From Winogradskyella sediminis (lineage in GTDB: Bacteria; Bacteroidota; Bacteroidia; Flavobacteriales; Flavobacteriaceae), in the NCBI RefSeq assembly GCF_003387355.1, contig NZ_QUNH01000005.1, positions 1 through 64,000 of the forward strand: a DNA stretch of 64,000 nt, given 5' to 3'. The translations under genes were made by a program, and so were the position numbers. Each line of letters opens with the position of its first letter. The first letter of the stretch is position 1. Shown in pieces: positions 1 to 64,000 of the stretch. The notes beneath the pieces were generated by a model, which was not told the origin of the DNA, searched no databases, and was given only the letters and a program-made list of their open reading frames with translations.

Positions 1-219
1 TAGAACCATAACAAGTATGTGCGTTAGCGGTAGTAACGGCATCCTTTTTTGTTTCTATATTCTCTTTATATAAAGTAGACAATCTTATATTATAGGTAGC
101 AATCATTATAATATAAGCGTTAAACAAAAAAGATATAGCGGATGACGCGGCACTTTTGCTCATTAAAAGCTAAAGTGAAACGCTATAATAACACGAATCA
201 ATAATTATAGAAACTTCAC

Positions 220-250
220 TTTGTCTATTCCTTATATAGGTATATCTTTG
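220..250 (+). promoter_or_regulatory. Promoter of the thrS-infC-rpmI-rplT operon
   Basis: TTTG at 220-223 is followed after 19 bases by TATCTTTG at 243-250, matching the Bacteroidota vegetative consensus (TTG, 19-21 bp, TAnnTTTG). The thrS start codon is 26 bases downstream. Bases 1-219 contain no convincing gene; every frame is broken by stops. Confidence 0.75.
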
Positions 251-275
251 TAGGCTAAAATTTATACTATATATA

Positions 276-2219
276 ATGATACAAATTACTCTACCAGATG
301 GTTCGGTTAGATCTTTCGAAAAAGATGTAACTCCTTATGAAGTGGCTGTAGACATTAGTGCTGGATTTGCGCGTAATGTTATTTCAGCAAAATTCAATGA
401 TACAGTTATTGAAACCACCACTCCATTAACCACAGACGGTAGTCTTACCTTATATACTTTTAGAGATGATGAAGGAAAAAAAGCATTTTGGCATTCTTCT
501 GCTCACGTTTTAGCTCAAGCCTTAGAAGAATTATACCCTGGAGTAAAACTTTGGGTTGGTCCAGCAATAGATAATGGGTTTTATTATGACGTTGATTTAG
601 GTAAAGAAGGCACTATTTCTGAAAAGGATTTTAAATCTATTGAAACTAAAATGATAGAAATCGCTAGAGGCAAGCACGATTTTAAGATGCGTGATGTTTC
701 TAAAGCTGAAGCTTTATCCTATTATGAAGGAAAAAACGAATATAAAGTTGATTTAATTGACAACTTAGAAGATGGTACGATTAGTTTTTGTGACCATTCT
801 ACTTTTACAGATCTTTGTCGGGGTGGACATATACCAAATACCGGAATTATAAAAGCAGTTAAGATTTTAAGTGTTGCTGGTGCTTACTATAAAGGTGATG
901 AAAAGAATAAACAATTAACTAGAGTTTACGGTATTTCTTTTCCTAAACAAAAGGAACTGACAGAATACTTGGAGCTATTAGAAGAAGCTAAGAAAAGAGA
1001 CCACCGTAAACTTGGTAAAGAATTAGAACTGTTTACGTTCTCTCAACGAGTAGGACAAGGTTTACCTTTATGGTTACCTAAAGGTGCTGCTCTAAGAGAA
1101 AGACTAGAAAATTTTCTAAAAGCCGCACAAAAGAAAGCTGGTTACGAAATGGTTGTCACACCTCATATTGGTCAAAAAGAATTATATGTTACTTCTGGCC
1201 ACTATGCAAAATATGGAGAAGACAGTTTTCAACCTATTGCAACTCCTTCTGAAGGTGAAGAATTTTTATTAAAACCAATGAATTGCCCTCATCATTGTGA
1301 GATTTATAATTCTAAACCTTTTTCCTATAAAGAATTACCAAAACGCTATGCAGAATTTGGAACTGTTTACAGATACGAACAAAGTGGTGAATTACATGGC
1401 TTAACAAGAGTTAGAGGTTTTACGCAAGACGATGCTCATATTTTCTGTACACCAGATCAATTAGATAAAGAATTTAAAGATGTTATCGATTTAGTACTTT
1501 ATGTATTTGGCTCTTTAGGTTTTGAGAACTTCACAGCTCAAGTTTCATTAAGAGATCCTGAAAACCTAGAAAAATACATTGGTAGTGATGAAAATTGGCA
1601 GAAAGCGGAAGAAGCTATTTTAAATGCAGCAAAAGATAAAGGCCTGAACTATGTTGTTGAAACTGGTGAAGCTGCATTTTATGGACCAAAGTTAGACTTT
1701 ATGGTTAAAGATGCTTTAGGTAGACAATGGCAATTAGGAACCATACAAGTAGATTATAATCTACCAGAACGTTTTGATTTAGCTTATAAAGGCAGTGATA
1801 ACGAAATGCACAGACCAGTAATGATTCACCGTGCGCCCTTTGGAAGTATGGAAAGATTCATTGCAATTTTACTAGAGCATACTGGCGGAAATTTCCCACT
1901 TTGGTTAATGCCAGAACAAGCAATAATACTTTCAATAAGTGAGAAATATGAAAAATACGCCGAAAAAGTTTTAATTTCGCTAGAAAATGACGAAATTCGC
2001 GCCCTCACAGACAATAGAAATGAAACTGTAGGTAAGAAAATTCGTGAAGCTGAAATGCAAAAGTTTCCTTTTATGATTATTGTTGGTGAGCAAGAAGAAA
2101 AGGATAATACAATAACAGTGCGTCAACATGGTGGCGAAGACCTTGGCACAATTAGTGTAGAAGACTTTGTTAAAATAGTAAAAGAAAGAATTAGTAAAAG
2201 TTTAAAGACTTTTAAATAA
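276..2219 (+). CDS. thrS: Threonine--tRNA ligase
   Basis: This cytoplasmic class II aminoacyl-tRNA synthetase charges tRNA-Thr and edits misacylated Ser-tRNA. The 647-residue protein has the full-length bacterial layout. A TGS domain covers residues 1-61. The editing domain has its HxxxH pair (H73, H77) and the CxxxH pair (C181, H185). The catalytic core begins near residue 250 and includes the zinc-binding region MNCPHH (C337), motif 2 around [11 protein letters not shown] and motif 3 [13 protein letters not shown]. The C-terminal anticodon-binding domain is complete. The ATG lies just after a good promoter and there is no Shine-Dalgarno sequence. It leads the operon with infC, rpmI and rplT, an arrangement also seen in E. 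coli. Its stop lies 31 bases before the proposed infC start. Confidence 0.97.
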
Positions 2220-2250
2220 TAAAAATAAGTTTAATTTAAATACAGAAGCC

Positions 2251-2805
2251 ATAGCAATACGTAGAAACAGAAAGAATTTTACAAGACGTGTATCTCAAGA
2301 AGATAAACACCGTATAAATTCTAAGATCAGATCTGAAGAAGTAAGATTAGTCGGAGATAATGTAGAAATAGGAGTTTATCCTATCAAACAGGCATTATCC
2401 TTAGCCGATGAACAAGGTTTGGATCTCGTTGAGATTTCGCCAAATGCGAACCCTCCTGTTTGTAAAGTTATGGATTATAAAAAATTCCTTTACGAGCAGA
2501 AAAAGCGAGAAAAAACACTGAAGTCTAAAGCGACTAAAGTTATCGTGAAAGAAATTCGTTTTGGTCCTCAGACAGACGACCATGATTACGAGTTTAAAAA
2601 GAAACACGCTGAAAAGTTCCTAAAAGATGGAGCTAAATTAAAAGCGTTTGTATTCTTTAAAGGACGTTCCATAGTTTTTAAAGAGCAAGGTCAAATCTTA
2701 TTATTAAGATTGGCACAAGATCTTGAAGAATTTGGAAAAGTAGAACAAATGCCAAAACTTGAAGGAAAGCGAATGATTATGTTCATTGCACCTAAGAAAA
2801 AATAA
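2251..2805 (+). CDS. infC: Translation initiation factor IF-3 with a non-AUG start
   Basis: IF-3 binds the 30S subunit, blocks premature 50S joining and proofreads the start codon. An ATG- or TTG-initiated reading would begin only at 2419 and give 128 residues, removing the N-terminal domain. The same frame is open upstream and encodes a typical IF-3 N-terminus, including [17 protein letters not shown], then [20 protein letters not shown]. The most likely start is ATA at 2251 (AIRRNRKNF follows), giving 184 residues against about 180 in E. coli; ATA at 2257 is the alternative. E. coli infC starts with AUU and is autoregulated because IF-3 rejects that codon, and the same logic probably holds here. 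The exact start is inferred; the reading frame is certain. Confidence 0.9.
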
Positions 2806-2863
2806 AAGCTGAATAATTCAGCAAAACGATAATAAGCGAAACGTAAATTAAAAAGAGGAGAAA

Positions 2864-3061
2864 ATGCCTAAAATGAAAACAAAATCGAGTGCTAAGAAAC
2901 GTTTCAAACTAACTGGCACTGGTAAGATTAAAAGGAAGCATGCTTTTAAGAGTCATATCTTGACAAAAAAATCTAAAAAGCGCAAGCTTAAATTAACTCA
3001 TGATGCTTTAGTACATAAAGCAGACGAGGACAATATTAAAACTTTATTACGTTTAAAGTAA
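2864..3061 (+). CDS. rpmI: 50S ribosomal protein bL35
   Basis: This 65-residue basic protein starts [20 protein letters not shown], the signature of bL35, and is rich in lysine and arginine as expected for an rRNA-binding protein. It lies between infC and rplT as in most bacteria. The ATG is preceded by AAGAGGAGAAA (GAGG at 2855-2858, 5 bases before the ATG), one of the few clear Shine-Dalgarno-like sequences in this window and unusual for the phylum. A short inverted repeat (GCTGAAT/ATTCAGC, 2808-2822) sits in the infC-rpmI gap without a following T-run. Confidence 0.96.
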
Positions 3062-3102
3062 TTCTGTTTTAATCGGTTAACACAATTTATAAACCCTGGA
3101 GT

Positions 3103-3146
3103 TAGGCAAAATAATTTAGCAAGTGTCTATTAATTTAGACCGCCTA
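3103..3146 (+). promoter_or_regulatory. Candidate RNA stem-loop in the rpmI-rplT spacer
   Basis: TAGGC (3103-3107) can pair with GCCTA (3142-3146), enclosing GTCT (3125-3128) paired with AGAC (3137-3140). The structure lies 22 bases before the rplT ATG in a 107-base spacer, long for a ribosomal-protein operon. Ribosomal protein L20 represses its own operon through mRNA structures in E. coli and Bacillus, so this may be an L20-responsive leader. The pairing is seen; the function is inferred. Confidence 0.35.
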
Positions 3147-3168
3147 CTACAAAAAACAATTAAAAGAA

Positions 3169-3513
3169 ATGCCAAGATCAGTAAATTCAGTAGCAAAGAG
3201 AGCCAGAAGAAAAAAGGTTCTTAAGCAAGCAAAAGGTTACTTCGGAAGACGTAAAAACGTTTGGACAGTAGCAAAAAATGCGGTTGATAAAGCGATGCAA
3301 TATTCGTATAGAGACCGTAGAAATAAAAAGAGAACATTCCGTTCGTTATGGATTATGCGTATTAACGCAGGTGCAAGACAACATGGAATGAGCTATTCAA
3401 AATTTATGGGAGGATTAAAATCTAATAACATTGACTTGAACCGTAAGGTACTTGCCGATTTAGCAATGAATCACCCAGAAGCTTTTGAAGCTATAGTAAA
3501 CAAAGTAAAATAG
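3169..3513 (+). CDS. rplT: 50S ribosomal protein bL20
   Basis: This 114-residue basic protein starts [20 protein letters not shown], and the downstream motif [15 protein letters not shown] is typical of bL20. L20 binds 23S rRNA early in 50S assembly and in several bacteria represses its own operon. It is the last gene of the thrS operon and is followed by a strong intrinsic terminator. The ATG at 3169 is the only sensible start. Confidence 0.97.
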
Positions 3514-3549
3514 GCTTTTAGCCAAATTGATAACAACATTTCGCTTATA

Positions 3550-3583
3550 AAAACCGATTCATTAATTTGAGTCGGTTTTTTTT
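3550..3583 (+). terminator. Intrinsic terminator of the thrS-rplT operon
   Basis: AAAACCGATTC (3550-3560) pairs with GAGTCGGTTTT (3569-3579) with one G-T wobble, and is followed by a T-run to 3583. Confidence 0.9.
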
Positions 3584-3683
3584 ATGCCCTTATCCTAAAA
3601 ATCAAAAGCTATTTACTGCGCTTAGGTCATATGCACAAACTCATTTTTTATGTTTAACTTACACTTTTATTAAAACTAATAAT

Positions 3684-6600
3684 ATGAAGCGTATTTTACT
3701 CATTATCAACATCTTTATTCTACTACTTACTCCTAATGCATATTCTCAAAAAACTGAAAAATCAAAATCTTGGAGTGTCGCAAATCCTGAAGGTGATTGG
3801 GATTTTAAATCTATAAAACTCTCCACTAACGAAGGCACATGGATGAACCTCGATGTTAGTCCAGATGGAAAACACATTGTTTTTGATCTATTAGGAGATA
3901 TTTATAAACTAGACATTAAAGGTGGAAAAGCACAACTTTTAAGAGAAGGATTACCTTTTGAAATTCAACCACGATTTAGCCCTAACGGTAAATACATTAC
4001 ATTTACTAGTGATGCAGGCGGAGGTGATAACATTTGGGTTATGGACGCAGACGGCTCAAATGCAAAGCAAATTACAAAAGAAAATTTTAGGTTATTAAAC
4101 AATGCCATTTGGACTCCAGATGGCAATTATATTATTGCAAGAAAACACTTTACCTCTAGTCGCTCATTGGGTGCAGGAGAGTTATGGATGTATCATAAAA
4201 CTGGTGGAACTGGACTTCAACTTACTAAAAAGAAAAACGATCAACAAGACGTTAATGAACCTAGTATCTCTCCAGATGGCAAATATTTATACTACAGTGA
4301 AGATGTTTATCCTGGTGGCTATTTTCAATATAATAAAGACCCTAACAGTCAAATCTATGTTATCAATAGATACGATATGGAAACGGGAAAAACGACAAGA
4401 ATTACTGGTGGTCCTGGAGGAGCAGCACGTCCTCAGGTCTCTAGAGATGGAAAAAAATTAGCCTTTATAAAGCGAGTACGCACAAAATCTGTACTATTTA
4501 TTCACGATTTAGAAACGGGAGAAGAATGGCCAGTCTATGATCAACTCAATAAAGACCAACAAGAAGCTTGGGCCATTTTTGGAGTGTATACCAATTTTAA
4601 TTGGATGCCAAATAATGAAGATATCGTAATTTGGTCTGGCGGAAAAATTAACAAAATCAATATCAATTCACTTCAAGTTTCTGATATTCCTTTTCAAGCC
4701 AACGCCACAATCAAAATTGCTAAAGCGGTTAAATTTAATACTCCTGTAGCACCAGATACTTTTAATGCTAAAGTTATTAGACATGTTGAGACTTCACCCG
4801 ATGGAAAATCAATTGTATTTAATGCCCTTGGCTATTTATACACTCAAAAATTACCTAATGGTAAAGCTAAAAGATTAACTTCAGGTACCGATTTTGAATT
4901 TGAACCAACCTTTTCACCAGATGGAACTACCATAACCTATGTTACATGGAATGACGACAATCTAGGAGCTATTTACGAGATCCCTTCAACTGGAGGAGCA
5001 CCTAAAAAATTAACATCAGAAAAAGGTATTTATAGAAATCCATCATATGCACATAACGGCAAGCAAATTGTTTATCGAAAAGAAGGAGGAAACAATGAAC
5101 AAGGCCGTACATTTTCTAAAAAAACAGGTATCTATCGTATGGATAGTGATGGTACAAACCATAAACTAATTACTAAAGAAGGAGATTATCCACGGTTTAA
5201 TGCAGACGATTCTCGCATTATATATCAACACGGTGGGCAGTTCTTTGGAGCTCTAACTAAAGAATTAAAAAGTATTGACCTTAATGGTTTTGATAAGCGT
5301 ACACTAGTAAAATCCAAACACGGTAATATCTTAGTACCTAGTCCTGATAGTAATTGGATTGCTTTTGTGCATTTACATAAGGTATATTTGGCACCGATGC
5401 CAAAATCCGGAAAAACTTTAGACTTAACCGATAAAAGTCAATATGTTCCGGTAACTCAACTCTCTAAAGACGCTGGTATCAATCTACATTGGTCTAAAGA
5501 CAGTAAAACTTTGCATTGGACCTTAGGTAACCAATATTTTTCGGCAGAAGCTTCTGAAGATGTTAAGCTTGTAGAAAAAAGCATTACCATTAATGTCGAA
5601 GCTAAGACTGATAAACCTTCAGGAAGAATTGCTCTAAAAGGAGCACGACTCATTACTATGGAAGGTGATAGAGTTATAGAAAACGGAACGATTATTATTA
5701 ACCAAAACATAATAGAATCCATAGGACAATCATCAGATATTACAATCCCTTCTGATGCCAAAATATATGATGTTTCAGGAAAAACAATAATGCCAGGCAT
5801 GGTAGATGCACACGCCCATATTGGTGGCTTTAGATACGGATTAACAACACAAAAGCATTGGCAATTTTATGCAAATTTAGCCTATGGAGTAACAACATCC
5901 CATGATCCCTCTGCCCATACTGAAACCATTTTTGCTCTTTCCGAATTACAAAAAACAGGTGAACTTGTTGGACCACGCCTCTACTCTACTGGTTTTATAC
6001 TTTATGGAGCTGATGGAGATTTTAAAGCCGTTATAAATAATCTTGAAGATGCACGTTCATCAATTAGACGTACAAAAGCGTTTGGTGCATTATCCGTTAA
6101 GAGTTATAATCAGCCAAGACGAGAACAAAGACAACAAGTGTTACAAGCAGCTAGAGAAGAAGGTATATTTGTGGTTCCGGAAGGTGGTTCTACATTTTAC
6201 CACAATATCACCATGGTTATGGATGGACATACTGGAGTTGAGCATAATATACCAGTTGCTCCGGTTTATAAAGATGTTTTAGAACTTTGGGGAAAAAGTA
6301 ATGTTGGCTATACGCCTACACTTATTGTCAATTATGGTGGTATGAATAGTGAAGTATACTGGTATCAAAAAACAAATGTTTGGGAAAATGAAAAATTATT
6401 AAAATACACACCAAGAGGCATTATAGATTCGCGTTCTAGACACCGTATTATGGTACCAGATGAAGAGTACGAAAACGGACATATTTTGGTTTCAAAGACC
6501 ACAAAAGCTCTTAGTGATGCAGGTGTAAAAGTAAACCTTGGTGCTCATGGACAACTACAAGGTCTTGGTGCCCATTGGGAACTTTGGTCTCTTCATCAAG

Positions 6601-6944
6601 GAGGTATGTCCAATCTAGAAGCTTTAAAAGCAGCCACTATAAATGGTGCTAATTATATAGGTGCAGGCAACGATATCGGTTCACTAAAAAAAGGCAAATT
6701 GGCTGATTTAATTGTAATGGACAAGAACCCTTTAGAAGATATTAGAAATTCTGAAAGCATTATTTATACCATGATTAATGGACGATTCTATGATACTGAA
6801 ACCATGAATGAAATTGGAAATCATCCGAAAGAACGTACTCTATTCTACTGGGAAAACAATAAATACAACCAAGCCTTTCCTTGGCATGAAGCCTCTCATA
6901 GCTTTACTCGGGAAACCTGCGGTTGTCATATAGGTTCTCACTAA
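3684..6944 (+). CDS. Secreted beta-propeller/amidohydrolase fusion protein
   Basis: This 1086-residue exported protein begins with a signal peptide (MKRILLIINIFILLL, ending in AYSQ). Residues of about 40-590 form a TolB/WD40-like (PD40) propeller with repeated SPDGK or SPNGK blades. The C-terminal 450 residues are an amidohydrolase domain with the metal-binding HAH motif at H710 and H712 after GKTIMPGMVD, a later EGGSTFYHN segment, and the closing GKLADLIVMDKNPL typical of imidazolonepropionase-like amidohydrolases. The same frame is open upstream to 3567, but that start lies inside the preceding terminator, so the ATG before the signal peptide was chosen. Proteins with this architecture are common in Flavobacteria; the substrate is unknown and a peptidase-like role is only a guess. 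Confidence 0.88.
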   Translation: MKRILLIINIFILLLTPNAYSQKTEKSKSWSVANPEGDWDFKSIKLSTNEGTWMNLDVSPDGKHIVFDLLGDIYKLDIKGGKAQLLREGLPFEIQPRFSPNGKYITFTSDAGGGDNIWVMDADGSNAKQITKENFRLLNNAIWTPDGNYIIARKHFTSSRSLGAGELWMYHKTGGTGLQLTKKKNDQQDVNEPSISPDGKYLYYSEDVYPGGYFQYNKDPNSQIYVINRYDMETGKTTRITGGPGGAARPQVSRDGKKLAFIKRVRTKSVLFIHDLETGEEWPVYDQLNKDQQEAWAIFGVYTNFNWMPNNEDIVIWSGGKINKININSLQVSDIPFQANATIKIAKAVKFNTPVAPDTFNAKVIRHVETSPDGKSIVFNALGYLYTQKLPNGKAKRLTSGTDFEFEPTFSPDGTTITYVTWNDDNLGAIYEIPSTGGAPKKLTSEKGIYRNPSYAHNGKQIVYRKEGGNNEQGRTFSKKTGIYRMDSDGTNHKLITKEGDYPRFNADDSRIIYQHGGQFFGALTKELKSIDLNGFDKRTLVKSKHGNILVPSPDSNWIAFVHLHKVYLAPMPKSGKTLDLTDKSQYVPVTQLSKDAGINLHWSKDSKTLHWTLGNQYFSAEASEDVKLVEKSITINVEAKTDKPSGRIALKGARLITMEGDRVIENGTIIINQNIIESIGQSSDITIPSDAKIYDVSGKTIMPGMVDAHAHIGGFRYGLTTQKHWQFYANLAYGVTTSHDPSAHTETIFALSELQKTGELVGPRLYSTGFILYGADGDFKAVINNLEDARSSIRRTKAFGALSVKSYNQPRREQRQQVLQAAREEGIFVVPEGGSTFYHNITMVMDGHTGVEHNIPVAPVYKDVLELWGKSNVGYTPTLIVNYGGMNSEVYWYQKTNVWENEKLLKYTPRGIIDSRSRHRIMVPDEEYENGHILVSKTTKALSDAGVKVNLGAHGQLQGLGAHWELWSLHQGGMSNLEALKAATINGANYIGAGNDIGSLKKGKLADLIVMDKNPLEDIRNSESIIYTMINGRFYDTETMNEIGNHPKERTLFYWENNKYNQAFPWHEASHSFTRETCGCHIGSH

Positions 6945-6948
6945 AAAC

Positions 6949-6980
6949 AAAAAACCGATTCTATTATGAATCGGTTTTTT
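6949..6980 (+). terminator. Intrinsic terminator after the amidohydrolase gene
   Basis: A perfect 13-bp stem, AAAAAACCGATTC (6949-6961) with GAATCGGTTTTTT (6968-6980), has the loop TATTAT. It carries the same core (ACCGATTC) as the terminator at 3550. Confidence 0.93.
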
Positions 6981-7019
6981 ATTTCACTTAATTTGAATTC
7001 AACTTTTGATATATATAAC

Positions 7020-7823
7020 ATGAAAGACGTAAAAATGGTCGTAACAGACATGGATGGTACTCTTCTAAATTCTAATCACGAAGTCAGTTCTAAGTTCTTT
7101 ACACTATTTAAAAATTTAAAACAGAAAAATATTCAGTTTGTAGCAGCTAGTGGTCGACCATATTACAGTATTATTGAAAAACTTCAATCCATAAAAGAAG
7201 ACATAATAATCGTTGCTGAAAATGGAGGTTTAGTTATTAAAGCTGAAGAAGTATTGCTTTCAAACACATTGCATACTAAGCGATTAAAAGCATTATATAA
7301 CACAGTAACATCTATAGCAGATACCTATCCTATTTTCTGTACCCAAAATCAAGCATTTATTCTTAGAGCACCAGATGAATTAGTAAAAACGTTTTCTGAA
7401 TATTATTCTAATTATACCATCATTAATACTTTTGAAGAGATTACCGATGACATTATAAAAATAGCCTTATACCACACTTCAAATTCTGAAGCCCATATTT
7501 TTCCATTTGTAAAACACCTAAAACCAGAACTTAATGTGGTGGTTTCTGGAAATCATTGGGTGGATATATCTGAGGCCATTACTAATAAAGGAAATGCTCT
7601 TACATTTCTACAACATCAATTAAATATTACGCCTGCTGAAACAATGGTATTTGGAGACTATAATAATGATTTGGAAATGCTAAAACGAGCCAAATACAGT
7701 TATGCCATGAAAAATGCGCATCCGGATGTAAAATTGCTGGCCAAATTTGAAACATCTACTAATGATAACAATGGTGTAGAATTAGTTTTAGAACAACTCA
7801 TTGCCGAAAGCGGTAAGCACTAA
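7020..7823 (+). CDS. Cof-type HAD-IIB hydrolase (sugar phosphatase-like)
   Basis: This 267-residue soluble phosphatase of the haloacid dehalogenase superfamily, Cof/YbiV group, probably acts on sugar phosphates or flavin-related phosphates. Motif I is DMDGT (D10 nucleophile, D12 acid/base), motif II lies in AASGRP, the motif III lysine is in NKGNAL, and motif IV is FGDYNNDLEML. The large cap between motifs II and III is of the IIB type. The frame extends upstream to 6966, but that start is inside the previous terminator, so ATG 7020 is preferred. Its 3' end overlaps the convergent YjbQ gene by 36 bases. The substrate cannot be read from sequence. Confidence 0.88.
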   Translation: MKDVKMVVTDMDGTLLNSNHEVSSKFFTLFKNLKQKNIQFVAASGRPYYSIIEKLQSIKEDIIIVAENGGLVIKAEEVLLSNTLHTKRLKALYNTVTSIADTYPIFCTQNQAFILRAPDELVKTFSEYYSNYTIINTFEEITDDIIKIALYHTSNSEAHIFPFVKHLKPELNVVVSGNHWVDISEAITNKGNALTFLQHQLNITPAETMVFGDYNNDLEMLKRAKYSYAMKNAHPDVKLLAKFETSTNDNNGVELVLEQLIAESGKH

Positions 7824-8219
7824 TTGCCTCCTACTTGCTCTATTTCTGTGTTCGCAAAGATAAATGCCTTGCCAAATTCCAAGATTTAATTTACCGTCTG
7901 TAATAGGAATTTGTACCGATGTTTCCATTAAAGACGCTTTAATATGTGCTGGCATATCATCAGAGCCTTCAAATGTATGCTGGTAATAGGATTGATTTTC
8001 TGGTACCATAACATTCATATGACTTTCAAAATCTAACCTCACCGTAGGGTCTGCATTTTCATTTATCGTTAAACTTGCTGAAGTATGTTTTATAAAGACT
8101 TGTAATTGTCCGATTTTTATTTGGCTGATTTCTGGAATTGCCTGTAATATGTTTTTAGTAATTAAGTGAAACCCTCTACTGTATGCCTGAAGTTTAAGTT
8201 CTTTCTGAAAAAATTTCAT
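7788..8219 (-). CDS. YjbQ/UPF0047 family protein
   Basis: This 143-residue protein carries the conserved YjbQ landmarks: HTSASLTINENADP near residue 45, a SHMNVMVP segment and the C-terminal GIWQGIYLCEHR. Members from several species have weak thiamine-phosphate synthase activity, which is how databases label the family, but the physiological role is unsettled. It lies 17 bases downstream of the EF-hand gene and is probably co-transcribed with it. The 3' end overlaps the HAD phosphatase gene on the other strand. Confidence 0.9.
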   Translation of the reverse strand: MKFFQKELKLQAYSRGFHLITKNILQAIPEISQIKIGQLQVFIKHTSASLTINENADPTVRLDFESHMNVMVPENQSYYQHTFEGSDDMPAHIKASLMETSVQIPITDGKLNLGIWQGIYLCEHRNRASRRQLVLTAFGNELF

Positions 8220-8236
8220 AATATCGCATCATAATT

Positions 8237-8515
8237 TTAATTAGATTCATCTGACATTTCGTCGATTGCAAATTTAAATTCTTCCCAACTAATAAGATCA
8301 TCACCATCTTTATCATAGCCTTCTATTAATTTTGAATACACCATACCACGTATAAATCCAGTAATTTTAGCTTCTTTCAATAATTTTACAATTTCAGCTT
8401 TATTTAGTTTTCCGTCTCCATCTTTATCAAAAAACTTAAACGCGTCCTCTGGAGTTTCAAAATGGTTGGTAATTAAGATTCGGATTTTGTTTAGTATGGT
8501 TTCTTTAGAGAACAT
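8237..8515 (-). CDS. Small EF-hand calcium-binding protein
   Basis: This 92-residue protein without a signal peptide has two EF-hand loops. Loop 1 is residues 30-41 (DKDGDGKLNKAE), canonical at all ligand positions. Loop 2 is residues 68-79 (DKDGDDLISWEE), with Asp instead of the usual Gly at position 6. The paired hands suggest a cytoplasmic calcium buffer or sensor resembling calmodulin-like bacterial proteins. It is 17 bases upstream of yjbQ on the same strand. Bases 8516-8761 hold no gene and no clear TAnnTTTG element, so its promoter is not identified. Confidence 0.85.
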   Translation of the reverse strand: MFSKETILNKIRILITNHFETPEDAFKFFDKDGDGKLNKAEIVKLLKEAKITGFIRGMVYSKLIEGYDKDGDDLISWEEFKFAIDEMSDESN

Positions 8516-8761
8516 ATGTAAAGCATTTTATTAAAAATAAGTAATATTACTGTAAGCGCATTATTATAGAGTAGAAAAAAGTGATTCTAAAGTAAGCTTT
8601 AATTTTGGTTACTTCAAAATTCTACTTCCTAATCAATACTTCGGAAATATTAAAAAATCACGATTTAAGACTTAACTGGTCTCATTTTAATTAAGCGTTC
8701 GCTATAAATGGTATTACAAATTCAGAATGGGAGAATGAGATACGTAATAAAATATTTCATT

Positions 8762-10027
8762 TTATGTTTTCTGCTTTTTCTTCTTAGCTGCTGGAAACAG
8801 AACATTATTCAAAATCAAACGATAGCCTGGTGATGTTGGATGTAGGTCTAATTCTGTTTTAGGATCTCCTACTCTATGTGTATAATCTTCAGGATCGTGA
8901 CCACCATAAAATGTAAAGAAGCCTTTTCCTTTAATACCATGAATGTATTTAGCTTCACCATTGGTACGGTTTTCTCCCATAACCAAAACATTAGACTTAA
9001 TTTGGCCGCGAGCAAAAGCTGTAGTTTGGCCCATAAATCCTTTAACCAGAGCTGTATGGTTTTGAGTTAACATGGTTGGAATTGGATCCCATTTAGCCGA
9101 ATATTCCATCAACGAAAAATAATCCGTGGTTTTAGGTATTTTTCGTTTGGTTGTCATGTCTATAGATGAAAACTCATAAACATTAGGGCTGCGTTCTAAT
9201 ATATAATCTTTAAAAGCAAACGTTTTACTAAAATCAATTTTATTCTGATATCCTGGATCGCTACCGTCTCCATCAAACATTGGTTCGCAAATATCAACTC
9301 CTTCAGCCGATAATGCAATATCAAAACTATCCGTAGCAGAACACATAGCAAACATAAATCCACCACCCACAACATAATCTCTTATTTTCAAAGCCACCGC
9401 TAATTTTTCATCAGACACTTTATCGTAACCTAATTTTCTGGCCAAAGCTTCAGCTTCTTTTTTATCTTCAATATACCAAGCTGCAGAACGGTATGCTCTA
9501 TAAAACTTTCCATATTGACCTGTAAAATCTTCGTGATGTAAGTGCAACCAATCATAAAGAAGCAATTCGTCCTTTAACACTTCTTCATCATAAATGGTTT
9601 CATAAGGAATTTCAGCATACGTTAGCACCATGGTCACAGCATCATCCCATGGTTTTAATCCCGTTGGCGTATAAACCGCAATTTTTGGTGCTTTTTCTAA
9701 TACAACGGCTTCTTGATTTACCGCAGGACTAGCAATACCTTCTAAAATTTGTGTTGCTTTAGCATCAGAAATAACTTCAAAAGACACTCCTCTAATTTGG
9801 CATTCGCGTTGAATAATTTCCGCATCAGGTAATAAAAACGAACCACCTCTATAATTTAGTAGCCATTTTACTTTCAGTTCGCGTTCTAGCGTCCAATAGG
9901 TTATACCATATGCCTTTAAATGATTGCTCTGTGTTTCTGCATCCATTGGAATAAGAATATAAGATGCAAAAGCATTTAAACTAAAGCATAGGCTAAAAAT
10001 TATAAAAAGTAGATTTTTCAAGGTCAT
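8762..10027 (-). CDS. Exported class I glutamine amidotransferase-like protein
   Basis: This 421-residue protein has an N-terminal signal peptide ending near LNAFAS. The middle (about residues 115-260) looks like a GATase1/ThuA-type flavodoxin fold, with IAVYTPTGLKPWDDAV followed by GGGFMFAMCSATDSF, where the Cys after a Gly-rich turn resembles a nucleophile elbow. The C-terminal part has IKGKGFFTFYGGHDPE, another GATase-like strand. To my recollection, close relatives in Flavobacteria are often labelled asparagine synthetase B, but no AsnB synthetase domain (no SGGxDSS loop) is visible, so that name would be misleading. The function is unknown. A TATATTTC sequence at 10039-10046 is a possible off-consensus promoter element. 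Confidence 0.75.
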   Translation of the reverse strand: MTLKNLLFIIFSLCFSLNAFASYILIPMDAETQSNHLKAYGITYWTLERELKVKWLLNYRGGSFLLPDAEIIQRECQIRGVSFEVISDAKATQILEGIASPAVNQEAVVLEKAPKIAVYTPTGLKPWDDAVTMVLTYAEIPYETIYDEEVLKDELLLYDWLHLHHEDFTGQYGKFYRAYRSAAWYIEDKKEAEALARKLGYDKVSDEKLAVALKIRDYVVGGGFMFAMCSATDSFDIALSAEGVDICEPMFDGDGSDPGYQNKIDFSKTFAFKDYILERSPNVYEFSSIDMTTKRKIPKTTDYFSLMEYSAKWDPIPTMLTQNHTALVKGFMGQTTAFARGQIKSNVLVMGENRTNGEAKYIHGIKGKGFFTFYGGHDPEDYTHRVGDPKTELDLHPTSPGYRLILNNVLFPAAKKKKQKT

Positions 10028-10092
10028 AGATTTATAACGAAATATAGCTATATTTTAGTCTATAAAAGATTGATTTAGCATTCTTTTAAGAC

Positions 10093-10818
10093 CTATATTG
10101 AATAAGTTATAAGTTGGTTGTAATGTGTAAGACATTCATTTAATAATGGTTTTAAATGTTCTGAAATTTTTTCTTCTTTTGGTTTATAAGGTATAAAACC
10201 ATGAGATAGGTGAACATTTTTATACCAATACTTTGCCCAAATACCATCTTCTTTAAGCTGTTGTGGTTGCCATGAGAGCATCTTGTTATCAAAAGGAATA
10301 TTAGCAAATGTGCATAGCTTTTGCAATGTTCCTTTTGGGTTTAATAATACTTTTTTTGCATCTAATACCACAAAAGGAATCTGATGTGTTTTAAAATATT
10401 CTATCAACTCTACATGCAGTGCATAGCCAACATCATCTATGCTTGGATTTTTTATAACTTTATTAAAAGAAGGTAGCATCTCTTTTGGATCTCTTGTAAG
10501 GATGACGTTCACCATTTTTTTCATAAAATCACGCTTCAAGTTCCATAAATGATGTGTCATTTGTTTAAAAAACAAAACTGGTTTTTCAGTATTCTCTAGC
10601 ATCATGCTAACGACCTTTTCTCCGTCGTTTTCCATGCTCTTCAATATTAAGTCAGCACCTGGATGGTACGTATGAGCTTCAGGATGATTTTTTAAATAAT
10701 AACCATACAATGGTTCATCAAATACTTTGGTATCTTCTCTTTGGGCAAAAGCATACATTAAAGCTGTCGAAATATTTCTTGGTCCAGACCATAAACAAAT
10801 ACGTGTTATGTTATTCAT
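10093..10818 (-). CDS. Sulfotransferase-like P-loop protein
   Basis: This 241-residue protein has a 5'-PAPS-binding-type P-loop, LWSGPRNISTAL, near the N-terminus and a ILTRDPKEMLPSF segment resembling the 3'-phosphate-binding region of sulfotransferases. It is a distant member of the family, and the acceptor is unknown. The ATG at 10818 overlaps the stop of the upstream aminotransferase gene (ATGAATAA), which implies translational coupling; a start six codons earlier is possible but increases the overlap. The tight pairing with a class IV aminotransferase suggests a shared pathway. Confidence 0.75.
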   Translation of the reverse strand: MNNITRICLWSGPRNISTALMYAFAQREDTKVFDEPLYGYYLKNHPEAHTYHPGADLILKSMENDGEKVVSMMLENTEKPVLFFKQMTHHLWNLKRDFMKKMVNVILTRDPKEMLPSFNKVIKNPSIDDVGYALHVELIEYFKTHQIPFVVLDAKKVLLNPKGTLQKLCTFANIPFDNKMLSWQPQQLKEDGIWAKYWYKNVHLSHGFIPYKPKEEKISEHLKPLLNECLTHYNQLITYSI

Positions 10819-11728
10819 TGTGTACCGTATTTTCAATTAACGCTTCGTAAAGTGCATTCAGTTTTTTAGTGACGCTCCCATAATTACCTTCGCCAATCTG
10901 CCTTCCGTCAATTTTTGTTACCGGAGTTAAACCACCAAAAGTTCCTGTCACAAACGCTTCATCGGCTCCATAAACATCAAATAGTGAAAAGTCTTTTTCA
11001 AAACAAGGTATATGGTTTGTATTACAGATTTCAATAACTTTGGCTCTGGTAATACCATTCATACAATATTTGCTAGTTGAAGTCCACACTTCTCCTTTAT
11101 GCACTATAAAAAAATTAGTCGCATTACAAGTAGAAACAAAACCATTAACATCTAACATTAAAGCTTCGTCTGCACCAGCTTGTATAGCTTGAATAAGCGC
11201 TTGAACTTCATGAAGTTTACTGTGGCAATTTAACCTTGGGTCTAAATAATCTGGCGAACCTCTTCTAATTGTACTTGTAAAAAGAGTAATTCCTTTTTCT
11301 TTAGAATCTTGTGAAGCCGTTTTATATTCTGGTATAATCACTACATTTGGACCAGAAATTGTGAGACGAGGATCTTGTGATGGTGTTTTCTTGATACCGC
11401 GAGTAACCATGATTCTCACATGTACTCCGTCGGTCATGTTATTTGCTTTTAGTGTTCGCATTACTTTAGCTTGTAATTCTTTCTTTGAAAAAGGTAAATG
11501 CATACCAACTGAAGCTGCAGCAGTCCATAAGCGATTAAAATGATCGTCCAAAAATACTAATACACCATGATGTAATCGTAAGGCTTCCCAAATACCATCA
11601 CCGACTAAGTAACCACTATCGAAAACGGAAATTTTAGCGTCTTTACGCGGAAATAATTGATCGTTTATTGAAATTAGAATATCGTTATTTCTACTATCTT
11701 CAATAGCATTGTGCGTTCCATGAACCAT
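10811..11728 (-). CDS. Aminotransferase class IV (D-amino acid or branched-chain type)
   Basis: This 305-residue PLP enzyme of fold type IV has FDSGYLVGDGIWEALR near residue 40, the candidate PLP lysine in NCHSKLHEV, the ligand segment VNGFVSTCNATNFF and the C-terminal TGTFGGLTPVTKIDG. The family includes branched-chain and D-amino acid aminotransferases and aminodeoxychorismate lyase; the sequence does not separate these securely, though lyase is less likely. It overlaps the downstream sulfotransferase-like gene by 8 bases. A TATCTTTC element about 15 bases upstream is a possible weak promoter. Confidence 0.85.
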   Translation of the reverse strand: MVHGTHNAIEDSRNNDILISINDQLFPRKDAKISVFDSGYLVGDGIWEALRLHHGVLVFLDDHFNRLWTAAASVGMHLPFSKKELQAKVMRTLKANNMTDGVHVRIMVTRGIKKTPSQDPRLTISGPNVVIIPEYKTASQDSKEKGITLFTSTIRRGSPDYLDPRLNCHSKLHEVQALIQAIQAGADEALMLDVNGFVSTCNATNFFIVHKGEVWTSTSKYCMNGITRAKVIEICNTNHIPCFEKDFSLFDVYGADEAFVTGTFGGLTPVTKIDGRQIGEGNYGSVTKKLNALYEALIENTVHNE

Positions 11729-11789
11729 ATTTATAATTTTAATATCGAAAGATAAATAAAATTATATTTTAAAGCTCTAAAAAAACGAT

Positions 11790-12824
11790 TTACTCCATGG
11801 TAGTTTCATTACCTGAGAGTAAGCTTGCAATCACTTTAGTTCCTTCAAATTGTTCTAAAATAATTTTGATAAAAACCGTAATTGGAATGGCCATAATTAA
11901 ACCAGGAATGCCCCAAAGAAATCCCCAAAACATCAGCATTACAAGTACCGCAATGACATTTATGGAAAAAGATTTTCCCATAAAAATAGGTTCTAAAATT
12001 GCGCCAAAAGTCACTTGAACCATAGAAATAGAAAAGATAAAAAAGAACAATGTACTCGTTGGATCTAATTCTACAAAAGCAAAAATAGATAAGAGAATAA
12101 CAGAAATAAAAGAACCTACCATTTGAACAAAGTTAATTGCAAAAGCAAATAAACCCCAGAAAATAGGAAAACTAACATCAAAAAAGACACACATTAATCC
12201 TGTAAATATTCCGGTAAGTGCACTGACTAAAACTTTAACTTTTATAAATTTAATTAAGTCTTTTTCAATTTTCATAAAGGTTTTAACAGAGGTATGCTTA
12301 CGTTTTAGCAACGTGCTATTGAGTAATTTATGCACATTAATCGATTCTGCTAACCATAATACCACAAAAAATACGGTCATTAATAAAGCGGTTAAAAACG
12401 AGTTTACGAATCCGAGTGTAGAACCAAGATTTTCTTTTTCGAATAGTTGACCAATAAGGCCGTGTTCTTGTTCAATCTCTATCCCAAAGTTATCAAATAG
12501 ATATACTTTTAGATCCGCTATTTTTAACTCTGCTTTAGATAAAAACCCAGTGTTATTCGCTAATATTTGCTTGCTTGATAACTGAACAAGCTCTACCCCA
12601 ATCTTGAGACCTATTGCAACTAACAAGAGTACAATAATAATACTGACAATTTTAGGTACATTTCTACGTCCCAACCATCGCATTAATGGCAAGAATAATA
12701 ATGCTATAAACATTGAAAAAATCAATGGAATAAAAATAAAAGACAATATCTTTAGTAAATAAAATACTAAAGGCACCACTAAAATTAACAGCAATACATT
12801 GGTTGTACGTCTTTGTTCTAACAT
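11790..12824 (-). CDS. AI-2E family (PerM/TqsA-like) membrane protein
   Basis: This 344-residue integral membrane protein has about seven or eight hydrophobic segments: two at the N-terminus, one near residue 65, one near 155, and a C-terminal group of four. The C-terminal run SMVQVTFGAILEPIFMGKS followed by LVMLMFWGFLWGIPG is the family hallmark (PF01594). Members include a putative AI-2 exporter and sodium/proton antiporters, so the substrate is open. It is transcribed alone from a promoter 30 bases upstream. Confidence 0.9.
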   Translation of the reverse strand: MLEQRRTTNVLLLILVVPLVFYLLKILSFIFIPLIFSMFIALLFLPLMRWLGRRNVPKIVSIIIVLLLVAIGLKIGVELVQLSSKQILANNTGFLSKAELKIADLKVYLFDNFGIEIEQEHGLIGQLFEKENLGSTLGFVNSFLTALLMTVFFVVLWLAESINVHKLLNSTLLKRKHTSVKTFMKIEKDLIKFIKVKVLVSALTGIFTGLMCVFFDVSFPIFWGLFAFAINFVQMVGSFISVILLSIFAFVELDPTSTLFFFIFSISMVQVTFGAILEPIFMGKSFSINVIAVLVMLMFWGFLWGIPGLIMAIPITVFIKIILEQFEGTKVIASLLSGNETTME

Positions 12825-12853
12825 GAGGCAGATTACTTTTTAAACTAAGCCCT

Positions 12854-12861
12854 CAAAGATA
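12854..12861 (-). promoter_or_regulatory. Promoter -7 element for the AI-2E family gene
   Basis: The minus-strand sequence TATCTTTG is an exact TAnnTTTG match 30 bases before the start codon. No clear TTG box lies 19 bases upstream. Confidence 0.55.
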
Positions 12862-12896
12862 AGTTAAAATACAGTTTTTAAAAGCTTAAATTGCTG

Positions 12897-14429
12897 TTAA
12901 AATGGTACTCCATCATCCTCTGGTCCACCAAAGGCATCTGAGGCAGACGGGAATTTATCTGGAGTAAAGGTATTATCATTAGCTGCTTCATTCATTTTGG
13001 AATGGTATTCACCAAACGGTGTGTCAAAATCATCTAAATTATCGAACTTACCTAAATGACCGATAAACTTTAATCTAATATTTTCTAAGCCACCATTTCT
13101 GTGCTTTGCTACAATAAATTCTCCTTGACCTTCGGTTGGTGAACGTTCTTCATCATCCCATTCATCAATTTTATAATATTCAGGTCTATAAATAAAGGAT
13201 ACGATATCTGCATCTTGCTCAATGGCACCAGATTCACGTAAATCGGATAGTAAAGGTCTTTTACTTCCACCACGCGTTTCTACAGCACGTGATAACTGAG
13301 ATAAAGCTATTACCGGCACACTTAATTCTTTTGCTAGAGCTTTTAAGTTTCGAGAAATCATGGAAATTTCCTGTTCACGGTTTCCTCCTTTTTGACTTCC
13401 ACCTGCGGTCATTAACTGCAAGTAATCTATCATAATCATCTTAATGCCATATTGAGACGCTAAACGACGCGCTTTTGCTCTTAAGTCGAAAATAGAAAGT
13501 GATGGAGTATCATCTATAAATAACGGTGCTTGCTCTAATGTTTTAACTTTAACATTAAGCTGTTCCCATTCGTGCTTTTCTAATTTACCCGTTCTTAACT
13601 TTTCTGAAGACAAACCCGTTTCACTAGAAATTAGTCGTGTAATTAACTGTACAGAGGACATCTCTAAAGAAAAGAACGCTACAGGTGTATTACTATTAAC
13701 AGCCACATTTCTGGCCATGGTAAGTGTTAAGGCTGTTTTTCCCATACCAGGACGTGCCGCAACAATAATTAAATCACTTGGTTGCCAACCTGAGGTTAAT
13801 TTATCTAACTTATCGAAACCAGAAGGCACACCACTCATTCCCTCTTTATTGGACATTTCTTCGATTTTCTTCTTCGCTTGAATTACCAAACTCTGAGCAG
13901 ATTCTGTAGATTTTTTTACGTTACCTTGGGTGACTTCATACAACTTTGCCTCTGCAGTATCTAATAAGTCAAAAACATCTTTAGTTTCATCATACGCTTC
14001 TTCAATAATTTCGTTTGAAATTTTTATTAAACTTCTCTGAATATATTTCTGAAGAATAATACGTGCATGGAATTCGATATGCGCCGAAGACGATACACGT
14101 TGTGTTAAAGAAATAAGATAAAAATCACCTCCAATAGCTTCTAGCTTTTGATCTTTTTTTAATTGACTAGAAACGGTTAATAAGTCAATAGGCTCACTGT
14201 TTTCGAACAATTTAAAGATGGCTTCAAAGATATACTTATGCGCTTCTTTATAGAACGCATCAGGACTAAGGATATCAATAACTTCATCGACTCCTTTTTT
14301 ATCTATCATCATCGCACCAATTACAACCTCTTCTAAATCAGTTGCTTGAGGAGGTATTTTACCTTTCTCTAAATTAATGATAGTGCCTTTATCAACTTTG
14401 TAGCCTTGTACTGGATTGGGTTGTTTCAT
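12897..14429 (-). CDS. dnaB: Replicative DNA helicase DnaB
   Basis: This 510-residue hexameric helicase unwinds DNA at the replication fork. The N-terminal primase-interaction domain (residues of about 25-130, ATDLEEVVIGAMMIDKKGVDE) is followed by a linker and a RecA-like motor with Walker A ARPGMGKTAL, Walker B in MIMIDYLQLM, and SDLRESGAIEQDAD near the DNA-binding loops. No intein is present. A TTG three codons upstream extends the frame, but ATG 14429 (MKQPNPVQ) is the natural start. TACTTTTG at 14436-14443 would place transcription very near the ATG, so a leaderless mRNA is possible. Confidence 0.96.
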   Translation of the reverse strand: MKQPNPVQGYKVDKGTIINLEKGKIPPQATDLEEVVIGAMMIDKKGVDEVIDILSPDAFYKEAHKYIFEAIFKLFENSEPIDLLTVSSQLKKDQKLEAIGGDFYLISLTQRVSSSAHIEFHARIILQKYIQRSLIKISNEIIEEAYDETKDVFDLLDTAEAKLYEVTQGNVKKSTESAQSLVIQAKKKIEEMSNKEGMSGVPSGFDKLDKLTSGWQPSDLIIVAARPGMGKTALTLTMARNVAVNSNTPVAFFSLEMSSVQLITRLISSETGLSSEKLRTGKLEKHEWEQLNVKVKTLEQAPLFIDDTPSLSIFDLRAKARRLASQYGIKMIMIDYLQLMTAGGSQKGGNREQEISMISRNLKALAKELSVPVIALSQLSRAVETRGGSKRPLLSDLRESGAIEQDADIVSFIYRPEYYKIDEWDDEERSPTEGQGEFIVAKHRNGGLENIRLKFIGHLGKFDNLDDFDTPFGEYHSKMNEAANDNTFTPDKFPSASDAFGGPEDDGVPF

Positions 14430-14542
14430 AAGTAACAAAAGTAGTTAAATAGTGTTGAGGAAATGAAAATCTTCGCTTTACGATTTCAACATATCTTCAA
14501 CAATCTAACTGTTAATAACTTGATTATATTTTTAATAGCGCC

Positions 14543-14575
14543 AAAAAAAACCGAAGCCTAAACTTCAGTTTTTTT
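14543..14575 (-). terminator. Intrinsic terminator between accA and dnaB
   Basis: Read on the minus strand, AAAACTGAAG pairs with CTTCGGTTTT (one wobble) around a 6-base loop, then runs into T residues. It ends the accA transcript before dnaB. Confidence 0.8.
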
Positions 14576-14596
14576 AGTATCCTATGTTTAGTGGAA

Positions 14597-15550
14597 TTAA
14601 TCCTTATAGACACCCATGGCGTCGTATTTTTCCATTCGTTGATTTACTAAATCTTTTGGTGATAAGTTTTTAAGTTCACCATACGCTTTTTCGATTGCAT
14701 TTTTTACTGCTAAAAACGTTTTGTCTCTATCCGTATGAGCTCCACCAAGTGGTTCTTTAATAATTGAATCGACCAATTTCATACGTTTCATATCCTTAGC
14801 TGTAAGTTTTAACGCTTCTGCAGCTTGTTCTTTATATTCCCAGCTTCTCCATAAAATAGAAGAACAAGATTCTGGTGAAATTACAGAATACCAAGTATTC
14901 TCTAACATCATAACACGATCTCCAACACCAATACCTAAGGCTCCACCAGAAGCACCTTCACCAATTATGATGGTGATGATTGGTACTTTAAGACGTGCCA
15001 TTTCTAAAATATTTCTGGCAATTGCTTCCCCTTGTCCGCGCTCTTCTGCTTCTAATCCTGGATAAGCACCTGGTGTATCGATTAACGTTACTACAGGAAT
15101 TCCAAATTTTTCAGCAGATTTCATTAATCGTAAAGCTTTACGATACCCTTCAGGATTAGACATTCCAAAATTACGATACTGTCTTGTTTTGGTATTAAAC
15201 CCTTTTTGTTGTCCAATAAACATATATGATTGGTCACCTATTTTACCTAGACCTCCAATCATGGCCTTATCATCCTTTACATTTCGGTCTCCGTGTAGTT
15301 CTAAAAATGTATCACCACAGAGTGCTTTTATATGATCTAAGGTATAAGGTCTATTAGGGTGGCGAGATAACTGAACACGTTGCCATGCTGAAAGATTTTT
15401 ATAAATATCTTTCTTAGTTTCAGCGAGCTTTTTTTCAATCTGCTTACAAGTTTCGGTGACATCGACATCACTTTCTTTACCTATAATCTCGCATTTATCT
15501 AATTGCTCTTCAAGTTCTTTTATTGGTAATTCAAACTCTAAATATTCCAT
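14597..15550 (-). CDS. accA: Acetyl-CoA carboxylase carboxyltransferase subunit alpha
   Basis: This 317-residue protein has the usual AccA length. With AccD it moves the carboxyl group from biotin to acetyl-CoA, giving malonyl-CoA for fatty acid synthesis. The N-terminus ([16 protein letters not shown]) and the crotonase-like core with [33 protein letters not shown] and [19 protein letters not shown] are diagnostic. It is separated from dnaB by a terminator and from the upstream EamA gene by 145 bases, which include a TAGGTTTG element. Confidence 0.96.
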
Positions 15551-15592
15551 ACAATTTGAAGTTAGTTTTGTTTAGTTAGTATAGTTAGGTTA

Positions 15593-15600
15593 CAAACCTA
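15593..15600 (-). promoter_or_regulatory. Possible accA promoter -7 element
   Basis: Minus-strand TAGGTTTG matches TAnnTTTG 42 bases before the accA ATG; no TTG box is seen at the right spacing. Confidence 0.4.
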
Positions 15601-15695
15601 CGTATTCTTATTTCTATATTAGAAAAAATACTCAAAAAAGTAAGTTCGCATTTTCAATTTACAAAAATAGAATTTATTCAAGAAACATTAAAAAT

Positions 15696-16604
15696 TTAAT
15701 TGGTAATACTATTCGATTTGCGTTTTTGCCTTTTATAATTCTTAAAAATGGCATCGAATAAAACGGTCATTAAAACGAGAATAGCACCGATATAAAATTG
15801 TGGAGACATTTTTTCAGTCTCAGGAAAAAGTGCCAAGGCTATAGCAATACCGTATACAGGTTCTAAGTTATAACTTAAAATAACAGTAAAAGGACTGATA
15901 TATCGCATGATATCTACAGATCCAATAAATGCATAAGCCGTACATACTGAAGCCAAAATAAACAAATACATCCAATCGGAATTTGAAAGTGTAAAAAACT
16001 CAGCATTAAAAGTTTTACCTGTACATAAAATAAAGACCGTTAAAAACAAGACACCACTGACAAACTCATAAAATGAAATCACAGTCGCATTATGCTTTGT
16101 TATAAAAAGACCATTAATGACTGCAAATAATGTTGAGAATAAAGCGGAAAGCAACCCTAAAATAATACCATTAATATATCCCATTTCGCTACTCGTAATT
16201 AAATAGACTCCAAGAATAACAATGATTCCAAAGATAATTTCATAGCCCAGAATACGTCGCTTAAATATTAAAGGTTCTATAAATGAAGCAAAGAAAGCTC
16301 CAGAAGAAAACATAGCTAAAGCAATAGACACATTGGCTTGGTTGATGGCTTCAAAAAAAGTAATCCAATGTAAAGCGATGATTACACCAGCTGCAGAAAA
16401 TTGTAAAAGTGAGGTCTTTGTTATTTTAATATTTACCTGTACGACTTTAATATAAATAAACATTAAAATTCCGGCCATTGCCATTCTATACCAAACGAGT
16501 TCTATGGCACCAATGGTAATTAACTCACCTAAAATGGCTGTAAAACCGGCAATGATAACAAGAAAATGTAAGTGCAGATAATGCTTTAATTTAGCGTTTG
16601 GCAT
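15696..16604 (-). CDS. EamA (DMT) family transporter
   Basis: This 302-residue inner-membrane protein has ten hydrophobic segments arranged as two EamA repeats, and the C-terminus is lysine- and arginine-rich (NYKRQKRKS). Members export amino acids or other metabolites; the substrate is not predictable. Its ATG lies 14 bases inside the 3' end of lptG, so the two genes are translationally coupled, although no functional link is obvious. Confidence 0.9.
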   Translation of the reverse strand: MPNAKLKHYLHLHFLVIIAGFTAILGELITIGAIELVWYRMAMAGILMFIYIKVVQVNIKITKTSLLQFSAAGVIIALHWITFFEAINQANVSIALAMFSSGAFFASFIEPLIFKRRILGYEIIFGIIVILGVYLITSSEMGYINGIILGLLSALFSTLFAVINGLFITKHNATVISFYEFVSGVLFLTVFILCTGKTFNAEFFTLSNSDWMYLFILASVCTAYAFIGSVDIMRYISPFTVILSYNLEPVYGIAIALALFPETEKMSPQFYIGAILVLMTVLFDAIFKNYKRQKRKSNSITN

Positions 16605-17667
16605 TTTGAAGGAGATATACAGCTAAAATACCAAATATTACATTAGGAAACCACACTGCAACTATCGCTGGGAAATTAGATTGTTCTGCCATGACTCCAA
16701 ATACTTTATCAAAGAACACATAAATCATAGCAATGGCAATACCAACGGCTAAATTTGTTCCCATACCTCCACGTCGTTTTACAGACGATACCGCAACTGC
16801 AATAATGGTAAGAATAAATATAGATACAGGTAAACTCCACTTTTTTAATTTCACTACTTCATAGCGACCAATATTTGGCGATCCGCGTCGTTTTTCTGCA
16901 GCAATAAATTTCAATAATTCTCCATAAGATTTCGTCTCGGCAGCATATTGTACGGGAGTAAGATCTTCAAGCTCAAAAGGGAAATCCATAAGTTTCTGAC
17001 CTTCTTGCTCAACCGTTTCAACTCCATCATTAAACGAACGTTTTATATAAGTAATCAGTTTATAGACACTATCTTTTTCAACATAACTAATGCGGTCTGC
17101 AAAGATTTTATATTTCAGTTCGTTATTTTCAAAATGTTCGTAAGTGAATTTTAAACCTGTGCTGGTTTTAGGTATAAAATTACTAACGTAGATATAATCG
17201 TTATCATTAATTTGTTGATACACATCTTTGGTTTGCTGAATAGATCTACCTTTTTTAAGGTATTTAAATTTAAATTCATTAAAACCTTGGCTGGCAATTG
17301 GCGCTAAATACATCCCTAAAAACAAAGCGAAACCTGCAACAATTGAAGCTCCTATTATATACGGCCTTAAAAACCTCGAAAAAGAAACACCCGAACTTAA
17401 AAACGCAACAATTTCTGTATTATTAGCCAGTTTAGAAGTAAACCAAATCACCGATAAAAATAAGAATAATGGAAATAGAAGATTAGCGAAATAAACAGTA
17501 AAATCTAAATAATAAAATGCTACCTCTCCAAATGGCACATCATTTTCTAACATCTTACCTACCTTCTCCGCTAAGTCTACAATTATTCCGATAGGAACAA
17601 ACAGCAATAACATCATCAGGAATGTAAATAAATACCGTTTTAATATGTACCAATCTAGTATTTTCAA
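16591..17667 (-). CDS. lptG: LptF/LptG family lipopolysaccharide export permease
   Basis: This 358-residue YjgP/YjgQ family permease starts MKILDWYILKRYLFTFLMML. It has three N-terminal membrane segments, a periplasmic beta-jellyroll region (about residues 130-260) and three C-terminal segments. LptF and LptG form the membrane part of the ABC machine that extracts LPS for transport to the outer membrane. The opening is closer to LptG than LptF, but the symbol is a best guess. It sits 58 bases downstream of tgt and overlaps the EamA gene. Confidence 0.85.
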   Translation of the reverse strand: MKILDWYILKRYLFTFLMMLLLFVPIGIIVDLAEKVGKMLENDVPFGEVAFYYLDFTVYFANLLFPLFLFLSVIWFTSKLANNTEIVAFLSSGVSFSRFLRPYIIGASIVAGFALFLGMYLAPIASQGFNEFKFKYLKKGRSIQQTKDVYQQINDNDYIYVSNFIPKTSTGLKFTYEHFENNELKYKIFADRISYVEKDSVYKLITYIKRSFNDGVETVEQEGQKLMDFPFELEDLTPVQYAAETKSYGELLKFIAAEKRRGSPNIGRYEVVKLKKWSLPVSIFILTIIAVAVSSVKRRGGMGTNLAVGIAIAMIYVFFDKVFGVMAEQSNFPAIVAVWFPNVIFGILAVYLLQNAKR

Positions 17668-17725
17668 GTTGCTCGTTTAATTATGGATTAAAATTATAAT
17701 TTCTGAATTTACACTAAAAATTACC

Positions 17726-18856
17726 TTACAGTCTGTTGTCCATTTGCTTTACCATTTTATCCTTCCAAGTACCAAAATCACCTGCAATTATGTGTTTTCG
17801 GGCTTCTCTCGTTAACCATAGATAAAACCCTAGGTTATGAATAGTTGCAATTTGTTTTCCTAATAATTCATTTACAGTGAACAAATGTCTTAAATATGCT
17901 TTGCTATATTCTGTATCTACAAAGGTTATTCCCATTTCATCTATGGGTGAAAAATCATTTGCCCATTTTAAATTTTTGATATTAATAGAGCCATGTGCTG
18001 TAAATAACATACCATTTCTAGCATTTCTTGTTGGCATCACACAATCAAACATGTCTACACCTAACGCAATATTTTCTAATATATTGATTGGTGTCCCTAC
18101 TCCCATTAAATACCGCGGCTTATCCTCTGGTAGAATGCTACAAACCACATCGGTCATTGCATACATTTCTTCTGCAGGCTCTCCTACAGACAATCCACCA
18201 ATGGCATTACCTTCAGCTCCTGCATTGGCAATATATTCTGCAGATTGTTGACGTAAATCTTTGTACGTACTTCCTTGCACAATTGGAAAAAACGTCTGTT
18301 CGTAATCGTATGTAAACGGAGTCTTTTTTAAATGAGTTAAACAACGCTCTAACCAACGATGCGTCATATGCATAGAACGCTTAGCGTAATGATAATCGCA
18401 TGGATAAGGTGTACACTCATCAAAGGCCATAATAATATCTGCGCCAATACTACGTTGAACTTCCATTACATTTTCTGGTGTAAATACATGGTAGCTACCA
18501 TCAATATGCGATTTAAACTTTACACCTTCTTCTTTTATCTTTCTATTAGACGATAATGAATAAACTTGATATCCTCCAGAATCAGTTAAGATATTACGAT
18601 CCCAATTCATAAATTTATGCAAACCGCCTGCTTGTTCTAAAATTGGAGTTTGAGGTCTTAAATAAAGATGGTATGTATTTCCTAAAATAATATCTGGATT
18701 GATATCATTTTTAAGTTCTCTTTGATGCACACCTTTTACCGAAGCTACAGTGCCTACTGGCATAAAAATAGGTGTTTCTATAGTGCCATGATCTGTAGTA
18801 ATAGATCCTGCTCTAGCTTTGGTTTGCTTATCGTTTGCTACTCTTGTAAATTTCAT
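17726..18856 (-). CDS. tgt: tRNA-guanine transglycosylase lacking the zinc cysteines
   Basis: Tgt replaces guanine 34 with the queuosine precursor preQ1 in tRNAs for Tyr, His, Asn and Asp. The 376-residue protein has the catalytic features: LTDSGGYQVYS, GGLSVGEP, and the nucleophile region MFDCVMPTRNARNG. Typical bacterial enzymes bind zinc through a CxCxxC motif plus a histidine. Here the aligned positions are G309, T311 and D314 (in EMGITFVDTEYSKAYLRH), while the histidine H340 (ATIHNLGFY) remains. The protein is otherwise intact, so this seems to be a zinc-free lineage variant rather than decay. It heads a likely tgt-lptG-EamA operon. Confidence 0.93.
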   Translation of the reverse strand: MKFTRVANDKQTKARAGSITTDHGTIETPIFMPVGTVASVKGVHQRELKNDINPDIILGNTYHLYLRPQTPILEQAGGLHKFMNWDRNILTDSGGYQVYSLSSNRKIKEEGVKFKSHIDGSYHVFTPENVMEVQRSIGADIIMAFDECTPYPCDYHYAKRSMHMTHRWLERCLTHLKKTPFTYDYEQTFFPIVQGSTYKDLRQQSAEYIANAGAEGNAIGGLSVGEPAEEMYAMTDVVCSILPEDKPRYLMGVGTPINILENIALGVDMFDCVMPTRNARNGMLFTAHGSINIKNLKWANDFSPIDEMGITFVDTEYSKAYLRHLFTVNELLGKQIATIHNLGFYLWLTREARKHIIAGDFGTWKDKMVKQMDNRL

Positions 18857-19114
18857 GTGTTATTACTTATTGTTTTTCAGTGCACACATGTGTTTTGCAA
18901 TTTACCACTCTATTGAATTGATAATTCTTCAGCATGCTCATGTCATTAAATATAAGTCTGAGGGCAAATATAAATAACTCTACTACATTCCTTCTTAAAT
19001 TAGATTTAAAAAATAGTGCAGTCACAATTTTTAGATTTTACATTGTGAATATTACAATTTTAAGCATATTGTTAGCAAATCATTCAATTCGTTAATAAGT
19101 GCACGTTTTCAACT
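18857..19114. other. Non-coding divergent region between tgt and the transketolase genes
   Basis: The 314-base gap from 18857 to 19170 carries outward promoters for both sides and no credible gene. On the minus strand, TATATTTG (18965-18972) is an exact -7 match 109 bases before tgt. The plus-strand promoter is listed separately. The tgt leader would be long, with no structured element I can recognise. Confidence 0.6.
18965..18972 (-). promoter_or_regulatory. Promoter -7 element for tgt
   Basis: Minus-strand TATATTTG followed by C is an exact match to the phylum consensus; the upstream TTG box is not evident. Confidence 0.5.
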
Positions 19115-19145
19115 TTTGATAAGCCTAAGTAAAAAGTTATTTTTG
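19115..19145 (+). promoter_or_regulatory. Promoter of the transketolase operon
   Basis: TTTG at 19115-19118, 19 bases, then TATTTTTG at 19138-19145: a full match to the phylum consensus, 25 bases before the ATG. Confidence 0.8.
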
Positions 19146-19170
19146 TAGCATAAAACTTAAGCAAAATAAC

Positions 19171-20016
19171 ATGCCAAACATTAAAGAATTAACTGATTTA
19201 ACTACTCAAGTTCGTAGAGATATTTTACGAATGGTACACAAGGTAAACTCTGGTCATCCAGGTGGATCACTAGGTTGTGCTGAATTTTTTGTTTCTCTAT
19301 ACCAAAAGCTCATGGAAACTAAAGACGGTTTTGATATGGACGGTATTGGAGAGGATTTATTTTTTCTTTCTAACGGACACATTTCTCCTGTATACTATAG
19401 TGTATTGGCTAGATCTGGATATTTTCCTGTTGAAGAATTAAATACCTTTAGACTTATCGACTCACGTTTACAAGGCCATCCAACTACGCATGAAGGCTTA
19501 CCAGGCATTAGAATTGCTTCGGGTTCTCTTGGTCAAGGTATGTCTGTGGCTATTGGAGCTGCACAAGCCAAAAAACTTAATAATGATGACCATTTGGTAT
19601 ACAGTCTGCATGGTGATGGAGAATTACAAGAAGGTCAGAATTGGGAAGCTATAATGTATGCTTCTGCTAAAAAAGTGGATAATCTTATTTCAACCATTGA
19701 TTTAAACCAACAACAGATTGATGGCTGTACAGACGATGTTTTACCAATGGGAAGTCTAAGAGCTAAATTTGAAGCTTTCGGTTGGACCGTTTTAGACATC
19801 GAAAAAGGAAATGATATTGAAGCTGTACTAGAAGGCATGAAAAAAGCAAAATCATTAACAGGACAAGGAAAACCTGTTTGTGTACTTCTACACACGGTAA
19901 TGGGTAATGGTGTCGATTTTATGATGCATACACATGCTTGGCATGGTAAAGCACCAAATGACGAGCAATTGGCTATTGGGTTAGAACAAAATACTGAAAC
20001 TCTAGGAGATTACTAA
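19171..20016 (+). CDS. Transketolase, N-terminal subunit
   Basis: This 281-residue protein corresponds to the thiamine-diphosphate-binding N-terminal third of transketolase. GHPGGSLGCAEFF and the TPP motif SLHGDGELQEGQNWEA are visible, as are LNQQQIDG and HAWHGKAP. Transketolase moves two-carbon ketol units in the pentose phosphate pathway. In many Bacteroidota and archaea it is made as two polypeptides, and the second is encoded 42 bases downstream. It has its own strong promoter. Confidence 0.95.
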   Translation: MPNIKELTDLTTQVRRDILRMVHKVNSGHPGGSLGCAEFFVSLYQKLMETKDGFDMDGIGEDLFFLSNGHISPVYYSVLARSGYFPVEELNTFRLIDSRLQGHPTTHEGLPGIRIASGSLGQGMSVAIGAAQAKKLNNDDHLVYSLHGDGELQEGQNWEAIMYASAKKVDNLISTIDLNQQQIDGCTDDVLPMGSLRAKFEAFGWTVLDIEKGNDIEAVLEGMKKAKSLTGQGKPVCVLLHTVMGNGVDFMMHTHAWHGKAPNDEQLAIGLEQNTETLGDY

Positions 20017-20058
20017 AAAAGTATAATTAAACAGATACCCATTTGTATGGGCATTATT

Positions 20059-21012
20059 ATGAAAACATACACATATACAGAAAAGAAAGATACCAGAAGT
20101 GGATTTGGTGCAGGTTTAGCAGAATTAGGACGTACAAATCCTAATGTTGTAGCACTTTGTGCAGACTTAATTGGGTCTTTAAAAATGAACGAATTCATTG
20201 ATGAAAACCCAGAACGTTTCTTTCAAATAGGAATTGCAGAAGCTAATATGATGGGCATTGCAGCAGGTTTAACCATAGGAGGAAAAATTCCTTTTACCGG
20301 AACGTTTGCTAATTTCTCTACTGGTAGAGTTTACGACCAAATTCGCCAATCTATTGCTTACTCTGGTAAGAATGTAAAAATTTGTGCATCTCATGCTGGG
20401 TTAACCCTAGGAGAAGATGGTGCGACTCATCAAATTTTAGAAGACATCGGATTAATGAAAATGTTACCAGGCATGGTTGTTATTAATCCTTGTGATTATA
20501 ACCAAACAAAAGCTGCAACAATTGCAATCGCAGACTACGATGGACCTGTTTACCTAAGATTTGGTCGTCCGTCTGTACCAATTTTTACTCCTGCAGATCA
20601 GAAATTTGAAATCGGAAAAGCTATTCAACTTACAGAAGGAACTGATGTAACTATAGTAGCTACAGGGCACTTAGTATGGGAAGCTTTAGAAGCATCAAAA
20701 GCATTACATGAAGCTGGTATTTCTGCCGAAGTTATAAATATTCATACCATTAAACCTTTAGACGATAAAGCTATTATAGAATCGGTATCTAAAACGGGAT
20801 GTATTGTAACCGCAGAAGAACACAATTATTTGGGTGGACTTGGAGAAAGTGTTGCTAGAGTATTAGCTCAACACAAACCAACCCCTCAAGAGTTTGTGGC
20901 AACCAACGATACGTTTGGTGAATCTGGTACACCAGCTCAACTTATGGATAAGTATGGTTTAAATAGCGATGCCATACAGAAAGCGGTTAAAAAAGTGATG
21001 AAAAGAAAATAA
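20059..21012 (+). CDS. Transketolase, C-terminal subunit
   Basis: This 317-residue protein holds the pyrimidine-binding domain (QIGIAEANMMGIAAGLTI, with the glutamate that activates TPP) and the C-terminal domain (AEEHNYLGGLGESVARVL). It pairs with the preceding subunit to form the active enzyme. An in-frame ATG at 20047 lies inside a small hairpin (CCCAT/ATGGG, 20038-20051), so the ATG at 20059 (MKTYTYTEKKDTRSGFGAGL) is preferred. Family annotation sometimes confuses this half with DXP synthase; the pairing here argues for transketolase. Confidence 0.94.
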   Translation: MKTYTYTEKKDTRSGFGAGLAELGRTNPNVVALCADLIGSLKMNEFIDENPERFFQIGIAEANMMGIAAGLTIGGKIPFTGTFANFSTGRVYDQIRQSIAYSGKNVKICASHAGLTLGEDGATHQILEDIGLMKMLPGMVVINPCDYNQTKAATIAIADYDGPVYLRFGRPSVPIFTPADQKFEIGKAIQLTEGTDVTIVATGHLVWEALEASKALHEAGISAEVINIHTIKPLDDKAIIESVSKTGCIVTAEEHNYLGGLGESVARVLAQHKPTPQEFVATNDTFGESGTPAQLMDKYGLNSDAIQKAVKKVMKRK

Positions 21013-21067
21013 ATTTCATCTGGCATCGTTTTTGAAAGTAAGTTCTTAATCTTAAAAAACGAACATT

Positions 21068-21673
21068 ATGAAACATTTACAAAAAACAGTTATTGCAACT
21101 GCGATTTTGGCTTTAGTTGGCTTTTCAATGACAGCACAGAATGGTAATTCTTTTGGAATTAAAGGAGGCCTGAATTACAGTGCTAATGGAGATTATTTTG
21201 AATCTGCGAGTGCTAATGCTAAAAATCCGGATCGTAATATTGGGTACCACATTGGACTTTTTGGTAAAATCGGTAATCGCCTTTATTTAAAACCAGAGCT
21301 AATGTATACCGCAACGCGAAGTGATTATTATAGTGATGAATTTTCTGTTAAGAAAATTGATGCTCCTGTATTAGTAGGTGTTAAAATCTTAGGTCCTGTT
21401 AGCGTTTTTGCTGGACCTTCATTTCAGTATTTATTGGATACAGAGTTTGAAGGTATTGAAATTGATAATGTTGAAGACGATTTCTCTATAGGTTTAAATT
21501 TTGGCATCGGACTTAGTTTTAATAATATTGGAATTGACTTAAGGTACGAAAGAGGCTTTAGCGAAAATGAAGCGACATTCATTGACACTAATCTTAATCT
21601 TGATGAAGTATTCGAAAGCAGAATTGATACAAGACCAGATCAATTAATATTAAGTTTATCCCTTGCGCTTTAG
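21068..21673 (+). CDS. Outer membrane beta-barrel protein
   Basis: This 201-residue protein has a signal peptide (MKHLQKTVIATAILALVGFS, cleavage after MTAQ). Alternating strands (FGIKGGLNYS, IGYHIGLFGKIG, LYLKPELMYT, IGLNFGIGLSF, IGIDLRYERGF) end in a C-terminal strand (QLILSLSLAL), typical of the OMP_b-brl_2 family of eight-stranded barrels. No pore specificity or ligand can be inferred. It follows the transketolase genes after 55 bases and is closed by a bidirectional terminator. Confidence 0.88.
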   Translation: MKHLQKTVIATAILALVGFSMTAQNGNSFGIKGGLNYSANGDYFESASANAKNPDRNIGYHIGLFGKIGNRLYLKPELMYTATRSDYYSDEFSVKKIDAPVLVGVKILGPVSVFAGPSFQYLLDTEFEGIEIDNVEDDFSIGLNFGIGLSFNNIGIDLRYERGFSENEATFIDTNLNLDEVFESRIDTRPDQLILSLSLAL

Positions 21674-21698
21674 TAATAGATGATAAATAAAACATATT

Positions 21699-21732
21699 AA
21701 AAAAGCCGCTCATTTTTTTGAGCGGCTTTTTT
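21699..21732 (+). terminator. Bidirectional intrinsic terminator
   Basis: AAAAAAGCCGCTCA (21699-21712) pairs with TGAGCGGCTTTTTT (21719-21732) around a six-T loop. It has A- and T-tails on both sides and so serves the barrel gene and the convergent FKBP gene. Confidence 0.93.
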
Positions 21733-21762
21733 TAATGTTGTATGTATAATTAATTTTAATGC

Positions 21763-22812
21763 TTAGATTTCATTATAATTAATAGTGATTGTTTCGTCTA
21801 AATAATCTGGTGTGCCATCGTTATTAGAGTCTGCTATAGTTACCGTTTTAATTGTTATAACACCATCTATTGTAACTCTACTTATTTCATATTCATTAGC
21901 ACCAAGCACTGGTTCTTCGTCATTATTATTTGTATTTACGATATATGTCGATGGTATTAATTCATCAAGCGTTGCTACATTATCTCCATCATCATCAATA
22001 TCTATAAAGTTTGGAGAAAAATCTTCATCTGTATCATCATCAACCACATCTAAGTCACCATCTCTATCTTCGAGATAAGACGGCACACCATCACTGTCAT
22101 GATCTTCAACTTCATATTGTAACAATTCAAATTTAAACATTAAATTATCATATGAAGATCCTGTGCTAGTCCCAGAAAAATACCCCAATCCAGAAGGAAT
22201 AAACATTATTCCTAAACCAGGATTCGTAAAGGTAAAAATACCATTGTCATCTATTTCATAGCTAGATGATGCATTAAACGTTGGCATTACTAGTTGCCAC
22301 GCCTTAATAACGCTAAAGCTAAATCCATCTGTTTGCAAATTAAAATTAATTGGAGTAACACTAGAGTCAAAAGTTTCATAATTATCATCTAAGGCTTCAT
22401 TTATAGAACTTCCGCTATATCTTACACGAACCATATCTGTAAATGCTGGAGAACCACCACCTCCTTGATTAATATTTAAAACGTAATATTCATAATCTGT
22501 TTCAAAATATGTAGTTGTACGCAATTCTACTGCCGACATTAATAATGTATGGCCATCTGGTACGGTTTCACCTTCTTCTAAAGCTGTTATTACTATATCT
22601 GTATATTTATGATTTGTACCTGTTTCAAAAAAACCAGAGTTATAATAATGTGATGTTAAATAGGCTATTAAAGAATCTTTGTCTTTTGCTTGCTGCTCAG
22701 TTCTGTCTTCCTCAACAAAATCTACAGAATCATCGTCATCGTTCTTACACGAGACTAGAATGTTTAATAAAACCACTAATAAAAGACTAAATCTTAAAAT
22801 TTTAATTTTCAT
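21763..22812 (-). CDS. FKBP-type peptidyl-prolyl isomerase lipoprotein with calcium-type repeats
   Basis: This 349-residue lipoprotein has lipobox LVSC with C22, followed by an Asp-rich linker. The middle region (about residues 115-235) resembles an FKBP domain: VRVRYSGSSINEAL, FDSS, AWQLVMPTF, then an IPSGLGYFSG turn. The domain is divergent, and catalytic activity is uncertain. It is followed by thrombospondin type 3-like Asp repeats (DHDSDGVPSYLEDRDGDLD and DDTDED/DIDDDGD, about residues 240-295) likely to bind calcium. The frame runs 34 codons further upstream, but only the ATG at 22812 gives a proper signal peptide. It is probably surface- or periplasm-anchored. Confidence 0.82.
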   Translation of the reverse strand: MKIKILRFSLLLVVLLNILVSCKNDDDDSVDFVEEDRTEQQAKDKDSLIAYLTSHYYNSGFFETGTNHKYTDIVITALEEGETVPDGHTLLMSAVELRTTTYFETDYEYYVLNINQGGGGSPAFTDMVRVRYSGSSINEALDDNYETFDSSVTPINFNLQTDGFSFSVIKAWQLVMPTFNASSSYEIDDNGIFTFTNPGLGIMFIPSGLGYFSGTSTGSSYDNLMFKFELLQYEVEDHDSDGVPSYLEDRDGDLDVVDDDTDEDFSPNFIDIDDDGDNVATLDELIPSTYIVNTNNNDEEPVLGANEYEISRVTIDGVITIKTVTIADSNNDGTPDYLDETITINYNEI

Positions 22813-22903
22813 AGAAACTAATATTGTTTGTAATAAACCTCTACAGTTGATATTGCAAAGTTCATTATTGCTTATTTTTAACGCGCAAGATACAATAATA
22901 TAA

Positions 22904-22911
22904 TATTTTTG
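22904..22911 (+). promoter_or_regulatory. Promoter -7 element for the S4-domain gene
   Basis: TATTTTTG followed by C, 36 bases before the ATG at 22948. The TTG box is not clear. Confidence 0.55.
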
Positions 22912-22947
22912 CACTACAACATTAACGTAGATTTTAGTAAAAAAGAT

Positions 22948-23319
22948 ATGCGAATTGATAAATATTTATGGTGTGTACGCTATTATAAAACAAGAAGTAT
23001 TGCCACGGGTGCATGCAAAAAAGGGCAAATAAAAGTTAATGGAGCTCCAGTAAAACCGTCAAGAGAAGTTTTCCCTACGGATAAGATTGAACTGAGAAAA
23101 GATCAAATCATTTACCAACTTACAGTTAACGATATTCCTCCAAATCGCGTTGGAGCAAAATTGGTGGACCTTTATAGAACTGATACCACACCTAAATCCG
23201 CTTTTGAAGCCAAGGAGCTATTAAAATATAGCAAAGATTATTATCGAAAGAAAGGTTCTGGAAGACCAACTAAAAAAGACAGACGCGATATTGATAGCTT
23301 CTATGATGATGAAGAGTAA
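22948..23319 (+). CDS. S4-domain RNA-binding protein (Hsp15-like)
   Basis: This 123-residue protein has an N-terminal S4 fold (MRIDKYLWCVRYYKTRS, then GQIKVNGAPVKPSREV), as in Hsp15/HslR, which binds 50S subunits carrying stalled nascent chains. The C-terminal tail is highly basic (YYRKKGSGRPTKKDRRD). An in-frame start at 22909 falls on the promoter element, so ATG 22948 is preferred. RqcP, a relative in Firmicutes, acts in ribosome quality control; which role applies here cannot be told. Confidence 0.88.
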   Translation: MRIDKYLWCVRYYKTRSIATGACKKGQIKVNGAPVKPSREVFPTDKIELRKDQIIYQLTVNDIPPNRVGAKLVDLYRTDTTPKSAFEAKELLKYSKDYYRKKGSGRPTKKDRRDIDSFYDDEE

Positions 23320-23320
23320 T

Positions 23321-23328
23321 TATTTTTG
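23321..23328 (+). promoter_or_regulatory. Promoter -7 element for the methyltransferase gene
   Basis: TATTTTTG followed by C directly after the S4 gene stop, 53 bases before the methyltransferase ATG; no TTG box at 19 bases. Confidence 0.45.
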
Positions 23329-23381
23329 CAAAACGTAAGTTTTAAACTCTAACAATATACTCTAATTAATACCTTTTGCAT

Positions 23382-23966
23382 ATGGATCACATGGATAAAA
23401 CTTATTGGGAAGCTCGCTACACCTCTGAACAAACAGGTTGGAATATTGGTTACGTTTCAACGCCACTTAAAGCATACTTTGATCAACTTACGGACAAAAG
23501 CTTAAAAATTTTAATTCCAGGTGCAGGCAATAGTTATGAAGCCGAATATCTATGGAGTATAGGTTTTAAAAACGTCTATGTATTAGATTTCGCTAAACAA
23601 CCGTTACAACATTTTAAGGAGCGTGTTCCAGATTTTCCTGATAACCAACTTCTACATTCCGATTTCTTTACCTTAAATGACAATTTTGATCTTATTATAG
23701 AACAAACTTTCTTTAGCGCCTTGGATCCTAACCTAAGAACTCAGTACGTATCGCAAATGTCTCAGTTGCTAAAACCAAACGGCAAGCTGGTTGGATTATT
23801 ATTTAATTCTGAATTTGATAAAGCCGGACCTCCATTTGGCGGCTCCCTTTCAGACTATCAATCCTTATTTAAAACAAATTTTAAAATAAAAGTTTTAGAA
23901 CCTTCAATTAATTCTATAAAAGAACGACAAGGTAAAGAACTGTTTTTTATCTTTGAGACTCCATAA
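23382..23966 (+). CDS. SAM-dependent methyltransferase (TPMT-like)
   Basis: This protein of about 194 residues has the class I Rossmann methyltransferase fold. The N-terminus (DKTYWEARYTSEQTGWNIG) and motif I (LIPGAGNSYEAEYL) resemble the thiopurine methyltransferase family, and a motif-IV-like stretch FDLIIEQTFFSALDP follows. The family methylates thiols or selenols in some bacteria; the substrate here is unknown. The start could be ATG 23382 or 23391; a TTG at 23376 is less likely. Confidence 0.85.
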   Translation: MDHMDKTYWEARYTSEQTGWNIGYVSTPLKAYFDQLTDKSLKILIPGAGNSYEAEYLWSIGFKNVYVLDFAKQPLQHFKERVPDFPDNQLLHSDFFTLNDNFDLIIEQTFFSALDPNLRTQYVSQMSQLLKPNGKLVGLLFNSEFDKAGPPFGGSLSDYQSLFKTNFKIKVLEPSINSIKERQGKELFFIFETP

Positions 23967-24058
23967 TGGGTAGTGAGCAGATTTTGTCTTTTGCAGAATA
24001 GCACTGTGGAATTAAAAGCTGTTTCTTATATTAAATCTTAATTTTCTAAAATTAATCT

Positions 24059-24562
24059 ATGGCACTGACAAAAAACACGATTTTAAGTCATAAAGAAATT
24101 GAGCATAAAATAAAACGAATAGCGTATCAAATCTATGAAAGCAACGTTAACGAAACTGAACTTATCATTGCCGGCATTGAAAGTAATGGCTATATTCTTG
24201 CTAAGAAAATAAAATCTAATTTAGATAAAATTTCACCGATTAAGTCCACTTTATGCAAGGTATCTATTAACAAATTAGAACCTACTAATCCTATAACAAC
24301 GTCAATTGTAAAGGCTGATTACACCAATAAATCTTTAGTCCTTATCGATGATGTCTTAAATTCTGGAAGTACACTTATATATGGAATAAAACATTTTTTA
24401 GATGTGCCTTTAAAGCAATTTAAAACAGCTGTTTTAGTGAATCGAAATCACAAAAAATATCCTGTAAAAGCTGATTTTAAAGGGATTTCGCTGTCAACTT
24501 CCTTATTTGAGCATGTGCATGTTAACATCTCTAAGCAACCGTACGAGGCCTATTTAGACTAA
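24059..24562 (+). CDS. Phosphoribosyltransferase family protein (PyrR-like)
   Basis: This 167-residue type I PRTase has the PRPP-binding loop LVLIDDVLNSGSTL (about residues 98-111), preceded by a short flexible-loop region. It resembles PyrR, a uracil phosphoribosyltransferase or pyrimidine attenuator, but it is not beside pyrimidine genes and the base specificity is not evident. The 3' end overlaps the convergent aroK gene by 9 bases. Confidence 0.85.
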   Translation: MALTKNTILSHKEIEHKIKRIAYQIYESNVNETELIIAGIESNGYILAKKIKSNLDKISPIKSTLCKVSINKLEPTNPITTSIVKADYTNKSLVLIDDVLNSGSTLIYGIKHFLDVPLKQFKTAVLVNRNHKKYPVKADFKGISLSTSLFEHVHVNISKQPYEAYLD

Positions 24563-25075
24563 ATGCGACATTAGATCTTCTAAAATTTCTTGTTCTGATT
24601 TATAATCGGTTTGTAAGGTAAAATCAGACTTACTATAATATTGAGTGCGTTCAAATAAATGTTTTCCTATAAATTCTAATAATTCTGCCTCTATCTCCAA
24701 ATGACTAATTAACGGACGTGTGTCTCTCTCATTAAATAAGCGTTTCGCTAAAAGAGGAATCGATAATTTAAGATAAAATGAAACGACATGAGACGTTTCG
24801 GTTAGCAGAGTCATATTATTACCATAACAAGGTGTACCTCCACCTAAGGCAAGTACAATAGGCTGAGAACTATTTACAAGCTCCTTTAAATACTCAGTTT
24901 CTTTTTTTCTAAAATAAATTTCGCCTTTCTTTTTAAAGAGGTTTGAAATTGAAGTATTTTCTTTATCAGAAATATAATCATCGAGATCTAAAAATTTACA
25001 ATTCAACTTTGTAGCTAATGCCTTACCAATAGTTGATTTTCCCGAACCCATATACCCTATTAAAACTATTATCAT
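24554..25075 (-). CDS. aroK: Shikimate kinase
   Basis: This 173-residue P-loop kinase phosphorylates shikimate at the 3-hydroxyl in aromatic amino acid synthesis. Walker A is GYMGSGKST (residues 7-15). The shikimate-binding segments are LDLDDYI (near residue 30), FRKKE (near 56), LALGGGTP (near 75) and the lid arginine region NERDTRPL (near 115). The length is normal. It is divergent from the downstream tRNA cluster and overlaps the PRTase gene tail to tail. Confidence 0.95.
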   Translation of the reverse strand: MIIVLIGYMGSGKSTIGKALATKLNCKFLDLDDYISDKENTSISNLFKKKGEIYFRKKETEYLKELVNSSQPIVLALGGGTPCYGNNMTLLTETSHVVSFYLKLSIPLLAKRLFNERDTRPLISHLEIEAELLEFIGKHLFERTQYYSKSDFTLQTDYKSEQEILEDLMSHLV

Positions 25076-25148
25076 CGTACTTATAAATTGATTATTAAAC
25101 CAATAGGTTTATTCATGACAAAAAAACGAAAAAAAATTAAAAAAAGTA

Positions 25149-25178
25149 TTGTTAAATTAAAGAAAGCTTATATATTTG
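25149..25178 (+). promoter_or_regulatory. Promoter of the first tRNA-Lys unit
   Basis: TTG at 25149-25151, 19 bases, TATATTTG at 25171-25178. Transcription would start about 20 bases before the mature tRNA 5' end. Confidence 0.75.
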
Positions 25179-25283
25179 CACCCTCGTTAGAGAAAAGCAG
25201 TATTGACCAGTTAGCTCAGTTGGCAGAGCATCTCCCTTTTAAGGAGAGGGTCCTGGGTTCGAGCCCCAGACTGGTCACTAAAA
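25171..25283 (+). repeat. 113-bp direct repeat, copy 1 (tRNA-Lys unit)
   Basis: From the -7 element TATATTTG to four bases past the tRNA 3' flank, this segment is identical by eye to 25508-25620. The sequences outside diverge at once. It marks a tandem duplication of a promoter, leader and tRNA. Confidence 0.9.
25205..25277 (+). tRNA. tRNA-Lys (anticodon TTT), copy 1
   Basis: This 73-nt cloverleaf has acceptor GACCAGT/ACTGGTC, D-arm GCTC/GAGC, anticodon stem TCTCC/GGAGA with loop CTTTTAA (anticodon TTT) and T-arm CTGGG/CCCAG with TTCGAGC. The discriminator is A, and CCA is not encoded. An open frame spanning this tRNA (25088-25372) is spurious. Confidence 0.97.
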
Positions 25284-25314
25284 AGTTAAGCATTGTGCTT
25301 AACTTTTTTTTTTT
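25281..25314 (+). terminator. Intrinsic terminator after tRNA-Lys copy 1
   Basis: AAGTTAAGCA (25283-25292) pairs with TGCTTAACTT (25296-25305), loop TTG, followed by a T-run. Confidence 0.9.
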
Positions 25315-25486
25315 GTTTTATACTGAATTGAAACTACATGACATAAAATTAATATGTCATAATAATTTTTAATTTGTAAGCCATATACCACACACGTAAC
25401 AAACTCATATCCAAACCACAAGAATTATATAGCTTTTAAGATCTATTTTTTTAAATAAAAAAATGAATATTTTTTTAATTCTGTTC

Positions 25487-25515
25487 TTTGTATTTGCATA
25501 AAGATATTATATTTG
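25487..25515 (+). promoter_or_regulatory. Promoter of the second tRNA-Lys unit
   Basis: TATATTTG at 25508-25515 is part of the duplicated unit. A TTTG at 25487-25490 lies 17 bases upstream, outside the duplication. Confidence 0.6.
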
Positions 25516-25620
25516 CACCCTCGTTAGAGAAAAGCAGTATTGACCAGTTAGCTCAGTTGGCAGAGCATCTCCCTTTTAAGGAGAGGGTCCTGGGTTCGAG
25601 CCCCAGACTGGTCACTAAAA
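25508..25620 (+). repeat. 113-bp direct repeat, copy 2 (tRNA-Lys unit)
   Basis: Identical by eye to 25171-25283. Between the copies lie about 224 bases with no gene. Confidence 0.9.
25542..25614 (+). tRNA. tRNA-Lys (anticodon TTT), copy 2
   Basis: Same 73-nt sequence as the copy at 25205-25277, with the same leader. An open frame running through it (25488-25709) is an artefact. Confidence 0.97.
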
Positions 25621-25621
25621 G

Positions 25622-25650
25622 AAAGTTAAGTTTTATGCTTAACTTTTTTT
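25622..25650 (+). terminator. Intrinsic terminator after tRNA-Lys copy 2
   Basis: AAAGTTAAG (25622-25630) pairs with CTTAACTTT (25638-25646) and a T-run follows. The stem resembles the terminator of copy 1 but has a different loop. Confidence 0.85.
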
Positions 25651-25673
25651 TATATTTACTTCATAATTATTTT

Positions 25674-25757
25674 GCGCACGTGGCGGAATTGGTAGACGCG
25701 CCAGCTTGAGGGGTTGGTGGACATTAGTCCGTGGAAGTTCGAGTCTTCTCGTGCGCA
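25674..25757 (+). tRNA. tRNA-Leu (anticodon GAG)
   Basis: This 84-nt class II tRNA has acceptor GCGCACG/CGTGCGC, anticodon stem CCAGC/GTTGG with loop TTGAGGG (anticodon GAG), a long variable arm TGGAC/GTCCG and T-loop TTCGAGT. The discriminator is A and no CCA is encoded. No promoter is evident in the 23 bases after the preceding terminator, so it may depend on read-through. Confidence 0.95.
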
Positions 25758-25883
25758 CAATCACTTTAATCAATATACTTTTTATTAGCAGTAAACAGCA
25801 TCTTTTTAGAAGCCTACTCCTCCTTTTTAAATACTTTTTTCATAATTTTTGTTAATTCTACTTTTTCGTATTACTATAAACCT

Positions 25884-25899
25884 TATTTTTGTTTAAACA
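25884..25899 (+). promoter_or_regulatory. Promoter -7 element and palindrome before the carotenoid operon
   Basis: TATTTTTG at 25884-25891 overlaps a perfect palindrome TGTTTAAACA at 25890-25899, which would cover the transcription start. The MerR ATG is at 25913. The palindrome is a plausible autoregulatory operator for the regulator it precedes; this is inference. Confidence 0.5.
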
Positions 25900-25912
25900 T
25901 TTTTAAAAATTA

Positions 25913-26824
25913 ATGAACAATATTAAGGAGAGATTCAGTATTAAAGACCTCGAAAATCTTACAGGTATAAAGGCACACACTATTAGAATTTGGGAAAAGC
26001 GTTATAATCTGCTAGAACCAAAACGTACAGATACCAATATTAGATATTACGATTTAGCCAGTTTTCAGAAACTACTTAATGTTAGTTACCTTAACAATAA
26101 TGGTTATAAAATTTCTAAAATTGCAACAATAGATACAGATGAAATTCCGCAATTAGTAAGAGAAATAGCTACTGAGACTAACATGGAGAGTCATGCTATT
26201 AATTCTTTTAAACTTTCCATGCTTAATTTTGATCAAGCTTTATTTTACAAAACTTATAATTCACTTTTAGAGGAAAAGTCTTTCGAGGATATATTCTACC
26301 ACATATTTCTACCTCTATTATCAGAAATTGGTGTATTGTGGCAAACAGACACGATTAATCCCGCTCACGAGCACTTTATCTCTATTTTGATACGACAAAA
26401 AATTCTTATCAATACAGAAAAAATTCTTTGTGAGCAGACACACGAACCGAGTAAAACATTTGTACTTTATTTACCCGTTAATGAAATACACGAGTTAGGT
26501 TTAATGTTTCTTAATTACATTATTGCAAAGCAAGGCCATCGTTCTATATACCTAGGCCCTAGTGTTCCTATTGAAAATTTAATAGAACTAAAAAACTACT
26601 ACAACGATATTAATTTTGTATCTTATTTCACTATAAAACCCGAAGAAGAAAATATTTCAAAGTATTTAAAGGAATTTGATGAACTCATCTTAAGCACTCC
26701 TAATACTAAATTATGGATTTTAGGAAATATGATTAAAACCATTGATAAAGCAAAATTACCCAATAATATTACTGCGTTTAATCTTATTACAGACCTCACT
26801 GAAGAATTAAAAAACAATGCGTAA
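25913..26824 (+). CDS. MerR-family regulator with CarH/LitR-type cobalamin domain
   Basis: This 303-residue protein has an N-terminal MerR winged helix (FSIKDLENLTGIKAHTIRIW, residues 8-27), a four-helix segment (about 95-170) and a C-terminal cobalamin-binding fold (about 180-300). The four-helix segment contains W143 followed after nine residues by E153-H154, the Wx9EH signature that caps adenosylcobalamin in CarH/LitR photoreceptors. The C-terminal fold has E191-x-H193-x-x-G, where the histidine would be the cobalt ligand. In known members, darkness allows DNA binding and light breaks the Co-C bond and derepresses carotenoid genes. It overlaps crtI by 8 bases (ATGCGTAA), consistent with control of its own operon. 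Photoreception is inferred, not shown. Confidence 0.88.
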   Translation: MNNIKERFSIKDLENLTGIKAHTIRIWEKRYNLLEPKRTDTNIRYYDLASFQKLLNVSYLNNNGYKISKIATIDTDEIPQLVREIATETNMESHAINSFKLSMLNFDQALFYKTYNSLLEEKSFEDIFYHIFLPLLSEIGVLWQTDTINPAHEHFISILIRQKILINTEKILCEQTHEPSKTFVLYLPVNEIHELGLMFLNYIIAKQGHRSIYLGPSVPIENLIELKNYYNDINFVSYFTIKPEEENISKYLKEFDELILSTPNTKLWILGNMIKTIDKAKLPNNITAFNLITDLTEELKNNA

Positions 26825-28277
26825 AACAATATCTATAATAGGCTCTGGGTTTTCGGCTTTATCTGCTTCGTGTTATCTCGCAAAAGCAGGACACCGTGTT
26901 TCAATTTACGAAAAAAATGAAACGGTTGGTGGACGAGCTCGGCAATTTAAAAAAGATGGATTTACCTTCGATATCGGTCCAAGTTGGTATTGGATGCCAG
27001 ATATTTTCGAAAAATTCTTCAATGATTTTAACAAATCAACTTCAGATTTTTACCAACTCGATAAATTGAGTCCTGCGTATAAAATATTCTTTTCAGATGA
27101 TGTCATTACGGTTGGTGACCACATGGATAAAATTTGTGAAGAATTTGAGCGTATTGAAACTGGCAGCTCTAAACCACTAAAGAAATTTATAGCAACAGCT
27201 CAAGAAAATTATAATATTGCTATTAATAAAGTGGTTTTAAAACCAGGACTTTCTCCATTTGAACTGGTAACCAAAGAAACAGTAACACGTTTAGATCGTT
27301 TTTATAAAACCATTAGCGCTGAGATTAGGAAAAATTTTAAAAACCCAAAACTTATCTCCACTTTAGAATTTCCGGTTTTGTTTCTGGGTGCTAAACCCAA
27401 TCAAACACCATCTTTTTATAGTTTTATGAATTTTGCTGATTTTGGTCTCGGCACCTGGCACCCCAAAGGTGGTATGTACGAAATAGTTAAGGCTATGAAA
27501 AATTTAGCGGAAAGCTTAGGAGTTACCTTTTACACCAATAGTAATGTTACAAAAATAAATGTCGAGCACAAGCAAGCAATAAGTATTATTGTCAATGGAA
27601 AAACGATATATTCGGATGTTATTTTAAGTGGTGCTGATTATCATCATTCTGAAACTCTTTTAGACCTCAAACACAGGCAGTACAGTGAAGCCTATTGGAA
27701 CAATCGCACATTTGCACCATCTTCTCTACTCTTTTATGTTGGGTTTAGTCAGAAATTAAACCATGTGGAGCATCATAATTTATTTTTTGATACGGATTTT
27801 GAGCATCATGCAGAAGAAATTTATGATACCCCTAAGTGGCCAACAAATCCTTTATTTTATGCTAATTTTCCTTCAGTAACAGATTGTACTATGGCGCCGG
27901 ATAACTGCGAAACAGGCTTTTTTCTAATTCCAATCGCACCAGGTTTAGAAGACACACCAGAGCTACGTGATCAGTATTTTGAGCTTATTTTAGATCGTTT
28001 CGAAAAACAAACCAATCAACGCGTTGCAAACCATATTTTATTTAGAACATCCTATTGTGTGAATGATTTTATTGAAGATTATAATTCCTATAAAGGCAAT
28101 GCTTATGGCATGGCTAATACCTTAATGCAAACAGCATTTCTAAGGCCAAAACTAAAAAGTAAAAAAGTAGATGGACTCTATTTTACAGGTCAACTTACCG
28201 TACCTGGACCAGGAGTGCCTCCAGCTTTAATTTCAGGAAAGCTTGTTGCAGAACTGATTCAAAAAAATGAAGTTTAA
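26817..28277 (+). CDS. crtI: Phytoene desaturase
   Basis: This 486-residue FAD-dependent enzyme converts phytoene to lycopene by successive desaturations at the membrane. The N-terminal Rossmann motif is IIGSGFSALSASCYLAK followed by NETVGGRARQF and the substrate-side FDIGPSWYWMP. The C-terminal FAD segment is DGLYFTGQLTVPGPGVPPAL, diagnostic of CrtI-type desaturases. The start overlaps the MerR regulator stop, and crtB follows after 20 bases. Confidence 0.96.
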   Translation: MRKTISIIGSGFSALSASCYLAKAGHRVSIYEKNETVGGRARQFKKDGFTFDIGPSWYWMPDIFEKFFNDFNKSTSDFYQLDKLSPAYKIFFSDDVITVGDHMDKICEEFERIETGSSKPLKKFIATAQENYNIAINKVVLKPGLSPFELVTKETVTRLDRFYKTISAEIRKNFKNPKLISTLEFPVLFLGAKPNQTPSFYSFMNFADFGLGTWHPKGGMYEIVKAMKNLAESLGVTFYTNSNVTKINVEHKQAISIIVNGKTIYSDVILSGADYHHSETLLDLKHRQYSEAYWNNRTFAPSSLLFYVGFSQKLNHVEHHNLFFDTDFEHHAEEIYDTPKWPTNPLFYANFPSVTDCTMAPDNCETGFFLIPIAPGLEDTPELRDQYFELILDRFEKQTNQRVANHILFRTSYCVNDFIEDYNSYKGNAYGMANTLMQTAFLRPKLKSKKVDGLYFTGQLTVPGPGVPPALISGKLVAELIQKNEV

Positions 28278-28297
28278 CTCTCAAAAACATTACCGCT

Positions 28298-29137
28298 ATG
28301 AAATCAATTTTCGACAACGTTTCCCACACTTGTAGCAAAGTCGTTACTAATGCGTACAGTACATCATTCTCATTAGCCACAAAAATGCTATCTCCTACCA
28401 TTAGACAAGACATTTATAATATATATGGTTTTGTAAGATTTGCGGATGAAATTGTAGACTCATTTCACGATTACGATAAAGACAAACTTTTCGATATGTT
28501 TGAAACTGATCTCGAAGCCGCTTTAGAAAACAAAATAAGTCTCAACCCTATTCTAAATGCTTTTCAAGAAACCTACCATACTTATGGCATCGAAAAACAT
28601 TTAGTAGATTCATTTATGAATAGCATGCGATTAGATCTTCATAAAAAGGATTATCTCACTGATTTAGAATACAAGCAATATATTTACGGCTCTGCAGATG
28701 TGGTGGGTTTAATGTGTCTAAAAGTATTTGTTAAAGGAGAGGATTCTAAATATAACGAATTAAAAGACTCAGCCATGAGTTTAGGATCGGCCTTTCAGAA
28801 AGTAAACTTTTTACGAGATTTAAAAGAAGATTTTGAAGACTTAAGCAGAACATATTTTCCAAATACAGATTTAAATCAACTTGACGAAACTTCAAAACAG
28901 GCAATTATCTCAGATATTGAAGACGATTTTGCTAAAGGCTTAAAAGGCATTAAACGGCTCCCAATCGAAGCACGTTTTGGTGTATTTATGGCTTATAGAT
29001 ACTATAGTAAACTACTCGAAAAACTCAAAAAAACACCAGCTTTACAAATTAAATCAACGCGAATAAGAGTGCCTAATTATAGAAAAATTGAGCTACTCAC
29101 TCGTAGTTATGTAAAATATCAATTAAATTTACTATAA
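28298..29137 (+). CDS. crtB: Phytoene synthase
   Basis: This 279-residue all-alpha prenyltransferase condenses two geranylgeranyl diphosphates into phytoene. The two Asp-rich magnesium-binding motifs are present: VRFADEIVDSFHDYD near residue 50 and NFLRDLKEDFEDLSRTYFP near 170. It lies between crtI and crtZ in one operon. The supplier of its substrate (crtE/GGPP synthase) is not in this window. Confidence 0.96.
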   Translation: MKSIFDNVSHTCSKVVTNAYSTSFSLATKMLSPTIRQDIYNIYGFVRFADEIVDSFHDYDKDKLFDMFETDLEAALENKISLNPILNAFQETYHTYGIEKHLVDSFMNSMRLDLHKKDYLTDLEYKQYIYGSADVVGLMCLKVFVKGEDSKYNELKDSAMSLGSAFQKVNFLRDLKEDFEDLSRTYFPNTDLNQLDETSKQAIISDIEDDFAKGLKGIKRLPIEARFGVFMAYRYYSKLLEKLKKTPALQIKSTRIRVPNYRKIELLTRSYVKYQLNLL

Positions 29138-29149
29138 ATAAACAAAGCT

Positions 29150-29596
29150 ATGCATATTGCTTTTTGGATTTTAATATTTCTTTCTACATTCTTTATTATG
29201 GAGTTTAATGCGTGGTTTACGCACAAGTATATTATGCATGGATTTCTATGGAGTTTACATAAAGATCATCACCATAAAGATCACGATAGTTGGTTTGAAC
29301 GCAATGATGCTTTTTTTATATTTTACGCCATAGTTAGCATGACCTGTTTTTATCTTTGGAGTTATGAAGACGTATGGTACACTCTTCCAATAGGTTTAGG
29401 GATTTTGGTTTATGGAGCTGCCTATTTTATTGTTCATGATATTTTTATCCACCAACGGTTTAAATGGTTACGTAATATTGACAATAAATACGCCAGAGGA
29501 TTGAGACGTGCTCATAAAATTCATCATAAACACTTAGGTAAAGACAAGGGTGAAAACTTCGGAATGCTTATTGTGCCTTTAAAATATTTCAAATAA
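29150..29596 (+). CDS. crtZ: Beta-carotene hydroxylase
   Basis: This 148-residue membrane protein of the fatty acid hydroxylase superfamily has the CrtZ histidine clusters that hold a di-iron centre: HKYIMH and LHKDHHHKDH near residue 30, HDIFIHQRF near 95, and RAHKIHHKH near 125. It hydroxylates beta-carotene rings to zeaxanthin. It starts 12 bases after crtB and ends one base from the convergent thioredoxin-like gene. Its substrate requires the lycopene cyclase encoded at 43686-44825. Confidence 0.94.
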   Translation: MHIAFWILIFLSTFFIMEFNAWFTHKYIMHGFLWSLHKDHHHKDHDSWFERNDAFFIFYAIVSMTCFYLWSYEDVWYTLPIGLGILVYGAAYFIVHDIFIHQRFKWLRNIDNKYARGLRRAHKIHHKHLGKDKGENFGMLIVPLKYFK

Positions 29597-29597
29597 A

Positions 29598-30176
29598 TTA
29601 TTCCGACAGTAACACATTTAGTTGTTGTCTTACTGAATCACTATTCCAGTTTACAGCACCAGACTTGTCCACAACGATTTCACTATTTTTATTTATAATA
29701 AAAGTCCTAGGAATAGCATTGACATTAAACTCAGAAGGAGGAGCATTTAAAAGTTGATGTACTTCAAAACTAAAACCATTCTTTGATTTAAATTGGTGAA
29801 CTTTATTCATATCATCATTGGTAACAAAAAGAAACACAACCCGATCTTCATAATCATCATATAACGCTTGAAGGCTTGGCATTTCTGCTATACAGGGCGG
29901 ACACCAAGTAGCCCAAAAGTTAATAAATACAACTTTTCCTTTAGTGTCTTTAAATCTTAAAACCGAATTTGTTTTATTGGATTTTAAAACCCAATCCGTT
30001 GATTGTATTGTGATTCTTTCGTCGGAATCAATAACTGAAGATGTATTAATATAACTTATCCCTTTATGAACCCATACTTGCATCGTCTTTCTCGTGTACG
30101 GAAAAATAAATGCGATAAGTATTGCAATACCTACGATATTGTAAATTCTGTATTTTTTATTTTGGGAAGTCGTCAT
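29598..30176 (-). CDS. TlpA/ResA-like membrane-anchored thioredoxin
   Basis: This 192-residue protein has one N-terminal membrane segment (about residues 12-26) and a periplasmic thioredoxin fold carrying WCPPC (C92, C95) and the cis-proline loop NAIPRTFII. TlpA/ResA proteins reduce disulfides during cytochrome c maturation or similar tasks; a specific partner is not indicated. The frame extends upstream to 30233, but ATG 30176 gives the expected short cytoplasmic N-terminus. A TAGATTTG element is just upstream. Confidence 0.88.
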   Translation of the reverse strand: MTTSQNKKYRIYNIVGIAILIAFIFPYTRKTMQVWVHKGISYINTSSVIDSDERITIQSTDWVLKSNKTNSVLRFKDTKGKVVFINFWATWCPPCIAEMPSLQALYDDYEDRVVFLFVTNDDMNKVHQFKSKNGFSFEVHQLLNAPPSEFNVNAIPRTFIINKNSEIVVDKSGAVNWNSDSVRQQLNVLLSE

Positions 30177-30221
30177 AAGCGCAATATAAAGAAGCGTAAC
30201 ACCAAAATTAGCGTTACGCTT

Positions 30222-30229
30222 CAAATCTA
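30222..30229 (-). promoter_or_regulatory. Promoter -7 element for the thioredoxin-like gene
   Basis: Minus-strand TAGATTTG, 46 bases before the ATG at 30176; no TTG box found. Confidence 0.4.
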
Positions 30230-30246
30230 ACAAATATGAACCTCTT

Positions 30247-31125
30247 TTAATTTCTTATTACGGTACCTGATACTACAGAAATTGGACCTGAACCCATAGT
30301 AATAGCAGTATGTGTCATAGCATCATCAGGAACAACATGTGCTAATGGTTTTAAGGTAAAAGGTGCTGGGTCATTATCCGGACTCGGCTCTACAGAAATT
30401 ACAATTGTAGCTCCTTTTAAATCCGTAGGAAACGTCATCCCTTCTGGTGCATTTTGTAAATAATCTTCACCAGGATAGTTTGGACCATTTCCTGCATCAC
30501 CTTTAAAAATTGATGTTGCGGCATTATCATCTGCCGTAGTAGGATCGAGAAAAGTTCCTGTACTAATTGGTGTACCATCTAAAACAGCCCAGCCTTCATA
30601 TATCCATCCATCTGCTAAGGTTGGTAAATTTAAACCTGCTACAGCACTTCCGGTAGAATTGTCTAAAAACCAAACTCCACTCTCTTCATTAGTGTCATCT
30701 GTATCTGTTGGAGTCGCTAAAATATAAGTTCCAGTGGATGCACCAAAATCAGCAACAATACTATTGGAATTGACACTTGCTGTAGTTCCAGAAAAGTCAC
30801 CTGCTAAAATCTTTGTAGCCGCTGGAGCAGGATCCGTATCTACTGCTGGCTCAATAGACAGTACAAATGTATTAGCCGCTTCTAGCTGTGTACTGTTTAC
30901 GGAAAAGGTTTGCGGAAAATCCACGCTACTAAATGTCCCAGTAGATACTGGAGACCCATCGACAATAATCCATCCTTCATAAACAAAATCGTTCCCTAAT
31001 GCTTCTAAACCATCAAGATTAAGGGTTAAATTTGAATTGGTAGGACTACTGTTATCGTCATCACTACTGCATGAGCTGGCAATCATTCCTAATGCCAAAA
31101 CTCCTAAAATCATTTTTTTCTTCAT
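30247..31125 (-). CDS. Lipoprotein with two RskA-like repeats
   Basis: This 292-residue lipoprotein has lipobox ASSC with C19, then an Asp/Ser-rich linker. Two related halves follow: FVYEGWIIVDGSPVSTGTF near residue 47 and WIYEGWAVLDGTPISTGTF near residue 172. Each is followed by a stretch ending in FVLSIEPAVDTDPAP or IVISVEPSPDNDPAP. The pattern resembles the anti-sigma-K (RskA) extracytoplasmic domain, but there is no membrane helix or anti-sigma region, so it is not a regulator of that type. The function is unknown. A TAATTTTG element and a strong palindrome lie upstream. Confidence 0.8.
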   Translation of the reverse strand: MKKKMILGVLALGMIASSCSSDDDNSSPTNSNLTLNLDGLEALGNDFVYEGWIIVDGSPVSTGTFSSVDFPQTFSVNSTQLEAANTFVLSIEPAVDTDPAPAATKILAGDFSGTTASVNSNSIVADFGASTGTYILATPTDTDDTNEESGVWFLDNSTGSAVAGLNLPTLADGWIYEGWAVLDGTPISTGTFLDPTTADDNAATSIFKGDAGNGPNYPGEDYLQNAPEGMTFPTDLKGATIVISVEPSPDNDPAPFTLKPLAHVVPDDAMTHTAITMGSGPISVVSGTVIRN

Positions 31126-31150
31126 TGCAATTTAATTTTAAATTATAACT

Positions 31151-31158
31151 CAAAATTA
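31151..31158 (-). promoter_or_regulatory. Promoter -7 element for the RskA-like lipoprotein
   Basis: Minus-strand TAATTTTG fits TAnnTTTG 25 bases before the ATG. Instead of a TTG box, the upstream -33 position is occupied by a palindrome starting 19 bases away. Confidence 0.5.
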
Positions 31159-31177
31159 TAGCAAATCCGTGTCATTA

Positions 31178-31197
31178 AATGTTAGCTAGCTAACATT
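31178..31197. promoter_or_regulatory. 20-bp perfect palindrome, candidate Crp/Fnr-family operator
   Basis: AATGTTAGCTAGCTAACATT reads the same on both strands. Its core TGTTA-N6-TAACA has the half-site length and spacing of Crp/Fnr sites (compare TGTGA-N6-TCACA). It covers the first two bases of the stop codon of the Crp-family gene and the -33 position of the lipoprotein promoter. There is no T-run, so it is not an intrinsic terminator. Confidence 0.6.
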
Positions 31198-31867
31198 AAG
31201 CCGATGTTTTTAAGATTCTTATCTCTTTTCTGTTAAAATCTAAGTAATTTTCTTCTTTAAGTTCATTGAGAAGAATATTTATGGTAGGTCTTGAAGTTCC
31301 AATTAGTGATGCAATATCCTTTTGTGTAAAAGGATGCTTTATAATCTGATCTCCTGTAGCCTGGCAGTCGCAACCATAATCTGCACAAAGCTCATCTAAA
31401 AACTCCTTTAAACGGGTTTTGGTATCTTTAAATAATAGTAACTGTAGCCTGCGTTCTAACTTTTTAAACTTAAAACCTATAAACTTATAAATCTTAAGAC
31501 TAAAGCTTTGATTATCTCGCATAAGATTGTGCATTGTATCTACACTTATTGGGCAAATAGAGGTTATATCATCTATGGACTGTGCAAATTCATCGCGTTT
31601 TTCATCTCCTAATATTGCTTTTTCTCCAAACAATTCCCCTTTGGTTAAAATCGCTTTTACAACCTCCTTACCATCATCGGTGCAATACCCAATTTTGACT
31701 TTTCCTTTTTCAATTAAATATACTTTATTGGCTGAGTCTGATTCGAAATAGATATAATCCTTCTTTTTATAGACACAAAAATTATGGCCTTTTGCATAAG
31801 TCTTAATTTTATGAGGACAAAGGACCTTAAAAAGGTCGACATCGTCAAAGAACCACAATGACTGCAT
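31196..31867 (-). CDS. Crp/Fnr-family transcriptional regulator
   Basis: This 223-residue regulator has an N-terminal cyclic-nucleotide-binding-like beta-roll (about residues 25-125, with VYLIEKGKVKIGY and KGELFGEKAIL), a dimerisation helix and a C-terminal HTH (FTQKDIASLIGTSRPTINILL, residues of about 175-195). The effector is unknown. Several cysteines, including LCADYGCDC near residue 160, could sense redox or metal, but no Fnr-type N-terminal cluster motif is visible. A palindromic Crp-like site sits at its own 3' end before the downstream lipoprotein gene. Confidence 0.9.
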   Translation of the reverse strand: MQSLWFFDDVDLFKVLCPHKIKTYAKGHNFCVYKKKDYIYFESDSANKVYLIEKGKVKIGYCTDDGKEVVKAILTKGELFGEKAILGDEKRDEFAQSIDDITSICPISVDTMHNLMRDNQSFSLKIYKFIGFKFKKLERRLQLLLFKDTKTRLKEFLDELCADYGCDCQATGDQIIKHPFTQKDIASLIGTSRPTINILLNELKEENYLDFNRKEIRILKTSA

Positions 31868-31926
31868 AGTGAGAAAAAAATTTGTTAGATTTTAAGATAG
31901 TCGAAATAAAGACCCAAAACTTACAT

Positions 31927-31958
31927 AAAAAAAGCTCTTGATTTCTCAAGAGCTTTTT
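31927..31958 (-). terminator. Intrinsic terminator after the aconitase (acn) gene
   Basis: AAAAAGCTCTTGA and TCAAGAGCTTTTT pair around the loop TTTC, with A and T tails on both sides. Confidence 0.93.
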
Positions 31959-31978
31959 TAGTAAATGTTTATACTTTT

Positions 31979-34249
31979 TTAAGCATTATTCTCCTTTTTA
32001 ATTAAATTTAAAGCAGAACCTTCATTATACCATTTTATTTGTGCGTCGTTATAACTATGATTAAGAGCGATAACATCTTTACTTCCATCAGCATGAACAA
32101 CTTCTACGTGTAGCTGCTTATCGGGAGCAAACTCATTCAAGTCAGTAAAGTTGAAAGTGTCATCTTCTTGTATTAAGTCGTAATCGGCTTCATTAGCAAA
32201 AGTTAAACCTAACATACCTTGTTTCTTAAGGTTTGTTTCATGAATACGTGCAAAAGATTTAACTATCACTGCAGCCACACCTAGATGTCTTGGTTGCATA
32301 GCTGCGTGTTCTCTAGAAGACCCTTCACCATAATTATGATCACCAACTACAATAGATTTAATGCCAGCTTTTTTATATGCCCTTGCTGTATCTGGAACAC
32401 CACCATACTCTCCAGTTAACTGATTTTTTACAAAATTCGTTTTCTTACCAAAAGCATTCACAGCACCAATTAAAGTATTATTTGAAATATTATCTAAATG
32501 ACCTCTAAACCTTAACCATGGTCCAGCCATAGATATATGGTCTGTAGTACATTTTCCAAAAGCTTTAATTAATAATTTCGCTCCTGTGATAGAATCTCCT
32601 AATGGTATAAATGGTTCTAATAATTCTATACGTTCTGATGTAGGACTTACTTTTACTTCCACTCCACTTCCATCAGCAAGAGGTGCTAAGTATCCATTTT
32701 CCTTTACTTCAAAACCTTTAGGAGGTAATTCCCATCCTGTTGGTTCATCGAACATCACTTCTTCCCCATTTTCATTAATAAGTTTATCGGTCATAGGATT
32801 AAAGTCTAAACGACCTGCAACCGCAATAGCTGCCGTTAATTCTGGAGATGCTACAAACGCATGTGTATTTGGATTTCCATCTGCGCGTTTAGCGAAGTTT
32901 CTGTTAAACGAATGTACAATGCTGTTTTTAGGAGCATTCTTAGGGTCTTTGTACCTTGCCCATTGTCCAATACATGGCCCACAAGCGTTGGTAAAAATTT
33001 TAGCATCTAGTTTCTCAAAAATCCCCAGGATACCGTCGCGTTCTGCCGTGTAACGTACTTGTTCTGAGCCAGGGTTAATTCCTAAATCCGCTTTTATTTT
33101 CAAACCTTTATCTAGGGCCTGTTGAGCAATGGATGATGCCCTCGATAAATCTTCATAAGATGAATTAGTACACGACCCAATTAAACCCCATTCTACTTGC
33201 AGTGGCCATTCGTTAGCTGTTGCTTTTTCAGTCATAGAACTTCCAACTTCTGTAGATAAATCTGGCGTAAACGGTCCATTTAATAATGGTCCTAATTCAG
33301 AAAGGTTAATTTCTATCACTTGATCAAAATACTGTTCTGGATTTGCATAAACATCTTCATCAGCGGTTAAATATGGTCTAATCGCGTTTGCTGCATCTGC
33401 AACATCTGCTCTATCTGTTGCTCTTAAATAGCGTTCCATGGAATCATCGTATCCAAATGTTGATGTCGTAGCTCCTATCTCTGCACCCATATTACAAATG
33501 GTACCCTTACCTGTACATGACATAGAGGTCGCTCCAGGACCAAAATATTCTACAATAGCACCTGTACCACCTTTTACGGTAAGAATCTCTGCTACTTTTA
33601 AGATAACATCTTTAGGTGCTGTCCAACCAGACAAAGTACCTGTTAATTTAACTCCGATTAATTTTGGGAATTTAAGCTCCCAAGCCATACCTGCCATAAC
33701 ATCAACAGCATCAGCTCCTCCAACTCCAATGGCCACCATACCTAGTCCACCTGCATTAACAGTGTGAGAATCTGTACCAATCATCATTCCACCAGGAAAA
33801 GCGTAATTTTCGAGTACAACTTGATGAATAATTCCTGCACCTGGTTTCCAGAAGCCTATCCCATATTTATTAGAAACTGACTCTAAGAAATTAAACACTT
33901 CACTACTCGTTTCGTTGGCATGTTTTAAATCTGTACTTGCACCATCTTTAGCTTGAATTAAGTGATCACAATGTACCGTAGTAGGCACAGCTACTTTTGG
34001 CTTACCTGCTTGCATAAATTGCAAAAGCGCCATTTGAGCCGTTGCATCCTGACAAGCAACCCGGTCTGGAGCAAAATCTACATAATCCTTTCCTCTAGTA
34101 AAAGCCTTATTTGGTTCTCCATCCCAAAGATGAGCGTATAATATTTTTTCAGAAAGTGTTAACGGCTTACCCACTATTTTCCTCGCTGCATCAACGCGCT
34201 CAGTCATTTTAGAGTAAACGTCCTTAATCATATCAATATCAAATGCCAT
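31979..34249 (-). CDS. Aconitate hydratase (mitochondrial/AcnA-like type)
   Basis: This 756-residue iron-sulfur enzyme converts citrate to isocitrate in the TCA cycle. The [4Fe-4S] cysteines are in [12 protein letters not shown] and [10 protein letters not shown]. The N-terminal catalytic domains ([29 protein letters not shown]) and the C-terminal swivel domain ([22 protein letters not shown]) are in the order of mitochondrial-type aconitases. It lies 177 bases downstream of acnB on the same strand, separated by a terminator, so the two are probably transcribed independently. Confidence 0.95.
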
Positions 34250-34375
34250 AGTCTTTAATTTTTTATAAATTTAATTCCACTAATATACAAAATGCAAAAG
34301 GACTTTAAAAAGGTCTCTTATATATAAATATTGATAGTGATATAAGTTTTCTCTATGCTTCTATTTCTCTGAAAT

Positions 34376-34406
34376 AAAAAAGCCCGAATCTGAGATTCGA
34401 GCTTTT
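34376..34406 (-). terminator. Intrinsic terminator after acnB
   Basis: On the minus strand, AAAAGCTCGAATC pairs with GATTCGGGCTTTTTT (one wobble) around a 3-base loop, with a T-tail. Confidence 0.88.
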
Positions 34407-34426
34407 AGTTATAAAGTCTTAATTAA

Positions 34427-37201
34427 TTATCTAACTAATTGTTTTGTTGAAGGTTTAAACTTTGTCAACACAATACCATCTACAGCAGCTTCATATTCTG
34501 CTAAGGTTGGTGTTCTACCTAAAATTGTAGATAATACCACTACAGGTGTTGATGATAATAGAGACTCACCTTTTTTATCACCAGCATCTTTAACGACTCT
34601 TCCTTGGAATAATCGTGTTGAGGTTGCCATAACAGTATCACCAGGCTCCGCTTTTTCTTGGTTACCCATACAAAGGTTACAGCCAGGACGTTCTAAATAC
34701 AGCATGTTTTCATATTTAGTACGTGCTAAACCTTTTGGTGCACTATCATCAAATTCAAACCCAGAATATTTTTGTAATACTTCCCAGTCTCCTTCTTCTT
34801 TTAGTTCATCGACAATGTTATATGTTGGTGGAGCCACAACTAAAGGAGCTTTAAATTCTACTTTTCCTTCTTGTGCTTCAATATTTTTTAGCATCTGTGC
34901 TAATATTTTCATATCTCCTTTATGAACCATACATGAACCCACAAAACCTAAATCGACTTGTTTAGTTCCTCCATAATAAGATAGAGGTCTAATATTATCG
35001 TGCGTATAACGTTTAGATACATCTTCGTTGTTCACATCTGGATCTGCAATCATTGGTTCGGCTATCTCATCTAAATCGATAACAACTTCCGCATGATATT
35101 TAGCATTAGCATCAGGTCTTAAAGAAGGTTTTATACCTGTCTTTAACTCTGTTATTCTAGTTTCTGCTTTTTCTACAAGACCTTTAAGAACTTGTTTTTC
35201 ATTATCCATACCTTTATCAATCATGATTTGGATACGACCTTTTGCAATCTCCAGAGATTCAATCAAAGTTTCATCTTCTGAAATACAGATAGATGCCTTT
35301 GCTTTCATTTCGGCGGTCCAGTCTGTAAATGTAAAGGCTTCATCTGCAGTTAATGTTCCGATGTGTACTTCAATCACACGACCTTGGAAAACATTTTCAC
35401 CGCCAAATTGCTTTAACATTTGTTGTTGTGTTGCATGTACGACATCACGGAAATCCATATAAGATTTCATGTTACCCTTAAAGGTTACTTTAACAGACTC
35501 AGGAATTGGCATAGACGCTTCACCTGTAGCTAAAGCTAGTGCAACAGTACCAGAATCAGCTCCAAAGGCTACACCTTTGGACATACGTGTATGTGAATCT
35601 CCTCCAATAATGATGTCCCAATCACCAACTGTAATATCGTTTAATACTTTATGAATAACGTCTGTCATTGGAAAGTACTTTCCTTTTGGATCACGACCTG
35701 TAATTAACCCGAAGTCGTTCATAAAACGCATTAATCTTGGAATGTTAGCTTTAGATTTATCATCCCAAACCGATGCTGTATGACAACCCGATTGGTACGC
35801 TCCATCTACTATAGGAGAAATTACCGTTGCAGCCATCATCTCTAATTCTTGAGATGTCATTAATCCGGTAGTATCCTGAGATCCAACGATGTTAACTTCT
35901 GCACGTACATAAGAACCTGCATGTAATGTAGCACCTGAAGTCCCTACGGCATTTTTATTAAATATTTTTTCTACTGCTGTTAGGCCCTGACCTTCAATAG
36001 ACACTTCTTTAGAAGGTGCATAAACTTGAGGTACGTCAATACCTAATACGTTACAAGCAAATGTTTGTAATTTTTTACCAAAAACAACAGCATAAGATCC
36101 ACCTGCTTTCATAAACTCCATTTTCTGTGGTGTAAATGCCGCAGAAACATCTTTAAGCTCTTGGTCTCCGTTGTATAATTTTTTCTCTTTTGTATTTATA
36201 GTTAATACCGTACCTGTAGCAACGGAGTATACTTCTTTTAAAATTGGCTCACCATCTTCATCAACAATAGTATTACCATTCTCATCCTTTTGTTGTACCC
36301 AGTTTTTAAGATCTAAACCAATACCTCCTGTAACTCCTACTGTAGTTAAGAAGATTGGTGCTATTCCATTTGTCCCAGCAATAACGGGAGCAATATTAAT
36401 AAATGGAACGTATGGACTAGAAGGAATACCTGTCCATAAAGCGACATTATTTACACCAGACATTCTAGAAGATCCAACTCCCATAGTACCTTTTTCTGCA
36501 ATTAGCATGACACGTTTATCTGGATGTGCTTCTTTTAATGCTAATAATTCCTTTTGCATTTCTTTATTATGCTCAAACATACACTGGCCATGTAACTCAC
36601 GGTCTGACCTTGAGTGTGCATCACCACCTGGAGATAACAAATCGGTTGAGATATCGCCAACACCAGCGATATAAGTTACCACCTTAATTTCTTCTTCAAT
36701 CTCTGGTAACTTAGTAAAAAATTCTGCTTGAGCATAGCTCTCAATTAAATCTTTAGCTATTGGATTACCTTCATTATAAGCCGCTTCAATACGCGATGTG
36801 TCCGCTTCGTATAAAAACACCTGAGTTTTTAAAACTTCGGCTGCTTGCTTTGCAATATCTATATCGTCACCCAACGCCAGGTCTAATAGGACTTTTACAG
36901 AAGGTCCACCTTTCATGTGTGATAATTGTTCAAAAGCAAACGCTGGGGAAATTTCTTCTACAATAGCCTCACCTAAGATAATCTCTTTTAAAAACTGAGC
37001 CTTAACACCAGCTGCACTCGTTGTTCCTGGTAAAACATTATAGATAAAAAAGTTAAGAGAATCTTCTCTATACTCATTGTCTACATCTTTAATCTGCTCA
37101 ATTATTTTACTTAATAATTCAGCACCATCAATAGGTTGCGGATGAAGTCCTTGTGTTTTTCGTTCTTCTATCTGCTTTAGGTAATCTTGATAAATACTCA
37201 T
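34427..37201 (-). CDS. acnB: Aconitate hydratase B / 2-methylisocitrate dehydratase
   Basis: This 924-residue protein has the AcnB order: an N-terminal HEAT-like domain (about 1-160), then the swivel domain (GVGSSRMSGVNNVALWTG), then the catalytic domains with the cluster cysteines in GSCMVHKGDM and RPGCNLCMGNQE. AcnB-type enzymes act in the TCA cycle and, in some species, on 2-methylisocitrate; apo-AcnB can bind mRNA under iron starvation. The upstream 313-base gap holds no gene but contains an 11-bp inverted repeat. A second, unrelated-order aconitase follows downstream. Confidence 0.95.
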   Translation of the reverse strand: MSIYQDYLKQIEERKTQGLHPQPIDGAELLSKIIEQIKDVDNEYREDSLNFFIYNVLPGTTSAAGVKAQFLKEIILGEAIVEEISPAFAFEQLSHMKGGPSVKVLLDLALGDDIDIAKQAAEVLKTQVFLYEADTSRIEAAYNEGNPIAKDLIESYAQAEFFTKLPEIEEEIKVVTYIAGVGDISTDLLSPGGDAHSRSDRELHGQCMFEHNKEMQKELLALKEAHPDKRVMLIAEKGTMGVGSSRMSGVNNVALWTGIPSSPYVPFINIAPVIAGTNGIAPIFLTTVGVTGGIGLDLKNWVQQKDENGNTIVDEDGEPILKEVYSVATGTVLTINTKEKKLYNGDQELKDVSAAFTPQKMEFMKAGGSYAVVFGKKLQTFACNVLGIDVPQVYAPSKEVSIEGQGLTAVEKIFNKNAVGTSGATLHAGSYVRAEVNIVGSQDTTGLMTSQELEMMAATVISPIVDGAYQSGCHTASVWDDKSKANIPRLMRFMNDFGLITGRDPKGKYFPMTDVIHKVLNDITVGDWDIIIGGDSHTRMSKGVAFGADSGTVALALATGEASMPIPESVKVTFKGNMKSYMDFRDVVHATQQQMLKQFGGENVFQGRVIEVHIGTLTADEAFTFTDWTAEMKAKASICISEDETLIESLEIAKGRIQIMIDKGMDNEKQVLKGLVEKAETRITELKTGIKPSLRPDANAKYHAEVVIDLDEIAEPMIADPDVNNEDVSKRYTHDNIRPLSYYGGTKQVDLGFVGSCMVHKGDMKILAQMLKNIEAQEGKVEFKAPLVVAPPTYNIVDELKEEGDWEVLQKYSGFEFDDSAPKGLARTKYENMLYLERPGCNLCMGNQEKAEPGDTVMATSTRLFQGRVVKDAGDKKGESLLSSTPVVVLSTILGRTPTLAEYEAAVDGIVLTKFKPSTKQLVR

Positions 37202-37514
37202 GGAAGGATTGTTTAGTTCTATTTTTTTAATCTAAGGGATATAAAAAAATTACAGTCTTATTTTTTTTTGTTTAAAAGTTTTGCAAATTAATATAAAGAT
37301 TTAAAAATACACTATACTAAAACATTATTATCATACTATTTTAGTATAGCGATATAAAATTTTGATATGCCTATTAAATTCCTAGAAGAATTGACCATAT
37401 AGTTGACTATTTGTATAGTATACATACAGCATAACAACCATTATTTTATAGCATCAATGCTACTTCTATAATCGGTTTGAAAAAAAAATATGTAGAAAGA
37501 TGAAGTTAGAAGAG
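37202..37514. other. Non-coding region upstream of acnB with AT-rich inverted repeats
   Basis: There is no gene in these 313 bases. CTATACTAAAA (37312-37322) and TTTTAGTATAG (37339-37349) form a perfect 11-bp inverted repeat with a 16-base spacer; a related TATAGTATAC lies at 37414-37423. A short hairpin TAGCAT/ATGCTA is at 37450-37463, just past the end of the MoxR gene. No consensus TAnnTTTG element was found for acnB. Confidence 0.55.
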
Positions 37515-38468
37515 TTAAAATAAACTTTGAATAATATTCTCATCACTAACTCCTTCGGCTTCGGCTTTGTAGTTTTTAATAATACGATGTCTTAAAATAC
37601 CTGTTGCTACAGCCTGTACATCTTCTATATCTGGCGAGAATTTACCATGAGTTGCCGCATGGGTTTTAGCCGCTAATATTAAATTTTGAGAGGCTCGTGG
37701 TCCTGCTCCCCAATCTACAAACTCTTTAACGATTTCTGCTGCAGAATTTTCTTTGGGTCTAGTTTTAGAAACCATCGATACCGCGTATTCTATAACATTA
37801 TCTGCTACAGGCATACGACGAATCACATTTTGGAAATCAATTATTTCTTGAGCAGAAAATAAAGCATTAACCGTCATTTTAACATCTGTAGTAGTGGCTT
37901 TTACCACATCTACTTCTTCTTGAAACGATGGATATTTTAAATTAATAGCAAACATAAAGCGATCTAACTGCGCTTCTGGTAAAGGATATGTTCCTTCTTG
38001 CTCTATAGGGTTTTGAGTCGCCAATACAAAATAAGGTAAATCTAATTTATATTGATGTCCCGCTACAGTTACCGAACGTTCTTGCATTGCCTCTAATAAA
38101 GCAGCCTGTGTTTTAGGAGGTGTTCTGTTAATCTCATCAGCCAATATAATATTGGAGAAAATTGGCCCTTTTATAAATTTGAACTGTCTGTTTTCGTCTA
38201 ATATTTCGCTTCCTAAAATATCACTTGGCATTAAATCTGGTGTAAACTGAATACGTTTAAAATTGAGACCTAATGCTTGTGCAATGGTATTTACCATTAA
38301 GGTTTTTGCCAATCCTGGAACTCCGATTAATAAAGAATGACCACCAGAAAAAATAGAAATTAATATTTGGTCTACAACATCATCTTGACCGATGATAACT
38401 TTGGCAACTTCTTGTTTTAGTGCAGCATATTTTTTTACAAAATTTTCAATTATTGCAACATCAGACAT
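37515..38468 (-). CDS. MoxR-family AAA+ ATPase
   Basis: This 317-residue protein has Walker A GVPGLAKTLM (near residue 45), Walker B IILADEINR (near 105) and sensor ATQNPIEQEGTYPLPEAQLD. MoxR ATPases act as chaperones that activate or insert metal cofactors, usually with a DUF58/von Willebrand factor partner. Here none of the usual Bat or DUF58 genes follow; the next gene is acnB after a long gap. It starts 6 bases after the SurA-like gene, so it belongs to the foldase operon. ATG 38468 is preferred over a TTG two codons upstream. Confidence 0.93.
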   Translation of the reverse strand: MSDVAIIENFVKKYAALKQEVAKVIIGQDDVVDQILISIFSGGHSLLIGVPGLAKTLMVNTIAQALGLNFKRIQFTPDLMPSDILGSEILDENRQFKFIKGPIFSNIILADEINRTPPKTQAALLEAMQERSVTVAGHQYKLDLPYFVLATQNPIEQEGTYPLPEAQLDRFMFAINLKYPSFQEEVDVVKATTTDVKMTVNALFSAQEIIDFQNVIRRMPVADNVIEYAVSMVSKTRPKENSAAEIVKEFVDWGAGPRASQNLILAAKTHAATHGKFSPDIEDVQAVATGILRHRIIKNYKAEAEGVSDENIIQSLF

Positions 38469-38474
38469 ATTCAA

Positions 38475-39914
38475 TTATTTTTTTAACCAGTTACTTTTAA
38501 AATCACAGTCTTTATACACACCATTGACTTTTACATAAGTTTCTGCAATGGTTTCTTTCTGCCATTTTGCAATCGCATCGACTTGCTTATCTTGTAAGGC
38601 TAATTCTTTAATTTTTAAATAATCTTTTGCGAAGTCAGCTTCATGATCGTCAATACGATCTGTAACAGTTAAAATTTTAAATTTAATTCTATTTACACGG
38701 TCTTCATCTTGAATAACTTCACTAATCTCTCCGTCTTTTAAATCTTGAATTTGTGCATACAATTCTGGTTCCATACGTGTTAATTCAAAATTAAAATCTT
38801 GAGTTACTGGATTGGTCATTTGCCCTCCTTCGTATTTAGTTTCTTTTTCGTCACTAAATTCTCTTGCCGCTTCAGCAAAGGTTAATGTACCGTCTACAAT
38901 TTTAGCTCTCACTTTATCAATTTCATCTTTTGCCTCTTGAATTGCTTCTTGAGTCAATTCTGGTCGGATTAAAATATGTCTAACGTCGTATTCCTGACCT
39001 CTAATTTTTTCTAATAAAATGATATGATATCCAAAATCTGTTTCAAATGGCTCAGAAATTTCACCTTCTTGTAATGAGAACGCAACATCTCTAAACTCTT
39101 TTACCATTCTAGGTTGATTTCGGTTTAAAGTATACTTCCCTCCTGTTGATTTTGAAGCAGAATCTTCAGTATAAAACAATACTTTAGTGGTAAAGCTAGA
39201 TCCGTTTTCTTCCACATCTTTTTTGAAACCTTTTAATTTATCAATAACGGCTTGTTTAGATTCTTCTGTTACTTCTGGAATAATAACGATTTGAGCCAAT
39301 TTAAGTTCTGTTCCAAAAATTGGACGTTCGTCTACAGGAATATCGTTAAAAAACGTACGTACTTCTTCTGGTGTAACTTCAATATCACCAATAACTTTGG
39401 TACGCATTTCTTGAGCGAGATAACCATTTTTATTAATCTCATACATCTCATCTCTCAAAGCTTGTTCAGAATCCTTTTTATAGAAATCTAATAACCCTTG
39501 CATATCTCCTTTGGTCTGTGCTAAGATACCTTGTATTTGCTGCTCTGTACGCGACTTAATATATAGCTCGTTTACAACAATACTATCTTGTATGGCTTGA
39601 TGTGCATACAATTTACTTTCTAACAGACTTCCAAAAAGTTCGCATCGTGTTACATCTTTTAAATCAGCACCTTGGGCTTTTAATTGCGCAATTTCTCTAT
39701 CTAAATCAGATTCTAAAATGATAAAATCACCTACAACTGCAGCAACACCATCTGCTTTTATGCGTGTTTTATTAACTATAGTGTCCTTAGTTTGCTCAAC
39801 TTCTACAACATCATCATTAATGATTTCTTGAGCATGACTAAAGTTGAAAGATATAAAACCAACCAGTAAGGCCGATTTAATTAAAAATTTGAAATTTATT
39901 CTGTTTAATAGCAT
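38475..39914 (-). CDS. SurA-like periplasmic peptidyl-prolyl isomerase
   Basis: This protein of about 479 residues has a signal peptide (ending FNFSHAQ), a SurA N-terminal chaperone region (VAAVVGDFIILESDLDREI) and two parvulin-type domains (about residues 195-300 with YDVRHILIRP marking the second). SurA escorts outer membrane beta-barrels through the periplasm. The ATG at 39914 lies within the 3' end of the upstream foldase gene (38-base overlap); an earlier in-frame ATG at 39929 is possible. Confidence 0.88.
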   Translation of the reverse strand: MLLNRINFKFLIKSALLVGFISFNFSHAQEIINDDVVEVEQTKDTIVNKTRIKADGVAAVVGDFIILESDLDREIAQLKAQGADLKDVTRCELFGSLLESKLYAHQAIQDSIVVNELYIKSRTEQQIQGILAQTKGDMQGLLDFYKKDSEQALRDEMYEINKNGYLAQEMRTKVIGDIEVTPEEVRTFFNDIPVDERPIFGTELKLAQIVIIPEVTEESKQAVIDKLKGFKKDVEENGSSFTTKVLFYTEDSASKSTGGKYTLNRNQPRMVKEFRDVAFSLQEGEISEPFETDFGYHIILLEKIRGQEYDVRHILIRPELTQEAIQEAKDEIDKVRAKIVDGTLTFAEAAREFSDEKETKYEGGQMTNPVTQDFNFELTRMEPELYAQIQDLKDGEISEVIQDEDRVNRIKFKILTVTDRIDDHEADFAKDYLKIKELALQDKQVDAIAKWQKETIAETYVKVNGVYKDCDFKSNWLKK

Positions 39915-40728
39915 CGTTTGTAATATCATTTTCGAGTTGCTTAATGAGCTCTAATTTTCTCTTGTTTATAACAATTTTCTTAATTGACGAACTTACATAA
40001 TCCAAAGGTGCATAGTCGTTTTGAAGTCGTACGTCATTTACTAGCATCAAATATAGGTTTAATGAATCTTTGAGTTGTAAGAAATTAGTTTTTTTTAACA
40101 GTTCATTTTTATTGCTGTTATTGATAATTGGAATTTTTTCGGCCACACGACTTAATTTTAACCAAATGGAATCGTTTAAAGAGTACGACCTAAACTGTAC
40201 CGAAATAGAATCTAAATACATTTTGTCTTTAGTTTCGAAACGTTTAAATCGTTTTTTAATTGTATCTAAGTTAACTGGATTTAATGGTAAACTGACATAC
40301 CTAAACTGAATTAAATCGTCGTTAAGTTTAAAAGACTCTTTATTATTATCGTAAAATAATTGTAATGTCTCGCGTTGCACTGTAGAATCAATATTCTTTT
40401 TCACCAAACCTTCTAAATACGCTTTGGTGTACAAATCATTTTTATATTGTTCTACTAATTTAGAAAACTCATTTTGCTTGTCTTCAGAAAGATTCACTAA
40501 TGCTCCATCCATTAACAGTAGGCGTCTTGCCCAACGATTAATATAGGCATTAACCATTAATGTACTATCTTGTTGCGATGTCCCTTCTGGAACCACATCC
40601 TTAATATCATTCATATAGAGGTAACTTTCGTTAACTCTAGCCACAGGGTTATCATCATTAGCCTTTTTAAAGTAGTCACAGCTACTAAAAAGGAGACAAA
40701 CACTGCATATGTATAAGAACTGTTTCAA
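39877..40728 (-). CDS. Lipoprotein related to SurA/PpiC chaperones
   Basis: This 283-residue lipoprotein has lipobox FSSC with C17. The mature N-terminus (VARVNESYLYMNDIKDVVP) and the helical region that follows resemble the SurA N-terminal chaperone domain, but no clear parvulin domain is visible, so it may be a chaperone without isomerase activity. It sits between two parvulin-containing genes and overlaps the downstream SurA-like gene, so a shared role in outer membrane protein folding is likely. Confidence 0.78.
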   Translation of the reverse strand: MKQFLYICSVCLLFSSCDYFKKANDDNPVARVNESYLYMNDIKDVVPEGTSQQDSTLMVNAYINRWARRLLLMDGALVNLSEDKQNEFSKLVEQYKNDLYTKAYLEGLVKKNIDSTVQRETLQLFYDNNKESFKLNDDLIQFRYVSLPLNPVNLDTIKKRFKRFETKDKMYLDSISVQFRSYSLNDSIWLKLSRVAEKIPIINNSNKNELLKKTNFLQLKDSLNLYLMLVNDVRLQNDYAPLDYVSSSIKKIVINKRKLELIKQLENDITNDAIKQNKFQIFN

Positions 40729-40741
40729 AAAAAATGGGAAA

Positions 40742-42685
40742 TTAGTTTTCTACTTTATTTTTTATATCTGTTAAAGTGTCTTGATTGACTTCAACATTAA
40801 AGCGATCGTAGAGGCTGTTAATCCAATTGGTTTCAATTTCCGCTTGGTAATCATTGATGACACTTCCCCTTGCTTCTTCCAAAGTTTTTTGTCCGGCTGG
40901 TAAAACTTCAATCACATTGATAACATGGTAAGCTTCATTATGCTTGTAAATTTCTGATATACCTTTTTTAGCTTCGAAATTTGAAGGCATAATTGAATTA
41001 TCTGCAGCGTACGTTCCTTTTGTAAAGATAACGTTTTGCTTTTCCTTAGTATTTAGCGCACTTTCAATGTCTGCTTCAGAAGCTCCTTTTTTCATCATTT
41101 TAAGAATCTTCTTCATCTTAGATTTACTAGCAGACGTTGCCATAACGACACCCACACGGTCATTCCATTGATAATTAGATTTGTTTTTAGCGTAGAACTC
41201 TTCAATACCTATAGAATCTTTAGAAGCCTTATTCCATACTTCTTTTTCCATTAAATCAAATAATAATAAACCGTCTCTATATTCTTTTAAGATGTTGGCA
41301 TATTCCGGATTTTCAACTTCTAAATTATCCTCTCTATACTTTAAAATTGATTTTTCGAAGAAGCTTTCAAACTCGTTATCAATTACGGTTTCGAAAGGCA
41401 CATTTTTCCCAGTATAAATACGCTGAACATTTTTTAAATGTTTTCCAAAATCGTTAAAAGTGAAAATGGTTTTATTTATTGAAAATAAGGTTTCGGTTCC
41501 TTTGAAATCCGCAGGTACCTCCCAAGTACGATTATAAAAATCTGTAGTCAGTAAACCTGTAAAATAGGGTTTAGCTTCAGCATTATAATCTATTTCGTAA
41601 CGATTTTTAAGTTTCTCAACTAAAGATTTCTGAATTAATTTAGATCTTGAATCTCTTTTCACTTTGGCTTCTAAAGCCGATTTTACATTCTCTAAAGGTT
41701 CTATGGGTTGCCATTCAATTCGTTTTACAATATGCCAACCATAGGCTGATTTAAATGGCTTACTAATTTCTCCATCTTGACTTAAACCAAAAGCCACATC
41801 CTCAAACTCTGTAGAACTTAGTTGACCACTCTTAAATGGTGCAATCCTTCCTCCTTCTCTGGCTGAACTTTTATCTTCTGAAAACTGTTTTGCTAATGCG
41901 TCAAAACTTTCACCTTGTTTTAGTTTTTTGTAAATATCATTAATTCGATCTTCTGGATTTACAAGTGAATCTTTAGGATTTAAATTTACCATAATATGTG
42001 CTACAGTAACCGTCCCACGAGAAGGACGTCTGTCATTAACTTTTACTACATGGTAACCAAACTGCGTACGAAATGGCATTGAAATTTCTCCCTCTTTGGT
42101 ATTATACGCGGCAGTTTCAAAATCGTACACCATTTTAAACGCTGAAAAATAACCTAAATCTTCAAGAAAGATAGTTTTACCGTTATGCATTTCAGCTTTT
42201 ACCTTGTCGTAACCTTCTTCCAAAGCGCGTTTTCTTAACGCTAAAACTTCGTTATAAGCATTAATGGTATCTTTTGCTGAAGCATCTAAGCGCACTAAAA
42301 TATGAGAAGCGTTAATATCTATATTACTGCGTTCATACGCTTCTTGTACTAACTCTTCTGTAACTTTATTTTCTGAAATATAATTGCTTATCAACTGCTT
42401 CTTGTATCTAGCAAATTCGCGCTGGTAGCTTTTGTCTTCATCCAACTTTAAGCGTTTAGCTTCTTTTAATTTGAGCTGGTATTCGGTAAATAGTTTTAAG
42501 TAGCCATTAACATCCTTTTGACTTTCATCTTGAACTAAATCTAAATTTTTATTATAGACTCTTAAAAATTCTGAAGCCATTATTGATTCTCCATCTACTT
42601 TGAGAAGCACGGCGTCATTATCTTGCGAAAAAGAAAAATTTAGTGCAAAAAACACTAAAAACAAACATTTCAAACTAAGTTTCAT
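40742..42685 (-). CDS. Large PpiC/SurA-type peptidyl-prolyl isomerase
   Basis: This 647-residue exported protein has a signal peptide ending ALNFSFSQ. After a SurA-like helical segment come two parvulin domains: one starting near residue 125 (INASHILVRLDAS, FRTQFGYHVVKV) and one near residue 225 (VTVAHIMVNLNP, FKSAYGWHIVKR). A long C-terminal helical region follows. It is the first gene of the four-gene foldase/MoxR operon and has a full-consensus promoter. Confidence 0.9.
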   Translation of the reverse strand: MKLSLKCLFLVFFALNFSFSQDNDAVLLKVDGESIMASEFLRVYNKNLDLVQDESQKDVNGYLKLFTEYQLKLKEAKRLKLDEDKSYQREFARYKKQLISNYISENKVTEELVQEAYERSNIDINASHILVRLDASAKDTINAYNEVLALRKRALEEGYDKVKAEMHNGKTIFLEDLGYFSAFKMVYDFETAAYNTKEGEISMPFRTQFGYHVVKVNDRRPSRGTVTVAHIMVNLNPKDSLVNPEDRINDIYKKLKQGESFDALAKQFSEDKSSAREGGRIAPFKSGQLSSTEFEDVAFGLSQDGEISKPFKSAYGWHIVKRIEWQPIEPLENVKSALEAKVKRDSRSKLIQKSLVEKLKNRYEIDYNAEAKPYFTGLLTTDFYNRTWEVPADFKGTETLFSINKTIFTFNDFGKHLKNVQRIYTGKNVPFETVIDNEFESFFEKSILKYREDNLEVENPEYANILKEYRDGLLLFDLMEKEVWNKASKDSIGIEEFYAKNKSNYQWNDRVGVVMATSASKSKMKKILKMMKKGASEADIESALNTKEKQNVIFTKGTYAADNSIMPSNFEAKKGISEIYKHNEAYHVINVIEVLPAGQKTLEEARGSVINDYQAEIETNWINSLYDRFNVEVNQDTLTDIKNKVEN

Positions 42686-42735
42686 AATTTAATCGTGATT
42701 TGTATTGATATAAATAACGTACTTTTAAAACTCAG

Positions 42736-42765
42736 CAAAAGTAACATAAATAGCGTATTTAGCAA
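42736..42765 (-). promoter_or_regulatory. Promoter of the foldase-MoxR operon
   Basis: On the minus strand, TTG (42765-42763), 19 bases, then TACTTTTG (42743-42736), 51 bases before the start codon of the large PpiC-type gene. Confidence 0.7.
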
Positions 42766-42937
42766 GCGGAATAAAAGGCATTATTTTAATAATCACTGCT
42801 AGTTACGTCGTAAAAATCACACCCGAATGATAAGTAGTTATAATTTACAATGATTTTAACAATTAAAATTAGCCTAACATCGATTAGATTTAAATATCGC
42901 TAAGGCATTTTATAATTTTATAAAAATTGTAAAGTGC

Positions 42938-43387
42938 ATGAAATACACCAGCGAGATCCTTATTAATGAATCCATTTCGGAAGTAATTAAAAAATACAGT
43001 TCTGCAGCCAACTTAAAACACTGGCAAGCAGGTTTAGTTAGCACCGAACACATTTCTGGAAATCCGAGTGAAATTGGTGCTACGATGCGTTTAATCTTTA
43101 ACTTTGGCAAACGCAAAATGGAAATTATTGAAACGGTAACCAAACAAGATTTTCCTAATGAATTACATCTTACTTATACTACAAATGGTGTACGCAATAT
43201 CCAAGAAAATTATTTTAAGGTTTTAGAAAACAATACTACAAAATGGATTTCTAAAACAGAATGCCAACCCACAAGTTTTAAAATGAGCGTCATGTTGTTT
43301 TTAATGCCTGGTTTATTTAAAAAACAGACAGAAACCTATATGAATAATTTTAAAAATTTTGTAGAACAAGGAACTTCTATTTGTTAG
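42938..43387 (+). CDS. SRPBCC (START-like) domain protein
   Basis: This 149-residue soluble protein spans one SRPBCC/polyketide-cyclase-like fold: an N-terminal strand MKYTSEILINESISEV, a helix with LKHWQAGLV, central strands and a long C-terminal helix (KKQTETYMNNFKNFVEQ). The fold binds hydrophobic ligands in a cavity. No ligand can be named. It precedes a small conserved protein by 48 bases. Confidence 0.82.
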   Translation: MKYTSEILINESISEVIKKYSSAANLKHWQAGLVSTEHISGNPSEIGATMRLIFNFGKRKMEIIETVTKQDFPNELHLTYTTNGVRNIQENYFKVLENNTTKWISKTECQPTSFKMSVMLFLMPGLFKKQTETYMNNFKNFVEQGTSIC

Positions 43388-43435
43388 GCTTACTTTTACA
43401 CCCATTCAACTTTACATAACAACAACATTAAAACA

Positions 43436-43669
43436 ATGCGCAAATTAAAATTGATTTGGGATTTTAGAGGACCAGCAGGACAAAAAACCGCAGAACACCA
43501 TCTTGTACATTTAAAAGAATACATAGAAATTAACCAACTAGACATTACGGTTACTGGTGTAGAAACTATTAACGATATGCATAGCTTAGCCTATTTAGTC
43601 GTTGATGAAGCCGAAATGAAACCAATTAGAGACCAATTAAAACCGCATAGAGGTCTGGTTTATTCTTAA
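43436..43669 (+). CDS. Small conserved protein of unknown function
   Basis: This 77-residue soluble protein starts MRKLKLIWDFRGPAGQKTAE and contains HHLVHLKEYIE, ending near KPHRGLVYS. It has no signal, membrane segment or motif I recognise. Codon use resembles its neighbours and the ATG is well placed, so it looks real. It may share a transcript with the SRPBCC gene and ends 16 bases from the convergent crtY. Confidence 0.75.
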   Translation: MRKLKLIWDFRGPAGQKTAEHHLVHLKEYIEINQLDITVTGVETINDMHSLAYLVVDEAEMKPIRDQLKPHRGLVYS

Positions 43670-43685
43670 TTTTTACTTTCTGTTT

Positions 43686-44825
43686 TTAAAATAAGCGCTT
43701 TAAAAATGCCTGTATAAATCGTTTTGGTGGTACAGATAAAATAATTTTTAAATCTTCAATTAAAGTCGATTCTTCGTCTAAAAACCGAAAAATAGTGGTT
43801 ACATCAGCCTTTTTAAACATAGATGAAAAAAGGGCTGCACCTTCATTGTTATGTTTAGCTAAAACATCTAAAAATATTAGATCATAGAACCTGTATTTAG
43901 TACGTTTATTAAATGTAGACAAATCCTGATTTTTCTTTAGAAACTCCACAACGTCTTTTGTTTTTTTTGAAGTACTTGTAAAGGTGTAGCCTGTACTTGC
44001 TTTTGTCCAACCTCCTGCTGTTCCAATATGCAGAATACGATTAGAATTTAAACGGTTAAACTTAAAAGAGGTCATGGGAATATTTCCCTTTTCCTTTTCA
44101 ATTATAGTATAATCAACAATATTTTTACGGTCTAGGTAACGTTTTATAGCCTCTTCATAGACTCTATATTCTAACAATTCTTTAGAAAATAAAGTATACT
44201 CAAATAAGGCTGTTTTTTTGTCTATGGGCAAAACATACATAAAGCGCGTATTTCCGTTTTGAGGCACTGAAAAATCCATAAATGTCGCTTTAGAATCATC
44301 AAACGTATCTACTGGTGTTTTTATAAACCAACCTACAAAATGCTGATGAATTAAAGGATACTTATCTTGCGATTTATATATATCAGAATTAGGTAAGCTA
44401 TTAAAAATATTAGTGCCTTTATATTTTCCATTTGTAGTCTCAATTATAACACTATGGACTTGTTCGGAGACATTGTTAACCTTACCTTCAACAAAACTAA
44501 TATTTGATTTAGTGTTTATTTCTTTCCATAATGTATCATAAAAGTTGCCACTCCTTATCATTTTATACTGAAACGGCATTATAGCAATGTTTTTAGAAAA
44601 CCATGCACTACCAAAATAAATCTTAGACCATTGTTTACAAACAAGTGCATCCCATTCTCCTACTCCGTTTTCCCAATAACACCAAGTTCTGTCGTTGCCC
44701 TTATTTTTTACTTGGTCTATGATTAAAATAGATTTATCATCAAAAAAAGCATCTTGAGACATTCGGTATGCTAAAAGCAACCCAGACGCACCTGCACCTA
44801 AAATAATATAATCGTATGTAATCAA
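43686..44825 (-). CDS. crtY: Lycopene beta-cyclase, TTG start
   Basis: This FAD/NAD-binding enzyme of about 379 residues closes both ends of lycopene to give beta-carotene. The N-terminal motif YDYIILGAGASGLLLAYRM and the later IGTAGGWTKASTGYTF segment are typical of bacterial CrtY. No ATG is in frame near the 5' end. TTG at 44825 gives ITYDYIILGAG right at the N-terminus, as expected, whereas TTG at 44849 overlaps the promoter element. Unusually, it is separated from crtI-crtB-crtZ by 14 kb. Confidence 0.92.
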   Translation of the reverse strand: MITYDYIILGAGASGLLLAYRMSQDAFFDDKSILIIDQVKNKGNDRTWCYWENGVGEWDALVCKQWSKIYFGSAWFSKNIAIMPFQYKMIRSGNFYDTLWKEINTKSNISFVEGKVNNVSEQVHSVIIETTNGKYKGTNIFNSLPNSDIYKSQDKYPLIHQHFVGWFIKTPVDTFDDSKATFMDFSVPQNGNTRFMYVLPIDKKTALFEYTLFSKELLEYRVYEEAIKRYLDRKNIVDYTIIEKEKGNIPMTSFKFNRLNSNRILHIGTAGGWTKASTGYTFTSTSKKTKDVVEFLKKNQDLSTFNKRTKYRFYDLIFLDVLAKHNNEGAALFSSMFKKADVTTIFRFLDEESTLIEDLKIILSVPPKRFIQAFLKRLF

Positions 44826-44846
44826 CGTGGTATTTAATTTTAACAG

Positions 44847-44854
44847 CAAAAGTA
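44847..44854 (-). promoter_or_regulatory. Promoter -7 element for crtY
   Basis: Minus-strand TACTTTTG followed by C, 21 bases upstream of the proposed TTG start at 44825. Confidence 0.5.
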
Positions 44855-45061
44855 AACCATTTTGTTTGGTTTAAGAGGTCGCTAGTTGTGGTTGATGGTA
44901 AAATACAACATCTTAATTTGAAGGGTCATTCCATTTGTTTCAGATATAAAACATTAATATACTGCATAAAAAAATTATATTTACATTAGTGCATTAGCCA
45001 AAAACACGACTTATCCAGAAAGTTTTATGGGATATAAACTATTAGGGTTAATATATAACGA

Positions 45062-45071
45062 GTTGTACAAC
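45062..45071. repeat. Left boundary of cassette-like unit 1
   Basis: GTTGTACAAC (self-complementary), followed by ATTT. The same 10-mer recurs at 45522-45531 right after the gene it precedes, preceded there by AAAAAC. See the cassette finding. Confidence 0.6.
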
Positions 45072-45073
45072 AT

Positions 45074-45517
45074 TTGATAAATACGAAATTCATATCATTT
45101 TTAGTTCTGATTTTAATAATCGGATGCAAAGCAAAAAGCGGAATAGAATATTCTACTCAAAATAAATTTGAATTTGAATATTTCAATACCGACAAAAGTT
45201 TTGAATTGGAATTAGTTGAATTTTATCGGAATTCAGCAAGTTGCGGAACTGAAGGATTGCCATATGCACTTTTGATTGGAAAAACAAAAACGGAATCTTT
45301 ACCTGAAAAAATTTCTGTTCTTTCATATTGCGATGATAGAATATTTGAAATAGGAGACAAATTAAAAATAGAACCAACAGAAAATCCAACAAAAAAAACA
45401 ACAATGAATCCGATATATTTTGTGAAAGACACGATAATAAACGGAAACAAAAATCGGTGGATAATTGGCTCGGAATACAAAGCGATTTGGGGAAGACCAA
45501 TTAAACGAAATAAATAA
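45074..45517 (+). CDS. Lipoprotein of unknown function in a cassette-like unit
   Basis: This 147-residue protein has a short lipoprotein signal (FLVLILIIGC, C18). The mature part includes SASCGTEGLPYALLIGK and ends in basic residues; I recognise no domain. The apparent start is TTG at 45074, which sits within the ATTT of the left boundary repeat, with no alternative ATG before the signal peptide. The gene is flanked on both sides by GTTGTACAAC and stands alone, as a gene cassette would. Confidence 0.65.
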   Translation: MINTKFISFLVLILIIGCKAKSGIEYSTQNKFEFEYFNTDKSFELELVEFYRNSASCGTEGLPYALLIGKTKTESLPEKISVLSYCDDRIFEIGDKLKIEPTENPTKKTTMNPIYFVKDTIINGNKNRWIIGSEYKAIWGRPIKRNK

Positions 45518-45521
45518 AAAC

Positions 45522-45660
45522 GTTGTACAACACCGTGTATAATTCATTGCTAGTTCTAGCCTGCTTGGAAATTCCTTCGGAATTTCCTCTGGTTCGTTTT
45601 AGTTTACTAATTTAGTTGCTCAAACACGCAACGAAATCATACACAAAACCGTTGTAACAC
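45522..45660 (+). repeat. attC-like imperfect inverted-repeat element A
   Basis: This 139-bp element lies between two single genes. The 5' arm (GTTGTACAACACCGTGTATA...) pairs in blocks with the 3' arm (...ATACACAAAACCGTTGTAAC): ACAAC/GTTGT, GTGTAT/ATACAC, ATTGC/GCAAC. Internal hairpins are GCTAG/CTAGC (45549-45560) and GGAAATTCC/GGAATTTCC (45567-45587). A diverged homologue begins at 46246. Confidence 0.65.
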
Positions 45661-45680
45661 ATTTAACCAAAAAACTAAAA

Positions 45681-46241
45681 ATGAATGAAATAAGAATAAC
45701 TTTGAGCAAAACAAAATTAGTGCTTATGCTAATTGGCTGTATTGCCTTTATTTTTGGTGGAGTTTATATGATTATAGAACCTTATAAACCTGACAATAAT
45801 CGGTATTCCGAGGATTTTCTTTTATTTATTGGACTAGCTAGTGTTATATTCTTCGGTTTAGGTCTCTTTTTTATCTTAAAAAAAATTTTTAGCACAAAAA
45901 TTGGATTGATTATTAATGAACTAGGAATTATTGATAACTCAAATGCAATTAGTCTTGGTCTAATTGAATGGAACGATATATCTGGAATTTCTATAATTCA
46001 ACCTCAAGTTCCAGTTTTTAATTTAGGGACAACTGTCTCTACTAAAAAAATGATAATCCTGAAAACTGACAATCCGGAAAAATTTATTGAACGATTAAGA
46101 AATCCGATTTTAAAAGAAACTTTGATATACAATAATAAAATTTATGGTTCCTCTTTAACTATTATAAGTTCAGGTCTGAATATAAAATTTTCGGAATTAG
46201 AAAATACAGTTAAAGAACAGATGCCTAAATGGAAAAAATAA
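45681..46241 (+). CDS. Two-helix membrane protein (STM3941-like)
   Basis: This 186-residue protein has two membrane segments (about residues 12-32 and 46-67) and a cytoplasmic C-terminal domain resembling the STM3941 family (pleckstrin-like), with IGLIINELGIIDNS and IEWNDISGISI. Its function is unknown. It is bounded on the left by GTTGTAACAC (45651-45660) and on the right by the exact reverse complement GTGTTACAAC (46246-46255), which starts four bases after the stop codon. Confidence 0.75.
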   Translation: MNEIRITLSKTKLVLMLIGCIAFIFGGVYMIIEPYKPDNNRYSEDFLLFIGLASVIFFGLGLFFILKKIFSTKIGLIINELGIIDNSNAISLGLIEWNDISGISIIQPQVPVFNLGTTVSTKKMIILKTDNPEKFIERLRNPILKETLIYNNKIYGSSLTIISSGLNIKFSELENTVKEQMPKWKK

Positions 46242-46245
46242 AAAC

Positions 46246-46380
46246 GTGTTACAACAACATTTATAACTAATAGCTGTGTTGAGCCTACTTGCAGAAATTC
46301 CTTCAGGATTTAAACTGGTTTCTAAATATGTATTAACTTAATTGCTTAACCACAAAACATATTGAAACTCGCTAGGCCCT
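46246..46380 (+). repeat. attC-like element B (diverged copy of element A)
   Basis: It starts with GTGTTACAAC after AAAAC, as element A starts with GTTGTACAAC. Shared internal blocks in the same order include AGCCT[A/G]CTTG, AAATTCCTTC, CTGGTT and a TTAATTGCT-like stretch. The 3' arm with GTTG is not recognisable, so the right boundary is uncertain. Confidence 0.5.
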
Positions 46381-46457
46381 CAATTAAGAAAGCCAATAAA
46401 ACAAACCAAGTATTAAGTATTCTCGATGCTTGGTTACTATAAACTTAAATTAACTAT

Positions 46458-46814
46458 ATGCTAACAGACATCAATCCAAAATTACCCATGCGTGATAAAA
46501 AAGTGACTCGAGAATTTTACTCAAACCAATTGGGTTTTAAGGAATTTGGTAGCACTGATTATGAAGGTTATTTAATGATGGAAAAAGATCGCGTTCAAAT
46601 TCATTTCTTTGAATTTAAAGAAATTGACCCGAAAGAAAATTATGGACAAGTTTATATTAGAACGAACCATATTGACGCATTTTATAAATCATTATTGGAA
46701 AAACGGACAAAAATTCACCCTAATGGAACATTGGAAATTAAACCTTGGGGACAAAAAGAATTTTCTATTCTTGATCCCGACAGTAATTTATTGACATTTG
46801 GCCAAGCTATCTAA
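46458..46814 (+). CDS. VOC superfamily (glyoxalase/bleomycin resistance-like) protein
   Basis: This 118-residue protein has the paired beta-alpha-beta-beta-beta modules of the vicinal oxygen chelate superfamily: PKLPMRDKKVTREFYSNQLG at the start and WGQKEFSILDPDSNLLTFGQ at the end. The family includes glyoxalases, dioxygenases and drug-binding resistance proteins; this size suits a bleomycin-binding-like protein, but no activity is proven. It follows element B and may be another cassette, although no matching GTTG boundary is visible. Confidence 0.85.
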   Translation: MLTDINPKLPMRDKKVTREFYSNQLGFKEFGSTDYEGYLMMEKDRVQIHFFEFKEIDPKENYGQVYIRTNHIDAFYKSLLEKRTKIHPNGTLEIKPWGQKEFSILDPDSNLLTFGQAI

Positions 46815-46846
46815 ATTGAGTTCCTAATTAATAAAACCTGAATACA

Positions 46847-47032
46847 ATGAAAACCATATCTAAAAGAAAATCAGCGCTACTATTGTCAACTGGTATGTTG
46901 CTAATAGCAATATCACTAACAAGCACTAAATATCTAGAAGTACCCGATTTTGCAAAAGGTACTTGTATAGGCATTGGAATTGGGTTGTTACTTATCTCAC
47001 TCTTTTTTAGCAATTATAAAAATAATAAGTAG
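46847..47032 (+). CDS. Small two-helix membrane protein
   Basis: This 61-residue protein starts MKTISKRKSALLLSTGMLLI and has two hydrophobic helices (about residues 9-25 and 38-53) with a basic C-terminus (NYKNNK). The positive-inside pattern suggests both ends are cytoplasmic. An opposite-strand frame covers the same bases, but the plus-strand protein has the more natural composition. Its function is unknown. Bases 47033-47274 hold no gene. Confidence 0.6.
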   Translation: MKTISKRKSALLLSTGMLLIAISLTSTKYLEVPDFAKGTCIGIGIGLLLISLFFSNYKNNK

Positions 47033-47274
47033 TAAACAGCACAACAAACATGGTGAAAACGATTGAAAAAACACCATAAAACTCTAAGAAGTTAAAATTA
47101 AGAAGCCAAACACAAACTTACATAACCAAGACTCTACATGTTACGTAAACTAATTTTATACTAGTAAACCGTTTCTAAGAGGTAATTATAGGGACAACAA
47201 GATGTTCTTGTATATGAAGTCTATAAGTTGAATGCTGTCTCAAAAAAAATTAAATAATCACAGTACTTCCTCCC

Positions 47275-48159
47275 TTATTTATCATGTCGTCTTTCTGCAT
47301 AATCATAACCTTCTTGCCACCATTTTTCCATTAGGCGTTTGCTAAAAATTAAAGAATTTTCTGTGAGACTGGTTGGTGTGTAATACAAATTGAGCTTTAC
47401 ATTTTTATTGCGAGCTGCCAATTTTCCTATAATAATATCATTTCGCTCTACCTGATCTAACAAATGTCCGAACAAGCTAATCATTAACGAAAACGGATTC
47501 TTTCCCAGCACTTTTTGCTTGCCTAAGGTTTCCGCCTCTAAAACAATAGCATCTACTTCTGTGGCACCGCGTTGTATAGCTTCTCTAATAGGAATTACAG
47601 AACCTAAACCACCATCTGCATACTCATAACCATCGACTTTTGCTAAAGACATAAACGGAATGTAATTACACGAAATCCATATCCAGTTACAAAATTCCTC
47701 ATAAGAACACTCTTGTATCGATTTATATTCCACACGATTCATAGACAAATTAGATACCGTAACTACCACGTCATGCTTTTCCTTTTTAATTTTTAAATAC
47801 TCTTCATAAGTTACATTTTTCCGAATATGCTTGCGCAAGGCTTTACTTTCTCCAAAAGTGCGTTTACGTCTAATAAACTGCCATAAAGAATTTACAAAAT
47901 CAATAGACACATACTCTCTATCTCCTTTTTTATGCTGCACGAATGGACTAATACTAAAAATATTATGCTGCTGAACATTGGTAAAAATGTCGTAAAGTTT
48001 ACCAATTTCGTTAACGGCTAAATGCGGAATTAAGAGACTTCCGGTTGAAGTTCCTAAAAACATATCGTAATTATGTTTTTCGCGTTCTATTAAGTATTGC
48101 GCAACACCTCCTGCAAATGCTCCTTTACTTCCTCCTCCGGATATCACTAATGCTCGCAT
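47275..48159 (-). CDS. Patatin-like phospholipase
   Basis: This 294-residue lipid acyl hydrolase has a Ser-Asp dyad. The oxyanion motif is SGGGSKGAFAGG (residues of about 7-18), the nucleophile elbow GTSTG (near residue 38) and the catalytic aspartate in YADGGLGS (near residue 175). There is no signal peptide, so it is probably cytoplasmic or exported by another route. Substrate and role are unknown. It is monocistronic. Confidence 0.9.
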   Translation of the reverse strand: MRALVISGGGSKGAFAGGVAQYLIEREKHNYDMFLGTSTGSLLIPHLAVNEIGKLYDIFTNVQQHNIFSISPFVQHKKGDREYVSIDFVNSLWQFIRRKRTFGESKALRKHIRKNVTYEEYLKIKKEKHDVVVTVSNLSMNRVEYKSIQECSYEEFCNWIWISCNYIPFMSLAKVDGYEYADGGLGSVIPIREAIQRGATEVDAIVLEAETLGKQKVLGKNPFSLMISLFGHLLDQVERNDIIIGKLAARNKNVKLNLYYTPTSLTENSLIFSKRLMEKWWQEGYDYAERRHDK

Positions 48160-48296
48160 GTTATTATGGTTTATTTTATTTTATTCCTAATGGAATTCAG
48201 TTTTATTGTTTTCACTTCAAATAACAGCTTTATAATTCTATGCTATTATAATTCCTGTTAAGTTCTACTTTGAGATTTCATTACAATGTATAACGA

Positions 48297-50276
48297 CTAC
48301 TCTTTTTCTAATTTTTTAGAAAATTCCTTAGCAAATTTTACAAGTCTCCAATTGTGATGAGATTTCGCTATTTCAAGATTAGAAAGACACTTTTCGTTAC
48401 AAGATTGTATTAAAGCCAGATAATTAAAAGCTTTTATTCTTACATCGGCATTATATTTTTGATCTGTATAACGTACAAGTTCATCAAATAGTTCTTGTTT
48501 ATTATCCGCTTCGTAATACGGTGTGTTTAGATTTAATACAATCCAGAGCATACGTACATTTTTATCGCTAAACCCTTCAATATGTCTTGTTTTAGAAAGG
48601 TATTTAGAACGCTCTAGCGGAAAATTAACCCACAAATTATATAAAGCATTTTCTATAGTAACATACGACTTATCATTGAGTAACGACTCGTAATCGGTTT
48701 TTATCGCTTCTGGAATTTTGGTAACATATTCCGAAATAGTCTGTCGAACTTTTAAGCTATTCTTAAACACCTGTGAAGTAACCAATGAAGGCATTTGCGA
48801 TATCACTTTAATCTTTGCTTCATCAGAAACATAATATTTAAGATATTCTGCACATTTAGATGTTTTAGCTTCGCAGTCAACCATAGCATATTCATTGATA
48901 AAACTCGATTGTTGTTTTAAAATTGCAAATGCTTCTTCGTAAGGAAAAGCTTTGTTTTTAATCCAAAAACTTACAAAGTAAGATAAGGATTGTCCGTATA
49001 AATTTTCAACTTCAGCAATAAAATTAGAAGTATCTACACTAGCGAATTGATATTTTTTTAGATAATTCTTCACGGCTTTTTTAAACACCTCATCACCAAC
49101 AGCACTTCTTAACGCATGTAAAACCCACGCTCCACGTTGATAAAACGTTAAACTACTCGATTTAGGATCTAAAAGCGAGGTACCATTACCGGACAAATCT
49201 TGTCTGCTAAGTTCTATAATAGACTGCAACAGTTTAAAATTGAAATAGTCTTCACCAAACACTTCGCGCTCTGCTAATAGCGCATAATAGGTAGCAAAAC
49301 CTTCTTGCAACCAATGGTGCTCTCCAGAACTTGCTGTTACCAAATCTCCAAACCATTGATGTGCTAATTCGTGCGCATTTACATTTACGTAATTTTTATC
49401 GTTAAAACCAATTGCATCAACCATAAAAGCATCTGAAAAAATAGTGACGCTCGTATTTTCCATACCTGCATATAGAAAATCGTGAACAGGAACTTGTTTA
49501 TAGATTTGCCATGGATAAGCAAAACCTATTTCTTCTTCCAAAAAATCGAACATTTTTTTAGAATAACGATACGTGGGCTCCACTTTTAAAGAATCTTCTG
49601 GATAGAAGTAATACTCGAGAGAAACTCCGCTGTTTGAAGTTTCGGTCTTTTTATGATACCTCCCATATACAAAAGCTAATAAATAACTAGAAATTGGTTT
49701 TTGCATGGTATAAGACACTTTTTCTTGTCCGTTTGGCAAAAGAATGTCATCTGTTTTAATACCGTTTGCAATAAAATTATATTCGGAATCCTTAATTGCA
49801 CTGAGATTAAATATCATTTTATCATTTACATCATCTAAACTAGGAAACCAATGACTTGTATATTTTCCTTGGCCTTGCGTCCAAACTTGTGGTTCGTTTT
49901 CACGTTGCAAAAAATACAAAGCTTGTTTAGGCTTTACAACATAGTCTAATGAAATAATATAGGATGAGTTTTTTTTAAACTGATAAGCAAAATAGATTTT
50001 TTGATTGTGATAAGTGTAGTTTAATTGTTTTGCTTCAGCATTAGTCTCACCTACTCTAATCTCTACATTATTAAAACTCATATTAACGGCATCAAGAAAA
50101 ATAGAGTCTACAGATTTTAAAATATCGAGATGATAACTTACTTTCCCTTTAACTTTAGACGAATCTACCATAATATTAAGTAGAGCGTCCGCTCTTTTAA
50201 AATCAACATATTCAGTTTGTTGCGCATAAGACAAACTGACAATACAGAAACAAAACGCAATAAAAAATTTCTTCAT
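48297..50276 (-). CDS. M1-family metallopeptidase
   Basis: This 659-residue exported zinc aminopeptidase has a signal peptide ending SLSYAQ. The exopeptidase motif appears as YAGMENTS and the zinc site as HELAHQWFGDLV with the downstream glutamate in WLQEGFATYY. A C-terminal helical ERAP1-like region follows. It probably trims peptides in the periplasm for nutrition. The frame is open 12 codons further upstream, but ATG 50276 gives the signal peptide. Confidence 0.92.
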   Translation of the reverse strand: MKKFFIAFCFCIVSLSYAQQTEYVDFKRADALLNIMVDSSKVKGKVSYHLDILKSVDSIFLDAVNMSFNNVEIRVGETNAEAKQLNYTYHNQKIYFAYQFKKNSSYIISLDYVVKPKQALYFLQRENEPQVWTQGQGKYTSHWFPSLDDVNDKMIFNLSAIKDSEYNFIANGIKTDDILLPNGQEKVSYTMQKPISSYLLAFVYGRYHKKTETSNSGVSLEYYFYPEDSLKVEPTYRYSKKMFDFLEEEIGFAYPWQIYKQVPVHDFLYAGMENTSVTIFSDAFMVDAIGFNDKNYVNVNAHELAHQWFGDLVTASSGEHHWLQEGFATYYALLAEREVFGEDYFNFKLLQSIIELSRQDLSGNGTSLLDPKSSSLTFYQRGAWVLHALRSAVGDEVFKKAVKNYLKKYQFASVDTSNFIAEVENLYGQSLSYFVSFWIKNKAFPYEEAFAILKQQSSFINEYAMVDCEAKTSKCAEYLKYYVSDEAKIKVISQMPSLVTSQVFKNSLKVRQTISEYVTKIPEAIKTDYESLLNDKSYVTIENALYNLWVNFPLERSKYLSKTRHIEGFSDKNVRMLWIVLNLNTPYYEADNKQELFDELVRYTDQKYNADVRIKAFNYLALIQSCNEKCLSNLEIAKSHHNWRLVKFAKEFSKKLEKE

Positions 50277-50525
50277 AAAATTAAATGAGTCAAGAATAAG
50301 ACCAAAATACACAATTCAACTCTTATATCACAAAAACTCAATTCTTAAAATAATATTACCGTCGATAGATCGCAATTCTATAACTATACCAAATTACACT
50401 TTCGGTTTAGTCTTACTAAAAAATTGTTCTCATATACAATAGCAGAAGTTTTACTATAAATTATGCACTAAATACAACCTTTTAATACAACTGACAATTA
50501 TCATTTTCTAAACTAATTTTATATG
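50277..50525. other. Non-coding divergent region before the ACP/AsnB operon
   Basis: From 50277 to 50587 there is no gene. The peptidase side has only a near-consensus GTATTTTG. The operon side has an exact TATATTTG element, listed next. Confidence 0.5.
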
Positions 50526-50533
50526 TATATTTG
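50526..50533 (+). promoter_or_regulatory. Promoter -7 element of the ACP/AsnB/NadE operon
   Basis: TATATTTG followed by C, 54 bases before the acyltransferase ATG. No TTG box at 19 bases, so regulation by an activator is possible. Confidence 0.5.
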
Positions 50534-50587
50534 CTGAAACGCGTTTTTAATCACCTACACACCAGCCCTTTTACTTAAACAAAATCT

Positions 50588-51199
50588 ATGGATGCAAACC
50601 TATTTGAAATTGGATATTATGGTGACACCGAATTAAAGTCACTTGGATTTAAATCTTTGGGGACAAACGTAAAAATCGCTAAAAACTGTTTAATTGTAGG
50701 TATTCCTAATATTTCAATTGGAAGTAATGTTATTATTGACTCGTTTTGCTCCATTATTGTGCCCGGAGAAGGGTATTTAAATATTGGATCTTATACTCAT
50801 ATCGCATCTTATTGTCACCTATTGGCCTCTGATGGTATTGAGCTTCGGGATTATTGCGGATTATCTCAAGGTGTTAAAATATACAGTAAGACAGACGATT
50901 ATTCCGGACACTCATTAACCAACCCAACAATTCCAAATGCCTTTAAAATCATGAAAAAAGGCCGTGTTGCGCTTGGAGAACACACTATTATTGGTGCAGG
51001 ATGCGTAATACTTCCTAACGTTTCAATTGGAGAAGGCACATCGGTTGGTGCTCTTTCGTTGGTCAGCTCAAATTTAGATACCTGGACCATCTACTTTGGA
51101 AACCCATTAAAAAGACTTTCTAAACGTTCTAAAAAGCTCTTAGATAAAAAGCAAGAATTTCTGGAAGGATTAGAACACTACAAGACTTCAGATTTATAA
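50588..51199 (+). CDS. Left-handed beta-helix (hexapeptide) acyltransferase
   Basis: This 203-residue protein has imperfect hexapeptide repeats (ISIGSNVIIDSFCSI, LNIGSYTHIASYCHL, VALGEHTIIGAGCVILPNV, IGEGTSVGALSLV) typical of acetyl- or acyltransferases that form trimers. It is related to sugar O- or N-acetyltransferases of the WbbJ/NeuD type. It is the first gene before an acyl carrier protein, an amidotransferase, a NadE-like enzyme and a ligase, so it may acylate an intermediate of that pathway. The substrate is unknown. Confidence 0.85.
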   Translation: MDANLFEIGYYGDTELKSLGFKSLGTNVKIAKNCLIVGIPNISIGSNVIIDSFCSIIVPGEGYLNIGSYTHIASYCHLLASDGIELRDYCGLSQGVKIYSKTDDYSGHSLTNPTIPNAFKIMKKGRVALGEHTIIGAGCVILPNVSIGEGTSVGALSLVSSNLDTWTIYFGNPLKRLSKRSKKLLDKKQEFLEGLEHYKTSDL

Positions 51200-51353
51200 A
51201 CAACTTTTTAGCCCAAGCGTTAACTAACTTATGAACAATAATTTAGAATAACTTATCTCTAAACTTCTAAAACCATTTAAAGAAAAACAATAAGTTTACA
51301 CTTCATAATTGATATTGACATAGTTCTAGAAAACAGATAACAACACTACTATA

Positions 51354-51605
51354 ATGCATATAGATACGGAACGAAGAACCAAAGTAAGAAATTACATTAT
51401 TGAATCTACTTTTGATGATGTAGAAAAAATAAAGGATGATACGCTTATATTTGAAGAAGGTATTCTCGACTCCATGGGCTTACTATTTTTAATTGAATTT
51501 TTACAAGAAGAGTTCAACTTAACAACTAATGATGAAGAGTTGGTTGTAGAAAATTTTCAGTCCATCAATAATATCCTAACATTTATAGAGAGTAAAACGC
51601 CTTAA
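51354..51605 (+). CDS. Acyl carrier protein
   Basis: This 83-residue acidic helical protein has the phosphopantetheine attachment site in GILDSMGLLFLIEFL (S40). It differs from the housekeeping AcpP motif (DSLD), which marks it as a dedicated carrier for a pathway. It starts 154 bases after the acyltransferase and ends 19 bases before the AsnB-type gene. Its likely partner is the AMP-forming ligase at 54616, which would load an acid onto it. Confidence 0.88.
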   Translation: MHIDTERRTKVRNYIIESTFDDVEKIKDDTLIFEEGILDSMGLLFLIEFLQEEFNLTTNDEELVVENFQSINNILTFIESKTP

Positions 51606-51624
51606 TTAACTTTTTTTCTAAAGT

Positions 51625-53601
51625 ATGTGTGGGATTACCGGCTTTTATAATTTTAATACTAATACCAACAACAAGGTTACTACGCTAAAGCAAATGCTTA
51701 CAAGGATTAAGCATAGAGGACCTGATGAAAGTGGTATCTATATCTCTAATAATATTGGTCTCGGTAGTGTACGTCTCAGCATCGTTGATTTGGAGACCGG
51801 TACCATGCCGCTTTCTAACCATGATGATTCTTTATGGATAGTTTTTAACGGTGAAATATTTAACCATATTGAACTTAGAGAAGAACTTTTAGCTCAAAAC
51901 CATACATTTAAAACCCAAAGCGATACTGAAGTCTTGGTGCACCTATACGAAGCCTATGGACCAGCATTTCTAAACAAATTAAATGGTCAATTCGCCATAG
52001 CTATTTGGGACAAAAACAAGCAAGAGTTATTTTTAGCGCGAGATCGTGTTGGCATTAGACCTTTGTTTTATACTACAATCAACAATGCCTTTGTCTTTGC
52101 TTCAGAAATAAAATCGTTTTTAGAGTTTCCAGAATTTAGTCCTAAACTTTCAGCTAAAGCTTTATCAGAATATTTCACCTTTTGGACGACTATAGGCTCT
52201 AACACAGCATTTACAGATGTACACGAATTGCCTCCTGGCAGTTACATGCAGTTATCTTCTAATTCTAAAACCATAAAAACATATTGGGAATTACCACTAA
52301 GCACACCAGAAAATTATAAATATAAAACGGTTAGTGAAGCAGCAGAAACATTCGAAACCCTATTTACCGATGCTGTTAAATTACGACTTAGAGCTGATGT
52401 GCAAGTTGGCGCCTATTTAAGCGGAGGATTAGATTCTAGCATAACCACGTCTTACATAAAAAAGCTTTCACCAAAGCAGCTCCATACATTCTCTATGGGC
52501 TTTACAGACAAGGTATTTGACGAATCAGATTTTCAAAATACAGCAAAAGATTATTTTAAAACCCAACACACCAGCATTACCTGTAGTCCTAAAGCTATCT
52601 CAGACAACTTTAAAGCGGTTGTTTGGCATTCTGAAGCTCCGTTACTTCGAACTGCACCTACACCAATGCATCTATTAGCAAAAAGCGTAAAAGAGCATCA
52701 TATTAAAGTCGTAATCACTGGCGAAGGAGCCGACGAACTTTTTGGTGGCTATAATATTTTCAAAGAAACAAAAATTAAGCACTTTTGGGCTAAGGATCCA
52801 AAATCGAAATACCGCCCTTTACTTCTCAAAAAACTCTATCCTTACATTCCGCAAATCAGTAAAGCGAACAACGCGATATTAAAACTGTTTTTTAGATATA
52901 AATTGAATGAAACAAAGTCGCCTATTTATTCACATTTATTACGATGGAATAATACTTCTCGACTCAAAAACTACCTCTCTAAAAACTACAAAAGCGCTAT
53001 CCAAGATCACCACCCAATTAAGGACATAGAAATGCAATTAGAAACAAAATTTAAAAACCTCGATTATTTGAGCAAAGCACAATGGATAGAGTTCAACTTT
53101 TTTATGTCTAAATACTTATTAGCTGCGCAAGGAGACCGAATGGCTATGGCAAATTCAATAGAAGGTCGCTATCCTTTTTTAGACCACAGAATTATAGAAT
53201 TTTGTATGAGCCTACATCCCGATTTAAAACTAAATGGACTCAATGAAAAGTATCTTTTAAAAAAAATTGTGAAAGGTAAATTACCAGAATCTATTGTTAA
53301 CAGGTCTAAACAAGCTTATAGAGCACCAATACAAAGTGTGTTTTTTTCTAAACATATGCCTCCATATCTAACTTTGATGCTCTCGGATAAAAAAATTAAC
53401 GAATTTGGTATTTTTAACGCTACCTACGTCAATCAACTAAGAAAAAAAATGACCGTAAACAAACAGGTTTCAGAAATTGACAATATGGCCATAACGGCCG
53501 TTTTATCGACTCAAATATTATACGATTTATTCATTTTAAAATCCATACCAGCATTGCAAAAACACGAACTTGTAGTGCTAAATAAAACCATAATAGATTA
53601 A
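51625..53601 (+). CDS. AsnB-type glutamine-dependent amidotransferase
   Basis: This 658-residue protein has an N-terminal Ntn glutaminase domain beginning at Cys2 (MCGITGFYNF) and a C-terminal ATP-pyrophosphatase domain with YLSGGLDSSI (near residue 263) and VVITGEGADELFGGY. The family makes asparagine, but members inside carrier-protein clusters amidate other carboxyl groups. Given the neighbouring ACP, ligase and NadE-like genes, a pathway-specific amidation is more likely than bulk asparagine synthesis; this is inference. Confidence 0.9.
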   Translation: MCGITGFYNFNTNTNNKVTTLKQMLTRIKHRGPDESGIYISNNIGLGSVRLSIVDLETGTMPLSNHDDSLWIVFNGEIFNHIELREELLAQNHTFKTQSDTEVLVHLYEAYGPAFLNKLNGQFAIAIWDKNKQELFLARDRVGIRPLFYTTINNAFVFASEIKSFLEFPEFSPKLSAKALSEYFTFWTTIGSNTAFTDVHELPPGSYMQLSSNSKTIKTYWELPLSTPENYKYKTVSEAAETFETLFTDAVKLRLRADVQVGAYLSGGLDSSITTSYIKKLSPKQLHTFSMGFTDKVFDESDFQNTAKDYFKTQHTSITCSPKAISDNFKAVVWHSEAPLLRTAPTPMHLLAKSVKEHHIKVVITGEGADELFGGYNIFKETKIKHFWAKDPKSKYRPLLLKKLYPYIPQISKANNAILKLFFRYKLNETKSPIYSHLLRWNNTSRLKNYLSKNYKSAIQDHHPIKDIEMQLETKFKNLDYLSKAQWIEFNFFMSKYLLAAQGDRMAMANSIEGRYPFLDHRIIEFCMSLHPDLKLNGLNEKYLLKKIVKGKLPESIVNRSKQAYRAPIQSVFFSKHMPPYLTLMLSDKKINEFGIFNATYVNQLRKKMTVNKQVSEIDNMAITAVLSTQILYDLFILKSIPALQKHELVVLNKTIID

Positions 53602-53623
53602 CCATATTGCAAAAACATTCATT

Positions 53624-54604
53624 ATGACCACAGCACGTAAACCTTTTTCAAAAGATATTTTACACCTCGAAAATATAGATACCGTTTGCAATGACATTAT
53701 TAGCAAATTAAAAAATGATGTGGCTCGTAAACTACAACGTAGAGGTGCTGTAATTGGTATAAGTGGAGGTATCGATTCTTCCGTGTGTATGGCGTTATCT
53801 GCAAAAGCCTTTGGCCCCAATAAAGTGACTGCCATTATGCTACCCGAACAAGATTCTAGTGACGACAGTCGATTACTTGCCGAAAAATTAGCTACAAAAT
53901 TTAATGTTACAGATACTATAGTTGAAGATATCACCAAAGCTTTAGATGGTTTTGGATGTTACCAGAGACGAGACGACGCCATCTCAAGAGTTATAACCAG
54001 TTTTGACCCTACCGTGGATAAAGCAAAAATTGAAATTAAGCAATCGGCAGCATCTCACTTACCACCTGCTTTTTCAGTTACAGTTATAAAACCTAACGGA
54101 GAAATCATTAGCAAGCTCTTACCTGTAAAAGAATACCTTCAAATTGTAGCATCTACAAACTTTAAACAACGCAGTAGAATGAGTATGCTGTATTACCATG
54201 CAGAACGCTTACATTATGCCGTTATTGGTACACCAAACAAACACGAAGTTGAACAAGGCTTTTTTGTAAAATATGGAGATGGTGGAGCAGACATCATGCC
54301 TATCGGACACTTATATAAAACACAGGTTTACCAATTAGCACATCATTTAGGTGTACCTCAAGAAATCATTGACAGAACACCAACAACAGACACTTACACA
54401 GCAGAGCAAACCCAAGAAAATTTCTTTTATCAAATGCCTTTTGAAGAGATGGACCTTATTTGGTATGGTTGGGAACATCAGTATCCTGCTGACGAAGTCG
54501 CTAAGGTTATGGGCAAAACCACTGAGGATATAGAAAATATTTATAAAAACTTTGAACGCAAAAGAAAAACTACTGAATATTTAAGAATGCGTCCCATATT
54601 CTAA
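53624..54604 (+). CDS. NadE-type NAD synthase-like enzyme
   Basis: This 326-residue ATP-pyrophosphatase of the ammonia-dependent NAD synthetase family has P-loop GISGGIDSS (residues 45-53), GTPNKHEVEQGFFVKYGDGG and PIGHLYKTQVYQLA. It has no N-terminal nitrilase glutaminase domain, so it would use free ammonia. It may be the NAD synthase of the cell, but its place in an operon with ACP, AsnB and an AMP ligase suggests a recruited amide-forming role. It sits 22 bases after asnB and 11 bases before the ligase. Confidence 0.85.
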   Translation: MTTARKPFSKDILHLENIDTVCNDIISKLKNDVARKLQRRGAVIGISGGIDSSVCMALSAKAFGPNKVTAIMLPEQDSSDDSRLLAEKLATKFNVTDTIVEDITKALDGFGCYQRRDDAISRVITSFDPTVDKAKIEIKQSAASHLPPAFSVTVIKPNGEIISKLLPVKEYLQIVASTNFKQRSRMSMLYYHAERLHYAVIGTPNKHEVEQGFFVKYGDGGADIMPIGHLYKTQVYQLAHHLGVPQEIIDRTPTTDTYTAEQTQENFFYQMPFEEMDLIWYGWEHQYPADEVAKVMGKTTEDIENIYKNFERKRKTTEYLRMRPIF

Positions 54605-54615
54605 AACTGTCGCCA

Positions 54616-56076
54616 ATGAACGTTTTTGACCATCTTTTTGATTCCTCTAAGACCCTTGATAAAGATTTTTTACTAAGCTCTAAAGAAACGGTATCATTCG
54701 AAAAAATCTATAATGAGAGTTTAAAAATAGCATCCTATTTAAAGCAAAACCAAGGAGAAAATAAGCATATTACTCTTATCAGTGCTAATTCCGTGTTTTT
54801 TATAACTGCGTACTTAGGCATTTTAAAATCGGGAAATATCTGTGTCCCCTTAAATTTCGCTATAGAACAAGAAAATTTAGATGAAATTTTAAGTACAACC
54901 GAAAGTACTACAGTATTCATCTCTAAACCTTTGCAAAGAAAATTAGAAATTTGTTCTACTATTGCTATCATAGATGAAGAAAAAACCGCAGCGATTTTAG
55001 AGCATCAAACTATCCTTGACTTTAATATAGATTTTAATCACCAACGTATCGCAGAAATTATTTTTACTTCGGGCTCAACAGGACACCCCAAAGGTGTAAT
55101 GCTTAGCCATCAAAATATTATAGCCAACACAGACTCCATAATTTCATATTTAAAACTAACCTCTAAAGACATTATGTGCGTGGTACTACCGTTCTTTTAC
55201 TGCTATGGTTTATCATTATTACACACACATCTAAAAGTGGGAGGCGCTTTAGTTCTCAATAACAGTTTTATTTTTTTAGGATCAGTAATTAAGGACTTAA
55301 AAGCATATAAATGCACAGGTTTCGCTGGTGTTCCTAGTCATTTTCAAATATTATTAAAAAAGTCAAAAACGTTTAAAACCGAAACATTTCCAGATTTAAG
55401 ATATGTCACGCAAGCTGGAGGAAAATTACATCCCATGTATATTAATGAGTTTGGGGAGGCCTTTCCAACTAAAGCATTTTTCGTAATGTATGGTCAAACC
55501 GAAGCTACTGCACGCTTATCGTATTTAGCACCAGAATTTATTAAAACAAAAACCAGCTCTATAGGAAAAGCCATTCCTAATGTAGAATTAAAAATAGTAA
55601 ACGCCAAAGGTGAACCTGCTGCGATTGACGAAGAAGGTGAACTTTTAGCTCGTGGAGAAAATATAATGGTAGGCTACTTTAAAGACACTGAAAGCACTAA
55701 TAACACAATTACAAATAACTGGTTGCACACAGGTGATTTAGCCACCATGGACCAAGATGGATTTATCTATGTTGTCGCTAGAAAAAAAGAAATTATTAAA
55801 GTTGGAGGAAAAAGGGTAAGTCCAAAAGAAATTGAAGATGTTATTCTCGCCATTCCAGAAGTCGAAGATTGTATGATTACAGGTTTTGACGACGAACTTT
55901 TAGGAGAAGCAATACTTGCAACAATCGTCATTACAGACGTTAATAAAGAGAAACACATGAAAGATAAAATTCTCAAAGAGTGCTCTAATCATTTATCTGC
56001 TTATAAACTACCACAAAAAATTGAATTTGTCAATACAATAAAATTAACCGCTACAGGAAAAAAGAGTATCAAATAA
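54616..56076 (+). CDS. AMP-forming acyl-CoA/acyl-ACP ligase
   Basis: This 486-residue adenylating enzyme of the ANL superfamily has the P-loop FTSGSTGHPKGV (near residue 152), MYGQTEATARLS (near 294), TGDLATMDQDGF (near 377) and the C-terminal catalytic lysine in TATGKKSIK. It would activate a carboxylic acid and transfer it to CoA or to the ACP encoded upstream. The chain length is short for a fatty-acyl-CoA synthetase, consistent with a small or aromatic substrate, but this cannot be decided. It is the last gene of the operon. Confidence 0.88.
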   Translation: MNVFDHLFDSSKTLDKDFLLSSKETVSFEKIYNESLKIASYLKQNQGENKHITLISANSVFFITAYLGILKSGNICVPLNFAIEQENLDEILSTTESTTVFISKPLQRKLEICSTIAIIDEEKTAAILEHQTILDFNIDFNHQRIAEIIFTSGSTGHPKGVMLSHQNIIANTDSIISYLKLTSKDIMCVVLPFFYCYGLSLLHTHLKVGGALVLNNSFIFLGSVIKDLKAYKCTGFAGVPSHFQILLKKSKTFKTETFPDLRYVTQAGGKLHPMYINEFGEAFPTKAFFVMYGQTEATARLSYLAPEFIKTKTSSIGKAIPNVELKIVNAKGEPAAIDEEGELLARGENIMVGYFKDTESTNNTITNNWLHTGDLATMDQDGFIYVVARKKEIIKVGGKRVSPKEIEDVILAIPEVEDCMITGFDDELLGEAILATIVITDVNKEKHMKDKILKECSNHLSAYKLPQKIEFVNTIKLTATGKKSIK

Positions 56077-56219
56077 CATAAGTATATCAGAGTCGTTTTC
56101 TTTACCAAATACAAAATCCTATAGTTTTTTACTAGCGGCAAAATAGGTCTCATAGATTGCAGAAATAACAAATCTAAGCTTTAACGATTAAAATAAAGTT
56201 AAATTCTTCATCCGATGGG

Positions 56220-56240
56220 ATTCCTGCGTTCGTAGGAAAT
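56220..56240. repeat. REP-like hairpin upstream of recG
   Basis: TTCCTGCG (56221-56228) and CGTAGGAA (56231-56238) form an 8-bp stem with one wobble and loop TT. Sequences of the form TTCCTGCG-TTCGCAGGAA are common dispersed repeats in bacterial genomes. It may also fold in the recG leader. Confidence 0.5.
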
Positions 56241-56256
56241 TGGTAAATTCGCAACT

Positions 56257-58359
56257 ATGAGTGTGAATTTACAAACTCCCATTGATTACCTAAAAGGTGT
56301 TGGCCCAAACCGCGCAGATTTGTTGCGTTCAGAATTGGGTATTCAGACTTATCAAGACTTAATCAATCTTTTTCCTAATCGCTACATAGATCGTACCAGA
56401 TACTATAAAATTAACCAATTGCAACGCAACAATGCTGAAGTTCAAATCATAGGAAAACTAACAGGTTTTAAAGAAGTTGCACAAAAAAGAGGCAAACGTT
56501 TAGTGGCTAACTTTATAGACGATACAGGCATGATGGAACTCGTTTGGTTTAGAGGTCAAAAATGGATACGTGAAAGTTTAAAAACAGGTCAAACCTATGT
56601 GATTTTTGGAAAAACGAATTGGTTTAATGGTAAATTCAGCATGCCGCATCCTGAAATTGAATTGCAATCGGAACACGAAAGACATCTACGTTCAGCCATG
56701 CAAGCCATTTATCCTTCCACAGAGAAATTATCAAACAAGGGAATTACCAATAAAGTCCTAACCAATATTATTCAGCAATTATTTTTAGAAACCAAAGGCC
56801 GATTTGTTGAAACCTTACCGGATGATGTGATGACGGAATTAAAATTAATTCCAAAATCTGAAGCCCTTTTTAACGTACATTTTCCAAAGACTCCAGAGCT
56901 CTTAGCGAGAGCACAATTTCGATTAAAATTTGAAGAATTATTTTATATTCAACTACAATTAATTATTAAAAATCTCATCAATAAATCGAAGATAAAAGGT
57001 CTAACTTTTGATAGTGTTGGAGATTATTTTAATACCTTTTACAAGGACCATTTGCCTTTTGATTTAACTAATGCACAGAAACGTGTTTTAAAAGAAATTA
57101 GACACGATTTAGGTAGTAAAGCACAAATGAATCGCCTTTTACAAGGAGATGTAGGCTCAGGTAAAACGATAGTTGCTTTTATGTCAATGCTCATGGGACT
57201 TGACAATGGTTTCCAATGCTGTTTAATGGCACCAACTGCAATTTTGTCAGTACAACACTACCAAGGATTACTAGAACTATGTAAACTGCTAAACATCAGC
57301 ATCTCACTGTTAACTGGCTCAACTAAAGCTTCAGAACGAAAAATAATTCATCAAAATTTAGAAAGTGGAGAATTACAAATCTTAATTGGGACCCACGCAC
57401 TTCTAGAAGACAAAGTAAAATTTAAAAATTTAGGACTTGCTATTGTCGATGAGCAACATCGATTTGGGGTAGAACAGCGTTCAAAATTATGGTATAAAAA
57501 TGAGTTGCCTCCAAATGTTTTAGTTATGACAGCAACTCCAATTCCTAGAACTTTAGCCATGTCTGTTTATGGAGATTTAGATATCTCTGTAATCGATGAA
57601 TTGCCAGCAGGAAGAAAACCCATAAAAACAGTGCACCGATATGATAACAATCGTCTGAAAGTTTTCAAATTTATGAAAGACGAAATCGCTTTAGGTAGAC
57701 AAATCTATATTGTTTATCCCTTAATTCAAGAAAGTGAAAAAATGGACTATAAAGACCTGATGGATGGTTATGAAAGTGTTTCTAGAGAATTTCCGATGCC
57801 AGATTATCAAATTTCAATTGTTCATGGAAAAATGAAACCTGCCGATAAAGATTATGAAATGCAGCGTTTTGTAAATGGTGAAACACAAATTATGGTGGCC
57901 ACAACAGTCATTGAAGTTGGTGTTAATGTTCCTAATGCGTCGGTAATGATTATTGAAAGCGCAGAACGTTTTGGCTTATCGCAGTTACACCAACTTAGAG
58001 GACGTGTAGGGCGAGGTGCCGAGCAGAGTTATTGCATTTTAATGACCAGCCATAAATTAAGTCAGGATAGTAAAACCCGATTAGAAACCATGGTACGAAG
58101 TAGTGATGGTTTTGAAATTGCAGAAGTCGATTTAAAGTTACGTGGACCTGGCGATATAATGGGTACACAACAAAGTGGTATTTTAAATCTTAAAATTGCA
58201 GATATTGTAAAGGATAAGGATATTTTACAAGAAGCGCGCTTACATGCAAAAAACATTCTAAAAGCAGATCCTAGCCTTGCATCTCCAGCACACCGTGTTA
58301 TTCTCAATACCTATAGGCAGATGAGTAAGTATCGTAACATTTGGAATTATATTAGTTAA
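56257..58359 (+). CDS. recG: ATP-dependent DNA helicase RecG
   Basis: This 700-residue helicase reverses stalled replication forks and processes branched DNA. An N-terminal wedge/OB domain (about residues 60-160) binds the fork. The motor carries Walker A LLQGDVGSGKTIVAF, the DExH box VDEQHRFG, motif III TATPIPRTLAM, and motif VI QLHQLRGRVGRG. The length is normal. The ATG at 56257 follows a near-consensus TAAATTCG element. It is monocistronic and is closed by a hairpin shared with the convergent gene. Confidence 0.96.
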   Translation: MSVNLQTPIDYLKGVGPNRADLLRSELGIQTYQDLINLFPNRYIDRTRYYKINQLQRNNAEVQIIGKLTGFKEVAQKRGKRLVANFIDDTGMMELVWFRGQKWIRESLKTGQTYVIFGKTNWFNGKFSMPHPEIELQSEHERHLRSAMQAIYPSTEKLSNKGITNKVLTNIIQQLFLETKGRFVETLPDDVMTELKLIPKSEALFNVHFPKTPELLARAQFRLKFEELFYIQLQLIIKNLINKSKIKGLTFDSVGDYFNTFYKDHLPFDLTNAQKRVLKEIRHDLGSKAQMNRLLQGDVGSGKTIVAFMSMLMGLDNGFQCCLMAPTAILSVQHYQGLLELCKLLNISISLLTGSTKASERKIIHQNLESGELQILIGTHALLEDKVKFKNLGLAIVDEQHRFGVEQRSKLWYKNELPPNVLVMTATPIPRTLAMSVYGDLDISVIDELPAGRKPIKTVHRYDNNRLKVFKFMKDEIALGRQIYIVYPLIQESEKMDYKDLMDGYESVSREFPMPDYQISIVHGKMKPADKDYEMQRFVNGETQIMVATTVIEVGVNVPNASVMIIESAERFGLSQLHQLRGRVGRGAEQSYCILMTSHKLSQDSKTRLETMVRSSDGFEIAEVDLKLRGPGDIMGTQQSGILNLKIADIVKDKDILQEARLHAKNILKADPSLASPAHRVILNTYRQMSKYRNIWNYIS

Positions 58360-58375
58360 GCGATTATAAAATATA

Positions 58376-58405
58376 AAAAGAGACACCTTTAAAAGGTATC
58401 TCTTT
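58376..58405. terminator. Bidirectional hairpin between recG and the NAD(P)-binding gene
   Basis: AAAAGAGACACCTTT (58376-58390) and AAAAGGTATCTCTTT (58391-58405) pair with one internal mismatch. The A- and T-tails are weak, so termination may be partial. Confidence 0.65.
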
Positions 58406-58453
58406 CTCGCTATCTAACCAATTACCTCACGATAATTTTCCTCTTTCTATTTT

Positions 58454-59086
58454 CTAGTTATTTATTTGCTGAAGGGCTTCACCAATAATGGTATCTCCTT
58501 CTAATATCTCGAACGTTGTGTTATACGGTGCATCGTCGTTTAAAGATTTTACTAGCGTTTGTGCCACGTCTGCCCTACTAATTTCACCACGTTTATTCAT
58601 TTTTTCTTTAAGCTCAATCGTCCCTTGGCCTTCATTATTATTTAAAGACCCTGGCCTCACAATAGTATATTTAAGACCACTATTTTTAAGATGTTCATCG
58701 GCATTGTGCTTCGCTTTTAAATAGTCTTGTAATTCTTCTGAAGCCTCTGGTTGATCTGCTCCCATAGAGCTCAACATCACAAATCTATTAACATCTGCCA
58801 TTTTAGATACAGCCATTAAACGCTTAGCACCTTCTTGATCGACCTCAACAACATTTTTCCCTCCAGAACCTGCGGCAAAAATCACTTTATCAATACCTTT
58901 TACTGCATGTGTTAAATCTTCTGTTAAGTCTGCAAGTACCGTCTGTACTCCATCATCCTCAAATTGCTTTTGTTGCTCTTCTTTTCTCACCATCGCTACA
59001 GGAGTAAAATACTGCGATGCTTTTAAAAGATTAACCACTTGTTTTCCTGTTGTCCCGTTAGCTCCAGCAACTAATATATTTTCCAT
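58454..59086 (-). CDS. NAD(P)-binding SDR-like protein (NmrA/YwnB-like)
   Basis: This 210-residue atypical short-chain dehydrogenase has the N-terminal Gly motif VAGANGTTGKQV and the later VIFAAGSGGKN and RFVMLSSMGAD segments. The usual YxxxK pair is not obvious, so it may be a sensor or binding protein rather than an oxidoreductase. It is expressed with the small YqaE-like gene 15 bases upstream, a combination suggesting a stress or membrane-potential response. Confidence 0.85.
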   Translation of the reverse strand: MENILVAGANGTTGKQVVNLLKASQYFTPVAMVRKEEQQKQFEDDGVQTVLADLTEDLTHAVKGIDKVIFAAGSGGKNVVEVDQEGAKRLMAVSKMADVNRFVMLSSMGADQPEASEELQDYLKAKHNADEHLKNSGLKYTIVRPGSLNNNEGQGTIELKEKMNKRGEISRADVAQTLVKSLNDDAPYNTTFEILEGDTIIGEALQQINN

Positions 59087-59101
59087 TGTTTTTATTTTTT
59101 A

Positions 59102-59254
59102 TTAACTATTAACATAAAAGGCATAAATAACTCCAGGTAACCATCCAATAAGCGTTAGTATAATACTAATTAGAAATTCGGACCCTAATCCATGTTTTAA
59201 AAACACTGCTAATGGTGGTAATAGAATAGATATGACAATTGTTAGTATAGACAT
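59102..59254 (-). CDS. YqaE/Pmp3-family small membrane protein
   Basis: This 50-residue protein has two hydrophobic helices: MSILTIVISILLPPLAVFLK (with the conserved PP in the first helix) and the second ending LIGWLPGVIYAFYVNS. The GWLPGVIYA motif is the hallmark of the Pmp3/YqaE/RCI2 family, which affects membrane potential under salt or cold stress. It is just upstream of the NAD(P)-binding gene in the same orientation. It is short enough to be missed by size-limited gene calling. Confidence 0.9.
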   Translation of the reverse strand: MSILTIVISILLPPLAVFLKHGLGSEFLISIILTLIGWLPGVIYAFYVNS

Positions 59255-59278
59255 TTTTAAATTCGTTTTTGTTCACAA

Positions 59279-59286
59279 CAAAATTA
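59279..59286 (-). promoter_or_regulatory. Promoter -7 element for the YqaE-like operon
   Basis: Minus-strand TAATTTTG, 24 bases before the ATG at 59254; no TTG box detected. Bases 59255-59511 hold no other feature. Confidence 0.45.
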
Positions 59287-59511
59287 TGGCAGATGCCTAG
59301 AAATTCTTGACTTGTTTAAGAGTTATCTTAGCGCATATTAAAAACACTCTTCGATGAATGTTCTCATTTTGAACTATAATAAGGTTGTAATTTGGCAGCA
59401 ATAACGATTAAGGTATTAGCAATTTTATCTGTTGCTGTAATTCCACCGTAGAAAATAAAAATTCAATTTTTACCAATAATTAAAGACGATTATCCCCTTT
59501 GAAAAGAGATA

Positions 59512-60516
59512 TTACCTTACAAAACGACCAGAAATATTTCCTTCAATAATTTGAATAACATCATTGACATTGCTATAATTAACATCACCTTCGTAAGTAT
59601 GTTTTAACGCACATGCTGCGCATGCAAACAACATGGCTTTATAATCATCGTAATTCTGTAAACCATAGATTAAACCTGCCGCAAAAGCATCACCTGTTCC
59701 TATGCGATCTACAATATGCGTAATGTCTAAGTTATCCGTTTTCCTAAATTCTTTGCCATTCCACATTCTGGCTCTAATCTTATGAGAGGATGCATTCAAT
59801 GCCGTTCTTATTTTATCAAATACCTTTTCAATAGAAGGAAACGTGTCCATGAGCTGTTTGCTCGCTTTTATAAAATCGTCATTAGAATAAGTGTACGCTG
59901 TGCCCAATACTTCATTAATCTCGTTAATACCTCCAATAAAGATATTAGAATAATGTAATAAATCGATTAATGTTTCTTTAGGATCCTTTCCATATTTCCA
60001 TAAACCACTACGATACGTTGGGTCTGCTGAAACCGTTAAACCTTTTTCTTTAGCTAAAATTAAACCTTCTTTTAGAGTTTCATATGCACCTTGCGTTAAG
60101 GCAGGTGTAATACCTGTCCAATGCATCCAACTTCCTTTTTTTAATGCTTTTTCCCAATCTACTATAGCAGGTAAAATCTCGGAAAACGATGAATGCGATC
60201 TGTTATAAGATATTTGACTTGGTCTCATCACAGCACCTACCTCTAAAAAGTAAACACCTAAAGGCCTCTGAGAACGTTCTATAGACGAGGTGCTCACCCC
60301 AAATTTTCGAATATAGGATACCGCAGTATCTCCAATAAAATCATCTGAAACTAAACTAATATGTTTCACATTACCACCAAAATTTGCAATTGAGATTGCC
60401 ACATTTAATTCTGTACCACCAAAATAAAATTCTACAATATTAGATTGCATAAATTTTTTGTTTCCTCGTGGCGAAATGCGCATTAAAACTTCACCGAATG
60501 TAATAATTTGATTCAT
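59512..60516 (-). CDS. PfkB-family sugar kinase (2-keto-3-deoxygluconate kinase-like)
   Basis: This 334-residue ribokinase-fold enzyme has the N-terminal FGGTELNVAISIANFGG sugar-binding region and the C-terminal ATP/anion-hole signature VDRIGTGDAFAAGLIYG. It resembles KdgK, which phosphorylates KDG in uronate (alginate, pectin) and Entner-Doudoroff catabolism, common in marine Flavobacteria. No KDPG aldolase or uronate gene is adjacent, so the substrate remains a family-level guess. A TATCTTTC element lies about 45 bases upstream. Confidence 0.88.
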   Translation of the reverse strand: MNQIITFGEVLMRISPRGNKKFMQSNIVEFYFGGTELNVAISIANFGGNVKHISLVSDDFIGDTAVSYIRKFGVSTSSIERSQRPLGVYFLEVGAVMRPSQISYNRSHSSFSEILPAIVDWEKALKKGSWMHWTGITPALTQGAYETLKEGLILAKEKGLTVSADPTYRSGLWKYGKDPKETLIDLLHYSNIFIGGINEINEVLGTAYTYSNDDFIKASKQLMDTFPSIEKVFDKIRTALNASSHKIRARMWNGKEFRKTDNLDITHIVDRIGTGDAFAAGLIYGLQNYDDYKAMLFACAACALKHTYEGDVNYSNVNDVIQIIEGNISGRFVR

Positions 60517-60658
60517 AACTTGATTTTTAGCATCTTGCTCTTTAAAATAATTATTTTAATAGACCTTTGAAAGATAAAAGATAGTGACTTAAATTTATTT
60601 GATAGCACATCTACTAGAATTTGTTCTCATAATTAAATCACAACTTAAAAATTAAGCT

Positions 60659-61186
60659 ATGAAATTTAAGCCTTTAGAAACCAAACGACTTATCTTAAGA
60701 CCGATTACAACAGAAGATATTCAAGATTTCTTTGAATTAGACTCAAATCCTAAAGTGCATCTATTTCTTGGTAACCAACCTGTAAAAACTATAGAAGAAT
60801 CTGAAGCTATGGTCGCTAACATTTTAGAGCAATACAAAACCAACGGTTTAGGAAGGTTAGCTGTAGTTAAAAAACATACAGGTGAATTTATGGGCTGGTC
60901 TGGACTAAAATATGAAAAAAATGTAAGAAAGGAGTTTAATTACTACGACATTGGGTATAGACTAAAGGAACAATTTTGGGGTCAAGGCTATGCTACTGAG
61001 GCCGCTATTGCTTCGTTAAACTATGGTTTTAAGGATTTACAATTAAAACATATTGGTGCAGCTGCCGATATTAACCATATAGCGTCTAATACCATTCTGA
61101 AAAATATTGGGATGCAACCATCCGGCACTTTTAAATTTGAAGATACATTATGCAATTGGTACGACATAAAAAACCCAGCAATGTAA
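60659..61186 (+). CDS. GNAT N-acetyltransferase (RimJ/RimL type)
   Basis: This 175-residue protein has the start FKPLETKRLILRPITTEDI, the central IGYRLKEQFWGQGYATEAA acetyl-CoA-binding segment (V/I-G-x-x-L-x(4)-G-x-G-Y-A) and the C-terminal NHIASNTILKNIGMQPSG. These mark the RimJ/RimL-like subfamily, which acetylates protein N-termini, amino acids or antibiotics. Its target is unknown. It is monocistronic; bases 61187-61363 hold nothing recognisable. Confidence 0.9.
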   Translation: MKFKPLETKRLILRPITTEDIQDFFELDSNPKVHLFLGNQPVKTIEESEAMVANILEQYKTNGLGRLAVVKKHTGEFMGWSGLKYEKNVRKEFNYYDIGYRLKEQFWGQGYATEAAIASLNYGFKDLQLKHIGAAADINHIASNTILKNIGMQPSGTFKFEDTLCNWYDIKNPAM

Positions 61187-61363
61187 AATTATCGGAACAA
61201 AAATGAATATGAGTATATTTTAATTTATGGTTAAACGGAAAAATGCCATTATGAGTCACTTAGAATTAAATTTAAACTTAACTATGAAAATTCTAAATAA
61301 TCTCACAATGACACTTCAACCAGCTTAAAACTCCTAATTAAAAAGTTATAGTTATTATTAGGG

Positions 61364-62095
61364 TTAATTTAGTTCTAACTTAAAGTTAATTGGAATACTA
61401 TATGGTACACCAACATTCATATCACGTTGTTTCCCAGGTTCCATTTTAGGCAATAAATTAATTATACGTTCTGCTTCAGTCTCTAAAAGTCTATCTGGAC
61501 CTCTACTTTTCACCTTAGTAACTCTTCCTGTTTTATCAATTAGAAAGAAAACAAACACTTTTCCATCAATATTAAGTTCGGCAGCAGCAGGAGGGTATCT
61601 AAAATGCTTTTGCAAATGCTCTTGAATTTTACGTTCAAAACAAGCTCTTAGCTCGGCATTATTTCCTGTACAACCTGGAAATTGCGGCACTTTTTCAATC
61701 AAGGCAAAAGGCACTTCCACATCTTCTTCAACTTCTTCCACTTCCACTTCTTCTATACCAACTTCACGATCATCAATTATATCATCTTGTCCTATCTCTG
61801 TACTCTGTATTACCGTTTCTTCTACGTCATCTACATCTTCTACTATTGTAATTACCTCAGACACCACTTGTTGTTGCGGAGGAGGTGGAGGCGGCAATAC
61901 ATCTATAACCGTAATCGGAATATCTTCATCGTATTGATCTTCTAACATTAAAAGGTCAACCTTCACAGCTTCTTTATCATAAGTCTTATGTTCTAATCCT
62001 ATATACGTTAGGAGTAACATTACGTTTAAGCCAACAGCAAAAAATAAACTGCTGTTTCGACCTACATTGGCTTTTGGGTTTTTCTTGAGTTCCAT
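61364..62095 (-). CDS. tonB: TonB-like energy transducer
   Basis: This 243-residue inner-membrane protein has an N-terminal membrane segment (about residues 17-36), a proline/glutamine segment (LPPPPPPQQQVV near residue 65), a long acidic Glu/Val/Asp stretch (about 80-130) and a C-terminal TonB domain (FRYPPAAAELNIDGKVFVFF onwards). TonB transmits the proton motive force to outer-membrane receptors. A receptor gene lies 91 bases upstream on the same strand, so the two may form one uptake system. Confidence 0.9.
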   Translation of the reverse strand: MELKKNPKANVGRNSSLFFAVGLNVMLLLTYIGLEHKTYDKEAVKVDLLMLEDQYDEDIPITVIDVLPPPPPPQQQVVSEVITIVEDVDDVEETVIQSTEIGQDDIIDDREVGIEEVEVEEVEEDVEVPFALIEKVPQFPGCTGNNAELRACFERKIQEHLQKHFRYPPAAAELNIDGKVFVFFLIDKTGRVTKVKSRGPDRLLETEAERIINLLPKMEPGKQRDMNVGVPYSIPINFKLELN

Positions 62096-62186
62096 GACGT
62101 TTAATTTTGTTATATAAAATTACTCATCATAACTCATAAAAATTATGATTTATATCATGTTTGATTTATAATCAACCACTTAAGAC

Positions 62187-64000
62187 TTACAAATTATCTA
62201 ACTGATTATCTTTTCCGTCTTCGCTAATTGTCCAAAAGAAACCAACAAAAAAGAACTGGTCTGCTGCTGGTGTTAAAGCTCTTCTGCTAAATTGCCCATT
62301 TACATCTGGCGTATCTGCATACTGATAACCATTGATATTTTTAAAACCTAGCACATTATTTACCGAAAAATAAAGAATCTTTTGGGAATCTAACAGATAC
62401 GCCCAATTTAAACTTAAGCTGTGAAATGATTTTGTACGTGCATCCATAAAAGCTGTGGTATTTGGGTTATCATATGGTCGTCCTGATGAAAACCCATAAT
62501 CAACACCTATTTGACTTTTCCAACGATCTATCCAATATTTACCCACTACAGAAAGGTTATGATTTGTAGCATAACTAGGCTGTGCTGCAGTTGTAAAGTT
62601 TCTATAATTGCGCTCAGTATCTAGATACGAGTAGCTTACCCAGTAATCTACATTCTTAAAACTGGTATTGTCGCGCCAAAACAAATCTAAACCTTGAGCA
62701 TAACCCTCTCCTGATGTGCTAAAATTGGTAGAATAAGTCTCATAATCACTATCAAATTTTATTAAATGGTCATAATCTTTACGATAAGCCTCTGCCCTAA
62801 AAATTTTACCTGCCTTAACATATTGATAGTTTAAGATGTAGTGTGTTGTTTTTTGAGCTTTTAAATCGTCCTCAAACTTTAAAACACTACTATTAGGATT
62901 CTGAAAAAAGTTTCCATACGCCAATGAGAACTGTCCGTTTTTAGAGCTTTTGTATGCCAAAGCCGCTCTTGGCGCCACATTTATTGTATTAAACAAAGCA
63001 CTATAATCAGCCCTTACTCCTACTTTTAAAGCTACATCTTTTGAAAAAATAATATCTCCTTCAGCAAATCCTGCGGTAATAGTATTGTCGAAGCCATACG
63101 TTTCGTTAACTGTATGATCTCTAAAATTTTCATCAAAATCTGTGATAAACTGCTCCGCACCAAAATTTAGTTTCAATCGACTATTGAATCGTTTTTTTAG
63201 CTTCAACTTTAAATGTGCCGAGTTTTCTTTATCCTCTATGTTACTAGTCTGAATCCCAATTTTGTTTTTTGCATAAGTATAACTTACACCTGAAGATAAT
63301 GTCCAATTGTTGCCGAAAACACCTTTGTAAGAAGTATTGAGATAGAGGTTATTATTATTTAATTTAAAATTTATTCCCTCTTCATAATTGATATCTTCTT
63401 GATTTAATTCAAATTTAGAAGTATCAAAAGCCGCATAAAATTTTAATATACCATTATTAAATTTTTGTCTAAATACCATTTCACCTTGAGCACCAGATAC
63501 AGGTGTTTGCCATTCATTTCTATCTTCAAACAGCGCTAAATAAGGAGCTAAATTAATATAACTAGCATTAAAGCTTAAAGAGGATTTTTCCCATTTTTGA
63601 GTATTTCCTAGACTAGCACCAACACTCATTATCCCAATATCTGTTTTCTCTTGGTCGGGTTCATCAATAGTATTTAACAGCAATACACTAGATAGAGCTT
63701 GTCCGAATTCTGAAGAATAGCCACCTGTAGAAAATGTAATTCCATCGAACAAAAATGGCGAATATCGTCCACGCGTCGGAATATTATTTGTCGTTGGTGT
63801 GTAAGGCGTAAATACACGAATGCCATCTATAAATATCTGAGTTTCGTCGGCACTACCACCTCTTACAAACAGACGTCCATCTTCTGCCACATTAGAAGTT
63901 CCTGGTAAGGTTTGTAATGCTCCTACGTAATCTCCTAGTGCGCTAGCTGTGGTTACAACATCTAATGGTTTTAGCACCGAGACCTTAGAATTATCACTAG
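62187..64000 (-). CDS. TonB-dependent receptor (5' end beyond the window)
   Basis: This is the C-terminal part, at least 604 residues, of an outer-membrane receptor. The visible N-terminus lies in the plug domain (VVTTASALGDYVGALQTLPG, GRLFVRGGSADETQIFIDG), and the rest is a 22-strand-type barrel ending in a strand with FFVGFFWTISEDG. The frame remains open to the last base of the window (SDNSKVSVLKPL), so signal peptide, any carboxypeptidase-like domain and TonB box are outside. A GTG at 63977 is not the true start. The substrate is unknown; it is upstream of tonB on the same strand. Confidence 0.9.
   Translation of the reverse strand, partial: SDNSKVSVLKPLDVVTTASALGDYVGALQTLPGTSNVAEDGRLFVRGGSADETQIFIDGIRVFTPYTPTTNNIPTRGRYSPFLFDGITFSTGGYSSEFGQALSSVLLLNTIDEPDQEKTDIGIMSVGASLGNTQKWEKSSLSFNASYINLAPYLALFEDRNEWQTPVSGAQGEMVFRQKFNNGILKFYAAFDTSKFELNQEDINYEEGINFKLNNNNLYLNTSYKGVFGNNWTLSSGVSYTYAKNKIGIQTSNIEDKENSAHLKLKLKKRFNSRLKLNFGAEQFITDFDENFRDHTVNETYGFDNTITAGFAEGDIIFSKDVALKVGVRADYSALFNTINVAPRAALAYKSSKNGQFSLAYGNFFQNPNSSVLKFEDDLKAQKTTHYILNYQYVKAGKIFRAEAYRKDYDHLIKFDSDYETYSTNFSTSGEGYAQGLDLFWRDNTSFKNVDYWVSYSYLDTERNYRNFTTAAQPSYATNHNLSVVGKYWIDRWKSQIGVDYGFSSGRPYDNPNTTAFMDARTKSFHSLSLNWAYLLDSQKILYFSVNNVLGFKNINGYQYADTPDVNGQFSRRALTPAADQFFFVGFFWTISEDGKDNQLDNL

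Follow-up and report, generated by a model that had tools for sequence, protein, structure and literature searches.

Genes and features at the crtY-patatin locus

The window analysed here, a stretch of 64,000 nucleotides from Winogradskyella sediminis, carries crtY and a patatin gene 2.4 kb apart. Two gene cassettes occupy part of this interval, which also includes a glyoxalase-like gene and an ORF of 61 aa. Major features of this two-cassette mini-array are listed in Table 1. The protein of cassette 1 has, by eye, a lipoprotein-like N-terminus, and it matches no Pfam family above cut-off and no NCBIfam model at E<=0.1. The attC-like element behind it consists of a 6x3 spacer loop, a 16-bp L stem with one extra base and a variable terminal part. 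The second element ends without GTT, so that no clean third cassette follows it. A glyoxalase/bleomycin-resistance-like protein (46458-46814), which stays under the NCBIfam cut-offs, adjoins this decayed last element. The start arm of cassette 2 was also found on a non-homologous cassette at another locus (L251).

Table 1. Coordinates of the mini-array in the window
Feature	Position	Strand	Basis
Left junction ATATATAACGA, attI-like, preceding the first GTT	45051..45061	+	sequence; motif of relatives' junctions
Cassette 1 start arm GTTGTACAACATTT	45062..45075	+	sequence
Cassette 1 gene, ORF of 147 aa, TTG start uncertain	45074..45517	+	
Cassette 1 end arm AAACGTTGTACAAC	45518..45531	+	reverse complement of the start arm except at the A.C position
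attC-like element 1 (AAC..GTT)	45529..45653	-	bottom-strand fold; R1 model
Cassette 2 start arm GTTGTAACACATTT	45651..45664	+	sequence
Cassette 2 gene, 186 aa, STM3941 family	45681..46241	+	NF041635, 132.6 bits, cut-off 40
Cassette 2 end arm AAACGTGTTACAAC	46242..46255	+	sequence
attC-like element 2, degenerate right end	46253..46359	-	model positions 2-109 of 129 matched

The original prediction, made from the letters of the window alone, held that two consecutive genes are each flanked by a unit-specific 10-mer and its exact reverse complement, as integron cassettes are. The 10-mers are where they were said to be, with GTTGTACAAC at both 45062 and 45522 around the first gene, and GTTGTAACAC at 45651 and GTGTTACAAC at 46246 around the second. 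Their complementarity is confirmed and extends further, to GTT and seven bases (N7), an A facing a C, and TTT facing AAA; in cassette 2 the extended pair is GTTGTAACACATTT and AAACGTGTTACAAC. By itself, the window is not above chance for matched 10-mer pairs. It contains six exact pairs of GTTN7 and reverse complement at distances of 300-1500 bp, while 30 simulated windows have a mean of 3.8 such pairs and a maximum of 9. Chance matching cannot be excluded from the window alone; it is excluded by the rest of the genome.

Cassette boundaries in the genome and its relatives

The genome (3.80 Mb, 32 contigs) has 40 scored matches of the intergenic element among 97 candidates, and the window together with 20 fetched stretches of the same genome holds 123 element matches. 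Within the arrays the elements are on the same strand and the cassettes are spaced about 0.3-3.2 kb. Contigs C8, C11, C13, C14 and C16 end in or near elements; the repeats probably break the assembly, and the array sizes are therefore lower bounds.

Cassette anatomy and unit boundaries are shown by the matching of the arms. Among the 97 own-genome cassettes between consecutive elements, the two N7 sequences that flank the gene agree at 7/7 in 51 and at >=5/7 in 92, against 1.2% and about 12%, respectively, when arms are randomly re-paired. Across the intergenic element a 7/7 match occurs in 0 of 112 cases, so the claim that the match spans the gene unit and not the intergenic element holds. 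(Of the 123 elements, 11 without AAC and 5 without GTT were dropped from this set.) Outside the genome, the >=5/7 test is passed by 110 of 143 cassettes in a first set and by 235 of 238 in 20 further stretches, which were picked for already holding element matches. In all stretches examined it is passed by 437 of 478 cassettes, with 155 distinct N7 among the 437, and failed by 41; undetected elements may account for part of these failures. The counts omit short duplicate loci (L050-L078, in the 97/143 set) and cassettes below 150 or above 4000 bp. Co-variation of the boundary 10-mers across each gene thus holds in arrays of many genera. In the arrays of Algibacter onchidii XY-114 (L175) and Seonamhaeicola aphaedonensis CECT 8487 (L190), for example, each with 7 elements, 6 of 6 cassettes have matching arms.

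The arms have a common layout of GTT+N7, then an A mostly opposite a C, usually with TTT/AAA after it. The base that follows N7 is A at the start of all 437 cassettes, and its partner at the end is C in 379 of them. C precedes GTT in 564 of 570 elements. In the own genome, the base following GTT is R in 93 of 97 cassettes; a C, G or T comes second in 96 of 97, after which the composition is mixed. In 172 of 202 cassettes the longest ORF has the orientation of the cassette (for ORF, wobble and homologous-pair counts, only cassettes with an arm match of >=5/7 were used). Locus L092 contains, at about 6600-18000, four gene-less cassettes of 304-319 bp without a convincing ORF, three of which are alike in their longest short ORF. 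At locus L016, one element (2294-2422) is inverted against its array.

The attC-like element and its fold

The fold of the element was derived from 69 sequences, out of 71 chosen as diverse from 107. The bottom strand pairs AAC with GTT, opens into the 6x3 loop in 69/69 elements and continues with the 16-bp L stem; 98.4% of the cells are paired. Two-sided changes are seen in 12 of the 16 L-stem pairs. All 500 shuffles stay short of the observed values; in slid controls, pairing falls to 30-54%. Because the pairing scheme came from the same sequences, covariation outweighs the pairing percentage. Most of the stems are devoid of extrahelical bases: the L stem has equal arms of 16 in 60 of 69 elements and one extra base in the other 9, the one in the window included. 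At locus L257, the IntI attCs have one arm with additional bases.

The structure is strand-biased. Two bottom-strand G.T wobbles are nearly fixed, one in 69/69 rows and another in 64/69. Where the arms mismatch, the mismatch pairs as G.T on the bottom strand in 82 cases versus 13 on the top strand (p=2e-13, related cassettes being treated as separate), and a further 234 pair on neither strand. In 389 of 396 rebuilt circular junctions the bottom strand gives a better fold than the top strand, and in 382 of 396 a better one than it has within the array. Since G.T pairs are rewarded in the folding energies, these figures are not independent of the wobble count. That such circles and single-stranded DNA occur as intermediates is an inference.

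A conserved structured RNA or attenuator between genes, with end matches arising by chance, would also explain why the element is conserved and structured, but can be all but ruled out. Rfam gave nothing notable for positions 42000-48500 of the window, its two matches (E 2.9 and 4.8) lying well under their gathering scores; the near-fixed bottom-strand G.T pairs mean that a top-strand transcript would carry A.C mismatches; and the arm match across the gene far exceeds that of re-paired arms.

Cassette copies, cargo and history

Exact-edged copies of whole cassettes are present. One cassette of 579-587 bp is complete in three places of the own genome; its right-hand neighbour is different at each, and its right end, just ahead of the following GTT, does not vary. 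Two additional copies, truncated at contig ends, could represent the same places. Genomes G014 and G068 have cassettes identical over 704/704, 1677/1677 and 705/705 bp at two places, with edges at GTT. The right flanks differ in all three and the left flanks in two, the third sharing 57 of 60 bases to its left. Since the identity of copies ends at the next GTT, past the element, the element belongs to the upstream gene. Such edges are consistent with crossing-over within GTT, which has been described for integrons (PMC8876359), though the exact crossover base is inferred.

The cargo is diverse. Among 76 own-genome cassette proteins there are 53 Pfam families, none in more than two proteins, with examples such as GNAT, ParE and Phd/YefM toxin-antitoxin, MutH and AbiJ; 22 PADLOC models are represented in the cargo. 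The units could alternatively be independent transposon-like units with terminal inverted repeats and the element an unrelated filler, and every gene does have its own inverted terminal repeat. This explanation is close to excluded, however, as the element travels with the upstream gene, the arms vary between units (the 155 distinct N7) and the cargo is mostly not transposases (an rve domain in 2 of 76).

Homologous cassettes were compared in pairs at 70% coverage or more. Those with 25-70% protein identity have an identical 7-mer in 7 of 13 pairs versus 1.2% expected, and those above 90% keep it in 13 of 14. The retention among distant pairs suggests that cassettes are old, persistent units. 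One gene with 97% protein identity at L009 (oriented 2643) and L175 (oriented 12518) has changed its arms at both ends: three N7 positions and one outer position differ, each compensated at the opposite end, and the two copies have different element subtypes. Arms are therefore mostly retained with their cassette, and sometimes both alter together. With one query, a single copy of the element (79% identity) turned up among plasmids, on CP116298.1 of Tenacibaculum finnmarkense (103007-103145), and none in phages.

The crtY-patatin site in relatives

The locus was compared with 29 same-genus crtY loci taken with 1.5-kb flanks. Neither window cassette gene has a tblastn match (E<=1e-4) in them. 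The original prediction would have been refuted by the same genes standing with the same flanks in all relatives; such fixed synteny was not found for either gene. The distance between patatin and crtY is 15-118 bp in 8 of the 29 loci and 914 bp in one; in 20 no patatin falls inside the flank. Evidence for an empty site, which had been proposed as a check, rests on the adjacency in those eight loci. The junction base cannot be placed, because the intergenic sequence is too diverged. We infer that the cassettes were either inserted between crtY and patatin or lost by the relatives.

The recombinase and its arrays

That no integrase is present, as the original prediction stated, is true of the window, and its contig (C5) has no PF00589 match, but the statement fails for the genome. 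Contig C3 encodes a 401-aa tyrosine recombinase (423300-424505) whose gene stops some 30 bp short of the first cassette in the C3 array. The tyrosine recombinase that was to be looked for elsewhere in the genome is thus found, and it heads arrays. The genome has eight other PF00589 matches. The C3 recombinase resembles XerA (5hxy) and IntI4 (2a3v), and a structure search with the full model likewise returns Xer and IntI4.

The recombinase lacks the 42-residue IntI insertion near patch III. Tested against the IntI profile, it leaves a gap at profile positions 179-240 and scores 196.6 bits against a cut-off of 265. Recombinases of this kind come in two types: LONG, with a N-terminal domain of ~75 aa (predicted alone, pLDDT 84), and SHORT, with 272-330 aa and without that domain. 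As measured by alignment, the distance from catalytic Arg I to the Arg of HxLRH is 92-93 residues in 35/35 LONG and 92 in 6/6 SHORT recombinases, and 134 in 13/13 IntI of the phylum. In a quick tree of 102 rows without bootstrap, the 13 IntI form one clade (SH-aLRT 99), and all LONG and SHORT recombinases are with 30 relatives (71 rows) on another branch (85). The L196 recombinase comes from a contig that bears the label Candidatus Undinarchaeales. It can be aligned with the LONG type over almost its whole length and falls beside IntI in the quick tree (90); a binning error is not excluded.

The LONG N-terminal domain has its best match, though only a weak one, in the XPB N-terminal domain (Z 7.0, rmsd 1.9, 58 aligned, 10% identity), tied with one to an eIF1-like fold (Z 6.3, rmsd 3.8, 74 aligned), and its Foldseek match is weak too (E 0.11). 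The match to HARP (4o66), ranked 18th in Foldseek, does not suffice for a claim.

The recombinase is linked to the arrays. In 30 of 36 other loci with both recombinase and elements, the array lies downstream on the same strand, as it does in the own genome. It is upstream and divergent in the remaining six, namely the SHORT loci L249-L253 and L203. The SHORT loci (L249-L253, genome G001 included) constitute a second platform layout, with arrays found by the same element profile. In L249, L250, L251 and L253 the arm test is passed by only 10 of 25 cassettes, and SHORT cassette limits are therefore less well resolved.

A generic chain search, blind to the element and controlled with block shuffling, was also used. 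For the IntI regions it gave 14 cassettes in L257 versus 2-7 in shuffles, 6 versus at most 3 in L259, and 4 versus at most 2 in L260, while L254, L255 and L256 were not above shuffles. Of the SHORT regions only L250 was above (12 versus at most 7); L249, L251, L252, L253 and L258 were not, so that the element profile is relied on for these. The element profile finds nothing in L258.

The attI-like junction

In LONG loci the stop codon of the recombinase gene is followed by (G)ATATAACNA directly before GTT, or a variant of it. The motif occurs in 32 of 37 loci and is absent in five (the pattern was written after inspecting the sequences). An element lies within 5 kb of 24 of the 32 junctions and not of the other eight. 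Of these 24 junctions, 19 are followed by a 7-mer that agrees at >=5/7 with the end of the first cassette, 13 of them perfectly, and five fail the test. From this we infer that a junction with the function of attI adjoins the recombinase and that the first cassette starts there. The window junction, ATATATAACGA before GTT, is of the same kind, without a recombinase gene alongside the mini-array.

Six of 31 junctions have a TAnnTTTG box at position -22/-23 relative to attI, against a background of 0.02 per junction. TAnnTTTG resembles the Bacteroidetes promoter consensus. It is conceivable, though no more than a guess, that the box is a promoter at attI, and expression of cassettes from such a promoter is likewise inferred. 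The box was also seen in L020. Scans for sigma-70 promoters and for terminators were at background.

Distribution

In a sample of 100 Flavobacteriaceae genomes, each from a different genus, 86 have R1 elements (E<=1e-3, with no more than 35 scored in each genome). Across the phylum, 46 of 198 sampled genomes have them (E<=1e-6, no more than 17 scored). The recombinase profile A2, at E<=1e-70, matches 66 of the 100 family genomes and 74 of 247 phylum genomes. Of the 100, 64 have both element and recombinase, 22 the element only, 2 the recombinase only and 12 neither, a significant co-occurrence (Fisher p=2.8e-5).

The 22 of 86 element-bearing genomes without a recombinase match at E<=1e-70 speak against our main reading. 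So do the cassettes and junctions that fail the arm test, the 97% gene pair with changed arms, and the mini-array of the window, whose last site is decayed and which lacks an adjacent recombinase. It is possible that another host recombinase acts. A rival view takes the cassettes as real but has XerC/XerD or an ICE integrase as their recombinase and the adjacent gene as a passenger. It is favoured by the same 22 genomes and by the eight other PF00589 matches of the own genome. Against it, the own genome and 30 of 36 other loci have the array behind the gene and in the same orientation, and the association of element and recombinase is significant. We regard it as unlikely, while the role of the adjacent recombinase as the catalyst remains inferred.

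No IntI over cut-off was found in any of the 100 Flavobacteriaceae genomes, the own genome included, and 14 control genomes were silent too. The search can detect IntI, since 70 of 247 phylum genomes have TIGR02249 matches over cut-off. These results bear on the explanation that the arrays are canonical remnants of IntI integrons that have lost their integrase (CALIN). In its favour are the same cassette anatomy, the IntI integrons elsewhere in the phylum, the IntI array of L257 with likewise unit-specific arms, and one element near IntI in L254. On the other hand, the family is without IntI over cut-off, the arrays are headed by a different recombinase clade, and the attC type differs, with equal L-stem arms in 60 of 69 elements, unlike the L257 sites. 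CALIN is therefore very unlikely.

A probable integron-like system without IntI

The two genes noted in the window are very likely mobile cassettes of an integron-like system that is common in Flavobacteriaceae (probability about 0.85), with its function inferred. The integron-like cassette reading of the original prediction is upheld, having passed its own refutation tests, and its suspicion of a system not well described is supported. In the open-access literature searched (titles and abstract starts), no paper on such Flavobacteriaceae arrays was found, which does not show their absence from print. On this reading, Bacteroidota have cassette arrays served by a recombinase without I2; that they work in the manner of integrons is inferred.

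In the proposed mechanism, a unit would consist of GTT (or TT) and the N7 arm, usually one gene, the complementary arm ending in AAC and an attC-like site of ~125 bp. The circular cassette would join its two arms, and its bottom strand would fold into a hairpin with a long unit-specific R stem, the 6x3-nt spacer loop, the 16-bp L stem and a variable top. The XerA-like recombinase lacking the IntI insertion would insert the circle at the attI-like junction past its own stop codon, with the crossover inside the GTT triplet, and the array would grow downstream in the same direction. The window would then contain, between crtY and patatin, a mini-array of two cassettes that starts at an attI-like site and has no recombinase of its own.

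The system has much in common with IntI integrons (class 1-3 and Vibrio chromosomal). Both have arrays of single-gene cassettes with an attC-like site at the 3' side, a GTT core, a cassette start complementary to its own R'', a bottom-strand fold and an attI-like head junction. They also share the C before GTT, that is, the G after AAC on the bottom strand that most attC have (Bouvier 2009). Unit-specific arms do not stand as a hallmark of the flavobacterial system, given that the canonical IntI array L257, of the same phylum, has them. The flavobacterial core sites do not strictly fit GTTRRRY / RYYYAAC; this misfit is weak evidence of a difference, as the L257 array is not strict either. The real differences are in the recombinase, in the attC stem and, for the LONG type, in the orientation of the platform. 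Unlike IntI, the flavobacterial recombinase lacks the additional domain and falls outside the IntI clade. LONG recombinases are co-directional with the array and have the extra N-terminal domain; the usual integron layout, with the integrase divergent from the array, is seen only in L249-L253 and L203 of the 36 loci. The L stem has no regular extrahelical base, where the integron criterion is two or three, and the long R arm has a near-fixed A.C (bottom G.T) step. With Xer recombinases (XerA, XerC/XerD) the system shares a catalytic core that is near XerA by sequence and fold. XerCD has no I2-like domain and the CTXphi stem no extrahelical bases (Escudero 2016). Unlike Xer, the flavobacterial recombinases form a separate branch, have the LONG N-terminal domain and are genetically linked to large cassette arrays.

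A bolder reading, which we hold to be more doubtful than probable by a small margin, is that the system forms an integron class of its own, whose cassettes recombine as folded single strands without an I2 domain or regular extrahelical bases. It could be either a surviving Xer-like stage that predates I2 or the product of independent evolution; in the latter case, and as tentatively as the reading itself, the N-terminal domain would bind DNA structure and, with the bottom-strand G.T pairs, supply the strand choice. With unit-specific arms, the site would on this bolder reading fold fully only in the circle, and the 382 of 396 rebuilt circles that fold better are what arm pairing predicts. If so, capture may be easier than excision, a ratchet that would build large arrays. 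The origin of I2 has been posed as a chicken-and-egg paradox of whether the domain or attC came first (Escudero 2016). AttC-like sites together with an I2-less recombinase are the state missing from that argument, and their existence makes the question testable.

The integron integrase has been defined by its additional domain (PMC9668308), and one genome survey retained only sequences with that domain or the related patch (PMC2426708). Surveys that require the domain would miss arrays whose recombinase is without it, a possible reason for the neglect of the flavobacterial system. If our main reading is true, a major environmental group of bacteria harbours unrecognised cassette reservoirs (in 86 of 100 family genomes). 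The single complete Bacteroidetes integron in the IntegronFinder 2.0 paper, that of Salinibacter ruber M1, shares with the flavobacterial arrays the phylum and the cassette array, and was found via IntI and attC models; the flavobacterial arrays are absent from the relevant sections of that paper. Our 70 of 247 phylum genomes with IntI are far above this single case, and the make-up of the databases and the taxonomy may explain part of the excess.
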